Of a DNA stretch of 41,888 bases, positions 1 through 41,888 are shown one piece after another (the first letter of the stretch is position 1; each line of letters starts with the position of its first letter). The stretch is from the NCBI GenBank assembly GCA_015067435.1, contig SVMM01000022.1, positions 1 through 41,888 on the forward strand, read 5' to 3'. Below the pieces are notes generated by a model that had not been told where the DNA came from, did no database searches, and saw only the letters and a program-made list of their open reading frames with translations. This stretch comes from Oscillospiraceae bacterium (lineage in GTDB: Bacteria; Bacillota; Clostridia; Oscillospirales; Oscillospiraceae). The translations under genes and the position numbers were made by a program.

Positions 1-455
1 AAAAAACCAATCCACCTCAGACAAAAAGCGGTGTGATGACTGACTCCCTCGGGATAACTCAATCCTCGGGATTAGACCACCACGCGGTCTTCGCGCGTCA
101 GCGCACGGACGTGTTCAGCGAGGGCAATATCGCCTCTACCGAAAGCGCGCGGCAGTACAAGGACGCCACCGACCTCGTCATGCAGCAGACGGTGGGCGCG
201 CTGACCAGCAGCGACCGCAAAGGCCCCAACAACCAATATGTCTCCCAAGATAAGTGCGTGGTCGAGGGGCATCGGCTTATCCGCCGCCTCACGCCGCTGG
301 AATGCGAACGGCTGCAGGGCTTCCCGGACGGCTGGACGGATATCCCCGGCGCGTCGGACTCGGCGAGGTACAAGGCGCTCGGCAACAGCGTTGCGATCCC
401 TTGCGTGGAGTATATCATGGCGGGCATCGTGGAGGCAATGGGCGGCGCGCTCTGA
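1..455 (+). CDS. DNA cytosine-5 methyltransferase, 3' end only
   Basis: The frame is open to the left window edge, so the gene starts outside; the GTG/ATG at 33-38 is internal. About 150 C-terminal residues remain. The segment RRLTPLECERLQGFPDGW matches the conserved region IX neighbourhood of Dcm-type C5 methyltransferases, and KALGNSVAIP matches motif X, which completes the SAM pocket. Catalytic motifs I, IV and VI would lie upstream. The enzyme would methylate cytosine in DNA. On ICEs such enzymes usually protect incoming DNA from restriction; that role is inferred from context. No partner endonuclease is visible. Confidence 0.85.
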   Translation, partial: KTNPPQTKSGVMTDSLGITQSSGLDHHAVFARQRTDVFSEGNIASTESARQYKDATDLVMQQTVGALTSSDRKGPNNQYVSQDKCVVEGHRLIRRLTPLECERLQGFPDGWTDIPGASDSARYKALGNSVAIPCVEYIMAGIVEAMGGAL

Positions 456-569
456 CTTGTCACTTTTGCTTCGTTTCGCGCCTTGTCTTTCGTTGCTTCT
501 TGTGAATAGCTTTCCGCGATGAGTTTCGGTATTGTTGCTTTACAATCAGAGAGAGGAGGAACACCCCCA

Positions 570-902
570 ATGGAGGAAATCAAGGAGAAAACCAAAAACC
601 TCTGCGCGCATATCCCCGAATCCCTGCATAACCGCGTGCGGGAGGCGCAGCAGAGCAGCGGCATGACGCTGAATGAGTACATGACGATGCTCATCACGGA
701 ATACTACGACAGAAAGGACAAAACAGTCATGAAAGACAAGAACACCCGCACTCTTGCAATCGAACTCTCGGTGGAGCTCTTCGACGCGCTGGACGAGTAC
801 ATCGCAAGGCACCCCGAGGTCAAGTCAAAGAAAGACCTCATCACCAGCCTGATCGTCAAGCTGCTGGAGGATGAGAAGGATGCCGCTCCCGCGGAGGAGT
901 AA
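570..902 (+). CDS. Small protein with two ribbon-helix-helix-like units
   Basis: 110 residues. The start is the ATG at 570, because GAGAGGAGGA (551-560) sits about 9 nt upstream; an earlier in-frame ATG at 519 has no good site. Two segments each look like an RHH DNA-binding unit: residues about 9-50 (CAHIPESLHNRVREA, then TLNEYMTMLI) and about 58-100 (TRTLAIELSVELFDALDEYI, then KKDLITSLIVKLL). A single chain carrying both could act as a pseudo-dimer on DNA. It sits at the head of the transfer operon, so it may regulate that operon or help process transfer DNA. Both are inference; no family name is certain. Confidence 0.6.
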   Translation: MEEIKEKTKNLCAHIPESLHNRVREAQQSSGMTLNEYMTMLITEYYDRKDKTVMKDKNTRTLAIELSVELFDALDEYIARHPEVKSKKDLITSLIVKLLEDEKDAAPAEE

Positions 903-919
903 GGCAAAGAAACTCACAT

Positions 920-944
920 GATCCGCCGCCTCGGACGGCGGATC
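920..944. other. Perfect 9-bp stem-loop between RHH gene and PrgI-like gene
   Basis: GATCCGCCG (920-928) pairs exactly with CGGCGGATC (936-944) around a 7-nt loop. No T-run follows and the next ribosome-binding site, GGAGGT at 953, lies just downstream. It is more likely an mRNA processing or stability element than a full terminator. Confidence 0.5.
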
Positions 945-962
945 GTGCTTTTGGAGGTATCC

Positions 963-1253
963 ATGTACATCTACCCCGAAAACCTGAAAGCAAAGCCCAT
1001 GCTCTGGCTGTGGGAACTGCGGGATGTGGCGATCATCGCCTCCGCCGTTCTCCTCTCTGTGTTCGCGCTGGCGCAAACCGGCTCGTTCGCCCTGCTCATC
1101 GGCGCGGTGCTTTACGCTTTCCTGTCCATCCGCGTGGAGGACAACAGCGTCCTTGGCTTTTTGTGCTTCGCCGCGCGGTTTCTGCTTTTACAGCAGCAAT
1201 ACTTTGAATGGGAGGAACCCTATGACTCGAAAACAGAAGAAAGAGCTGCGTAA
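963..1253 (+). CDS. PrgI/VirB3-like small membrane protein
   Basis: 96 residues. The ATG at 963 follows GGAGGT (953-958); an in-frame ATG at 918 precedes the hairpin and lacks a site. After a short N-terminus (MYIYPENLKAKPMLWLW) there are two adjacent hydrophobic stretches, about residues 22-55, then a charged tail. This matches the PrgI/TcpE/VirB3 type of inner-membrane subunit that sits directly before the VirB4 ATPase in Gram-positive conjugation operons. It would help assemble the mating channel. The 3' end overlaps the next gene by 32 nt, which suggests translational coupling. Confidence 0.65.
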   Translation: MYIYPENLKAKPMLWLWELRDVAIIASAVLLSVFALAQTGSFALLIGAVLYAFLSIRVEDNSVLGFLCFAARFLLLQQQYFEWEEPYDSKTEERAA

Positions 1254-1812
1254 GCGCCAATCGACGCGGCAGCTCATGGGAATTGACCGGCTCACCGAGC
1301 ATGGCGTTGCCACGCCGCGAGGTGAGCTGGTTTTCTTTTTGATCCGGCCCGACAACCTCTCCGTGCTCTCCCCGGAGGTGATCCGCGGGCGCGTGCGCGC
1401 GCTCATGGAGCTTCTGCGGGGCACGGATCAGGTTCGCCTGCTGGCATTGGACTCCCGCGAGTCCTTCACCAAGAACAAGGCGTGGTACCAGCAGCGGCTG
1501 GAGGAGGAAACGAACCCCGCCATCCGCGAGCTGCTCCAAAAGGACCGGGCATATCTCGACGAGATCCAGACCATGACGGCCTCGGCGCGGGAGTTCGCCA
1601 TTGCCTATACGCTGGAGCGCAAAGGCGGCGATAGCGCGGAGGCGCGGCTCTCGCTGATGGCGAAGGACATCCGCGACTGCGGCTTCCATGTCCGCGCCGC
1701 GGAGGAGCAGGACGTCAAGCGCCTGCTGGCGGTCTATTACCAGCAGGACGTGACTACGGAACACTTTGACAATTATGACGGAGAAAGCGTGGTGAACGAA
1801 AATGGAGTATAA
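1222..1812 (+). CDS. VirB4 N-terminal-domain-like transfer protein
   Basis: 196 residues. The ATG at 1222 follows GGGAGGAA (1210-1217). The body (ELVFFLIRPDNLSVLSPEVI, then ALMELLRGTDQVRLLALDSRE, then TASAREFAIAY, then DVKRLLAVYYQQ) resembles the N-terminal CagE/TrbE/VirB domain that normally precedes the ATPase part of VirB4 proteins. Here it is a separate polypeptide with no Walker motifs, encoded two genes before the ATPase. It probably joins VirB4 at the membrane base of the channel (inference). No signal peptide or membrane segment is seen. It overlaps the next gene by 11 nt. Confidence 0.5.
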   Translation: MTRKQKKELRKRQSTRQLMGIDRLTEHGVATPRGELVFFLIRPDNLSVLSPEVIRGRVRALMELLRGTDQVRLLALDSRESFTKNKAWYQQRLEEETNPAIRELLQKDRAYLDEIQTMTASAREFAIAYTLERKGGDSAEARLSLMAKDIRDCGFHVRAAEEQDVKRLLAVYYQQDVTTEHFDNYDGESVVNENGV

Positions 1813-2044
1813 AGGGCTGACCGTCGATCTCGACGAGTTCGGCGAGAGCTATTCCGGCTGCCACTGCACGGTCTATACCTCGCCGGATATGGAGCGGGAG
1901 ATCGACGACTTTTACATCTCGCCCTCGGAGCTTTCCGAGAACCCCGACGTCGAGCAATGGGCGCGCGTGAAGCTGGAGGAGCGTATCGCGCGCTACGCCG
2001 CGCTCGGCTATATTCCCGCGTGCGTGGCGGGAGGTGCTCGCTGA
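1802..2044 (+). CDS. Small acidic ICE protein of unknown function
   Basis: 80 residues, rich in Asp and Glu (EYKGLTVDLDEFGESYSG near the start). It starts 11 nt inside the end of the preceding gene and its TGA overlaps the next ATG (ATGA at 2042-2047), so it lies inside a tightly coupled translation unit between the VirB4-N-like and VirB4 genes. No membrane segment or known motif is seen. Its position suggests a helper of the secretion ATPase, but nothing in the sequence shows that. Confidence 0.6.
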   Translation: MEYKGLTVDLDEFGESYSGCHCTVYTSPDMEREIDDFYISPSELSENPDVEQWARVKLEERIARYAALGYIPACVAGGAR

Positions 2045-3918
2045 TGGCGAAAACGCAGAAGAAAAAGACAAAGCACAACCGCTGGTTCCTCCCCTCCAAG
2101 GCTGTGCCGCGAAGGAGGAAAGCGGCAGATCCCGCGCCCAAGGAGTTCCTGGATATCATCGCCCCCGGCGCGGCGCGGTTCAATACCGACCACTATATCC
2201 TTGGCAACAGCTTCCGCACGGTGTTCGCCCTGCGCGGCTACCCCACCAGCACCGAGGACTTGGCGCTGCTCCGGCACCTTGGCGAGAAAAGCGGCGTGAC
2301 GCTCTCCGTCTACGCCCGGAAGGTCGAGCCGATGGAGGAGCGGAAGATCCTGCACAACGCCGCGAACAAAAACCGCATGAATCAGGCGAACACCAACGAC
2401 ATGAAAGCAACCATCACCGCCGAGGCGAACCTGCAGGACGTCGCCAACCTCATCACGTCCATGCACAAGAATCGTGAGCCGCTGATGCACTGCGCCGTGT
2501 TCATCGAGCTCTCGGCGCGTTCTCAGGAGGGGCTTCGCTCACTCCAGAACGAGGTTCTGGCGGAGCTGGTGCGCTCCAAGCTCGCCGCCGACCATATCCT
2601 TTTGCGCCAGCGCGAGGGCTTCCGCGCGGTCAATCCCGCGGGCTGGAACTGCTTTGGCAGCTTGTATGAGCGCGTGCTTCCCGCCTCGTCGGTGGCGAAC
2701 CTGTTTCCGTTCAACTACTCCGGCAAGCTCGATCCCCACGGGTTCTATATCGGCAAGGATCGTTACGGGAGCAACATCATCGTCGACCTCGACCAGCGCG
2801 CCGAGGACAAGACCAACGGCAGCGTCCTCATCCTCGGCAACTCAGGCGAGGGCAAGAGCTATCTGCTCAAGCTGCTGCTCATCAACTGCATCGAGGCGGG
2901 CAAGACCGTGATCGCCCTCGATCCCGAACACGAACTCGTGGACTTAAGCCGAAACCTCGGCGGGTGCTTCATCGACCTCATGAGCGGACGCTATATCATC
3001 AACCCCCTCGAACCCAAGGTGTGGGATGTGGACGGTGAGGAGGATGACGAGACGGCGCCCGCGACCTTTCGCCAGCACAGCAGGCTCAGCCAGCACATCA
3101 GCTTCCTCAAGGACTTCTTCCGCGCCTACAAGGACTTCTCCGACCGGCACATCGACGCCATTGAGCTGATGCTGGAGAAGCTCTATCGGAAGTGGGGGAT
3201 CAACGACAACACCGACTTCGCCAGGCTCAAGCCGGAGGACTACCCGATCCTGTCAGACCTCTACGCCGTGATCGAGGAGAGTTATCGGAGCTACGATGCC
3301 GAGCCAAACCCGCTCTACCCCAGGGAGCTGTTGCAGGAAGTCCTGCTGGGGCTCCACTCCATGTGCGTCGGCGCGGAAAGCACGTTCTTCAACGGTCACA
3401 CCAACATCACCTCGGACCGCTTCCTTGTTTTCGGCGTCAAGGGGCTGCTGCAGGGCAGCACCAACGTCAAGGATGCGCTCCTCTTCAACGTGCTGTCCTA
3501 CCTCTCGGACAAGCTGCTCACCGAGGGCAACACGGTGGCGGCGCTGGACGAGCTGTATATCTGGCTCAGTTCGAGGATGACCATTGAGTATATCCGAAAC
3601 ACGCTCAAGCGTGTCCGCAAGAAGGAATCCGCGCTCATCATGGCCTCACAGAATCTCGAGGACTTCAACGTGGACGGCATCCGCGAGCTGACGCGCCCGC
3701 TCTTCGCCATCCCCACGCATCAGTTCATCTTCCACTGCGGCGCGGTGGATACGCGGTTTTACATGGACAACCTGCAATTGGAGCAGAGCGAGTACGAGCA
3801 CATCAAATACCCGCAGAACGGCGTCTGCCTCTACAAATGCGGCGTCGAGCGGTTCCTGCTCGAGGTCCATGCGCCGAAGTACAAAGAGGAGCTGTTCGGA
3901 AAGGCGGGCGGCCGATAA
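2044..3918 (+). CDS. virB4: VirB4/TraE-family conjugation ATPase
   Basis: 624 residues. It starts at the ATG at 2044, coupled to the stop of the gene before. Walker A is GNSGEGKS at residues 265-272 (2836-2859); Walker B is AALDE at about 499-503. The C-terminal RecA-like fold carries the expected SALIMASQNLEDF stretch. VirB4 proteins hydrolyse ATP at the cytoplasmic face of the mating channel and power assembly of the type IV secretion system and transfer. It is slightly shorter than many full VirB4 proteins, which fits part of the N-terminal domain being encoded separately at 1222-1812. This is the most reliable marker that the left region is a conjugation operon. Confidence 0.93.
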   Translation: MAKTQKKKTKHNRWFLPSKAVPRRRKAADPAPKEFLDIIAPGAARFNTDHYILGNSFRTVFALRGYPTSTEDLALLRHLGEKSGVTLSVYARKVEPMEERKILHNAANKNRMNQANTNDMKATITAEANLQDVANLITSMHKNREPLMHCAVFIELSARSQEGLRSLQNEVLAELVRSKLAADHILLRQREGFRAVNPAGWNCFGSLYERVLPASSVANLFPFNYSGKLDPHGFYIGKDRYGSNIIVDLDQRAEDKTNGSVLILGNSGEGKSYLLKLLLINCIEAGKTVIALDPEHELVDLSRNLGGCFIDLMSGRYIINPLEPKVWDVDGEEDDETAPATFRQHSRLSQHISFLKDFFRAYKDFSDRHIDAIELMLEKLYRKWGINDNTDFARLKPEDYPILSDLYAVIEESYRSYDAEPNPLYPRELLQEVLLGLHSMCVGAESTFFNGHTNITSDRFLVFGVKGLLQGSTNVKDALLFNVLSYLSDKLLTEGNTVAALDELYIWLSSRMTIEYIRNTLKRVRKKESALIMASQNLEDFNVDGIRELTRPLFAIPTHQFIFHCGAVDTRFYMDNLQLEQSEYEHIKYPQNGVCLYKCGVERFLLEVHAPKYKEELFGKAGGR

Positions 3919-4062
3919 AAGTTGCAATTCAAAATTGGCGCATATGATTTAGTCCAAACCTCAAGCCGCTCGGCAAGCGGGCCGGATGACAATTCGGCGT
4001 GCCTGCCCCAAAATGAAATGCAGAAGAAAAATGTGAAAAACAGCAAGGAGTGATACAAACAA
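3919..4062 (+). other. 144-bp intergenic gap inside the transfer operon
   Basis: The only long gap between coupled transfer genes here. It has no convincing ORF and no strong terminator. AAGGAG at 4044-4049 serves the next gene. A weak promoter is possible but not clear. Confidence 0.4.
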
Positions 4063-5442
4063 ATGAAACCCATCGAACTGGAAATCTGGCGTCCCAAAGA
4101 GAACGATCCGCGCTATGTCGAGCGCGTCGGCACGCGCAGCGCCGAGGAGGTGTTCAAGGAGCTGGAACAGCGGCTCGACAGCATGGGGATGCTGCCGGAC
4201 GAATACTTCCTGCTGGACAGGGACTGGCAGGATGGGAGGCTCATCCCCAAAGACGCCGATATTTTCGTCACCACCGACTACGGTGAGAGCGAGGGCGTCT
4301 ACCTCGACGGATACCTCAAATGGTACGAGGACGGAAAGCCCGTCACCAAGTCATTCTTCACGGGCAAGACGCTGGGCGAGACCGGCGCGGACATGGACAG
4401 GATGTTCCTCATCTCCTCCGCGATCACAAAGGCGTTCCACGGCTACGGCCGCCAGCCGGACAACGGCATGGTGCTCTATCTCAGCGCGGAGGAGAAAAAG
4501 GAGATCATCGACGCACTGGTGGAGAAGCGGGAGCGGACGCTGGATCAGGCGGACCGCGTTGAGAAGCTCCTGCGCCATGCCGCGGGGAGCATTACCGCCT
4601 ATATGGACACGGTCGGTGAACGCCCGCTCCGCATCAGCGACTTTGACAAGGCCGTGCTCGCCATCCGCGACGGTGAGCTGGAAGCGTTCAAGGAACTGCT
4701 CCCAAAGGTGAGCGACCATGCTGACGAGCTGCTCGTCGAGACGGCGGGCCGCACGGGGAACGTGGGCCGCAAGATGTCCGTCTGCTTACTCGCTGAAGTA
4801 GAGCAGTTCACGGACGAGGCGTACCTGACCGCCAGCCAGCGGGCGGTGGACATCGGCGACACCGGGCGCGTCCGCTTCCTCATGGAGCAGTATGAGAACC
4901 ATGCGGCGGAGCCCCGCGCCGAATACTACGGCGAGGTCATCGACTACGCCTGCGGTGAGAACAAGGCGATGGGGCATGAGCTCATCGCCATTGCTCCCAA
5001 CGAGTGGATCGCCGCGGCGCCGACCTCCTTGCACATCCGCATGAGCGGCGGCGGCGAGCTGATCATGTCACAGATGCTCATCAGCAAGGGCCTCCAACCG
5101 GGAGCCGACGCGCCGACCGTCCTCCAGAACTACACCTGCTCCCCGGACCGCTTCTGGATGGCGGAGCAACTGCTCAAGAACGGTATGGAGGTTCGCCGGA
5201 ACGATTACCTCTCGCTGGACATCTGCATGAGGAACGGCGCAGCCGACGCCGCCAAGCTCCTGCTGGATCAGGGCGTGGACTTTGAGCAATACCAGGCGTG
5301 GGCCGAGAAACACAGCCACAGCACCATTGACGAGCGGACGCTCGTCGAGGTGCAACAGCATTGGAACGACATTCTGTCTCAACAGCAGGAAGTTGCCGAA
5401 GCCCCGATACAGGGAATGACAATGGGAGGGCTGTCCCAATGA
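4063..5442 (+). CDS. Uncharacterised ICE protein with ankyrin-like C-terminal part
   Basis: 459 residues starting at the ATG at 4063 after AAGGAG. I do not recognise the N-terminal half (MKPIELEIWRPKENDP, with a patterned region up to about residue 130). The C-terminal half has helix-turn-helix-like units such as NGAADAAKLLLDQGVDF that resemble ankyrin repeats, so a protein-binding role is plausible. There is no signal peptide or membrane helix, so it is probably cytoplasmic. It lies between VirB4 and the cell-wall hydrolase and overlaps the hydrolase start (ATGA at 5439-5442), so the two are probably made together. Confidence 0.55.
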   Translation: MKPIELEIWRPKENDPRYVERVGTRSAEEVFKELEQRLDSMGMLPDEYFLLDRDWQDGRLIPKDADIFVTTDYGESEGVYLDGYLKWYEDGKPVTKSFFTGKTLGETGADMDRMFLISSAITKAFHGYGRQPDNGMVLYLSAEEKKEIIDALVEKRERTLDQADRVEKLLRHAAGSITAYMDTVGERPLRISDFDKAVLAIRDGELEAFKELLPKVSDHADELLVETAGRTGNVGRKMSVCLLAEVEQFTDEAYLTASQRAVDIGDTGRVRFLMEQYENHAAEPRAEYYGEVIDYACGENKAMGHELIAIAPNEWIAAAPTSLHIRMSGGGELIMSQMLISKGLQPGADAPTVLQNYTCSPDRFWMAEQLLKNGMEVRRNDYLSLDICMRNGAADAAKLLLDQGVDFEQYQAWAEKHSHSTIDERTLVEVQQHWNDILSQQQEVAEAPIQGMTMGGLSQ

Positions 5443-6629
5443 GCGCCGGAGTCGTTGCCGCAAAGGTCGGCGCGGCGCTCCTCTCCGACGAGCGTGGACG
5501 CAAGGCGGTCGGCTGGATCATTACCGCCGTGCTCTCCCCGCTCATCCTCATCATCGCCGTCCTCTGCTCCCTCGGCAGCGGCGGCGCGGAGCACAACAAC
5601 GCGGCGGTCGAGGCGTGCTTCTACGGTGTCGCTTACAGCGCGGGCGTGCCCGCGGAGTACAAGGAGCATGTCGACGATATGCGCGCGGCTTTTTCCCTTC
5701 TGTCCTCGGCGGTCGCCACCGCCAACAGCCAATCGGAGGATGGCGCAATCGACCCCACTCGTGTGGAGTCCGTGTTTTTTGCCCTCTGCTTTGGCGAGGA
5801 CGCTCCCTCCCGACGAGCCGCAGACCGCTTCGTGGACTGCTTCTACACCACAGAGACCCGCACCCGGACGGTGGAGGTGACGGACGAAGAAACGGGCGAG
5901 ACAAGTACAGAGGAAGAAGAATACACCGTCACCGTGCCGCTCTCGCTGGAAACAGCATACGCCAACGTCGCCGCTCTGCTGGGACGGGAGATCACCGACG
6001 ATGATCGGAGCAATATCAACCACATCTACACGATGGTCGCGGGCTCCGCGGAGAGCGGCGGCGAGGGCGGCGGTGTGCGCGGCACTGAGCCGAGCATCGA
6101 TCTCGACGCATCCGTTCTCTCCAATCCGACCACAAAGAACGCCGCCGACCTCGCCGCCTACGCCGAATACGCATGGCGCTCCGGCTGGGGATATGTGTGG
6201 GGCAGCTTCGGCTATGTGCTGACGGAGCAACAGCTCCAGCAGCTCAAGGCGCAGTACCCGGAGATGGTGGGCGGCTACGAGAGCATCATCCGCTCGAAGT
6301 GGCTGGGCGGCAGAACGACGGACTGCGTGGGGCTCATCAAGAGCTACGGCTGGTTCGATCCCGACGAACTGAAGATCAAGTACGGAACGAACGGGATGCC
6401 GGACGTCGGAGCGAACGCGATGTACTACTCCGCCACGGTCAAGGGCACCATCGACACCATCCCCGAAGTCCCTGGTCTCGCCGTGTGGTGCAACGGTCAC
6501 ATCGGCGTCTATGTTGGCAACGGCGAGGTCGTCGAAGCGCGTGGCACGAGCAGCGGCGTGGTCAGGACAAAGCTCGCGGAGCGGCACTTCACCCACTGGC
6601 TGCAGGTGCCATATATCCGCTACGACTGA
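5439..6629 (+). CDS. Membrane-anchored NlpC/P60-type peptidoglycan hydrolase
   Basis: 396 residues, ATG at 5439 overlapping the previous stop. A single membrane helix at about residues 24-45 (WIITAVLSPLILIIAVLC) would anchor it with the enzyme outside. The C-terminal NlpC/P60-like domain shows the nucleophile Cys296 in TTDCVGLIKSYGWF and His354 in GHIGVYVGNGEVVEARG. Such enzymes cut cell-wall peptide cross-links; in Tn916/Tn1549-type ICEs this is the VirB1-like protein that opens the wall for the mating channel. The lysozyme-like domain that many relatives carry in front is not evident here. The middle section is acidic (EETGETSTEEEE) and probably a spacer. Confidence 0.85.
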   Translation: MSAGVVAAKVGAALLSDERGRKAVGWIITAVLSPLILIIAVLCSLGSGGAEHNNAAVEACFYGVAYSAGVPAEYKEHVDDMRAAFSLLSSAVATANSQSEDGAIDPTRVESVFFALCFGEDAPSRRAADRFVDCFYTTETRTRTVEVTDEETGETSTEEEEYTVTVPLSLETAYANVAALLGREITDDDRSNINHIYTMVAGSAESGGEGGGVRGTEPSIDLDASVLSNPTTKNAADLAAYAEYAWRSGWGYVWGSFGYVLTEQQLQQLKAQYPEMVGGYESIIRSKWLGGRTTDCVGLIKSYGWFDPDELKIKYGTNGMPDVGANAMYYSATVKGTIDTIPEVPGLAVWCNGHIGVYVGNGEVVEARGTSSGVVRTKLAERHFTHWLQVPYIRYD

Positions 6630-6643
6630 AAAAGGAGGAGAAC

Positions 6644-6904
6644 GTGAAAACAAAGATCAGCGTCGAGTTCGACGAGGAGAAGCTCTATGCGCTGGAGCTG
6701 GAGCTGAAGAAGGAGCACACCACGGCGGCTCAGTCCCTCGGCAAGACGCTCGACGAACTCTATGAGAAGAAGGTGCCGCAGCCGGTGCGTGTATTCATCG
6801 ACAGCAAGGCGGCGGCGAAAGTCAAGCGCCCGCCGCGTCCCGCGTCCAAGTCCGCGCCCGCTTCCGGCGCTCTGAACAAACAGGAGGTGCAGCATGAGCA
6901 GTAG
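6644..6904 (+). CDS. Small DUF6103-like ICE protein
   Basis: 86 residues. The GTG at 6644 is the likely start because AAAGGAGGAG (6631-6640) lies just upstream. The first half (KTKISVEFDEEKLYALELEL, then LGKTLDELYEKKVPQPVRVF) matches the pattern of small DUF6103-type proteins common in Firmicutes ICEs; that family match is from memory. The C-terminal third is basic and Pro/Ala rich (KVKRPPRPASKSAPASG), probably disordered. Function is unknown; an RHH-like DNA-binding fold is possible. It overlaps the next gene by 11 nt. Confidence 0.55.
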   Translation: MKTKISVEFDEEKLYALELELKKEHTTAAQSLGKTLDELYEKKVPQPVRVFIDSKAAAKVKRPPRPASKSAPASGALNKQEVQHEQ

Positions 6905-7559
6905 AGAAATCGTCCTGTGGCTGGACGAACGATGGTACGACGCGCTGGAGCGGCACCTCAAGGACGAAACCTTGCAGGAACGGATGGAGAGCTTCCTCGA
7001 CGAGCTGTGCAACCATCTGCTCCCGGATTACGAGTACGAGCAGATCAGCCGTGAGGTCTACGAGGAGCGCATGGAACGCGAGGCGCGGCGCGAGGCCGAC
7101 CGCCGCTTCGCTGTGTTCCGTGTGACCGAGCGCGGCGAGCAGAGCTGCTTCCTCATGGAGCAGCCGATAGACCTCCTCGCCGCAGCGCGCTCGATGCGTC
7201 ACTACAACCGCAAGGAGGGACACGGCTCGGACTTCCGACACTACTATGCCACGGCAACAGACATCCCGCCGGATACGTTCGACAGCTACGCGCAAGAGCG
7301 CCGGGAGAACACCGGGCGCGTGGTCGGAGCGTTCGATATCGACCTCGACGCAGGTACTTTTTCCGCGCTGAACATCACGGACGGCTGGCACTCGTTTTCT
7401 GTCAGGGACGTCGTCACGGCGGCGTATCACGCCGACCTGCGGAACGGCGAGTCGCCCGACGAGCGAACGGGACGTCTGCTCGACCATCTCAGCGGCAGGG
7501 AGCTGACAACGCAGGAGCAGGCAGCTCCCAGCATGGGTATGGCCCCGACGATGTGCTGA
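6894..7559 (+). CDS. Uncharacterised ICE protein upstream of the oriT candidate
   Basis: 221 residues, ATG at 6894 after AGGAGGTG (6881-6888), overlapping the previous gene. The N-terminus (SSREIVLWLDERWYDALERHL) echoes the start of the previous protein, a strand followed by a helix. An Arg/Glu-rich helical part around residues 50-75 and an alpha/beta part follow. There are no membrane segments and no catalytic motif I can name. It is the last gene before the long structured non-coding stretch that precedes the relaxase genes. Function unknown. Confidence 0.55.
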   Translation: MSSREIVLWLDERWYDALERHLKDETLQERMESFLDELCNHLLPDYEYEQISREVYEERMEREARREADRRFAVFRVTERGEQSCFLMEQPIDLLAAARSMRHYNRKEGHGSDFRHYYATATDIPPDTFDSYAQERRENTGRVVGAFDIDLDAGTFSALNITDGWHSFSVRDVVTAAYHADLRNGESPDERTGRLLDHLSGRELTTQEQAAPSMGMAPTMC

Positions 7560-7938
7560 CCGCGTGTCGCGCCGTTGTTGCGCCTGTGTCCGATTGGTTC
7601 GGCGGGGGTGGCATCCCGGCACCCACGGGGGCTGTTGCGCGACGTGTCGCCCCGCTTTCGGGCGAGTATCGAAGGGGCGTCGCAAAGCGGCGGGCTGGGT
7701 GCCGGGGACGCTTTGGCACGGTTACGGAGGACGCGAAAAATGCACGAGATAAAGAGAGGTGGTCGCAAGCGACCACCTCTCGCGCACAAAGCCCCGCAAT
7801 GCGGGGCTTTTCCCGGTTGCCGCAAGGTGGTCGGTGAACGGAGAAAAAGCGATTTTAGGTGGTCGTGGCAACGTGAAAGCCCGAAAACAAACGGCTTTTT
7901 GCTGTGTCACGGCAGTTTGAGCAGAAGGAGGAACCAAA
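7560..7938 (+). other. Structured non-coding region, candidate origin of transfer (oriT)
   Basis: No credible gene in 379 bp directly before the mobilisation genes, the usual place for oriT. It contains an 11-bp inverted repeat CCCGGCACCCA (7615-7625) / TGGGTGCCGGG (7696-7706) with further nested pairing; an octamer TGTTGCGC at 7576 and 7633; a 13-bp palindrome (arms 7754-7766 and 7769-7781); and the 9-mer AGGTGGTCG three times (7757, 7825, 7857) plus once inverted (7770-7778). Repeats plus hairpins beside an RHH protein and a relaxase are typical of oriT. The nick site itself cannot be picked. Confidence 0.55.
7788..7811 (+). terminator. Rho-independent terminator-like hairpin
   Basis: AAAGCCCCGC (7788-7797) pairs with GCGGGGCTTT (7801-7810) around AAT, ending in TTTT. 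It could end the transfer operon transcript before the mobilisation genes, or form part of the oriT structure. Confidence 0.6.
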
Positions 7939-8346
7939 ATGGAAAGTGAAAGCAAAACGCGAACGGCGGTCTGGCTGAAGCCGAGCACGATCCGAAAGAT
8001 CGATACATGGATGGCGCCGGACAACTGCGAAACGCGCAGCGAGTTCATCGAAAAGGCGCTGGTGTTTTACACCGGCTATCTCGAAACGAACGACGCATCA
8101 AAGTATCTCTGCGAGGTGCTCTCCAACATGATCCGCGGCATCCTCGACAACAACAATAACCGCCTGCGCTCGCTGCTGTTCAAGTGGTGCGTGGAGCTGA
8201 ACATGGCGTGCCACACCATCGCCGCGCACTTCGGCGACGCGGAGATCGACAGGCGCGAGCTGCGCGGCTACGCGGCGCAGGAGGTCAAGGAGACCTGCGG
8301 CCAGATCAGTTTCGACAACGCGCTCGACATCCAGCGCCAGCTCTGA
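7939..8346 (+). CDS. RHH mobilisation accessory protein (MobC/relaxosome-type)
   Basis: 135 residues, ATG at 7939 after AGAAGGAGGAACC. The N-terminus (RTAVWLKPSTIRKIDTWM, then TRSEFIEKALVFYTGYLE) is a ribbon-helix-helix DNA-binding unit; the rest is helical. It lies 8 bp before the relaxase gene and directly after the oriT-like region, the place of accessory proteins that bind oriT and help the relaxase nick. The binding site could be the AGGTGGTCG repeats just upstream (inference). Confidence 0.7.
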   Translation: MESESKTRTAVWLKPSTIRKIDTWMAPDNCETRSEFIEKALVFYTGYLETNDASKYLCEVLSNMIRGILDNNNNRLRSLLFKWCVELNMACHTIAAHFGDAEIDRRELRGYAAQEVKETCGQISFDNALDIQRQL

Positions 8347-8354
8347 GGTGAAAT

Positions 8355-10352
8355 GTGGCACGGTTCATATTTATCTCGCCCTATCTCAAGGGCGGGAAGG
8401 ACGCCGCGAAGCTCTCACACCGCACACGCTATATCGCTACGCGCGAGGGCGTGGAGCTGCTGCGGAGCGACAACGCAGACCTCGCGCCCTCGGATAAGCA
8501 GGAGTCGTTCATCGATCGCGCGCTGCGCCAGTTTCCAGAGGCCAAGGAGCTGCTGGAGTATGAGGACTACCGCGCCGCGCCGACACGCAAGACGGCCTCC
8601 GCGCTCATCGAGCAGCTCTGGGAGCAGTACGTCATGACGCTGGAGGGACGCGAGAACTTCCTCGACTATGTTTCACACCGCCCCGGCGTCAGGAGCGACG
8701 GCGACCACGGACTGTGGGACGCGAACGGCAAGGTGGAAAACCTCTCCGCCGTCGTGCGAGAAGTGGCAAATCATCAGGGCAACGTGTGGACGCCGGTGGT
8801 GTCCATGCGCCGTGAGGACGCCGAGCGGTTGGGCTTCACCGACGCGGAGAACTGGCGCGCCGCGGTCAACGCCTGCGTCAATGAGATTGCGGAGGGCTAC
8901 AAGATCGCGCCCAACCACCTGCGCTGGTACGCCGCGCTGCACGAAAAGGAAAAGCACGTCCATATCCACATGGTCGTCTACTCCACCGATCCCAAGGAGG
9001 GCTACCTCACCAAAGAGGGTATCCGAAGGGTCAAGTCCGCGTTCGCGCGGCGGCTCTTTGAGCAGGATCTCATCTGTGTGTACAAGCGCCAGACGGAGTA
9101 CCGCAACACGCTGCAGGAGGAAGCCGAGGCGCGGATGCGCGCGCTCATTGAACGCATGGGCGGCGAAACGATCCGCAGCGACAGGCTGGAAATGCTCACC
9201 GACGAACTCGCCGAGCGGCTGCGGGACGTCAAGGGCAAGAAGGTCTACGGCTACCTGCCGCCCGCGACCAAGCGGATCGTGGACGCCATCGTGGACGAGA
9301 TCTCCCGCGACGAGCGCGTCGCCGAGGCGTACTCGCTCTGGCAGGAGATGCGGGACGAGGTCTGCCGCACCTACAGCAGCGCGCTCCCGGAGCGCAAGCC
9401 GCTGAGTCAGCAGAAGGAGTTCAAGCCCGTGCGGAACATGGTCATCCGCGAGGCGCTTCAACTCTCGGAGCGCCCCGCGGCGTTCGATGACGAGCGCATG
9501 GACGACGAGCCGGAGGATGCCGAGGAGCAATATATCGACGCGCCGCCCGTGCTGCCGAAGGCGTCCCCGGTCTACGAAAAGGCGGAACGCTACCGCAGGG
9601 CGAAGAACATCCTCTACGATGAGACGGCGGACAGGGACGCGAAGCGCGACGCGGTTGCCGCGCTCGAAAAGCTGTGGGGCGAGGGCTACGCCGTCGCCGC
9701 GCACCAGCTCGGTAAGTGCTGTCGTGACGGCGTGGGCGTCGAGCGGAACGCGGACGCCGCCGAAGCGTGGTTCCGTCGAGCCGCAGCGCGGGAGCTGGAC
9801 TGCTCGGAGTACGCGCTCGGCAAGCTCCTGCTGGAGCAGGGGCGCTCCGCCGAGGGCATCGGCTGGCTCGAAAAAGCGGCGGAGCGGGAGAACCAATACG
9901 CACAGTACCGGCTGGGCAAGGTCTATCTTATGGGCGAGCAGACGGCAAAGGACGTGGACGCCGCGATTTCCTACCTCGGACGTGCGGCAGAGCGCGGGAA
10001 TCAGTACGCACAGTATGCCCTCGGCAAGCTCTACCTCATGGGACGGGACGTGCCACAGGATATGGAGCGGGCGATCCAGTACCTCACCCGCTCTGCGGCG
10101 CAAGGGAATACCTACGCGCAATATTTTCTCGACCACAGGAATGACTGGCAGCACGCCTCTACCGGCGCCGCGGTGCTGCGGATGCTCCATCACATGAGCC
10201 GGATATTTGCGGACAACGCCGTTACCGACAGCACATACATGGGTTTGCAGATCGACAGGAAGCGTCGTCAGAAGATGCAGGACAAGCGCATCGCTATGGG
10301 ACACAAGGCGGACGATCACGAGGATCATGTACAGCATCAGCAGCGAATGTAA
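8355..10352 (+). CDS. MobP-type relaxase with C-terminal Sel1-like repeats
   Basis: 665 residues. The GTG at 8355 is the start (GAGGTG at 8345-8350; product begins MARFIFISPYLKGG). The relaxase metal-binding motif is HVHIH at residues 201-205, and Tyr residues near the N-terminus (such as SPYLKGG and TRYIATREG) are candidates for the nicking tyrosine. From about residue 445 to 590 there are four or so Sel1/TPR-like repeats (AAHQLGKCCRDGVGV, YAQYRLGKVYLMGE, YAQYALGKLYLMGR). The enzyme would cut one strand at oriT, stay bound to the 5' end and be carried with it to the recipient. The repeats probably bind another protein, perhaps the coupling ATPase encoded downstream (inference). Confidence 0.88.
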   Translation: MARFIFISPYLKGGKDAAKLSHRTRYIATREGVELLRSDNADLAPSDKQESFIDRALRQFPEAKELLEYEDYRAAPTRKTASALIEQLWEQYVMTLEGRENFLDYVSHRPGVRSDGDHGLWDANGKVENLSAVVREVANHQGNVWTPVVSMRREDAERLGFTDAENWRAAVNACVNEIAEGYKIAPNHLRWYAALHEKEKHVHIHMVVYSTDPKEGYLTKEGIRRVKSAFARRLFEQDLICVYKRQTEYRNTLQEEAEARMRALIERMGGETIRSDRLEMLTDELAERLRDVKGKKVYGYLPPATKRIVDAIVDEISRDERVAEAYSLWQEMRDEVCRTYSSALPERKPLSQQKEFKPVRNMVIREALQLSERPAAFDDERMDDEPEDAEEQYIDAPPVLPKASPVYEKAERYRRAKNILYDETADRDAKRDAVAALEKLWGEGYAVAAHQLGKCCRDGVGVERNADAAEAWFRRAAARELDCSEYALGKLLLEQGRSAEGIGWLEKAAERENQYAQYRLGKVYLMGEQTAKDVDAAISYLGRAAERGNQYAQYALGKLYLMGRDVPQDMERAIQYLTRSAAQGNTYAQYFLDHRNDWQHASTGAAVLRMLHHMSRIFADNAVTDSTYMGLQIDRKRRQKMQDKRIAMGHKADDHEDHVQHQQRM

Positions 10353-10357
10353 AAGCA

Positions 10358-10384
10358 GAGGAAGCATTGTGAAAATGCTTCCTC
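10358..10384. terminator. Hairpin between convergent relaxase and hepT genes
   Basis: GAGGAAGCATT (10358-10368) pairs with AATGCTTCCTC (10374-10384). It lies 6 nt after the relaxase stop and 5 nt from the hepT stop, so it probably ends transcription from both sides, though the T-runs are short. Confidence 0.6.
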
Positions 10385-10388
10385 CCCT

Positions 10389-10739
10389 TTATTGCTGCTC
10401 TGCAAGCTGCTCCTCACAAAACGCTTTCAGAATGGGTATGTCGGTAACTGCCGTCTCCCAAATGATGTCCTGACTCACGTTTGCGTAATCGTGCGCCACT
10501 AAATTACGCATTCCTTTCACCGGCCCCCACTGGATGCGGTTTGCTGTTGCGCTGCGGTATTCGGCAGATAATTTGCTGGACAGCTCTCCAATTTGCATGA
10601 TGCTGAACGATATCGAACGTTGATAGTCAGCGTCCTGATTGAAAACCTCAAAAGACTTTCCATATCGCTCTATTGTTTTTTCAATCTCCACGCAATAATC
10701 ACGAATATGTGCAATGCGTTGCAAATCAGGCGACAGCAT
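10389..10739 (-). CDS. hepT: HepT-like HEPN toxin
   Basis: 116 residues; the ATG at 10739 begins MLSPDLQRIAHIRDYC. The HEPN nuclease signature RX4HXY is present as RNLVAHDY (Arg78, His83, Tyr85), and the helical length matches HepT. HepT toxins cut RNA and are kept inactive by a partner MNT nucleotidyltransferase that modifies the Tyr of this motif. The gene overlaps mntA by 14 nt in the order antitoxin then toxin, as expected. The pair points against the surrounding transfer genes, so it looks like an insertion into the mobilisation operon. Confidence 0.88.
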   Translation of the reverse strand: MLSPDLQRIAHIRDYCVEIEKTIERYGKSFEVFNQDADYQRSISFSIMQIGELSSKLSAEYRSATANRIQWGPVKGMRNLVAHDYANVSQDIIWETAVTDIPILKAFCEEQLAEQQ

Positions 10740-11055
10740 AGATCTCCACCCTCTCATTCCTGAGATTCTCGCGGAAGTATATATCGCTGGGCATACGAAT
10801 CGGCTGTTCAAGCGAGCGAGTAGTTACCAAATCGACCTGCTTGCTCAACGCCTCCTCAAAATCGCAAAGGACTTCCGAGAGCTGTAAAAGGCTTTTGATG
10901 TTCGTGCCGGAGATATCAACCAAAAGGTCTATGTCACTCTCTGCCGTTGCAGTTCCGCGCGCATAGGAACCGAACAGATAAACCGCTTTCAGCCCATGCT
11001 TTTTTGCAACAGGAGCAATACGTTTCCGAATCTCATCGACAGTATAAATCTCCAT
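10726..11055 (-). CDS. mntA: MntA-like nucleotidyltransferase antitoxin
   Basis: 109 residues. The minimal nucleotidyltransferase motif GSX10DXD is complete: Gly29-Ser30, then Asp41 and Asp43 in SDIDLLVD. MntA proteins add AMP units to the active-site Tyr of HepT and so neutralise it. It overlaps hepT by 14 nt. Its start codon (11053-11055) directly abuts the stop of another nucleotidyltransferase gene (11056-11058), so the three genes form one leftward operon. Confidence 0.87.
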   Translation of the reverse strand: MEIYTVDEIRKRIAPVAKKHGLKAVYLFGSYARGTATAESDIDLLVDISGTNIKSLLQLSEVLCDFEEALSKQVDLVTTRSLEQPIRMPSDIYFRENLRNERVEIYAVA

Positions 11056-11364
11056 CTAAACTGCCTCCCTCCCATACACGGTCACTCCCGTATCGTGGAT
11101 CTCACGGTCGATCAGCGAACCCGATTCGATGTGCGTCACATCAAACAGGTCGACGTCCTTGCCAACGGCGCGCTGGACGTCATCCAGCAGCCCGACAAAG
11201 CGGAGACCGCGCAAGCCACTGTCGACCAGCAGATCCACGTCGCTCTTTTCGGTCGCGGTGCCTTTGCCGTATGAGCCGAACAGCACGGCGCGGCGGATGC
11301 CGTATCGGTCAAAGACCGGCGACAGGATGTCCCGCAGTTGAGGTACGGTGTAAACACCCGGCAT
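11056..11364 (-). CDS. Second MNT-type nucleotidyltransferase
   Basis: 102 residues starting MPGVYTVPQL at the ATG at 11364; GGGGG lies about 8 nt upstream. It has its own complete GSX10DXD motif (Gly30-Ser31, Asp42, Asp44 in SDVDLLVD) but is only loosely similar to MntA next to it (both share a GTAT.SD.DLLVD core). No second HepT is present. It may be a spare antitoxin, a partner for a lost toxin, or part of a three-component system. First gene of the operon. Confidence 0.8.
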   Translation of the reverse strand: MPGVYTVPQLRDILSPVFDRYGIRRAVLFGSYGKGTATEKSDVDLLVDSGLRGLRFVGLLDDVQRAVGKDVDLFDVTHIESGSLIDREIHDTGVTVYGREAV

Positions 11365-11396
11365 AACGCTTCCCCCTCTCAAAATTTATTAACCAC

Positions 11397-11425
11397 AGTA
11401 TAACCGAAAGAACAATAATATGCAA
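11397..11425 (-). promoter_or_regulatory. Sigma-A promoter for the MNT/HepT operon
   Basis: On the minus strand: -35 TTGCAT (11420-11425), 17-bp spacer, -10 TATACT (11397-11402). It is 33 bp before the first toxin-antitoxin gene. The -35 covers the ATG at 11420 of the divergent Toprim gene. Confidence 0.7.
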
Positions 11426-12385
11426 CTCAAACCTGTAAATCAGGAGGTGTTTCCCATCGCACAGTATATCCCGTTCACAGAAGAACAAAAGCTCCGCGCG
11501 GGCGCGGTCGACCTTGAAGAATTCCTGCGCCTGCGAGGGGAAACGCTCATCCGCTCCGGCCGCGATAAGCGCCTTGCGAGCGACCACAGCGTTACCATCC
11601 GCGGCAGTGAATGGTACGATCATGCCGCGCAGCGCGGCGGCGGCCCCATCGCGTTCGTGCAACGGTTCTACAACAAGAGCTATCCCGAAGCCGTGACGCT
11701 GCTCCTCGGCGGCGCGCACGGCATGGCGTATCCCGCAGCGCGGGAAAAGCCAGAGGCGCCAAGAAAACCGTTTGAACTGCCCGCGGCGAATCTCAATATG
11801 CGCCGTGTGTTCGCCTACCTCATGAAGCAGCGGCACATCGACAAGGACGTGATCTCCCACTTCGCGCGGGAAGAACTGCTCTACGAGGACGCGGAGCACC
11901 ACAACTGCGTCTTCGTCGGCACGGACGAGCAGGGCGTCCCCCGGCACGCGCATCTGCGAAGCACGGTCAGCTTCGGCAAGGCGTTTCGCATCAATGTGGA
12001 GGGCAGCGATCCCAGCTACAGCTTCCACCATATCGGGCGCACGGGATGCCTGCTCGCGTTCGAGGCGCCCATTGACATGATGTCGTACATCACGATGCAT
12101 CCGCACCTCTGGAAGGAACACAGCTATGTCGCGTGCTGCGGCACGTCGCTCCTGCCCGTGCAGAAGATGCTGGAACGGATGCCGCGCGTGGATACCGTTT
12201 TCCTCTGCCTCGACAACGACAGCGCGGGCCATGCGGCAAGCGAGCGGTTTGCCGCGGAGCTTGCGGTACAGGGCGTGGAGACCGAACGTCTCGTCTCGGA
12301 GCGCAAGGATTGGAACGAGGACTTGGTGGAGCAGAGCCAGACGCAGGAGGTGAGGCAGGTATGCCAAGCAATGTGTGGCCCTTGA
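11420..12385 (+). CDS. DUF3991/Toprim domain protein
   Basis: Up to 321 residues. The N-terminal part (YIPFTEEQKLRAGAVDLEEF, then HAAQRGGGPIAFVQRFY) is the CHC2-like primase front seen in ICE DUF3991 proteins; the C-terminal part is a Toprim fold with Glu215 in AFEAPIDMMSY and the DxD at Asp265/Asp267 in LCLDNDSAGH. It may prime or process the transferred strand after entry (family knowledge). The start is uncertain. The ATG at 11420 has no ribosome-binding site, whereas AGGAGG at 11442-11447 lies 8 nt before an in-frame ATC at 11456, giving a product starting at AQYIPFTEEQ like typical relatives. It overlaps the VirD4 gene by 25 nt. Confidence 0.8.
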   Translation: MQLKPVNQEVFPIAQYIPFTEEQKLRAGAVDLEEFLRLRGETLIRSGRDKRLASDHSVTIRGSEWYDHAAQRGGGPIAFVQRFYNKSYPEAVTLLLGGAHGMAYPAAREKPEAPRKPFELPAANLNMRRVFAYLMKQRHIDKDVISHFAREELLYEDAEHHNCVFVGTDEQGVPRHAHLRSTVSFGKAFRINVEGSDPSYSFHHIGRTGCLLAFEAPIDMMSYITMHPHLWKEHSYVACCGTSLLPVQKMLERMPRVDTVFLCLDNDSAGHAASERFAAELAVQGVETERLVSERKDWNEDLVEQSQTQEVRQVCQAMCGP

Positions 12386-14277
12386 TGATTGCCGTTGCCG
12401 CGCTCAGTCTGTTCGTCTGCGTCGTGCTCGCCGTCAGCAACCAGCAATCGCTCAACGGCATCAAGTCCCGCACCGTGGGTGACGGGCAGCACGGCACGGC
12501 GCGCTGGGCAACCGTGGACGAGATCCACGGGAGCTTCCGGCGCGTCCCGTTCCGCCCCAGGCTCTGGCGGAAGGATGTAAAGTCGCGTCCCGAAACGCAG
12601 GGCGTGATCCTCGGCAGCGAGAGTCAGCGTATTCTCAAGAGCTGGCGCGACGTGCGGAAGAAACGTTGGAATGTCACCGCGCTCGTGGACAGCGACGACG
12701 TCCACGTCCTTATGATCGGCGCGTCCGGCATCGGCAAGACCGCGTTCTTCCTCTATCCCAACTTGGAGTACGCCTGCGCCAGCGGCATGAGCTTTCTCGC
12801 GCTCGACACCAAGGGAGACCTCGCGCGCAACTATGGCGCGGTGGCAAAAGGCCATTACGGCTACGACGTCGCCGTGATCGACCTACGCAATCCCACGCGC
12901 TCGGATGGATACAACCTGCTGACGCTCATCAACACCTACATGGATAAGGCTCGGGAATACCCGGACAACCTCGCGTACCGCGCAAAGGCGGAGAAGTACG
13001 CGAAGCTGTTCGCCAAGACCATCATCAACCCCGACGGCGACTCGTCCAAGTACGGGCAGAACTCGTTTTTCTACGACGCCGCCGAGGGTCTGCTCACGGC
13101 GGTCGTGCTGGTGCTCTCGGAGTATCTCCCGCCCACGGACGCCGATCCCGCGGAGCGCCGCCACGTCGTCAGCGTCTTCAAGCTCGTGCAGGAGATGCTG
13201 GAGCCGTCCGAGGACGCCGAGCAGAAAAACGGCTTTGCCGCGCTCATGGAGCTTCTGCCCGATACGCACAAGGCGAAGTGGTTCGCGGGCGCGGCGCTCA
13301 ACAGCGCGGATCAGGCGATGCTCTCCGTCCTGTCCACGGTGCTCTCCCGCCTCAACGCCTTTCTCGACAGCGAACTGGAGCAGGTGCTGTGCTTTGACAG
13401 CGCCATCAACGCGGAGTCGTTTGCCGCGAACAAGTCCGCGATTTTTCTGATACTCCCGGAGGAGGATTCGACAAAGAACTTCATGGCGGGGCTTATGATC
13501 CAGACGCTCTCGCGTGAGTTGTTCGCGGTGGCGGACGAGAACGGCGGCGCGCTCAAAAACCGCGTGGTGTTCTTCTGCGACGAGCTCGGCACAATGCCCG
13601 CGTTCGATATCCTCCCGCTGTTCAGCGCGGGCCGCTCGCGCAAGCTGACGCTGGTGCCGATCATCCAGTCGCTCGCGCAGCTTGAAAAGAACTACGGCAA
13701 GGAGGGCGCGGAAATCATCACGGACAACTGCCAGGACACGATCTTCGGCGGCTTCGCGCCGAACTCGCAGACCGCCGAGGTGCTGTCCAAGGCGCTGGGG
13801 AATCAGACGATCCTCTCCGGCTCCGTCAGTAAGGGAAAGGACACCTCGCGCACGCTACAGATGATGCAGCGGCCGCTGATGACGCCGGACGAGCTCAAGA
13901 GCATTCCCAAAGGAAACTTTATCGTCATGAAAACCGGCACGCACCCCATGAAAACACGGCTGCGCCTGTTCCTCGAATGGGGCATCTCGTTTGGCGAACC
14001 CTATATCCTGCCGGAGCGCGCGGCGCGCAAGGTCGCCTACGCAGACCGCGACACGCTCATGCGGCGCGTCCACGAAGCCAACCCGTCCGTTCGCAAGCCG
14101 AAGCCCATAGCAAAAAAAGCGCCTCCGCGCGGCGGAATGCGCGTGGCAGCGGCGCAGGCGCAGATACCGAGGGCGCAGGCGGCAACGCCGCCTGTCCCGG
14201 AGCCGCGGGCGGAACCTGCGCGCGAGGAGCGCCGGGAGAGCGCCTATCAGTACGGGAGAAGGGAGTACAAGCCATGA
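12361..14277 (+). CDS. virD4: VirD4/TraG-family coupling ATPase (T4CP)
   Basis: 638 residues, ATG at 12361. One N-terminal membrane helix (residues 6-26, WPLMIAVAALSLFVCVVLAV), Walker A GASGIGKT at 120-127, Walker B VVFFCDELG with Asp407-Glu408. FLALDTKGDLARN and GRSRKLTLVPIIQSLAQLEKNYG are typical of TraG/VirD4. It forms the ring that links the relaxase-DNA complex to the secretion channel. The last 60 residues are Ala/Pro/Arg-rich and probably disordered. Together with VirB4 and the relaxase it completes the core conjugation set. Confidence 0.94.
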   Translation: MPSNVWPLMIAVAALSLFVCVVLAVSNQQSLNGIKSRTVGDGQHGTARWATVDEIHGSFRRVPFRPRLWRKDVKSRPETQGVILGSESQRILKSWRDVRKKRWNVTALVDSDDVHVLMIGASGIGKTAFFLYPNLEYACASGMSFLALDTKGDLARNYGAVAKGHYGYDVAVIDLRNPTRSDGYNLLTLINTYMDKAREYPDNLAYRAKAEKYAKLFAKTIINPDGDSSKYGQNSFFYDAAEGLLTAVVLVLSEYLPPTDADPAERRHVVSVFKLVQEMLEPSEDAEQKNGFAALMELLPDTHKAKWFAGAALNSADQAMLSVLSTVLSRLNAFLDSELEQVLCFDSAINAESFAANKSAIFLILPEEDSTKNFMAGLMIQTLSRELFAVADENGGALKNRVVFFCDELGTMPAFDILPLFSAGRSRKLTLVPIIQSLAQLEKNYGKEGAEIITDNCQDTIFGGFAPNSQTAEVLSKALGNQTILSGSVSKGKDTSRTLQMMQRPLMTPDELKSIPKGNFIVMKTGTHPMKTRLRLFLEWGISFGEPYILPERAARKVAYADRDTLMRRVHEANPSVRKPKPIAKKAPPRGGMRVAAAQAQIPRAQAATPPVPEPRAEPAREERRESAYQYGRREYKP

Positions 14278-14531
14278 GTTGGAATGAGCGCATCTATGCC
14301 GACGAGCGGCTTACGCACCGCGCGAGGGCGGTCTATATGTATCTCCGCGACCGCGCCGACGCAGACGGCAAGTGCTGGCCCGGCGTGAAGCGCATTGCTT
14401 CCGACCTGCACCTCTCCCGCAGGACGGCGCAAAGGGCGCTCGCCGACTTGGAGCAGGCCGGGTATATCAGGCGCGACGAGCGGTTCCGCGAGAACGGCAG
14501 CCGGACGTCGAATCTATACACGATACAATAG
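14274..14531 (+). CDS. Small winged-helix (replication initiator-type HTH) protein
   Basis: 85 residues; the ATG at 14274 overlaps the VirD4 stop. RARAVYMYLRDRADADGKCW, then GVKRIASDLHLSRRTAQRAL, ADLEQAGYIRRDERF, is a helix-turn-helix plus wing as in the N-terminal domain of RepA/DnaD-like initiators and helix-turn-helix_36 proteins. It probably regulates the operon or binds the element DNA. It is the last gene of the rightward transfer operon. Confidence 0.75.
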   Translation: MSWNERIYADERLTHRARAVYMYLRDRADADGKCWPGVKRIASDLHLSRRTAQRALADLEQAGYIRRDERFRENGSRTSNLYTIQ

Positions 14532-14657
14532 CGCGAAAAACGCGCCCCTCCGCCAAGGGAGGATCATACCCTCAACCTGACGCGAGAGGCGCGTCATCAT
14601 GGCGCGCCTTGAACGGCCCATTCTATCGGAAGAACTAACGCAGAGAAAGGAATCCTG

Positions 14658-15248
14658 TTACCACAGCCCGATCTGCGCGTCCAAAAGCTCTTTATCCAGT
14701 AGCGGCGGCGTCATACTCAGGAAATACTCTGTCACCGACATATCATACAGCCACGGCTCGATCTGCTCCCGCTCCAGCACCAGCGGCATACGGTCATGCA
14801 CCTCGCGCATGGAGTCGTTGGGAGCGGTCGTGAGGATGCAGAAGCACGGAACGCCGCCGCGCACATCGTAGATCCCCGCCATGTAGAGCGCCTGCTCACC
14901 CGGCAGCGTGAAGTGGTAACGCCGCTTGTAGCCATCCGACTCGTAGAACCCCGTTGAAGGAATTACACAATGCCGATAACGCGCGCTCTCGGCAAAGGTC
15001 GGCTTTTCCAGCGCGGTCTCAGCCTTTGCGTTGATGAGCATAGACTTCGGCGTCCGAAAGCCCCATACCATCAGCTCCGGCGTAGGCCCCTCGTCCGAGG
15101 CGATCAGCACCGGCATCTTGCAGCCGGGCGTGACTTCGCCCTGCCGCACCGCCTCTGCCGCCTGCGTGCCGAACTTGCTTTGCACCTCTTGGATGATCTG
15201 CGCGATCTCCTCGCATTGCTCCATTGTAAAACGATAGCGTCCGCACAT
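14658..15248 (-). CDS. yedK: YedK/HMCES-type abasic-site (SOSRAP) protein
   Basis: 196 residues. The ATG at 15248 gives MCGRY, so Cys becomes residue 1 after Met removal, as this family needs for its catalytic thiazolidine link to abasic sites in single-stranded DNA. Asn73 (NAKAET), Glu103 (GFYESDG) and His151 (HDRMP) match the active site. It shields abasic sites during replication. It is the last gene of a leftward operon with YolD-like and Y-family polymerase genes, so it fits a damage-tolerance set useful when single-stranded ICE DNA enters a cell (role inferred). Confidence 0.93.
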   Translation of the reverse strand: MCGRYRFTMEQCEEIAQIIQEVQSKFGTQAAEAVRQGEVTPGCKMPVLIASDEGPTPELMVWGFRTPKSMLINAKAETALEKPTFAESARYRHCVIPSTGFYESDGYKRRYHFTLPGEQALYMAGIYDVRGGVPCFCILTTAPNDSMREVHDRMPLVLEREQIEPWLYDMSVTEYFLSMTPPLLDKELLDAQIGLW

Positions 15249-15253
15249 AACGC

Positions 15254-15685
15254 TCACCATGCCTCCATCGTTGAAAACAGCTCGCCCGAAATGCCGTAGA
15301 CGTCGCCAATGGCGACCTCGCGCCCGTCCCGCAGGACGATGACGCGGCGAACCGTGTCAATCTTCTTAACGATCCCGCTGACTGTCTCATAGCTGCCGCC
15401 GTCCTTGCGGGCGTCCGGCTGAAAATAGGTGATCGACACCGTGGGCGAATCTGCAAGATGCTCCTCCAAGAGCTGAAGCCGCGCGTCAAGCTGTTCGATG
15501 CGCTCCTCGTCCAGCTCAATGCGCTCGTCCGTGAGGCGCGCGGTCTCCTCCACGTCGTCCTCATAGCCCGTGAGCGCCTTGAACGGGGCGAACTGTGCCG
15601 CGCGGTCGTAGAGCGACATCTGCGGATGCACGACGGAAACGTGGTGTGGCAGATGGATGATATCGTCATAGCTGCGCTTCGTCAT
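15254..15685 (-). CDS. YolD-like protein
   Basis: 143 residues; the start (15683-15685) overlaps the stop of the polymerase gene by 4 nt. The body (MTKRSYDDIIHLPHHVSVVHPQM, RAAQFAPFKAL, a coiled-coil at about 55-78, then a beta-rich end) matches the YolD-like family that is almost always next to UvrX/UmuC-type polymerases in Firmicutes. It is thought to play the UmuD-like partner role; direct biochemical proof is limited. Confidence 0.85.
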   Translation of the reverse strand: MTKRSYDDIIHLPHHVSVVHPQMSLYDRAAQFAPFKALTGYEDDVEETARLTDERIELDEERIEQLDARLQLLEEHLADSPTVSITYFQPDARKDGGSYETVSGIVKKIDTVRRVIVLRDGREVAIGDVYGISGELFSTMEAW

Positions 15686-17205
15686 GCCTTATGACCTCCG
15701 ATCTGGCCGTTGCGCTCCCTCGTCATCGCGCCGTCCTCGAAGTTCATGCCTTTGAGGATGGCGTTTTTTCCATACTTCTTTTGAATGGCGAGAATGGCGG
15801 TCTGGCGCTTCTTCTCACGCTCCCGTGCGGCCTTGTCCTCCGCCTCACGCTCCTCGACGCGGGTATAATCCGAGAACAGGTCAAGCTGCTCCGCCTTCGG
15901 CTCCTCCGGCGCGTCGCCCTCCGGCAGCACGCGGCCCGCGACGACGTAAACGCGCCGCACCAGCAATTTTGGATCGACGATGCGGTCGTAGAGCTTCATC
16001 GCCGCCGCGACGATCTCCCGCGACGAGGAGGTGTAGCGCGGCAGATTCTCCGTGCCGTGCGCGTGCTTCGGCACCCTGCGCCCGTAATGATCCACCATGA
16101 CCTTGCCGTGGTATGCCTCGCGCCGCGCGGGATCGGTGAGGTTTTCGATGTCGTAGCCTATCGTCAGCACGACTTGGTTGGTGACAAGTCCCTTGTCCAC
16201 AAGGTCAAGGCTCAGAAGATCGGTCATCTCGCGCACGATCAGCTTGCCGCCCTCGAAGTCGTAGGGGCGCTGGAGCACCTGCCCGGAGCCGAGGCTGTTG
16301 CTCTCGGAACGGTATGCCTTGATCTCCTTCATCGTGCAGGGCTCCCAGCCCCAGGCGTGGTCGATCAGCAGCTCGGCGTTGACGCCGAACAGGTCGTAGA
16401 GCAGTTCCTCGTTGTAGTATCCAAGCGGCGAACCCTCGGAGCAGCGCGCCACGTCGCCCATCGTATACATCCCATGTGCCGCGAGCTTCTTGGCGATGCC
16501 GGGGCCGACGCGCCAAATGTCCGTGATCGGCTCATGTCCCCAAAGTTGCCGGCGATACTCCATCTCGTCAAGCTCCGCGATGCGAACGCCGTCGCGGTCG
16601 GCGGGGATGTGCTTCGCCACCACGTCCATAGCGACCTTGGAGAGAAAGAGGTTCGTCCCAATGCCCGCCGTCGCCGTGATGCCCGTGGTGTGCAGCACAT
16701 CGCGGATCATCGTCATGGCAAGCTCGTGCGCGGTCATCTTGTGGAGCGTCAGGTACTCCGTCACGTCCATGAATACCTCGTCGATAGAATAGACGTGGAT
16801 ATGCTCCGGCGCAACGTATTTCAGGTAGATTTTGTAGATGTCGGTGCTGACCTTCTTATACCGCGCCATGCGTGGCGGCGCGACAATGTAGTCCACCGCC
16901 ACGGTCGGATCGGAGCGCGTCACGGTATCGTCGTAGATGCGGACATAGAGCTTGCCCTCCGGCGACCGACGCTCGCGCTGCGCGTTGACTTCGCACACCT
17001 TCTGCACGACCTCAAAGAGTCGCGGCCTTCCGGGGATGCCGTAGGCTTTGAGCGACGGCGACACCGCGAGGCAGATGGTCTTGTCCGTGCGGCTCTTGTC
17101 CGCCACGACGAGGTTGGTGGTCAGCGGATCAAGCCCGCGATCCACGCACTCGACGCTCGCGTAGAAGCTTTTGAGGTCTATTGCAACGTAGATACGCCCC
17201 GCCAT
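15682..17205 (-). CDS. Y-family DNA polymerase (UvrX/UmuC/DinB-like)
   Basis: 507 residues, ATG at 17205 after GGGAGGCGG. The palm-domain acidic residues are visible: Asp10 (YVAIDLKSFYASVE) and Asp142-Glu143 (HVYSIDEVFMDV). The C-terminus has a clamp-binding motif QLDLF at about 440-444, followed by a charged helix. It performs error-prone bypass of damaged bases. Head of the pol-yolD-yedK operon. The promoter at 17238-17266 is overlapped by a LexA-like palindrome, so SOS induction is likely. Length and sequence are closer to the Gram-positive UvrX group than to classical DinB. Confidence 0.92.
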   Translation of the reverse strand: MAGRIYVAIDLKSFYASVECVDRGLDPLTTNLVVADKSRTDKTICLAVSPSLKAYGIPGRPRLFEVVQKVCEVNAQRERRSPEGKLYVRIYDDTVTRSDPTVAVDYIVAPPRMARYKKVSTDIYKIYLKYVAPEHIHVYSIDEVFMDVTEYLTLHKMTAHELAMTMIRDVLHTTGITATAGIGTNLFLSKVAMDVVAKHIPADRDGVRIAELDEMEYRRQLWGHEPITDIWRVGPGIAKKLAAHGMYTMGDVARCSEGSPLGYYNEELLYDLFGVNAELLIDHAWGWEPCTMKEIKAYRSESNSLGSGQVLQRPYDFEGGKLIVREMTDLLSLDLVDKGLVTNQVVLTIGYDIENLTDPARREAYHGKVMVDHYGRRVPKHAHGTENLPRYTSSSREIVAAAMKLYDRIVDPKLLVRRVYVVAGRVLPEGDAPEEPKAEQLDLFSDYTRVEEREAEDKAAREREKKRQTAILAIQKKYGKNAILKGMNFEDGAMTRERNGQIGGHKA

Positions 17206-17237
17206 GCCGACCGCCTCCCTCGGATGAAAGTAACGCC

Positions 17238-17266
17238 ATCATATCACAGAGGAACGCAAAAAGCAA
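17238..17266 (-). promoter_or_regulatory. Promoter of the polymerase operon
   Basis: Minus strand: -35 TTGCTT (17261-17266), 17-bp spacer, -10 TATGAT (17238-17243), about 30 bp before the polymerase start. Confidence 0.75.
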
Positions 17267-17277
17267 ACAAATGTTTC
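17264..17277. promoter_or_regulatory. LexA-like operator candidate
   Basis: AAACAAATGTTT at 17265-17276 is a palindrome with the AAC-N4-GTT core of the Firmicutes LexA box (full consensus CGAAC-N4-GTTCG). The outer bases differ from consensus. It overlaps the -35 of the polymerase promoter, as a repressor site would. Confidence 0.5.
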
Positions 17278-17292
17278 ATAGCAATTTATGGA

Positions 17293-17324
17293 AACGCGCG
17301 CCCGATTCGCTTCGGACGCGCGTT
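17293..17324 (-). terminator. Terminator after the first XRE gene
   Basis: AACGCGCG (17293-17300) pairs with CGCGCGTT (17317-17324), with an inner CCGA/TCGG pair. It overlaps the stop codon of the leftward XRE gene. The T-run is weak. Confidence 0.5.
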
Positions 17325-17565
17325 AATCGTTCCCGTTTTCCGCCTCGCGCTCGATGCGCTCGACCAGCTCGTGCGGCGCGAGGTCAAAGGCGCAGGCAAT
17401 GCGCCAGATGGTCTCGAAGTTGGGCTGCTTCGCGCCGCTTTCGATCATGGAGATATGGCTGCGCGCCAATCCCGCCAAGCCGCTGAATACTTCCTGTGAC
17501 AAGCCCTTTTCCTGCCGTAGCTTGTAAACGGTTCGCGCAACCGCCATGTTGTCAAAGTCTATCAT
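17323..17565 (-). CDS. XRE-family transcriptional regulator
   Basis: 80 residues from the ATG at 17565 (GAGGGGTG about 7 nt upstream). The helix-turn-helix is clear: VYKLRQEKGLSQEVFSGLAG, then LARSHISMIESGAKQPNFET. There is no extra domain beyond a short charged tail, so it is probably a simple repressor. A palindrome at 17611-17630 in its upstream region is a likely site for it. It lies just upstream of the SOS-type operon, on the same strand. Confidence 0.85.
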   Translation of the reverse strand: MIDFDNMAVARTVYKLRQEKGLSQEVFSGLAGLARSHISMIESGAKQPNFETIWRIACAFDLAPHELVERIEREAENGND

Positions 17566-17610
17566 CGCAGACACCCCTCGTAACAACAGTAAAGGCAAAG
17601 CCTCGATTTA

Positions 17611-17630
17611 TTGTCTACGATGATAGACAA
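17611..17630. promoter_or_regulatory. Palindromic operator candidate
   Basis: TTGTCTA (17611-17617) and TAGACAA (17624-17630) are perfect inverted halves around 6 bp, 45 bp before the XRE start at 17565. Probably the autoregulatory site of that protein. Confidence 0.5.
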
Positions 17631-17663
17631 ATTTATGAAAGTGTGCTATTCTTGCGGTTAGAG

Positions 17664-17688
17664 CAAAAGCGCCGCCCGAAGGCGGCGC
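17664..17688 (-). terminator. Terminator after the second XRE gene
   Basis: GCGCCGCC (17669-17676) / CGAA / GGCGGCGC (17681-17688), followed on the minus strand by CTTTTGC. It lies 5 nt past the stop of the leftward gene. Confidence 0.7.
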
Positions 17689-17693
17689 AGGCA

Positions 17694-17933
17694 TCATGGC
17701 TCCAGATTACTTTCCTCAAACAGCGGCGAGTTGAAGAAATCGCTGATACTGATATTCAATCCTTGACACATCTCGTGGATGATGCGGAGTTTTACGGAAT
17801 CGTAGGCGCAGTTGATGACATTGCCAATGGTCGATTTTGGCACGCCGCTTTTCATGTAAAGCTGGTACTGCGTCATTCCGCGCGCTTTCAAAAGCTCGAT
17901 CAGTCGTTCGCTGATTGCCTCATTCAACTGCAT
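17694..17933 (-). CDS. XRE-family transcriptional regulator
   Basis: 79 residues. The HTH core is RLIELLKARGMTQYQLYMKS then GVPKSTIGNVINCAYDSVKL, followed by GLNISISDFF, typical of Cro/C1-type regulators. It is divergent from the SLOG gene at 18054. The shared 120-bp region carries two exact copies of a 13-mer (17950 and 17997), probably its operators. Confidence 0.85.
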   Translation of the reverse strand: MQLNEAISERLIELLKARGMTQYQLYMKSGVPKSTIGNVINCAYDSVKLRIIHEMCQGLNISISDFFNSPLFEESNLEP

Positions 17934-17949
17934 TTCATCACCGCTCGTT

Positions 17950-18009
17950 CCTGTAACTGTACCAATAATTATAGGTAAGTGGTTTGAAAAATAGTCCCTG
18001 TAACTGTAC
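17950..18009. promoter_or_regulatory. Paired operator repeats in a divergent promoter region
   Basis: CCTGTAACTGTAC occurs at 17950-17962 and 17997-18009, 47 bp apart. Each contains GTA-N4-TAC. The second copy ends 14 bp before TATGAT (18023-18028), a likely -10 for the rightward SLOG gene, so a repressor bound there would block it. Confidence 0.55.
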
Positions 18010-18053
18010 TATTGTGTTGAACTATGATAAAGTAAGCGCGGAGGTGCGATGCT

Positions 18054-18500
18054 ATGCCAAGCTGCTTTTTCATCGGGCACCGCAACGCGCCCGAAACGCT
18101 GCGTCCGCTGCTGGACGCAGCAGTAGAGCGCCATATCGCGGAATATGGCGTTACCGAGTTTGTCGCCGGACACTACGGGCGCTTCGACTATATGGCGGCG
18201 GGCGCGGTGCGGCGGGCAAAGGAGCGCCACCCGGACGTGATACTCACGCTGCTCTTGCCCTACTATCCGTTCGACCACGATACCGGCGACTATGACCGCA
18301 CCTATTACCCGGAGGGCATGGAGACTGTACCGAAGCCCTTTGCCATCGTCCGCGCCAACGAGTACATGATAAAAACCTGCGAATACCTCATTTGCTACGA
18401 CGCGGGGCTTGTCGGCAACACCGGCAGGCTCGTCAAGCGCGCGCTGCGGCGGCAAGCGAAAGGAGAAATGCGCGTTGAAAACCTCACGGAGCTTCTATAA
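18054..18500 (+). CDS. SLOG-fold protein (DUF1273/YpsA-like)
   Basis: 148 residues, ATG at 18054 after GGAGGTG. It opens with a Rossmann-like strand (MPSCFFIGHRNAPETLRPLL), then EFVAGHYGRFDYMAAGAV and ICYDAGLVGNTGRLVKRAL, matching the SLOG superfamily that binds nucleotides or nucleotide signals. Members occur often on mobile elements; their function is mostly unknown. It follows the operator-rich divergent region and precedes the recombinase gene by 78 bp. Confidence 0.7.
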   Translation: MPSCFFIGHRNAPETLRPLLDAAVERHIAEYGVTEFVAGHYGRFDYMAAGAVRRAKERHPDVILTLLLPYYPFDHDTGDYDRTYYPEGMETVPKPFAIVRANEYMIKTCEYLICYDAGLVGNTGRLVKRALRRQAKGEMRVENLTELL

Positions 18501-18578
18501 ACAGATCACATAAACCCCCGAAAAACGGGCATGATATACTATTCTTTTACCCATTTTACGGAAAAAGGAGAACAAATC

Positions 18579-19415
18579 ATGCTCGTTTTTACTGACGCTG
18601 ACATAGACTGCTTTGCTCTTTCCCTTGCCGAGCGGGAGTACAGCGCCGCCACGGTTTCGCAGTATGCGCGCTGCGCGCGGCTGCTGATGGACTTTTCACC
18701 CGGCGGCGTTGCCGACCGCGCGGCGCTGGCGGGGTTTCGGGACTACCTCGCGGCGCGCGGCTACGCCCCCGCAAGCGTCAACGCCGTTCTCGGCGCGGTC
18801 AACCGCTTTTTGTCGTTCCTCGGCTCGGACTGGCGGCTCAAATATCAGCGCGTCCAGTGCAAGACCTTCCTGCCAGCCGACCGGGAACTGACCCACAGGG
18901 AGTATGAGCGCATGGTACGCGCCGCCGAACAAAGCGGCGACGAACGCCTTGCGCTGCTAATCCAGACGCTCTGCGCTCTCGGGCTGCGGGTCAGCGAGCT
19001 GGGGGCGATCACCGTGGAGAGCCTGCGGCGCGGCGAAGCCGCCATCCAGAACAAAGGCAAGCTCCGCGCCATCCTCATTCCCCACGCGCTGGCGAAGAAG
19101 CTGAAAGCCTACTGCGAACGGCGGGGCGTCACCAGCGGCAGCGTGTTCGTCACCCGGACGGGCAAGCCGCTGGACCGCTCGAACGTCTGGAAGATGCTCA
19201 AAAAGCTGGCGGAGGTAGCAAAGGTAGCGGCGAAGAAAGTCTTTCCGCACAACCTGCGCCACCTGTTCGCCCGGACGCACTACGACCGATTCCGCGACCT
19301 CGCCCGCCTCGCGGACATCCTCGGCCACAGCAGCGTGGACACCACCCGCATCTACACGAGGCGAAGCGGGCAAGAAGAAAGGCGGCAGCTGGGTCAGCTC
19401 CGCCTGATTTTATGA
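18579..19415 (+). CDS. Tyrosine recombinase, probable DNA invertase for the adjacent promoter switch
   Basis: 278 residues; the ATG at 18579 follows AAAAAGGAG. All catalytic residues are present: Arg137 (LGLRVSEL), Lys161 (QNKGK), His224-Arg227 (HNLRHLF), His250 (LGHSS) and nucleophile Tyr259 (TRIYTRR). It is short, with a SAM-like core-binding domain (residues about 5-85) and no arm-binding domain, as in XerC/D and simple invertases rather than ICE integrases. It is separate from the ICE integrase at 28409. Its 3' end lies 83 bp from a perfect inverted-repeat pair that brackets a promoter, so its likely job is to flip that segment. TATACT at 18535-18540 may be its -10. Confidence 0.85.
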   Translation: MLVFTDADIDCFALSLAEREYSAATVSQYARCARLLMDFSPGGVADRAALAGFRDYLAARGYAPASVNAVLGAVNRFLSFLGSDWRLKYQRVQCKTFLPADRELTHREYERMVRAAEQSGDERLALLIQTLCALGLRVSELGAITVESLRRGEAAIQNKGKLRAILIPHALAKKLKAYCERRGVTSGSVFVTRTGKPLDRSNVWKMLKKLAEVAKVAAKKVFPHNLRHLFARTHYDRFRDLARLADILGHSSVDTTRIYTRRSGQEERRQLGQLRLIL

Positions 19416-19421
19416 AGCCAT

Positions 19422-19455
19422 ATTTCGCGGTTGCCGCGCCAGCGGCGAGCGAAAT
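19422..19455 (-). repeat. REP-like hairpin repeat, solitary copy
   Basis: Outer arms ATTTCG (19422-19427) and CGAAAT (19450-19455), inner arms GCCGC/GCGGC. Read on the minus strand it matches the repeats at 39306-39423 (shared core GATCGCC-like start, CTCGCCGC, GCGGCAACCG). It lies just after the recombinase stop and may also act as its terminator. Confidence 0.6.
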
Positions 19456-19498
19456 GGCGACCAGCGTACTTTTTTCGAAGGGAATAAGTACAACATAA

Positions 19499-19515
19499 TG
19501 TGTATTATGTGGTAA
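19499..19515 (+). repeat. Left inverted repeat (IRL) of the promoter switch
   Basis: TGTGTATTATGTGGTAA, identical to the reverse complement of 19730-19746. The left copy also forms ACATAAT (19493-19499) / ATTATGT (19504-19510). Confidence 0.9.
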
Positions 19516-19536
19516 TTACATAACTAAAGTGCCTAC

Positions 19537-19565
19537 AGTATAGCAAAAACCCGCACAAAAATCAA
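19537..19565 (-). promoter_or_regulatory. Sigma-A promoter inside the invertible segment, pointing away from the surface-protein gene
   Basis: Minus strand: -35 TTGATT (19560-19565), exactly 17 bp, -10 TATACT (19537-19542). Transcription would start near 19530 and run left across IRL and antisense into the recombinase gene. After inversion it would start about 80 nt before the ATG at 19794. Confidence 0.75.
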
Positions 19566-19611
19566 CGCATTTTTGCGTGATTTCGCGGTTTCCCGGTTTT
19601 TGCGGGCATGG

Positions 19612-19667
19612 CAGCACAGCCGGACGCCTTTCATTTTTGACGTTCGGCTTGTCGTGCTGTCTTTTTT
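19612..19667 (+). terminator. Terminator inside the invertible segment, facing the surface-protein gene
   Basis: CAGCAC (19612-19617) pairs with GTGCTG (19654-19659) with further inner pairing, followed by TTTTTT (19662-19667). There is no T-run on the other strand. In this orientation it blocks read-through from the recombinase gene. Confidence 0.7.
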
Positions 19668-19729
19668 CGGAAAAACGCGGCGTTCCCGCTCGTTTTCCGC
19701 GCCCGTTTCGGCGCGTCCCGGCGCGGCGT

Positions 19730-19746
19730 TTACCACATAATACACA
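19730..19746 (-). repeat. Right inverted repeat (IRR) of the promoter switch
   Basis: TTACCACATAATACACA, the exact reverse complement of 19499-19515. It lies 47 bp before the surface-protein start codon. Confidence 0.9.
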
Positions 19747-19793
19747 ATCTGTGGTAAACGCAACCGCAACGGCGGGAAACGGAGGTACCGGAT

Positions 19794-22700
19794 ATGAAAC
19801 AAACAGGAAGAAAACTCACAAGCTGGCTTTTGACGCTGGCGATGCTCGTCGGGCTGCTGCCCGCGACGGTGCTGCCCGCTCGGGCGAACATAACGGTGAC
19901 GACGCTGACCAGTTCGACGGGGCGGCCGCTTTCTTCCGGCGTTTACTATGTGAATGAGAGCGTCACATTTACCGGCTCTGCGGGGAACCCGGGCCTTGCT
20001 ATCGCGTCCGGCGCGACGGTCTACATCTACGTCCAGGCGGATAAGACGCTCACCGCTACGGGCGGGAACGCGAGCGGAAAGACCGGCGGCGGCGCGGGTA
20101 TTCTGGTGCCCTCCGGCAGCACCCTGTACCTGCTGGGTGAGGGCTCTGTAGTAGCCAAAGGCGGCGACGCGGCGAACGGCACGGCAGGCGTCAATGGTAG
20201 CGGCGGAACAGTGAACTACATTAACGATAATGGCCGTAGGTCTTACGCACAAGGTGGCAACGGCGGCAACGGCGGCAACGGCGGCGGAGGCGCGGGCGCA
20301 GGGATCGGTAGCAACGGCGGCAACGGCGGCAACGGCGGCAGCGGCGGTAGAAAGGGAGAACTGGGTTGGAATAATGGTAGTACAACTGGTATGCTTTCGG
20401 CAACAAATGGCTCCGCCGGAGGTAGCGGTACTGCCGCCGCTGCCTTTGGCAGCATATATGTCCAGACCAGATTATCAATAACCGCAACGGGCGGCAGCGG
20501 CAAGTCCACATCCTGGGGCAGCAACGGAAGTGGAGGCGCAATCAGCGGAACGAAGCAGCATATTTCGGGTGGAATGACTTTTCAGGCTACCGGCGGTGGA
20601 GGCGGCGGAGGCGGCCAGGGCGGCGGAGCCGGTGCGAACTATGGGAGCGGCGGCACAGGCGGCGGAGGCGGCGGAGGCGGCGGAGGCGGCGCCGCTGGTT
20701 ATGCCAATTTGAATCCCACCGCTGGTCAGAGTGGCAGCAATGGAGCCGGGGGGAAGGGCGGCTATCTCAATATGACTTCTGATTGGAATATGGGACCTCA
20801 AACCACCGGCGGAACCAAGGGCAGTGGCGGCAGCACGGGCGCGTCCGTGCAGCCAACCTCCGTCAACTACTATACGGTCACCTTTACCGACGCTTCCGCA
20901 AATGCTGAACAGTCGTATCTGTTCTGGAAAGAGGGCGTTACCGTCACCGTACCGTCGTCGTACACGCCGCCTGTTGGCAAAATCTTCCAAAACAAATGGA
21001 AGGTCACCACGGCGGGTACTTTTGTGGGCAACGAGGTGTCTCCCCCGCTGACAACGGTCAATGAGGAGTATGACAACGGCGCGACCATCACCATCGCGCC
21101 GGGTACGAAGGGCAACATCATCCTGACTGCGGTGACGAAGGATGTGGAAGCACCTGTCATCGACCCGCAGCCCATCGCCAGCCTCACCGGTTGGACCTAC
21201 GGCGACGCGGTGGCCGCGGCGAGCCGCACCTTGTCCGTCGCCGCCACCGTCAGCGACGGCGGCACGCTGTCCTACCAGTGGTACAGCAACACCGCCAACA
21301 GCAACAGCGGCGGCACCGAGATCGACGACGCGACGGGAACGAGCTACACCGTCCCCGACGGCACGGGTACAAATGCGGGCACGCACTATTACTACTGCGT
21401 GGTGACCAACACGCTGAGTGGAGGCACCAACAAAACGGCGAGCAGCGTAGCGTCGCTGACCGTGGGGCCAAAGACGGTCACGCTGGAATGGGGCGCGCAC
21501 GAATTTACCTACGACGGCACAGCGCAGAAGCCCTCGGCAAGCGTGAGCAATCTGGAAGGCGGCGACACCTGCGCCGTGACCGTCACGGGTGGGGAGACCA
21601 ATTCCAACGCAAAAGCGGGCAACACGAATTACACCGCGACGGCAACGGCACTGAGCAATACAAATTACACGCTAACGGGAACGACCAACTCGACGCAGAC
21701 CTTCACCATCGCGCAGCGCCCTGTCACCATCACGGCGAAGCCGCAGAGCGTGGAGCTGAACGCCCCCATTGAGACAGGCACGGATCAGGTGGTGTGCGAC
21801 ACCGAGCTTTTGCCCGCCACCGACAGCCTGACCGCAATCACGCTGACGCCGACCGAACGGGACGCCCTCACCACGACAGGGACGATCACGCCCAGCGCCG
21901 CGACCATCGAAAACGGCGGCGCTGACGCGACGGACAACTATGAAATCACCTATGTCAACGGCAATCTGACCGTCACAAAGGGCAATCCCGTTGTGAACGT
22001 GACCGCGCCGACCGCCTCCGAAATCATCTACGGCGATACGCTGAGCATGAGCAATCTGTCGCTGGACGGCAAAATGAAGGACGCGCATACCGGCGCGGAA
22101 GTACCCGGCACGTTCGCATGGGAGACAGGCACGACCGTCCCCGACGCGACGCAGGGCAGCCCCGCAAGCTATACAGTCCGATTCACACCGGACGAAAGCT
22201 TCGCCACGCTCTATGAGGCAACGACCATCGAAGTCCCTGTCACGGTGGCAAAGCGCGTTGTTGAGCTGAACTGGGGCAATAACGCATTCACCTACAACAG
22301 CGAGGCGCAGAAGCCCGCCGCCACTGTGACAAACCTTGTCACAGATAGGGGCGACACAACGGAGACGGTTGCCGTGACCGTCACGGGCGAGCAGACCGAT
22401 TCCAACGCGAAAGCGGGCAACACGGAATACACCGCCACGGCGTCGGGGCTGACCGGCGACCGCGCGGCGAACTATACGCTGGAAGGTACGACGAACCCGA
22501 CGCAGACCTTCACCATCGCGCAAAAGGCAATCACCATCACCGCGCAGGATCAGACCGCGCAGTGCGGCGACGACCACGCGGACGGCAACGAGAATATCAA
22601 GATCACGAGCGACGGCTCTGCCGCCACCATGGTCGAGGCGGCGATCTCGGCGGCGGTCACGGTGGCGACGCTCGCGGAGGGCGACAAGCTGACCTCCATC

Positions 22701-25700
22701 AATCTCAAAGGCGATACGTCCGCCGTTGCCGCAAATCTCCCGCTGGTTGCTGATGGCGCGGTCATCAAGGACGGCGAAACGGTCGTGACGGGCAACTATG
22801 ACATTACCTATGTGGAGGCAAATCTGCTGCAGGTCATCCCCACGCGGCCCATGATCAAAACCGGGGAGTCCGTCACGGCAGGCGCCATTACCTACGGGCA
22901 GTCGTTGGAGAACAGCGCCATTACCGGCGCGGTCATGCAGGATAAGAACACCAGCGCGACCGTGGAAGGTACATTTGCGTGGAAGGACAAGGCCATCAAG
23001 CCCGCCGTGTCGGACAGCAACTCGACAAAGTATATTGTGGTCTTTACGCCGTCCAACTCGAATGACTACAGCCCCACGGAGATCGAGGTCACGGTCGAGG
23101 TTGGCAAAGCGCCCCTGACCGTCACCGCAGAGGACAAGGAGATGGTCTATCGCACGACCGTCCCCGCATTGACCTATACGGTCGAGGGACTGGTCAACAA
23201 CGAGACCGCCTCTGTCGCGCTGGAGGGCGCGCTGACGACCACGGGCAGCAGCACCGCGAGCGTGAACACCTATGACATTACGCAGGGCGATCTGACAGCG
23301 ACCGCGAATTACACGATCAGCACATTTAATAAAGGAACACTGACCATCAAAAAAGCGGATCAGACCGCACCCGCCGCAAAAGAGGGCTACACCATCAGCG
23401 GCGGCGAGATCACGGTCAAGACGGACAAGAACACCGCCGCCAACAACGAAACGGGCTACGAGGTCTACGAGTTCACCGGTGCGGAAGACACGACCGGCAC
23501 GAAGAAAGACAGCCCCGTCACCATCGACGCCGCGAAGCTCTACAAGATCCGCTGGGCGGGCGGCGACAATTACAACGCCTCGCCGTGGACGGACATCGCC
23601 ACCACCGCGAACGTCACCGTAACGATCACGCCGGACGGCGCGGCGGGCAGCGTCGCGCTGACGAACGGCGGCAAGTACCCCATCAGCTCCTCCGTCACGC
23701 TGAATGCGGCGGCGAACACGGGCTATCAGTTCGCGTCGTGGCAGGACAGCAGCGGCAAGACGCTGGGCTACAATGCGGCGTATACCTTCACGCTGGACGG
23801 CGATACCGCGCTCAAGGCGGTGTTCGTGGACAGCAGCAAGACGGTGGTGCAGCTCCCTGTCGCCGCGGCGACGAGCAGTTTCACCTATGACGGCACGGAG
23901 AAAACCGGCGTAACGGCAAGTGACGCTAATTGCACGCTCACGAACGGCAAGGCCACCGACGCGGGCAGCTACACCGCCACCGCCACGCTCGCCGAGGGCA
24001 ATTACATTTGGGCGGACGGTACCACCGACGCGAAGACCTTCCCGTGGAGCATCGCCAAGGCGGAGCAGGCAAAGCCGACTGTTGAAGTCACCGGCAGCAA
24101 TCCCTATACCATCACGGCAACGCCCGCAAGCGGAACGGTTCCGCAGAACCCCGCGCTGGTGGTCTACTACACGCAGGACAACACCAAGCCCAAGTTGGAG
24201 TGGACGCCGATGCCGGACGGCGGCATCACGGGCGCCGTCGGCGTGTACTATTTCTACACCAAGGGCAACAACAACTACAACGACAGCGAGGTGGCAACGA
24301 GATCCGTCGGCAAGCCCACCGTGGTCTCCACGCTCCAGCCGACAGGCCTTGCGACAGACGGAGCGACACTCAACGGCAGCGTGTCCGACCCGGACGCGAA
24401 CATCAAGGGCTCCGGCGTCAACAGCGTGAAATACCAGTGGAAACGCGCGGACGCGACGAGCTGGACGGAGATTGAAACCCCGACCTATACATACGAAAGC
24501 GCCAAGCCGTTCAACGCAACCGCCACGCTCTCCGGTCTGACGCAGGACACCGAGTATCTGTACCGGCTGGTCGTGACGCTGAAAAACGACAGCGAGCTTC
24601 CCGGCAACACGATCCGGTTCCGCACGCCGAAGGTGACGCCGCCCACCGGCTCGATCACGGTAACGGTAAACTCTACCCCCACAGGTAAGGATGTGGTCGT
24701 CTCCGTTGAGGAGGGCAACGACATCATTGCCTCTCAAGAGTGCAAAACGGACAATTCGGTTACATTCACTCAGTTGCCCGACGGCTTCTACAACGTGGTC
24801 GTGCGCAGTAAGGACGGCAATTACGTTGAGACGCGCATGATCGCCATTCAGAACGGCACGGGCACGGCGACCACGTTTACCATCCCCAGCGGCAAACTGG
24901 CGACTGAGGTGGACATCAAGGACGCCGATACCCCGCCCATCGCCGTCGAGGGCCTGAACGATATCATCACTACGGCCGAGAAGGACGATGCGGCGGCCGG
25001 CACGAAAAATGTTGAGGTCGTGCTGGAGGTCGATAAGAAGGAAACGAATGAGCTTCCCGCCGCCGAGGTCAGCGCGCTCAACGCCGTGGTCGTCGCGGGC
25101 GGCAAGATCGACATGTACCTCGACCTGAGCCTCTACAAGACCACAACGACGCTTTCGGGCGGTGGCATCATTACCGGCAGCACAAAGGATGACATCGGCG
25201 GCACGAATACTAAGGTGCTGGAAATCGCCATCCCCTATGCTGACGCCAAGGCCAAGGATATCATGGTGTATCGCTACCATAAAGGCGCTGCCTCGGCGCT
25301 TACCAAGGTGGATGCCAGAATCGCCAACCCCTCGGCTGCGGACAACGGCAAGTTCTATGTGGATAAGGATAACGGCTATATCTTCCTTTACGCAATGGAC
25401 TTCTCCACCTACGCCATCGGCACGCCGAAGCCCGCGCCTGCGCCTGCACCTGCACCTGCACCTACAGGCGGTGGCGGCGGATGGTTCCCCACGCCGACGC
25501 CGACTCCCACGCCCACGCCCGCAAAGGATATTACCGATCCGACCGTGACAGGCGTTGCGGACTGGCTCATCACCGACGACCATATCGTTTATCTCAATGG
25601 GTATGAGGACGACACGATCCGCCCGAACAGCAACATCACCCGCGCGGAGGTCTCCATGATCTTCTACCGTCTGCTCAAAAACAAGGACGTGACGATCACC

Positions 25701-26192
25701 AAGAGCTTCACGGACGTTCCGGACGGCGAGTGGTACTCACAGGCGGTCGGCGTGCTGTCGAACCTCGGCATCCTGCGCGGCTATGAGGACGGCGACTTCC
25801 GCCCGCAGAATCCCATCACGCGAGCGGAGTTCACCGCGATTGCCACGCGGTTTGCAAAGGCGACCAACGGCACGGCGAGCTTCCTCGACGTTCCCGAAAA
25901 CCACTGGGCGTATGGCAACATCGCAACAGCGTCGGACTACGGCTGGGTGAACGGGTACGGCAACGGCTACTTCGGGCCGAATGACAGCATCACCCGCGCC
26001 GAGGCTGCGACCATCGTGAACCACATGCTCGGACGCGCCGCGGATCAGGAGTGGGTACTGGCGAACCCCGACAAAATCAAGTATTTCGCCGACCTGCAAG
26101 ATCCGAGGAAGTGGTACTACCTCGATATGGTCGAGGCCAGCAACGAACACGACTTCACAAAGGATAACGGCGAAGAGAAGTGGAAGAAATAA
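19794..26192 (+). CDS. Giant SLH-anchored surface protein, probable phase-variable adhesin
   Basis: 2132 residues; ATG at 19794 after GGAGGT (19781-19786). The signal peptide is about 1-31 (LLTLAMLVGLLPATVLPARA). Then: a beta-rich part (32-90); a Gly/Ser/Asn-rich part (about 94-348) encoded by GGC-rich near-repeats; Ig-like and MBG-like modules, with paired copies starting near 561 (LEWGAHEFTYDGTAQKP) and 822 (LNWGNNAFTYNSEAQKP); an InlB/Listeria-Bacteroides repeat (about 1272-1342); a fibronectin-III-like part (near 1500-1600); a Pro-rich linker at about 1879-1908 (PAPAPAPAPTGGGGG, then PTPTPTP); and three SLH domains (about 1922-2081) that bind cell-wall polymer. No catalytic domain is seen, so adhesion or surface shielding is the likely role. 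The upstream invertible promoter implies ON/OFF expression. Confidence 0.92.
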   Translation: MKQTGRKLTSWLLTLAMLVGLLPATVLPARANITVTTLTSSTGRPLSSGVYYVNESVTFTGSAGNPGLAIASGATVYIYVQADKTLTATGGNASGKTGGGAGILVPSGSTLYLLGEGSVVAKGGDAANGTAGVNGSGGTVNYINDNGRRSYAQGGNGGNGGNGGGGAGAGIGSNGGNGGNGGSGGRKGELGWNNGSTTGMLSATNGSAGGSGTAAAAFGSIYVQTRLSITATGGSGKSTSWGSNGSGGAISGTKQHISGGMTFQATGGGGGGGGQGGGAGANYGSGGTGGGGGGGGGGGAAGYANLNPTAGQSGSNGAGGKGGYLNMTSDWNMGPQTTGGTKGSGGSTGASVQPTSVNYYTVTFTDASANAEQSYLFWKEGVTVTVPSSYTPPVGKIFQNKWKVTTAGTFVGNEVSPPLTTVNEEYDNGATITIAPGTKGNIILTAVTKDVEAPVIDPQPIASLTGWTYGDAVAAASRTLSVAATVSDGGTLSYQWYSNTANSNSGGTEIDDATGTSYTVPDGTGTNAGTHYYYCVVTNTLSGGTNKTASSVASLTVGPKTVTLEWGAHEFTYDGTAQKPSASVSNLEGGDTCAVTVTGGETNSNAKAGNTNYTATATALSNTNYTLTGTTNSTQTFTIAQRPVTITAKPQSVELNAPIETGTDQVVCDTELLPATDSLTAITLTPTERDALTTTGTITPSAATIENGGADATDNYEITYVNGNLTVTKGNPVVNVTAPTASEIIYGDTLSMSNLSLDGKMKDAHTGAEVPGTFAWETGTTVPDATQGSPASYTVRFTPDESFATLYEATTIEVPVTVAKRVVELNWGNNAFTYNSEAQKPAATVTNLVTDRGDTTETVAVTVTGEQTDSNAKAGNTEYTATASGLTGDRAANYTLEGTTNPTQTFTIAQKAITITAQDQTAQCGDDHADGNENIKITSDGSAATMVEAAISAAVTVATLAEGDKLTSINLKGDTSAVAANLPLVADGAVIKDGETVVTGNYDITYVEANLLQVIPTRPMIKTGESVTAGAITYGQSLENSAITGAVMQDKNTSATVEGTFAWKDKAIKPAVSDSNSTKYIVVFTPSNSNDYSPTEIEVTVEVGKAPLTVTAEDKEMVYRTTVPALTYTVEGLVNNETASVALEGALTTTGSSTASVNTYDITQGDLTATANYTISTFNKGTLTIKKADQTAPAAKEGYTISGGEITVKTDKNTAANNETGYEVYEFTGAEDTTGTKKDSPVTIDAAKLYKIRWAGGDNYNASPWTDIATTANVTVTITPDGAAGSVALTNGGKYPISSSVTLNAAANTGYQFASWQDSSGKTLGYNAAYTFTLDGDTALKAVFVDSSKTVVQLPVAAATSSFTYDGTEKTGVTASDANCTLTNGKATDAGSYTATATLAEGNYIWADGTTDAKTFPWSIAKAEQAKPTVEVTGSNPYTITATPASGTVPQNPALVVYYTQDNTKPKLEWTPMPDGGITGAVGVYYFYTKGNNNYNDSEVATRSVGKPTVVSTLQPTGLATDGATLNGSVSDPDANIKGSGVNSVKYQWKRADATSWTEIETPTYTYESAKPFNATATLSGLTQDTEYLYRLVVTLKNDSELPGNTIRFRTPKVTPPTGSITVTVNSTPTGKDVVVSVEEGNDIIASQECKTDNSVTFTQLPDGFYNVVVRSKDGNYVETRMIAIQNGTGTATTFTIPSGKLATEVDIKDADTPPIAVEGLNDIITTAEKDDAAAGTKNVEVVLEVDKKETNELPAAEVSALNAVVVAGGKIDMYLDLSLYKTTTTLSGGGIITGSTKDDIGGTNTKVLEIAIPYADAKAKDIMVYRYHKGAASALTKVDARIANPSAADNGKFYVDKDNGYIFLYAMDFSTYAIGTPKPAPAPAPAPAPTGGGGGWFPTPTPTPTPTPAKDITDPTVTGVADWLITDDHIVYLNGYEDDTIRPNSNITRAEVSMIFYRLLKNKDVTITKSFTDVPDGEWYSQAVGVLSNLGILRGYEDGDFRPQNPITRAEFTAIATRFAKATNGTASFLDVPENHWAYGNIATASDYGWVNGYGNGYFGPNDSITRAEAATIVNHMLGRAADQEWVLANPDKIKYFADLQDPRKWYYLDMVEASNEHDFTKDNGEEKWKK

Positions 26193-26329
26193 CAAATCTT
26201 TTTCCTGCCCCATGCGGTGAGGAGGCGCTGGCAGCAGGAAGAAACAGGCGATGTGATTGATCGAACATACAGCCGCCCCTCTCTACGGGGAGGGGCGTGA
26301 GAAGAAAAATATCATATTGCCCGGTGTGA

Positions 26330-26370
26330 GGGTGTGGAAAGCCAAGTGGCCTTCCACACCCTTATTTTTG
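26330..26370 (+). terminator. Strong Rho-independent terminator after the surface-protein gene
   Basis: GGGTGTGGAA (26330-26339) pairs with TTCCACACCC (26352-26361) plus inner GCC/GGC, then TTATTTTT. Confidence 0.85.
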
Positions 26371-26436
26371 TCGACCGTCATCGACAGTGTTCCCTATCAT
26401 TTTTTGGGGAATAGCGTCGAGGGCGGTCGATTTTTC
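26371..26436 (+). terminator. Second, long terminator-like hairpin
   Basis: TCGACCG (26371-26377) pairs with CGGTCGA (26424-26430), with inner TCGAC/GTCGA and TTCC/GGAA pairs, followed by TTTTTCTT. It follows the first terminator immediately. Confidence 0.65.
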
Positions 26437-26593
26437 TTGCCGGGAAATGCCACACCCTGCCGGGAAAAGCTCAAAAATGTAAATTTCGGCAGTTTAACCA
26501 AGAGAAACAGCGGCTTTTGGTGTTTTCCGCGAGGCCCGCCCCGTTTCTGAAATCTGGATTTTACCATATTTCAGAAAACGGAGGTTACACCGC

Positions 26594-27139
26594 ATGAAGA
26601 AGCGGTTTTATATCAAAAAGAACCCATCCGCTCAAGGAAACGACATTGAGTGGATCGAATTAAGCAAGCAGGCGTTCACAGCCTTCCTTGCCTCACCTGA
26701 AAGCAAGGGAAGATACTTCGTCAACATGGGAAACGCCATACTCGAAGCTTCGGAAGAAGCATACCTTGATTGGCTCAAGGAGAAGAACCACAGGGACTAC
26801 CTGCGCAAGCAGGCCAATGGTATAACCGTTTTGTCGATTTCGGAAAACGAAGATGCAGAAAGAGAAAGCGGTGAGAGTGCAATTAAGGACGCGTCGGTCG
26901 ATATGGAGGCAGATGTGCTTCGCAAAATAGACTTGGAGGCGCTGCGGTCTTCCCTCGCATCACTTGACGACGAGAGTTACTACATCATCCACTCGCTTTT
27001 TTTTGCTGAAAACCCGCTGTCGACGCGGGAGATGGAGAATAAACTTGGCGTTTCACACACCGTTATCGTCAGACGAAAGAATAAAATTTTGAAAAAAATG
27101 AAATTAGGTGTTTCCAAATCGGAAAAAAGTCAGCAATAA
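26594..27139 (+). CDS. Sigma-70-region-4-like regulator
   Basis: 181 residues; ATG at 26594 after GGAGGTT. The C-terminal part is a sigma-region-4-type HTH: ALRSSLASLDDESYYIIHSL, then PLSTREMENKLGVSHTVIVR, RRKNKILKKMKLG. The N-terminal part (MKKRFYIKKNPSAQGNDIEW, TAFLASPESKGRYFVNMG) is not a known sigma domain. Similar small sigma-like proteins are common near the integrase end of Clostridial ICEs, where they are thought to control excision or transfer genes. It is AT-richer than its neighbours, a sign of separate origin. Confidence 0.7.
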   Translation: MKKRFYIKKNPSAQGNDIEWIELSKQAFTAFLASPESKGRYFVNMGNAILEASEEAYLDWLKEKNHRDYLRKQANGITVLSISENEDAERESGESAIKDASVDMEADVLRKIDLEALRSSLASLDDESYYIIHSLFFAENPLSTREMENKLGVSHTVIVRRKNKILKKMKLGVSKSEKSQQ

Positions 27140-27615
27140 AAAGTAGGTGGCAAAAAAAGAGGCCGCTCGTGTCTTCGGGCACTCGCATATCCGGCAGCTA
27201 AGTAACGTCAGCGAATGAGCGAGCGACGCGGAGGGCGCGCCAAGACCACCTGCGGAGCATCAACGGACTCCGTAAAACGACGGCCATACAAGGTGCAAAG
27301 CGTGTTCCCGTCCATCCAAAAGCAGCTTTGGCAGGCTGTTTCGCCAAGACCTCATTCGTCTACAATGGTACCCCCGCCCAGTCACAGTTCCTGCGAGGCT
27401 TGCGTCGCAGGGTTCAAGCAATGAGGGCGGCTCGGAGAGATCCTCGGAGGGGTGAGATTCCCGGAGCGCGGCGCCCGCCGCGGTTTAGCTGTACGCCTTA
27501 CCGCTTGGGGGAGTAGCGACGAAAACAAGCGAACCTTTCATCTTTTCATCCTATCTCGATCTACGGGAGCCGCTCCCATCGCGGAGCGGCTCCCCACGGA
27601 CCACGGAGGACAAGC
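27140..27615 (+). other. 476-bp stretch without a clear gene
   Basis: Short frames exist (for example 27215-27424 and 27328-27516) but they overlap each other, lack ribosome-binding sites and show no family pattern. A degraded gene or an untranslated RNA is possible. Near the end is a perfect 12-bp hairpin, GGGAGCCGCTCC (27565-27576) / GGAGCGGCTCCC (27583-27594), 21 bp before mazF. Confidence 0.45.
27565..27594. other. 12-bp perfect hairpin upstream of mazF
   Basis: The arms are exact with a 6-nt loop CATCGC. There is no T-run after it. It could be a leader structure or operator controlling the toxin gene. Confidence 0.5.
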
Positions 27616-27984
27616 ATGAACGAACGACATATCCTTCGCGGCGATGTCTACTACGCCGACCTGCGCCCCACAATTGGCTCGGAGCAGGACGGCGTCCGGC
27701 CTGTGCTGGTGATTCAGAACAACATAGGCAACCTGCACAGCCCAACCGTAATCGTCGCCTCGATTACATCACGGCAGACCAAATCACATCTGCCTACCCA
27801 TGTCAACGTGGGCAGAGTGCGTGGTATGAACAGCCGCTCTATCATAATGCTGGAGCAGGTCAGAACCATCGACAAAGCCCGTTTGCTGGACTTCGTCGGG
27901 CACCTGCTCCCCGGCGCGATGCGTCAGGTGGACAGAGCGGTGGCGGTCAGTATGGGCTGCGACGATCCCAAGATCATAGGATAG
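27616..27984 (+). CDS. mazF: MazF/PemK-family endoribonuclease toxin
   Basis: 122 residues, ATG at 27616 after GGAGGAC. The MazF fold is clear: ILRGDVYYADLRPTIGSEQD, GVRPVLVIQNNIGN, SPTVIVASITSRQTKSHLPT, SRSIIMLEQVRTIDKARL. The conserved Arg in GVRP and Ser/Thr in ITS form the active site. MazF cuts mRNA at short motifs. No MazE-like antitoxin gene lies directly before or after it, which is unusual; the antitoxin may be elsewhere, or the toxin may serve ICE maintenance with a non-canonical partner. Confidence 0.9.
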   Translation: MNERHILRGDVYYADLRPTIGSEQDGVRPVLVIQNNIGNLHSPTVIVASITSRQTKSHLPTHVNVGRVRGMNSRSIIMLEQVRTIDKARLLDFVGHLLPGAMRQVDRAVAVSMGCDDPKIIG

Positions 27985-28054
27985 GGCACTGGCAGCTTTT
28001 TACCCAATGATTCGCACAATTCTTCATTAGGTTTGGTAATAGCAATTCAGCCGA

Positions 28055-28121
28055 GGGTTTGGTATTGTGTGTCGCTGAAGGAGCGTACTCCTTACAGCAC
28101 GGGACACACGATACCAAGCCC
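28055..28121. other. 67-nt near-perfect hairpin between mazF and the excisionase-like gene
   Basis: GGGTTTGGTATTGTGTGTC (28055-28073) faces GACACACGATACCAAGCCC (28103-28121): 19 pairs, of which two are G-T wobbles. Inside, GCTG-AAGGAG pairs with CTCCTT-CAGC. A partial copy, GGTTTGGTAAT, lies just upstream (28030-28040). The wobble positions favour an RNA structure over a DNA operator. Confidence 0.65.
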
Positions 28122-28142
28122 TCTCATTTACGGAGGAAAACA

Positions 28143-28367
28143 ATGCAGTATAAAACAGGTAGCATCCGCGAGATGCATCGCAGCTTGGTATCTGACGGGT
28201 ATCACATCAGTGAGAATACGCTCCGGACTTGGGTTAAGCAAGGCGTGGTCGCCGCCGCCTTCGTTGGAAAGAAGGCATACGTCAACTATGACAACATCGT
28301 TGCGGTCCTGACCACGGGAACCCAAAATCGCTGCGGAACGACTGCCGACGCCCGCATGATCGGGTAA
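28143..28367 (+). CDS. Excisionase-like HTH protein
   Basis: 74 residues; ATG at 28143 after CGGAGGAAAA. The chain (REMHRSLVSDGYHISENTLR, TWVKQGVVAAAFVGKKAYVN, YDNIVAVL) looks like the winged/MerR-like helix-turn-helix of excisionases. It lies 41 bp before the integrase gene, the usual place of xis. It would direct the integrase toward excision of the ICE. Confidence 0.65.
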   Translation: MQYKTGSIREMHRSLVSDGYHISENTLRTWVKQGVVAAAFVGKKAYVNYDNIVAVLTTGTQNRCGTTADARMIG

Positions 28368-28408
28368 AACCGGCATCCGCAAGCACATAGCAAAGGAGCG
28401 AGCAGACA

Positions 28409-29797
28409 ATGGCAAACATTCAGAAGATAGAAAAGAAAAATGGCGTCTCCTATAAAATCATCGTCACGCGAGGGAGAGATGACTTTGGAAAGCAGATCCG
28501 CCATTATAAGACGTGGACGCCGCCTCAAGACATGACGCCGCGCAAGGCTGAGAAAGAGGCGCAAAGAGTCGCATTCGAGTTCGAGCAAAGCATCGACCTC
28601 GGCTATGTCGTGGATAACCGCCAGACCTTCGCGGAGTATGCGGCGTATGTAATGGAGATCAAGGCGCAGAACGGCGTCAAGCCGAATACGATCTCAGAAT
28701 ATGAGTTCCTGCTCAAAAGGATCAATCGGTCGATTGGCGGAATGAAGTTGACCGATATCCGACCGCAGCATCTGAATATGTTCTATCGCGCTCTGCAAAC
28801 AAAGGCCGTATGTGAAACGGCGGTCAAGGCCGTGGCGAAGCCAACGATCAAGGAGGCGATGAAAGCGGCCGGAATGTCGCAGGAGCGCCTCGCAATCGCC
28901 TCCCACACATCCAATCCAACTATAACAAAGGTCTGCCGCGGCGAAGCTATCACAGAAGAAAAAGCCCGCGCGATAGCAGACGCCCTGGAATGTAGAGTCG
29001 GCGATCTCTTCACTCTGCGGAAAGACATGAAGCCGCTCTCCGACAAAACCATCTTGGAGCACCACAGACTGATCCACACCGTCCTCGGAATGGCCGAGCG
29101 GGAAATGCTGATACCTTATAACGCGGCGGACAAGGTCATACCTCCAAGATCCTCGCAATCTGATCCAAACTACTTCCAGCCGGATCAAGTCGCGGATATC
29201 CTCGAGGCGCTGGATACCGAACCTCTCAAGTGGCAGATGATTGCCCACCTGCTGATCGTAACCGGCTGCCGTAGAGGTGAGATTGCCGGTCTCAAATGGA
29301 ATAAGGTCGACTTTGAAAACGCGGTGCTTGAAATCAGCGCCAATGTCTGCTACTCCAAGAAATTGGGAATCTACGAAACATCTACCAAGACAAGGACGGT
29401 CCGCTACCTAAAAGTCCCGAATGAAACAGTTGCTATGCTGAAACGATACCGCGCGGCGCAAGCCGAGCAGCGGATCAAGTGCGGTGACCGCTGGAAGGAT
29501 ACCGGATATATCTTCACGCAGGAAACCGGCGAGCCGATGAACCCCTCAAGCATCACGGCGTGGACAAGAAAGTTCTCGAACCGCCACGGACTCCCGCCGA
29601 TCAATCCCCACGCCTTCCGCCACACGGTGGCAAGCGTACTGATCGCCAACGGCACGGACATCGTCACCGTATCCAAGCAGCTCGGCCACGCGCAGGTCTC
29701 CACCACCAGCGACAGGTACTCCCACCTCATCGACAGGGCCAGAGTGGAAGCCTCGGAGTGCATCGCTAATACGCTGCTTATCCGAAAAAAGGCATAA
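28409..29797 (+). CDS. int: ICE tyrosine integrase with an inserted XRE-like HTH domain
   Basis: 462 residues, ATG at 28409 after AAAGGAG. Order: N-terminal arm-binding domain (about 1-65), core-binding domain (about 72-135), then an insert at about 145-203 (KPTIKEAMKAAGMSQERLAI, PTITKVCRGEAITEEKARAI, GDLF) that reads as an XRE-type HTH, then the rest of the core and the catalytic domain. Catalytic residues: Arg288, Lys327, His401-Arg404, His427 and Tyr437 (SDRYSHL). Its stop is 168 bp from the 3' end of tRNA-Pro, the likely attachment site. It should integrate and excise the whole element. Confidence 0.92.
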   Translation: MANIQKIEKKNGVSYKIIVTRGRDDFGKQIRHYKTWTPPQDMTPRKAEKEAQRVAFEFEQSIDLGYVVDNRQTFAEYAAYVMEIKAQNGVKPNTISEYEFLLKRINRSIGGMKLTDIRPQHLNMFYRALQTKAVCETAVKAVAKPTIKEAMKAAGMSQERLAIASHTSNPTITKVCRGEAITEEKARAIADALECRVGDLFTLRKDMKPLSDKTILEHHRLIHTVLGMAEREMLIPYNAADKVIPPRSSQSDPNYFQPDQVADILEALDTEPLKWQMIAHLLIVTGCRRGEIAGLKWNKVDFENAVLEISANVCYSKKLGIYETSTKTRTVRYLKVPNETVAMLKRYRAAQAEQRIKCGDRWKDTGYIFTQETGEPMNPSSITAWTRKFSNRHGLPPINPHAFRHTVASVLIANGTDIVTVSKQLGHAQVSTTSDRYSHLIDRARVEASECIANTLLIRKKA

Positions 29798-29928
29798 CGG
29801 CGCAAGCCAAGACTGCAAAGGCGGCGCTCGGAAGCGGGCGCGCGTCTTTTTCCCGCTTTTGAGGGCTGTGCTCCTAAAATGTGCGCCGAAACCAAAATGC
29901 CAAATTTTTTGACGCCGAAAAATAAGAA

Positions 29929-29962
29929 AAACTCCTCAAAATCTCTCGATTCTGAGGAGTTT
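29929..29962 (-). terminator. Terminator of tRNA-Pro at the ICE boundary
   Basis: AAACTCCTCA (29929-29938) pairs with TGAGGAGTTT (29953-29962); on the minus strand a T-rich run follows (complement of 29920-29930). It ends tRNA-Pro transcription 3 nt past the CCA and may also stop int transcripts. Confidence 0.8.
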
Positions 29963-29964
29963 CA

Positions 29965-30040
29965 TGGTCCGAGTGGCGGGATTTGAACCCACGGCCTCTT
30001 GGTCCCGAACCAAGCGCGCTACCAGCTGCGCTACACCCGG
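29965..30040 (-). tRNA. tRNA-Pro (anticodon CGG)
   Basis: Read on the minus strand: acceptor CCGGGTG pairs with CACTCGG, discriminator A, encoded CCA (TGG at 29965-29967). The anticodon stem CTTGG/CCAAG encloses TTCGGGA, giving anticodon CGG. The T-loop GGTTCAAAT is normal. The 3' end faces the integrase, so this is the likely attachment site and the right boundary (attR) of the ICE. Confidence 0.95.
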
Positions 30041-30064
30041 ATGCGCCATACGCGCAACATGTGT

Positions 30065-30093
30065 ATTATACGCAGGCGATTGTTCAATGTCAA
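30065..30093 (-). promoter_or_regulatory. Consensus promoter of tRNA-Pro
   Basis: Minus strand: TTGACA (30088-30093), 17 bp, TATAAT (30065-30070), a perfect sigma-A promoter about 25 bp before the tRNA. Confidence 0.9.
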
Positions 30094-30172
30094 GTGTAAA
30101 TATCCCGGTTTGGCAAAGTTTTTTTCGCGGCCGCCTCCGGCGCGGTCACAGGCACGTCGCTTCGCCGTCGCG

Positions 30173-30859
30173 CTACAATTGCGTCAAAACGCCGTTTTCG
30201 ATCCGATACGCCTCGCCGCGCAGCTCCTCGTGCCCGTCGCGGCAGATCAGATAGCTCCCGTCGCAGACGGCGTAGAACCGCCGCCCCGCGCTGTCGGGGT
30301 ATGTGACGTCCTCGTAGACGCGCAGGCCGTCGAGCACGTCGTCTCTGCACTCCTGATAGTGCGGCAGGAGCATCGTTTCGGTCAGCCCCAGCCCCGGCAG
30401 AAAGCGCCGGTAATGCGGGTCGACCGCCTCGCCCGGCCGCTCCGGCTGGGCATAGACCGTCTCCGCGGCGTTCATCGAGCCCGCGCTGATGCCGACGAGC
30501 ACGCCGTCGAAGCCGTGCAGCAGTTCGCGCAGGCCGATTTCCCGGAAAAAGCGGTTCTGCGTCGGCACGTGCCCGCCGCCGAGAACGATCAACCCCGCCC
30601 GCTTGACCAGCTCCGGCGCGTCCTTTGCGTTCCGGCGGTCGAGCACCGTGAAGTCCGTGAACGCGAAGCCCGCGTCCGTGAAGCTGTCGCGCACCTCTGT
30701 TGCAAAGTGGTCGGTCAACTCCGGCACGTCGGGATCGGAGCAGACGAACAACATCGCGCATGGGGCGTTCAGCGCGCGGCGCAGCTCGTCCACAAAGCCG
30801 TTCTGCGCATTGAGGTGCGCGCCGTCGTTTGACGTGCAGCTGGTCAAAAAGCAAACCAT
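30173..30859 (-). CDS. Peptidase E-like (family S51) protein
   Basis: 228 residues. The class-I glutamine-amidotransferase-like fold with the S51 nucleophile elbow is visible as LVGISAGSMNAAE (Ser in SAGS), preceded by LIVLGGGHVPTQN. Family members are Asp-dipeptidases or related serine hydrolases in the cytoplasm. The gene lies 4 bp after yigZ on the same strand, so it is probably co-transcribed with it and hflX. Confidence 0.85.
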   Translation of the reverse strand: MVCFLTSCTSNDGAHLNAQNGFVDELRRALNAPCAMLFVCSDPDVPELTDHFATEVRDSFTDAGFAFTDFTVLDRRNAKDAPELVKRAGLIVLGGGHVPTQNRFFREIGLRELLHGFDGVLVGISAGSMNAAETVYAQPERPGEAVDPHYRRFLPGLGLTETMLLPHYQECRDDVLDGLRVYEDVTYPDSAGRRFYAVCDGSYLICRDGHEELRGEAYRIENGVLTQL

Positions 30860-30863
30860 ATCG

Positions 30864-31499
30864 CTATTCCTCCCGATTTCCCGGCAAAAAGACCTCGCCG
30901 AGCGTTTCCGGAATGATCCCGCCGCCCGACAGTTCGGTCAGCGCCTCCGAGAATGCCTCCGCGCGTTCCCGCGGGAGCCGCAGCGTCACCGCGACGTCCG
31001 CGCCGTAGTCGCTGCCCTCCGTCACGCCGCCGTGGGCGTCGATCAGCCGCCCCAGCCGCTCGAAAAGCGGATACGGCACGTGGACGAGCAGCCGCGTCCA
31101 GCGCGTCATGCGCGCCTTGCCCGCGGCGTCGAGCGCGTCCTTCGCGCTTTTGGCGTACGCCCGCGTCAGGCCGCCCGCGCCGAGCAGCACGCCGCCGAAG
31201 TAGCGCGTCACAACGCAGACGGCGTTCTCCACGCCCTCGCGCTGGAAGACGTTCAGCATCGGCTGTCCCGCCGTGCCCTGCGGCTCGCCGTCGTCGCCGT
31301 AGCGGACGACGTTTCCCTCATGCAGGATGTAGCACCAGCAGTTGTGCCGCGCGTCGTAGTGCTGTTTTTTGATCTTTTCAATGTACGCGCGTGCCTCCGC
31401 CTCGGTTTCGACGCGGCAGACGCGCCCGATAAAGCGGGAGCGCTTCTCGGTGAACTCGCTCTCCGCCTCCGCGCAGGGGACGAAATACGTCTCGCTCAT
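30864..31499 (-). CDS. yigZ: YigZ/IMPACT-family protein
   Basis: 211 residues. The N-terminal UPF0029 domain has SEFTEKRSRFIGRV, then HYDARHNCWCYIL, RYGDDGEPQGTAGQPM and VCVVTRYFGGVLLGAGGLTR, the hallmark of YigZ/IMPACT. A second domain follows from about residue 130. The function is not settled; eukaryotic IMPACT regulates translation. The start overlaps the hflX stop (ATGA), showing coupling. Confidence 0.92.
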   Translation of the reverse strand: MSETYFVPCAEAESEFTEKRSRFIGRVCRVETEAEARAYIEKIKKQHYDARHNCWCYILHEGNVVRYGDDGEPQGTAGQPMLNVFQREGVENAVCVVTRYFGGVLLGAGGLTRAYAKSAKDALDAAGKARMTRWTRLLVHVPYPLFERLGRLIDAHGGVTEGSDYGADVAVTLRLPRERAEAFSEALTELSGGGIIPETLGEVFLPGNREE

Positions 31500-32800
31500 G
31501 TCGGCTCGTCCTCAAGCGCGCCGGCAACGCCCTCGGCGTAGTCCTTCACCTGCCCGAGCACGCGCGGCTCGACGACCGCGACGACGTCGATCGTCTCGCT
31601 GTATTCCACGGTTTCGACCTTTGCCTCGCGGTAAAGCATGTCAAGGAGATTTCCTTTATCGTATGGTAAATGCAAGCTCACGCGGCGCGTTCCCTTGTCG
31701 AGCAGCCGGTCGATGGCTGACAACAGCTCCGGCAGGCCCTCCCCCGTCTTTGCGCTGATGTTGACGCAGTTTTCGCCGCGGGGACGGATGTCGCCGAAGA
31801 AGAGATCGGACTTGTTGTAGACCCGCAGGCACGGGATCTTTTCCGCGCCCAGCTCCACGATCAGGTCATCCACGATCTGCGCCTGCTCCAGCCATTCCGG
31901 GTTGGAAATGTCGATGACGTGCAGCAGCAGGTCGGCGTATTCCAGCTCCTCCAACGTCGCCTTGAACGCCTCGACCAGCTGGTGCGGCAGCTTGCGGATA
32001 AACCCGACGGTATCGGAGATCACGACGTCCAGCGTGTCGCTGACCGTCAGCAGGCGCGTCGTGGTGTCCAGCGTATCGAACAGGCGGTCGTTCGCAGGGA
32101 TGTCGGAGCCGGTGAGAGCGTTCAAAAGCGTCGATTTGCCCGCGTTGGTGTAGCCCACGATGGCAACGACGGGCACCTCGTTCTTCTGCCGCCGGTCGCG
32201 CTGCGTGCCGCGCACGCGGCGCACGTCCTCCAAATCCTCCTTGAGCTTGTCGATCTTGCGGTGGATGTGGCGGCGGTCGGTCTCCAACTGCGTTTCGCCG
32301 GGGCCCTTGGAGCCGATGGGACCCTTGCCGCTGGTGCCCGCCTGCCGCTCCAGATGCGTCCACATGCCGATCAGGCGCGGCAGCAAATACTGGTACTGCG
32401 CCAGCTCCACCTGCAAGCGGCCCTCCTTCGTCTTGGCGCGCTGGGCGAAGATGTCGAGGATGAGCCCGCTGCGGTCGAGCACCTGCACGCCGAATTCATC
32501 GGTCAGTACGCGCATCTGGGAGGGCGAGAGGTCATTGTCGAAGATGACCATGGTCGCCTCCTGGCCCGTGACCAGCTCCTTGATCTCGGCGACCTTGCCC
32601 TCGCCGATGAAGGTGCGCGGATTCGGCGCGGGAAGCGTTTGCAGCACGACGCCGACGCTCTCGCCGCCCGCCGTCTCGACCAGCGCCTCCAGCTCGCGCA
32701 TGCTCTCCTCGTCGGCGTTTTCCTTTTTCTCCAGCCGCGGCGAGGCAAGTCCGACAAGGATCGCCCGGTCGCGCGGCGCTTCGGTTTTTGTTCCTTCCAT
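31496..32800 (-). CDS. hflX: GTPase HflX
   Basis: 434 residues; ATG at 32800 with AGGGAG upstream. The HflX N-terminal domain contains PNPRTFIGEGKVAEI, then VIFDNDLSPSQMR. The linker has SKGPGETQLETDRR, and the G domain has GYTNAGKST (G1), DTLDTTTR (G2), DTVGFIRKLP (G3) and NKSD (G4). HflX splits stalled or hibernating ribosomes using GTP. It is downstream of rpmE but separated from it by a terminator. Confidence 0.96.
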   Translation of the reverse strand: MEGTKTEAPRDRAILVGLASPRLEKKENADEESMRELEALVETAGGESVGVVLQTLPAPNPRTFIGEGKVAEIKELVTGQEATMVIFDNDLSPSQMRVLTDEFGVQVLDRSGLILDIFAQRAKTKEGRLQVELAQYQYLLPRLIGMWTHLERQAGTSGKGPIGSKGPGETQLETDRRHIHRKIDKLKEDLEDVRRVRGTQRDRRQKNEVPVVAIVGYTNAGKSTLLNALTGSDIPANDRLFDTLDTTTRLLTVSDTLDVVISDTVGFIRKLPHQLVEAFKATLEELEYADLLLHVIDISNPEWLEQAQIVDDLIVELGAEKIPCLRVYNKSDLFFGDIRPRGENCVNISAKTGEGLPELLSAIDRLLDKGTRRVSLHLPYDKGNLLDMLYREAKVETVEYSETIDVVAVVEPRVLGQVKDYAEGVAGALEDEPT

Positions 32801-32816
32801 ATGTACTCCCTTTACG

Positions 32817-32851
32817 AAAAAAAGCGCTTCGATCCCTCGAAGCGCTTTTTT
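32817..32851. terminator. Bidirectional terminator after rpmE
   Basis: AGCGCTTCGA (32823-32832) / TCCC / TCGAAGCGCT (32837-32846), flanked by A6 and T5, 8 bp past the rpmE stop. Confidence 0.9.
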
Positions 32852-32858
32852 GTGTGCA

Positions 32859-33059
32859 TCAGCCCAAACCGAACTTCTTGTTGAACTTGGCGACGCGTCC
32901 GCCGGTATCGACCAGCTTCTGCTTGCCCGTGAAGAAGGGGTGACACTTTGAGCACACTTCCACCTTGATATCCTGCTTGGTGGAACCTGTCTCAATCACA
33001 TTACCGCAGGCGCATCGAATCGTAGTCTGCTGATAATTGGGATGGATTCCTTCCTTCAT
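32859..33059 (-). CDS. rpmE: 50S ribosomal protein L31, zinc-binding type
   Basis: 66 residues. Full-length L31 with the zinc ligands CAC (residues 16-18) and CSKC (36-39), so it is the zinc-replete form. It sits on the large subunit at the subunit bridge. A single-gene transcript is likely, with the terminator directly after. Confidence 0.97.
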
Positions 33060-33171
33060 TGCTCGTGTTCACCTCTTTCCGATCCGAAACTACCTTTTCA
33101 CAAAGGCAGTTGATAGGATAGCACAGGCAAATGCAAAATGCAAGCACTATTTTTCAAAATTCGCGAAAAAA

Positions 33172-34167
33172 TCAGAAAAGCCCGCTCCAAAAGCCTGTCT
33201 GCGCCGCGCGCGCCTCCGTCAGCGCCATCGCCGCGGACAGAAGCTCCGCCGCCTCGCCGCGTGTCAGGCCGCGGGAAAGCCGCTCGCCGGTGTAGCCGCC
33301 CGCGGGCATAATGCTGACCGATTCGAGGTTCGCGACCGCCTGCGCGTACCACGTCGGCTGCGCGTCGTCCGCCGCGGCGACGTCCACGTCCGTCACCTTC
33401 AGAATGCGGTTGAGCACCGCCGCCGCCTCGGAGAGCGTCACATCGCTGCCCGGTCGGAAGGCGACGCCCTCCGCCGTCGGCGTGCCGCAGACGACGCCCG
33501 CCGCGAGCGCGCCGGCGACGCTGCCCTTCGCCCACGCGGGGATCGCCGCGTCGTCGCAGAAGCCCGTCACGGTGACGTCGCTCTCCGCGAGCTTCGCCGC
33601 CGCCATCGCCATGGTGACAAATTCGCCGCGGCTGACCGTGCGCTCCGGCTCGAAGAACCAGTCGCCGCCGACCTGCGCGCCGACAAATACGCCGTGCTCC
33701 GCCAGATCCACCGCCGCCGTCGCGCAGCTCTGCCCGTCTAGGTCGGAGTAGCACACGCCGCTCGCCACGCGCTCGATCTTGATCTTCACCGTCGCGACGG
33801 CGGAGACGTTGCCGCTCGCGTCCGTCGCGGTGAAGGTGAAGCTGTCCGTCCCCGCCTTGTTGCGGTCGGGCGTGTAGACGAAAACGCCCTCCTCGCCGAT
33901 CTCCAGCGTGCCCTTCGCCGGCGCCTCGACGACGGTGAAGCGCACCGCCTCGCCCTCGTTGTCCGTCGCCTTGAGCGTGCCGGTGAACGGCACGCCGCGA
34001 TAGACCTTGATCTCCATATTCTGCGCGATGGGCGCGCCCTGCGGGGGCGTCTCCTCCGCCCTGCGGCTGCCGAACAGCGCCGACGCGCTCAGCGGCATGA
34101 GCGTCGAGAGCAGCATCGCCATGACGAACGGCAGCGCCCGCCACATGTTTTCCCTTGTACGATCCAA
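33172..34167 (-). CDS. SLH-domain surface protein with Ig/cadherin-like domain
   Basis: 331 residues. The likely start is the TTG at 34167, because AAGGAGG lies 8 nt upstream; the ATG at 34146 has a weaker site. The signal peptide is about 1-30 (ALPFVMAMLLSTLMPLSASA). Then a cadherin/Ig-like domain (about 55-132: VYRGVPFTGTLKATDNEGEA, GVFVYTPDRNKAGTDSFTFT), and two to three degenerate SLH repeats (about 140-325: FEPERTVSRGEFVTMAMAAA, FRPGSDVTLSEAAAVLNRIL, RLSRGLTRGEAAELLSAAMA). It would be bound to cell-wall polymer on the outside. It is a chromosomal relative in style of the ICE surface protein, but much shorter. Confidence 0.85.
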   Translation of the reverse strand: MDRTRENMWRALPFVMAMLLSTLMPLSASALFGSRRAEETPPQGAPIAQNMEIKVYRGVPFTGTLKATDNEGEAVRFTVVEAPAKGTLEIGEEGVFVYTPDRNKAGTDSFTFTATDASGNVSAVATVKIKIERVASGVCYSDLDGQSCATAAVDLAEHGVFVGAQVGGDWFFEPERTVSRGEFVTMAMAAAKLAESDVTVTGFCDDAAIPAWAKGSVAGALAAGVVCGTPTAEGVAFRPGSDVTLSEAAAVLNRILKVTDVDVAAADDAQPTWYAQAVANLESVSIMPAGGYTGERLSRGLTRGEAAELLSAAMALTEARAAQTGFWSGLF

Positions 34168-34265
34168 AACAGGTTCCTCCTTGCACTTTCATTTCAATAT
34201 TGGGATACCTGTTTGGTATTGTTCACGAAAAACGCGGCAATATACGATGCGAAATGATTTCCAGA

Positions 34266-34940
34266 TCAGCCCCACACGACGCCCGCGACGTATTCCACCT
34301 CATGATCCTCGCTGCCGCTTTCGCGGTTAACGACGAGCTGAAAGGTTCGCTCCAAATCCATATACTCCGCGGGAACGGGATCGGCAAAGGCGCAAATGAA
34401 ATAGGTATAGCCGTCTTTCACATACTTTTCCGCTTCGACGACCTCATTTGCATACCCGTGAACATGAACGAACTGCTTTTCCGCGTCATCGTATCTCTGA
34501 ACGGTCACGTTTGGGTACAGGTACGTCACGTCCGTTCCGCGGATGCGTCCGAAGAACACGAGCACGTCCTCGTGCGCTTCGCGGCACATGCATACGACGC
34601 CCGCGTGCACGTCCGCGCCGTCCGCGGTGTCGACCGGCCACAGGAACGACGGCTCCCAGCCGTAGGGCGCGAGATAGGTGCCGTGCAGCGACAGGGAGTT
34701 TTCGCCCTCGACGAGGGAGAGACGGTCGGCAAAGTGCATCATGCCCCGCTTCCACTGCACCGCAACGGTCTTCACCGGCCCGTAGACGCCGTTGTACTGC
34801 GCGGCAAAGGCCGTCTCCTGCGCGGGCAGAAGGAAGCCGAGGTGCAGCACGCCGTTGCAGTACAGCAGCAGGGCAAGCGCAATCAATGCCGCGCGAAGCG
34901 CCCGCTCGCGGCGCGAGTAAATGCGTTTCGCTTTCCTCAT
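34266..34940 (-). CDS. Membrane-anchored protein of unknown function
   Basis: 224 residues. A basic N-terminus (RKAKRIYSRRERALRAA) is followed by one membrane helix (about 17-38), then an extracellular-looking beta-rich part with no known motif. The start overlaps the stop of the HAAS-type gene (34937-34940), so it belongs to the padR-HAAS operon. It may be the effector or sensor controlled by that pair (inference). Confidence 0.7.
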   Translation of the reverse strand: MRKAKRIYSRRERALRAALIALALLLYCNGVLHLGFLLPAQETAFAAQYNGVYGPVKTVAVQWKRGMMHFADRLSLVEGENSLSLHGTYLAPYGWEPSFLWPVDTADGADVHAGVVCMCREAHEDVLVFFGRIRGTDVTYLYPNVTVQRYDDAEKQFVHVHGYANEVVEAEKYVKDGYTYFICAFADPVPAEYMDLERTFQLVVNRESGSEDHEVEYVAGVVWG

Positions 34941-35647
34941 GTTTCCACCTCCGGCAGCGCAAATGTGCGCTCGACCATGACGCCGAAGCGCTCATACCGC
35001 AGCGTGAGGCTCGTGTCCCCCGCCTCAAGCGGCACGACCCATTGCTTGTATGTCGCTCCCGTGCCGCCCTCGCCGCCGCCGCTGAAATTGAGCTTTCGCG
35101 ACTCGCCGTTTCCGTTCGCGTACAGCCCCGTCCAACTCCAGATCGCATGCGAGACGACGCCGAGCGGTACGCGGTCGTAGGCGCACATCCACAGCTCTGC
35201 CTCGAAGGCGTCGCGCGTGCGGTAACGCCTGACGCCGTAGACGCGCAGCACGTCGTCCCCGATCACCATGCGCTCGTCAACGCGGACGGCGCGCGCGTCG
35301 TCGGGCGCGCAGAAGCGCGCGGAAATGCTGCTCCACGCCATACCGAGCATCCCGAAGCCCAGCACCGCCCAGACCGCCATGAAGACGATGATCACCGCCG
35401 CGATGCGCTCGATCCACAGCCAGATGGGACGGTAGAGCTTCGCGATCGCGCGCCCCGTCTCCGCCGGGTCGCCCATCGCCTCCGCCGCGCGCTCGTCCGC
35501 CTCGTCCTCCGTGCAGCCGATGCCGCGCAGCGCCTCGGTGTGATCCTCGATGTGCGCCGTAAGCTCCCGCCGCACGTCCGCGCGCTCCCTGTACGTCAGG
35601 CGGCCCAGCTCCGCCTCCACGGCGTCGAGGTACTCCCCGCTCCGCAT
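34937..35647 (-). CDS. HAAS/DUF1700-like membrane protein, PadR partner
   Basis: 236 residues, ATG at 35647 sharing one base with the PadR stop. The N-terminal 75 residues (YLDAVEAELGRLTYRERADV, ELTAHIEDHTEAL, EAMGDPAETGRAI) form the HAAS helical domain typical of proteins encoded beside PadR regulators. One or two membrane helices follow (about 78-105), then an outer beta-rich part. It probably senses or relays an envelope signal to the regulator. Confidence 0.78.
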   Translation of the reverse strand: MRSGEYLDAVEAELGRLTYRERADVRRELTAHIEDHTEALRGIGCTEDEADERAAEAMGDPAETGRAIAKLYRPIWLWIERIAAVIIVFMAVWAVLGFGMLGMAWSSISARFCAPDDARAVRVDERMVIGDDVLRVYGVRRYRTRDAFEAELWMCAYDRVPLGVVSHAIWSWTGLYANGNGESRKLNFSGGGEGGTGATYKQWVVPLEAGDTSLTLRYERFGVMVERTFALPEVET

Positions 35648-35973
35648 CAGACGGTCTCCGCGCGCAGCACGGCGTTCACCGCGCCGGCGTAGCGCTCCCA
35701 CGACGCCTTCTCATCCGCGAGGCAGTCGCGCCCCGCGCGTGTCAGGCGATAATACTTGCGCACCCGCCCTGTTTGTGCTTCCTGCTCGTATGCCTCGACA
35801 TATCGCTGCTTCTCCAGACCGTGGAGCACGGGATAGAGCGTCCCCTCCTTCATCTCAAACACATTCTGCGAGCGGCGCGCCAGCTCCAGGATCATCTCGT
35901 AGCCGTACATGTCCCGCGCCGCGAGCAGGGACAGGATCAGCAGCTGCGTGTGCTCAATGCTCTGCTTTTTCAT
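35647..35973 (-). CDS. PadR-family transcriptional regulator
   Basis: 108 residues. The winged helix is clear: TQLLILSLLAARDMYGYEMI, MKEGTLYPVLHGLEKQRYVE, VRKYYRLTRAGRDCLADEKA. It heads a three-gene leftward operon. Its own promoter carries TACCTAGAA-type palindromes, so it very probably represses itself. Confidence 0.93.
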   Translation of the reverse strand: MKKQSIEHTQLLILSLLAARDMYGYEMILELARRSQNVFEMKEGTLYPVLHGLEKQRYVEAYEQEAQTGRVRKYYRLTRAGRDCLADEKASWERYAGAVNAVLRAETV

Positions 35974-35987
35974 AAGCGCCTCCGATA

Positions 35988-36034
35988 CCTAGAATTTCTA
36001 GGCTTAGTATACATAGTATTTCTAGGTATGTCAA
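35988..36034 (-). promoter_or_regulatory. padR promoter with PadR operators
   Basis: Minus strand: TTGACA (36029-36034), 17 bp, TATACT (36006-36011). A perfect 15-bp palindrome, CCTAGAATTTCTAGG, lies at 35988-36002, just past the -10. A related half-site set TACCTAGAAATACTATGTA overlaps the spacer. Confidence 0.85.
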
Positions 36035-36042
36035 GCGTAAAA

Positions 36043-36066
36043 ATTTGCCGCCCGCAGGCGGCAAAT
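36043..36066 (-). terminator. Terminator after rodA
   Basis: ATTTGCCGCC (36043-36052) / CGCA / GGCGGCAAAT (36057-36066), with T5 on the minus strand (complement of 36039-36043). Confidence 0.8.
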
Positions 36067-36092
36067 GATTGTTATGGTTTTTTGAAGCGAAG

Positions 36093-37289
36093 CTACGTGT
36101 TCATCAGCCATTCCGGGCGCGAGCGCTTCTTGATGCCGGACACCACGCCCATGGCGGCGAACAATGTCATGACCGAGGTGCCGCCATAGCTGAAAAACGG
36201 CAGCGTCAGACCGATGACGGGCAGCAGGAACAGGCACATGCCGATGTTCGCGACCGTCTGGAAGATCAGCGTGCCCGCCATGCCGACGCACACGAGGCTC
36301 TCCATCGGCGTATTCGCGTCGCGCGCGACAATGAAACAGCGCACGACGATGGCGAGCAGCAGCAACAGCACCAGCGCGCAGCCGATGAAGCCCAGCTCCT
36401 CGCCGCAGACGCAGAAGATATAGTCCGTCTGCCGCTCCGGCAGGCTGGAACGGTACGGGGACTGCGTCTGCGTGCCGTGGAACAGGCCCATGCCCGTCAG
36501 TCCGCCGGAGCCGAGCGCCGTGATGCCACGCGTCTGCTGCCAGCCCTTGCCCAGCGGGTCATAGTCGTGGTCAAGCACGACCATGATGCGCTTGTACCAG
36601 TCGCCGCGCAGCAGATTGAAGTGCCACGCGGCGGCGATCGCGCCTGCCGCACCGCCGAGGCCGAGGATCAGCCAGCGCGCGGCGAGCCCCGCCGCGAACG
36701 CCATGCACACGAACACGAACAGATACACCAGACCGCTGCCCGCGTCCCGCGAGATCACATAGTACAGCGCGAACATGAACAGCACGTGCGCCGTCGGCTG
36801 CACGACGTTGACAAAGCGCTTGAGGTCGCGCTCCTCGCGCAGCCAGACCAGCTGGCGCGCGAGCAGGATGATGAACGTGATCTTGACGATCTCCGCCGGC
36901 TGGACGTAGAAGGGGAAGTTTTCCAGCACGCCGACGCCGAGCTTCCGGCCAAGGTCGTTCACGCCCAGCCACGCGCGGTTGCCGTTGCGCGTCATGCCGA
37001 ATGGCGTGAGCAGCAATAGAATCAGCCCCGCGTTAAAGCCGAACAGCCACTTCCATTTCTTGCTCAGCTCCACCACGTCCAGCGAGGAGAGCACAAAGTA
37101 GAAGAACGTGCCCAGCGCATAGCCCACGCCCTGCACGAACACATAGCGCAGCGTACCGTGGTAGACCGTGTGCGTCGCGCTGAGGATGAGCAGCATGCCG
37201 TACAGCGTCGCCAGCGAGCACAGACCGTATAAAACCAGATCCGCCTGCCGGATCATATCGCCCAGCAGCCCCGAACCGCGACGGTGCAT
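36093..37289 (-). CDS. rodA: RodA/FtsW-family SEDS peptidoglycan polymerase
   Basis: 398 residues from the second Met (ATG at 37289), chosen because AGGGG is 9 nt upstream; the Met at 37298 directly abuts that site. About ten membrane helices. SEDS motifs are visible: NGNRAWLG, VQPAEIVKITFIILLAR, PERQTDYIFCVCGEELGFIG and LTLPFFSYGGTSVM. It builds glycan strands in the membrane, probably for side-wall growth; an FtsW or SpoVE role cannot be excluded. Monocistronic, with its own promoter and terminator. Confidence 0.9.
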   Translation of the reverse strand: MHRRGSGLLGDMIRQADLVLYGLCSLATLYGMLLILSATHTVYHGTLRYVFVQGVGYALGTFFYFVLSSLDVVELSKKWKWLFGFNAGLILLLLTPFGMTRNGNRAWLGVNDLGRKLGVGVLENFPFYVQPAEIVKITFIILLARQLVWLREERDLKRFVNVVQPTAHVLFMFALYYVISRDAGSGLVYLFVFVCMAFAAGLAARWLILGLGGAAGAIAAAWHFNLLRGDWYKRIMVVLDHDYDPLGKGWQQTRGITALGSGGLTGMGLFHGTQTQSPYRSSLPERQTDYIFCVCGEELGFIGCALVLLLLLAIVVRCFIVARDANTPMESLVCVGMAGTLIFQTVANIGMCLFLLPVIGLTLPFFSYGGTSVMTLFAAMGVVSGIKKRSRPEWLMNT

Positions 37290-37329
37290 CCCACACATCC
37301 CCTTTCCTGTTTTTTCGCATTTCTATGGC

Positions 37330-37358
37330 AGTATAACACGAAACGCGCGCCCTGTAAA
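37330..37358 (-). promoter_or_regulatory. Promoter of rodA
   Basis: Minus strand: TTTACA (37353-37358), 17 bp, TATACT (37330-37335). Confidence 0.7.
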
Positions 37359-37394
37359 CCGAACTTTTTATGAAGATGGTATCACGAAAAAGAA

Positions 37395-37423
37395 TTGTCA
37401 AAACTCCGTGGGCGTGTTATACT
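37395..37423 (+). promoter_or_regulatory. Promoter of the tsaE-tsaB-upp run
   Basis: TTGTCA (37395-37400), 17 bp, TATACT (37418-37423), 35 bp before tsaE. Divergent from the rodA promoter. Confidence 0.75.
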
Positions 37424-37457
37424 GTAAATTTAGAATGGGCGGATAGGGGGCATTGAC

Positions 37458-37886
37458 ATGCTGTATGTTTCCACAAGCGTCGCCGACACCGAAGCGTTCG
37501 GCGAAAGGCTTGCCCGACAGCTGCGCCCCGGCGACGTCGTGGCGTTCACCGGCTCGCTCGGCATGGGCAAGACGGCGCTCACCCGCGGCATGGCGCGCGG
37601 CCTCGGCTGCGGCGGCCGCGTCACCAGCCCCACGTTCACCATTGTCAACGAATACGAGGGCGCGACGCCGCTGTTCCACTTTGACCTCTACCGCCTCTCC
37701 TGCGCCGACGAGCTGTTCGACATCGGCTGGGACGACTACCTCGCGCGCGGCGGCGTCTGCGCCGTGGAGTGGAGCGAGCGCGCCGCCGACGCCCTGCCGG
37801 CGCACGCCGTCACCGTGGACATTGCCCGCGGCGGCAGTGAGGACGAGCGCGTCATCACGGTCACGGGATTGGAGGGAATGCCTTGA
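37458..37886 (+). CDS. tsaE: tRNA t6A biosynthesis ATPase TsaE
   Basis: 142 residues. Walker A is GSLGMGKTALTRG (about 32-44), followed by the family signature VTSPTFTIVNEYEG and HFDLYRL; a later CAVEWSERA is typical. TsaE drives the TsaBD complex that adds threonylcarbamoyl to A37 of ANN-decoding tRNAs. The stop overlaps the TTG start of tsaB. Confidence 0.95.
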   Translation: MLYVSTSVADTEAFGERLARQLRPGDVVAFTGSLGMGKTALTRGMARGLGCGGRVTSPTFTIVNEYEGATPLFHFDLYRLSCADELFDIGWDDYLARGGVCAVEWSERAADALPAHAVTVDIARGGSEDERVITVTGLEGMP

Positions 37887-38617
37887 GGATCCTCGCATTG
37901 GAGACCTCCGCCAAAAGCGTTTCCGCCGCCGTCGCGGAGGATGGCGCGATTCTCGCGTACAGCTTCCAGAACACCGGCCTGACGCACAGCCGCACGCTGC
38001 TGCCCATGGTCGACCGGATGCTGGAAAACGCGGAGCTTCCGCTTCCGTCGGTCGATGCGTTTGCCGTCGCCGCCGGCCCCGGCTCGTTCACGGGGCTGCG
38101 CATCGGCGTCAGCGCGCTCAAGGGACTCGCGTGGGCGGCGGACAAGCCCTGCGCCGGCGTCTCGACGCTGCTGGCGATGGCGCACAACTATCGCCGGATC
38201 GCGCCGGACGACACGCTGCTCGTCTGTGCGATGGACGCGCGGCGCTCACAGGTCTACAACGCACTCTTCACGCTGCGCGGCGGTGAACTGGTTCGCCTGT
38301 GCGACGACCGTGCCGTCGGGCTGGACGAGCTGGCGGGCGACCTGAGAAACGACCCGCGTCAAAAAATCGTCCTCGGGGACGGGGCTGGCCTTGCCCACGG
38401 GTATCTGACGCAAAACGGCGTCGCCTGCGCCCTCGCGCCGGAGACGCTGCGGTGGCAGAACGCGGCGGGCGTCGCCCTCGCGGCGCAGCAGGCGTTCGCG
38501 CGGGGCGAGGCGGTCACCGCGCAGGAGCTCGCCATCAGCTATCTGCGTGTGTCGCAGGCGGAGCGCGAGCGGAACGCGCGGCTTGAGCGGGAACAATTGC
38601 AAAACAATTTAAAATAG
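37883..38617 (+). CDS. tsaB: tRNA t6A biosynthesis protein TsaB
   Basis: 244 residues, starting at TTG 37883 (GGAGGGAATG upstream; the product begins [17 protein letters not shown]). The actin/Hsp70-like fold shows [17 protein letters not shown] and [22 protein letters not shown]. It is the scaffold partner of TsaD. Coupled to tsaE; tsaD is not in the window. Confidence 0.95.
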
Positions 38618-38636
38618 AAATCAGGAGGAGCTTATC

Positions 38637-39281
38637 ATGCTGTACCAGAACGACGACCATGTCTATGTGATGGACCATCCCCTCGTTGCCCACAAGCTGA
38701 CGATCATGCGTGACAAGGACACCAGCGTCAAGGACTTCCGCGAGCTCGTATCCGAAATCGGTATGCTGATTACCTATGAGGCGACGCGCGACCTGCCGCT
38801 GACGACCACGACGGTCGAGACGCCGCTGTGCACGGCCGAGATGCCGACGCTGGCAGGCAAGAAGATTGCCGTCGTCCCCATCCTGCGCGCCGGTCTCGGT
38901 CTGGTGGACGGCGTGCTCCGCCTGATCCCCTCCGCGCGTGTCGCGCACATCGGCATGTACCGCGACGAGGAGACGCTTGAGCCGCACGTCTACTTCTGCA
39001 AGACGCCCCACGACATTGCCGAGCGCGACATCATGATCGTCGACCCGATGCTCGCCACCGGCGGCAGCGCGGACGCCGCGATTGCCGAGATGAAGAAGCG
39101 CGGCTGCAAGCACATCAAGCTGATGGTGCTCGTCGCTGCGCCGGAGGGCATCAAGTGCATCCGCAGCAAGCACCCCGACGTCAACATCTACTGCGGCGCG
39201 GTGGACGACCACCTCAACGACCGCGGCTATATCGTCCCCGGCCTCGGCGACGCGGGAGACCGTATATTCGGGACGAAGTAA
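38637..39281 (+). CDS. upp: Uracil phosphoribosyltransferase
   Basis: 214 residues, ATG at 38637 after AGGAGGAGC. The PRPP-binding loop is [16 protein letters not shown]; the uracil-binding end has [16 protein letters not shown]. It makes UMP from uracil and PRPP in pyrimidine salvage. Full length. It follows tsaB by 19 bp, so it is probably in the same transcript. Confidence 0.97.
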
Positions 39282-39305
39282 ACTTCATTCCAAATATCGA
39301 TACTG

Positions 39306-39455
39306 ATCGCCGTTTCGCTCGCCGCTTCGCGGCAACCGCGAAACAATGACCCTAGCCGCTTTGCGGCAAGGTCATTGCAATTGATCGCCATTTTTCTCGC
39401 CGCTTCGCGGCAACCGAAAAATGTGGCTGTGCAATTCCGCGCCGCGGAATCGCAC
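39306..39455 (+). repeat. Cluster of four hairpin repeats between upp and the parvulin gene
   Basis: Three units share the inner stem CCGC-TT(C/T)-GCGG but have different self-matching outer stems: GTTTCG/CGAAAC (39312-39317, 39339-39344), CAATGACC/GGTCATTG (39344-39351, 39370-39377) and CATTTTT/AAAAATG (39389-39395, 39417-39423). Units 1 and 3 share the exact 21-bp block at 39318-39338 and 39396-39416. A fourth hairpin, GTGCAATTCCGC / GCGGAATCGCAC, is at 39429-39455. No gene lies in 39282-39539. Confidence 0.75.
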
Positions 39456-39539
39456 CTATCCCCTTTCGTCAGCAATTTGGCGTTTTCGCCTTTGCGTATA
39501 ACAACATCAACAATCATTGAGAGGAAGTAACAAACCGAC

Positions 39540-40985
39540 ATGAGTGCATCCAGAGAAAAGAAAGCCCGTCAGGAGCGCGGCGCCGATTATCTGTCCCCCA
39601 AGCAGCAAAAGGCGCTGGAGGAGCAGAAGGCCAACCGCCGCGTCACGACCATCTTCACCGTCTGCGCGGTACTGTTCGTGCTGTTCGTCGCCGGGATCGC
39701 GGTGTGGAACTCGAACGTCATCCAGCGCAGCGCCGAGGCCGTGCGCGTCAACGGCAAGGCCTACACCGCCGCCGACATGGCATACTACTATTACAGCGGC
39801 CGTTCCAACCTGCTGAGCAACGCCACCTCCTACGGCATCGACACGAGCAAGTCGCTGCGCGAGCAGTCGTATTCCGATACGCAGACATGGTATGACTATC
39901 TGGTCGAATCGGCGCTCAATACCCTTACGAATACCGCGCTGACCGCGCAGGCTGCGCAGGACGCCGGTTTCAGCGGCAGCGACGAGGTCGAAAGCACCGT
40001 GAAGGAGACCCTCTCCACGTTGGAGTCCTCCGCCGCGAACTCCGGCTACTCGACCACGCAGTACCTCAAGGCGATCTACGGCCCGCTGATGACCAAGGGC
40101 GTCTTTGAGCGCAACCTCCGCCTGATCGCGCTTGCCGAGGCTTACACCAACTCCGGCTCCGATCCCGCGAACTACACCGCGGACGAGCTGAACGCAGCCT
40201 ACGACGCCGATCCGAACGCCTATTCCACGGTGGATTACGAGGCGATCGTGTTCGGCTCCTCCAGCTTCGCCTCCGACGCCGAGGAAACGACGGAGAACAC
40301 CGAAAACACCGAGTCGGACGACGGCTCCGCCGCCGCGCTCGCCGCCGCGCAGGATGCCCTTGCGCGCTACAAGGCCGGCGAGAAGCTCGACGCGCTCGCC
40401 GACGAGCTGAACGGCACGTATATGGACAGCTCCACGCAGTACGGCTCCGGCAACGATATGATGGACTGGCTGTTTGACGACGCGCGCAAGAGCGGCGACG
40501 CCGATGTGGTGGACTACACCTACTACGGCATGTCCATGGGCTCCATGGTCCTCGTGTTCCACAGCAAGGAGCGCGCCGATTTCCACACCGTCAGCGTGCG
40601 CCACATCCTCGTCGACGATGAGGCGAAGGCGAACGACATCCTCGCGCAGTTCAACGCCGGGGACAAGAGCGAGGATTCCTTCGCCGCGCTGGCGCAGGCG
40701 AACTCCACCGACAACGCCGACGACGGCGGCCTCTACACCGGCGTCTATCCGGGCCAGATGGTCGAGACCTTCAACGACTGGTGCTTCGACGCAAGCCGCC
40801 AGACCGGCGACACCGGCATCGTCCAGACCGATTACGGTTATCACGTCATGTACTTTGTCGCCCACAGCGACTTTGCCTACTGGCAGGAGCTCGTCGCGAG
40901 CAAGCTCACCAGCGACCGCATCAGCGCGATCACCGAGAACGCGCAGAGCGAGCTTCTCTCCGGCATGAAGTATATCGAAACCTGA
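39540..40985 (+). CDS. Membrane-anchored parvulin-type peptidyl-prolyl isomerase
   Basis: 481 residues, ATG at 39540 (GAGAGGAAG about 10 nt upstream). A basic N-terminus, one membrane helix (about 36-55, TTIFTVCAVLFVLFVAGIAV), a SurA-N-like helical part (about 65-240), an acidic low-complexity stretch (ETTENTENTESDDG), then the parvulin domain from about residue 350 (SVRHILVDDEAK, DDGGLYTGVYPGQM, TDYGYHVMYF). It would fold exported proteins outside the membrane, like PrsA but with a membrane helix instead of a lipobox. The stop overlaps the next start (TGATG). Confidence 0.88.
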   Translation: MSASREKKARQERGADYLSPKQQKALEEQKANRRVTTIFTVCAVLFVLFVAGIAVWNSNVIQRSAEAVRVNGKAYTAADMAYYYYSGRSNLLSNATSYGIDTSKSLREQSYSDTQTWYDYLVESALNTLTNTALTAQAAQDAGFSGSDEVESTVKETLSTLESSAANSGYSTTQYLKAIYGPLMTKGVFERNLRLIALAEAYTNSGSDPANYTADELNAAYDADPNAYSTVDYEAIVFGSSSFASDAEETTENTENTESDDGSAAALAAAQDALARYKAGEKLDALADELNGTYMDSSTQYGSGNDMMDWLFDDARKSGDADVVDYTYYGMSMGSMVLVFHSKERADFHTVSVRHILVDDEAKANDILAQFNAGDKSEDSFAALAQANSTDNADDGGLYTGVYPGQMVETFNDWCFDASRQTGDTGIVQTDYGYHVMYFVAHSDFAYWQELVASKLTSDRISAITENAQSELLSGMKYIET

Positions 40986-41668
40986 TGCTGACCGGAACGC
41001 TTGTCAACGCGCTGGGCATCCTCGCCGGGACTGCCGTCGGGCTGCTGCTGGGCCGGCTGATCCCGGAGCGGCTGTCCGACGCGGTCACCAAGGCGGTCGC
41101 GCTGTGCGTGCTCTACATCGGCGTGAGCGGGACGCTCGCCGATGAAAACACGCTGGTCATGATCGTCTCCATGGTGCTTGGCACCATTGTCGGCGAGCTG
41201 CTGCGGCTGGACGACGGCCTGCAGGCGCTGGGCGGGCGTATCGAAGCCGCGCTTGCGAAGCGCGGCGTCAAGGGACGCATCTCCGAGGGCTTCGTCGCCG
41301 CGTCGCTGCTGTTCTGCGTCGGTGCGATGGCGATCGTCGGGGCGCTGGAATCCGGCCTGACCGGCGATCACGCGACGCTCTACGCCAAAACGATGCTCGA
41401 CACGGTGTCCTCCGCGGTCTACGCCTCGACGATGGGCTTCGGCGTCGCGCTCTCCGCGATCCCGGTGCTCCTGTACCAGGGCGCGATCACGCTGGGCGCG
41501 TCGCTGCTCTCGCCGGTGCTGACCGGGACGGTCATCAACGAGATGAAGGCGGTCGGCTCGCTATTGATCGTGGCGCTGTCCCTCAACATGCTGGGGCTGA
41601 CGCGGATCAAGGTGATGAACTCCGTGCCCGCGGTGTTCTTCCCCATCCTGCTCTGCCGCCTGATGTAA
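40985..41668 (+). CDS. DUF554 family membrane protein (YdfK/YqgA-like)
   Basis: 227 residues, ATG at 40985 coupled to the previous stop. Six or so membrane helices. GTLVNALGILAGTAVGLLLG at the start and SEGFVAASLLFCVGAMAIVG, then GFGVALSAIPVLLYQGAITL, are typical of DUF554. The function is not known; transport has been suggested. Probably co-transcribed with the parvulin gene. Confidence 0.92.
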   Translation: MLTGTLVNALGILAGTAVGLLLGRLIPERLSDAVTKAVALCVLYIGVSGTLADENTLVMIVSMVLGTIVGELLRLDDGLQALGGRIEAALAKRGVKGRISEGFVAASLLFCVGAMAIVGALESGLTGDHATLYAKTMLDTVSSAVYASTMGFGVALSAIPVLLYQGAITLGASLLSPVLTGTVINEMKAVGSLLIVALSLNMLGLTRIKVMNSVPAVFFPILLCRLM

Positions 41669-41684
41669 ACAACCGAATCGCTGC

Positions 41685-41724
41685 GGCGTCTCTCCGTTTT
41701 GGATGGAGAGGCGCCGTTTTCTTT
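41685..41724 (+). terminator. Terminator after the DUF554 gene
   Basis: GGCGTCTCTCC (41685-41695) pairs with GGAGAGGCGCC (41705-41715), followed by GTTTTCTTT. Confidence 0.85.
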
Positions 41725-41778
41725 GTCGGTTTCGCACAAACGAAAGCAAATCCGCGTCCCGATTTTAAGCGAATCGGA

Positions 41779-41807
41779 TTGACTTCATGTTCGCTTTCTG
41801 CTAAAAT
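41779..41807 (+). promoter_or_regulatory. Strong promoter reading out of the window
   Basis: TTGACT (41779-41784), 17 bp, TAAAAT (41802-41807). No start codon with a good site follows within the window. Confidence 0.7.
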
Positions 41808-41832
41808 ATCAGTGTAAACGCTAATATATAAG

Positions 41833-41874
41833 TGAGCCACTTCTCCCAGAAACGCTGACGAATATTTGAGCCAC
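41833..41874 (+). repeat. Direct repeats TGAGCCAC near the right edge
   Basis: TGAGCCAC at 41833-41840 and 41867-41874, 34 bp apart, in AT-rich sequence unlike the neighbourhood. They could be terminal repeats of an insertion sequence (IS21-like ends carry such repeats) but no transposase is in view. Confidence 0.35.
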
Positions 41875-41888
41875 CAAAAATAAGCCTG

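Follow-up and report, generated by a model that had tools for sequence, protein, structure and literature searches.

A probable DNA-inversion switch for an SLH surface protein, carried by an ICE in Oscillospiraceae

The DNA analysed here (the window) comprises the entire contig C36, 41,888 bases, from a 3.34-Mb Oscillospiraceae genome in 36 contigs (G000). It carries conjugation genes, a tyrosine recombinase gene, a pair of short inverted repeats and a large SLH surface protein gene, with an integrase gene and a tRNA gene further to the right. The features are listed below (window positions, strand in parentheses).

1957-3918 (+): VirB4-like conjugation ATPase (NCBIfam VirB4_plasma 282 bits, below the cut-off of 590; Pfam AAA_10)
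8355-10352 (+): MobL relaxase (Pfam, E 3.5e-31)
12133-14277 (+): VirD4-like coupling protein, CD1115 family (NCBIfam NF045973 256 bits, cut-off 250; Pfam T4SS-DNA_transf)
18531-19415 (+): tyrosine recombinase, 294 aa, proposed cognate invertase (Pfam Phage_integrase, E 2e-25)
19416-19460 (no strand): 45-bp intergenic repeat that recurs across the genome, here separating the recombinase stop from the left site (own-genome search)
19489-19515 (no strand): left recombination site, with the perfect repeat 19499-19515 and the proposed core TGTGTA at 19499-19504
19516-19729 (no strand): proposed invertible segment, 214 bp (from sequence and reversed homologues)
19537-19565 (-): promoter-like site TTGATT-17-TATACT with extended -10 TG (consensus scan), pointing left, away from the SLH gene
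19610-19667 (+): terminator-like hairpin and T-run, reading right, toward the SLH gene in the present orientation
19726-19761 (no strand): right recombination site, with the perfect repeat 19730-19746, dyad arms 19726-19737/19750-19761 and the proposed core TACACA
19781-19785 (+): GGAGG, Shine-Dalgarno-like, ahead of the SLH gene and external to the segment (from sequence)
19794-26192 (+): surface protein, 2132 aa, proposed switch target (MBG_2 and InlB-like repeat domains; C-terminal SLH domains)
28409-29797 (+): ICE integrase, a tyrosine recombinase with an HTH insert (domain search)
29960-30040 (-): tRNA-Pro(CGG), 29965-30040, with attR at its 3' end (RNA and repeat search)

The exact 17-bp inverted repeats (19499-19515, minus strand; 19730-19746, plus strand) enclose 214 bp, so that, as in an inverton, inverted repeats bound a short intergenic segment. 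Between the end of the recombinase ORF (19415) and the left repeat are 83 bp, and the ATG of the SLH protein gene (19794) follows the right repeat by 47 bp, with GGAGG in between. All of these repeats, distances and flanking genes are as the original prediction had given them. It had also placed the right repeat in a symmetric site with 9-bp arms; the symmetric site is present, but it is a perfect dyad with 12-bp arms (19726-19737 and 19750-19761). The left repeat forms an imperfect dyad as seen in the sequence. Ungapped extension lengthened the repeats to 27 bp (24/27 matching) with 214 bp between them. At ≤3 mismatches the two repeats were the sole matches across the window (0.02 expected; two matches in 0/100 shuffles), and a scan of the 3.34-Mb genome at the same tolerance added only two matches, with 3 mismatches each. 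A search that scored 40 of 83 candidates gave the palindromic 45-bp repeat at 19416-19460 at least 45 own-genome matches, of which one is the locus itself, 42 fall over the 19416-19460 stretch and two lie elsewhere in the query; two near-copies were seen within the window at about 39303-39428. In another genome of the genus, G016, the site starts no more than about 12 bp from the end of the recombinase match and the 45-bp repeat is missing. This repeat is probably a bystander.

The catalytic motif of tyrosine site-specific recombinases is R-K-H-R-H-Y, and the protein encoded at 18531-19415 has all six residues (R153, K177, H240, R243, H266 and Y275). Its best NCBIfam matches are of the XerA/XerC/XerD type, every one below its curated cut-off. 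Across 79 aligned recombinases, the window's included, R, H, R and H were found in 79, and K and Y in 78 each. A Mantel test on 56 loci gave a correlation between recombinase and repeat similarity (r 0.354; 0/2000 permutations as high), which was weak outside close relatives (r 0.198 for pairs below 70% identity, an unpermuted value). The near-identical copy of the window locus, L062, was removed before the Mantel, catalytic-residue and dyad tests. We infer that this recombinase acts on the adjacent site pair.

The original prediction had singled out no promoter sequence. A single promoter-like match was detected within the scanned region 19380-19830 (0.3 expected), and its -10 element lies about 21 bp inside the left repeat. 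The weighted promoter score in the segment was 10.7 vs. 8.5 for the best match on the opposite strand; the promoter inside the segment, another feature expected of an inverton, is a consensus prediction only. Since the sole promoter-like site faces left, the assembled orientation is predicted to be OFF. Folding of 19600-19672 gave -29.9 kcal/mol (z -4.2; 0/200 shuffles equally good), and a script also found the 19610-19667 hairpin (-27.6). A simple terminator scanner missed this hairpin; its sole listing was a weak minus-strand one at 19578-19565 (chance mean 1.2), which lies upstream of the predicted start. A terminator-like hairpin in the promoter's own direction was also found in the window (-16.7), upstream of the predicted start. 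The folding model predicts that the 19610-19667 hairpin and its T-run would stop read-through toward the SLH gene; promoter and terminator activity are those suggested by consensus and folding.

A strong hairpin with a T-run facing the SLH gene would also suit a cwpV-like switch, in which transcription starts from a promoter external to the segment and a terminator is created or lost on inversion. This hairpin could stop read-through from ICE genes further upstream, and promoter inversion and termination may then both contribute. As the account of the switch, however, such a terminator mechanism is improbable: the sole promoter-like match at 19380-19830 lies inside the segment, and among 63 related loci the better strand reached a promoter score of ≥10.4 in 38, vs. 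30/630 single control strands (about 1/10 would be expected for the better of two). A layout of the cwpV type, with the promoter outside the segment, was looked for at 19380-19830 and rejected on the position of this site. According to the available part of the C. difficile report, the cwpV repeats are 21 bp, imperfect and 195 bp apart, and RecV belongs to the XerC/D family (PMC2784873). The window locus resembles cwpV in its short repeats directly upstream of a large cell-wall protein gene, its XerC/D-like recombinase and its predicted ON/OFF surface expression. It differs in that the cwpV promoter is upstream of the segment, terminator formation is proposed there and recV is unlinked to cwpV, and the original prediction's statement that cwpV uses the same layout does not hold against that text (PMC2784873). 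An invertible promoter is the reading followed below.

Of 18 genomes in the genus, 8 contain a relative of the recombinase (E ≤1e-20), as do 106 of the 400 genomes sampled from the family (E ≤1e-60), the own genome being included in both counts; the family survey scored no more than 6 candidates in each genome, which makes its per-genome matches lower bounds. Eighty stretches were fetched, and together with the window 80 recombinase matches at E ≤1e-40 were examined, L066 having no match. The fetched loci are mostly the best-scoring recombinase matches and are biased to close relatives. Eight of the 80 loci had less than 350 bp downstream, and the other 72 were scored for repeats. An inverted repeat scoring ≥14 was present in 58 of them and in 0/1500 Markov-sampled controls. 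The gap was 150-345 bp in 57 loci; the 58th, L142, has a 61-bp gap and is probably something else. Among the 14 loci without a repeat at this threshold, a wider look revealed repeat pairs in L063, L068 and L069, weaker ones in six, and none in five. Distant recombinases (28-31% identity; second matches in L076, L077, L078, L079, L091 and L101) had no such downstream repeat, which serves as a small negative control. The repeats were dyads in 31/56 cases vs. 64/2800 shuffles. Controls for repeats, promoters and hairpins were first-order Markov samples, and those for dyads were plain shuffles. In one relative (G230:C23:17696-18550) the recombinase gene carries two in-frame TAG codons, and the adjoining repeat pair matches at 20/21 (L071).

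Promoter direction was scored in 63 loci, including those with weaker repeats, and gave 13 ON, 27 OFF and 23 undecided. For L064, the alignment decided the call (OFF), because one scoring of its promoters gave a tie and another narrowly favoured ON. The 40 called loci showed a terminator-like hairpin opposing the promoter in 34 cases and one in the promoter's direction in 25, compared with 208/630 per strand in the controls; hairpins are thus enriched in both directions, more so opposed. The window and L062 are both counted in the segment-pair, repeat and promoter totals.

Comparison of 33 segments gave 23 pairs alignable at the threshold, 10 of them reversed. The reversed pairs share loci and fall in three groups, and so are not independent: L064 vs. 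L063 and L066; L073 and L078 vs. L076 and L077; and L085 vs. L081-L084. In each group the flanks are colinear. The recombinase, the reversed segment and the downstream DNA are, respectively, 88, 87 and 72% identical between L063 and L064, 81, 76 and 88% between L077 and L078, and 89, 82 and 73% between L084 and L085. All reversed comparisons are between relatives and not within one strain (five reversed pairs were measured, with recombinase DNA identities of 67-89%). Homologous loci that never show the segment flipped had been named beforehand as evidence against inversion; reversal in 10 of the 23 alignable pairs is the opposite result. Contig ends near the switch might hint at mixed orientation; those within 300 bp of the recombinase match were found on the 3' side in 8/80 loci and on the 5' side in 3/80, too few to rely on.

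Four loci with related sites occur in G016, on contigs C13, C18, C28 and C48. The eight sites found there at ≤1 mismatch form exactly four inverted pairs, and the control pattern gave 0. When each locus is drawn with the recombinase or its remnant on the left and the gene on the right, the promoter end is turned toward the gene in C28, C18 and C48 but toward the recombinase in C13. These orientations come from the sequences, with C48 also called by score and C13 compared with C28 and C18 by alignment. Between C13 (OFF) and C18 (ON), the outer arms are alike (16/16 and 15/16 printed bases), and the inner arms are exchanged around TGCACA (20/20 and 19/20). Since the two outer arms of these loci are alike, C13 and C18 by themselves confine the crossover only to a stretch of about 16 bp, made up of TGCACA and the outer arm. 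In both C28 and the window locus, the paired sites differ within 1-2 bases outside the core. Tyrosine recombinases generally require their sites to match where strands are exchanged. If that applies here, the sequences would place the crossover within a core of 6-7 bp. At the C18 locus (L066, 8777-8881) the paired sites persist and the promoter end faces the gene, while the adjacent recombinase is cut to its last 35 residues.

Dyads of this kind could also bind a regulator, and the repeats might then be operators or RNA structures that never recombine. Segments reversed with exchanged inner and fixed outer arms, and repeat pairs beside most of the recombinase relatives examined, would both be unexpected under that explanation, which we regard as highly improbable; the operator-only reading was rejected on the segments reversed in place.

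The only other copy found of the exact locus is in G003 and has the same orientation (214/214 bases); no flipped copy of it was found, nor any further copy in the named genome collection or in viral contigs. An identical recombinase is encoded by the MAG Oscillospiraceae bacterium isolate SIG461 (SVKM01000046.1), in a contig of 14,541 bases that is evidently the same as G003:C54. The proposed search for a flipped segment was thus successful for homologous loci, reversed in three groups, but not for the exact locus with its one same-orientation copy. Both copies share the predicted OFF orientation and the 27-bp arms carry 3 mismatches, as might be seen in a locked or decaying switch, one built for inversion whose flipping has ceased in this lineage. 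That a switch can be left without its enzyme is shown by the site pair in G016:C18, whose recombinase is down to the last 35 residues. In the window, however, the recombinase is an open frame with six catalytic residues and the inner arm plus core (17 bp) is perfect, and two nearly identical copies of one element tell little about the flip rate. We consider loss of flipping quite improbable, and by comparison of sequences the exact locus is likely to invert in cells.

The switch lies among the genes of an ICE. The window holds a relaxase, a coupling protein and a VirB4-type ATPase (the latter below the NCBIfam cut-off), together with an integrase and, at tRNA-Pro, one of the two att repeats, and the element shows evidence of transfer between hosts. 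The attL copy of the 3' part of the tRNA (51 bp, 98%) is at G000:C14:16924-16974, and C14 and C36 presumably adjoin in the genome. Identity to G003:C54 is 99.96% across window 6790-21330 (6 mismatches), and identity to G003:C36 is 99.77% across window 21332-30122; C14:13010-16975 matches G003:C124 at 99.6%. These pieces total 27.3 kb, with window 1-6789 and C14:1-13009 outside the comparison. The left chromosome past the att repeat is 81.5% identical between G000 and G003 over 687 bp; the right chromosome, on the same G003:C36 contig, is 82-83% identical and 71% further out. Because the element is near-identical and the adjoining chromosomes are divergent, we concluded that one element occupies the same tRNA in two species and was recently acquired by at least one of them. 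Carriage on an ICE, as originally predicted, is supported by the conjugation genes, the att repeats in tRNA-Pro and this near-identity across two species with divergent flanks. Related conjugation genes are found beside the switch in G016:C13 and G189:C42.

The XerC/D-like recombinase lies within a mobile element, and its repeats might be taken for att or gene-cassette sites. That they are so used is highly improbable: the sites are inverted and not direct, the ICE has its own integrase with att repeats in tRNA-Pro, and homologous segments are reversed in place. The att-site or cassette reading was rejected on the inverted sites and the separate integrase with its att repeats. Other observations on the element include a Cro/C1-type HTH domain between the SAM-like and catalytic domains of the ICE integrase (28409-29797) and a pemK RNA motif (RF02913, 27362-27465) ahead of a PemK/MazF-like toxin gene (27616-27984). 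The other part of the ICE (L114, 4370-9416 and 12142-13341) encodes a SpaA-repeat protein of 978 aa and a D12 methyltransferase; it also has a match to ArdA, a weak one that stays below the Pfam cut-off.

The N-terminus of the 2132-aa surface protein is signal-peptide-like by eye. Target types outside the window were read from N-termini. Large secreted-looking proteins follow the switch in the window, L064, L071, L073, L076-L078 and L088, and response-regulator-like first genes in L065, L068, L090, L092 and L094-L096; other types occur as well. Switches of the L081-L085 subgroup precede a small gene with an N-terminus like MAHTTARLDLTGQRFGKLTVV, whose product bears no resemblance to a surface protein. 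The gene directly behind the switch in L091 (1767-2840) encodes a second, distant tyrosine recombinase with 31% identity to that of the window.

The central claim of the original prediction, an invertible promoter switch, is supported by the single promoter-like site inside the segment, the six catalytic residues and the reversed homologues between colinear flanks. The locus is very probably a site-specific DNA-inversion switch for the SLH surface protein, carried by the ICE. In the mechanism we propose, strand exchange by the tyrosine recombinase of 18531-19415 would take place in a short core of each dyad site, here probably TACACA, and would invert the 214-bp segment. A single outward promoter would sit near one edge of the segment, with a terminator-like hairpin directed toward the opposite edge. 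In the assembled, OFF orientation, transcription from the promoter would run leftward, antisense to the recombinase gene, and any transcripts coming from the ICE genes upstream would be stopped by the hairpin before they reach the SLH gene. Inversion (ON) would bring the promoter in front of the ribosome-binding site that the SLH gene itself carries, so that it drives the gene; the flip would control SLH expression. The module would travel with the ICE between species of the genus. A recipient would gain a new surface protein plus the means to vary it, an ON/OFF switch travelling with its own enzyme between Bacillota species.

The invertase reads toward the segment, in the window as in the examined loci (there by scan design), and for this reason the OFF promoter would transcribe antisense into the invertase gene; through such transcription the switch may exert feedback on how often it flips. 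It is also conceivable that an ICE-borne invertase may flip resident switches sharing its sites, including G016:C18 with its remnant recombinase. A wider proposal includes both possibilities and is offered tentatively, as rather doubtful: a portable family of switch cassettes (XerC/D-like invertase, outward promoter, opposed terminator and a variable surface or signalling gene) would be spreading in Oscillospiraceae, partly on ICEs and plasmids. The family is searchable, since for most of the relatives examined the repeats can be found from the recombinase gene alone.

The E. coli fim switch, which is not known to lie on an ICE, differs from the window locus in having two recombinases and in serving fimbriae. 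It resembles the window locus in its promoter within the segment, its adjacent recombinase genes and the switching of a surface structure, as described in the available part of PMC2784873. Inversions are reported from many Clostridia (PMC5903667). The accessible text of PMC11892184 describes inverton group 139 (33 invertons, 32 of class Clostridia) with a nearby tyrosine-type invertase, group 35; orientation shifts of group 139 are seen in reads, e.g., in Intestinimonas butyriciproducens, where the coordinates imply 14-bp repeats 227 bp apart. The window locus, compared by description only, resembles this pair of groups in its tyrosine-type recombinase near a short invertible segment, and geometry and class agree. 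Unlike the window locus, group 139 is described in that text with no mention of ICE carriage or SLH targets (PMC11892184). Invertible promoters with their invertases occur on Bacteroidales ICEs, which share with the window promoter inversion, a nearby invertase, ICE carriage and spread by transfer; their cargo is antibiotic-resistance or glycan-synthesis genes in the part of PMC8748976 covered, whereas that of the window is an SLH protein in Oscillospiraceae.

No ICE-borne invertible promoter for an SLH protein in Oscillospiraceae was found in the literature searched, a set outside which most subscription papers fall. The suggestion that the combination has no described precedent stands for the Oscillospiraceae SLH setting, as far as the texts available go, and fails for invertible promoters with invertases on ICEs, already known from Bacteroidales (PMC8748976). 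The locus is a well-supported invertible promoter on an ICE; the kind of switch is already known, and this member and its Oscillospiraceae setting are new within the literature searched.

Plasmids carry related loci as well. Five plasmid records contain a recombinase relative, and four were inspected for repeats. No convincing repeats were seen beside the recombinase relative of Sebaldella termitidis pSTERM02, and perfect repeats of 22 and 21 bp were found at the plasmid loci of Monoglobus pectinilyticus and Subdoligranulum variabile, respectively. Plasmid pMM59_01 of Pusillibacter faecalis (NZ_AP023421.1) differs from the window locus in being a plasmid and not an ICE, in its repeat sequence, in an unclear promoter direction (scores of 10.5 vs. 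9.8) and in having no switch annotation in the table examined. It resembles the window locus in its recombinase relative (40% identity) and perfect 20-bp inverted repeats 268 bp apart; the gene after the repeats is annotated as an SLH-domain protein, and the plasmid is typed as conjugative.
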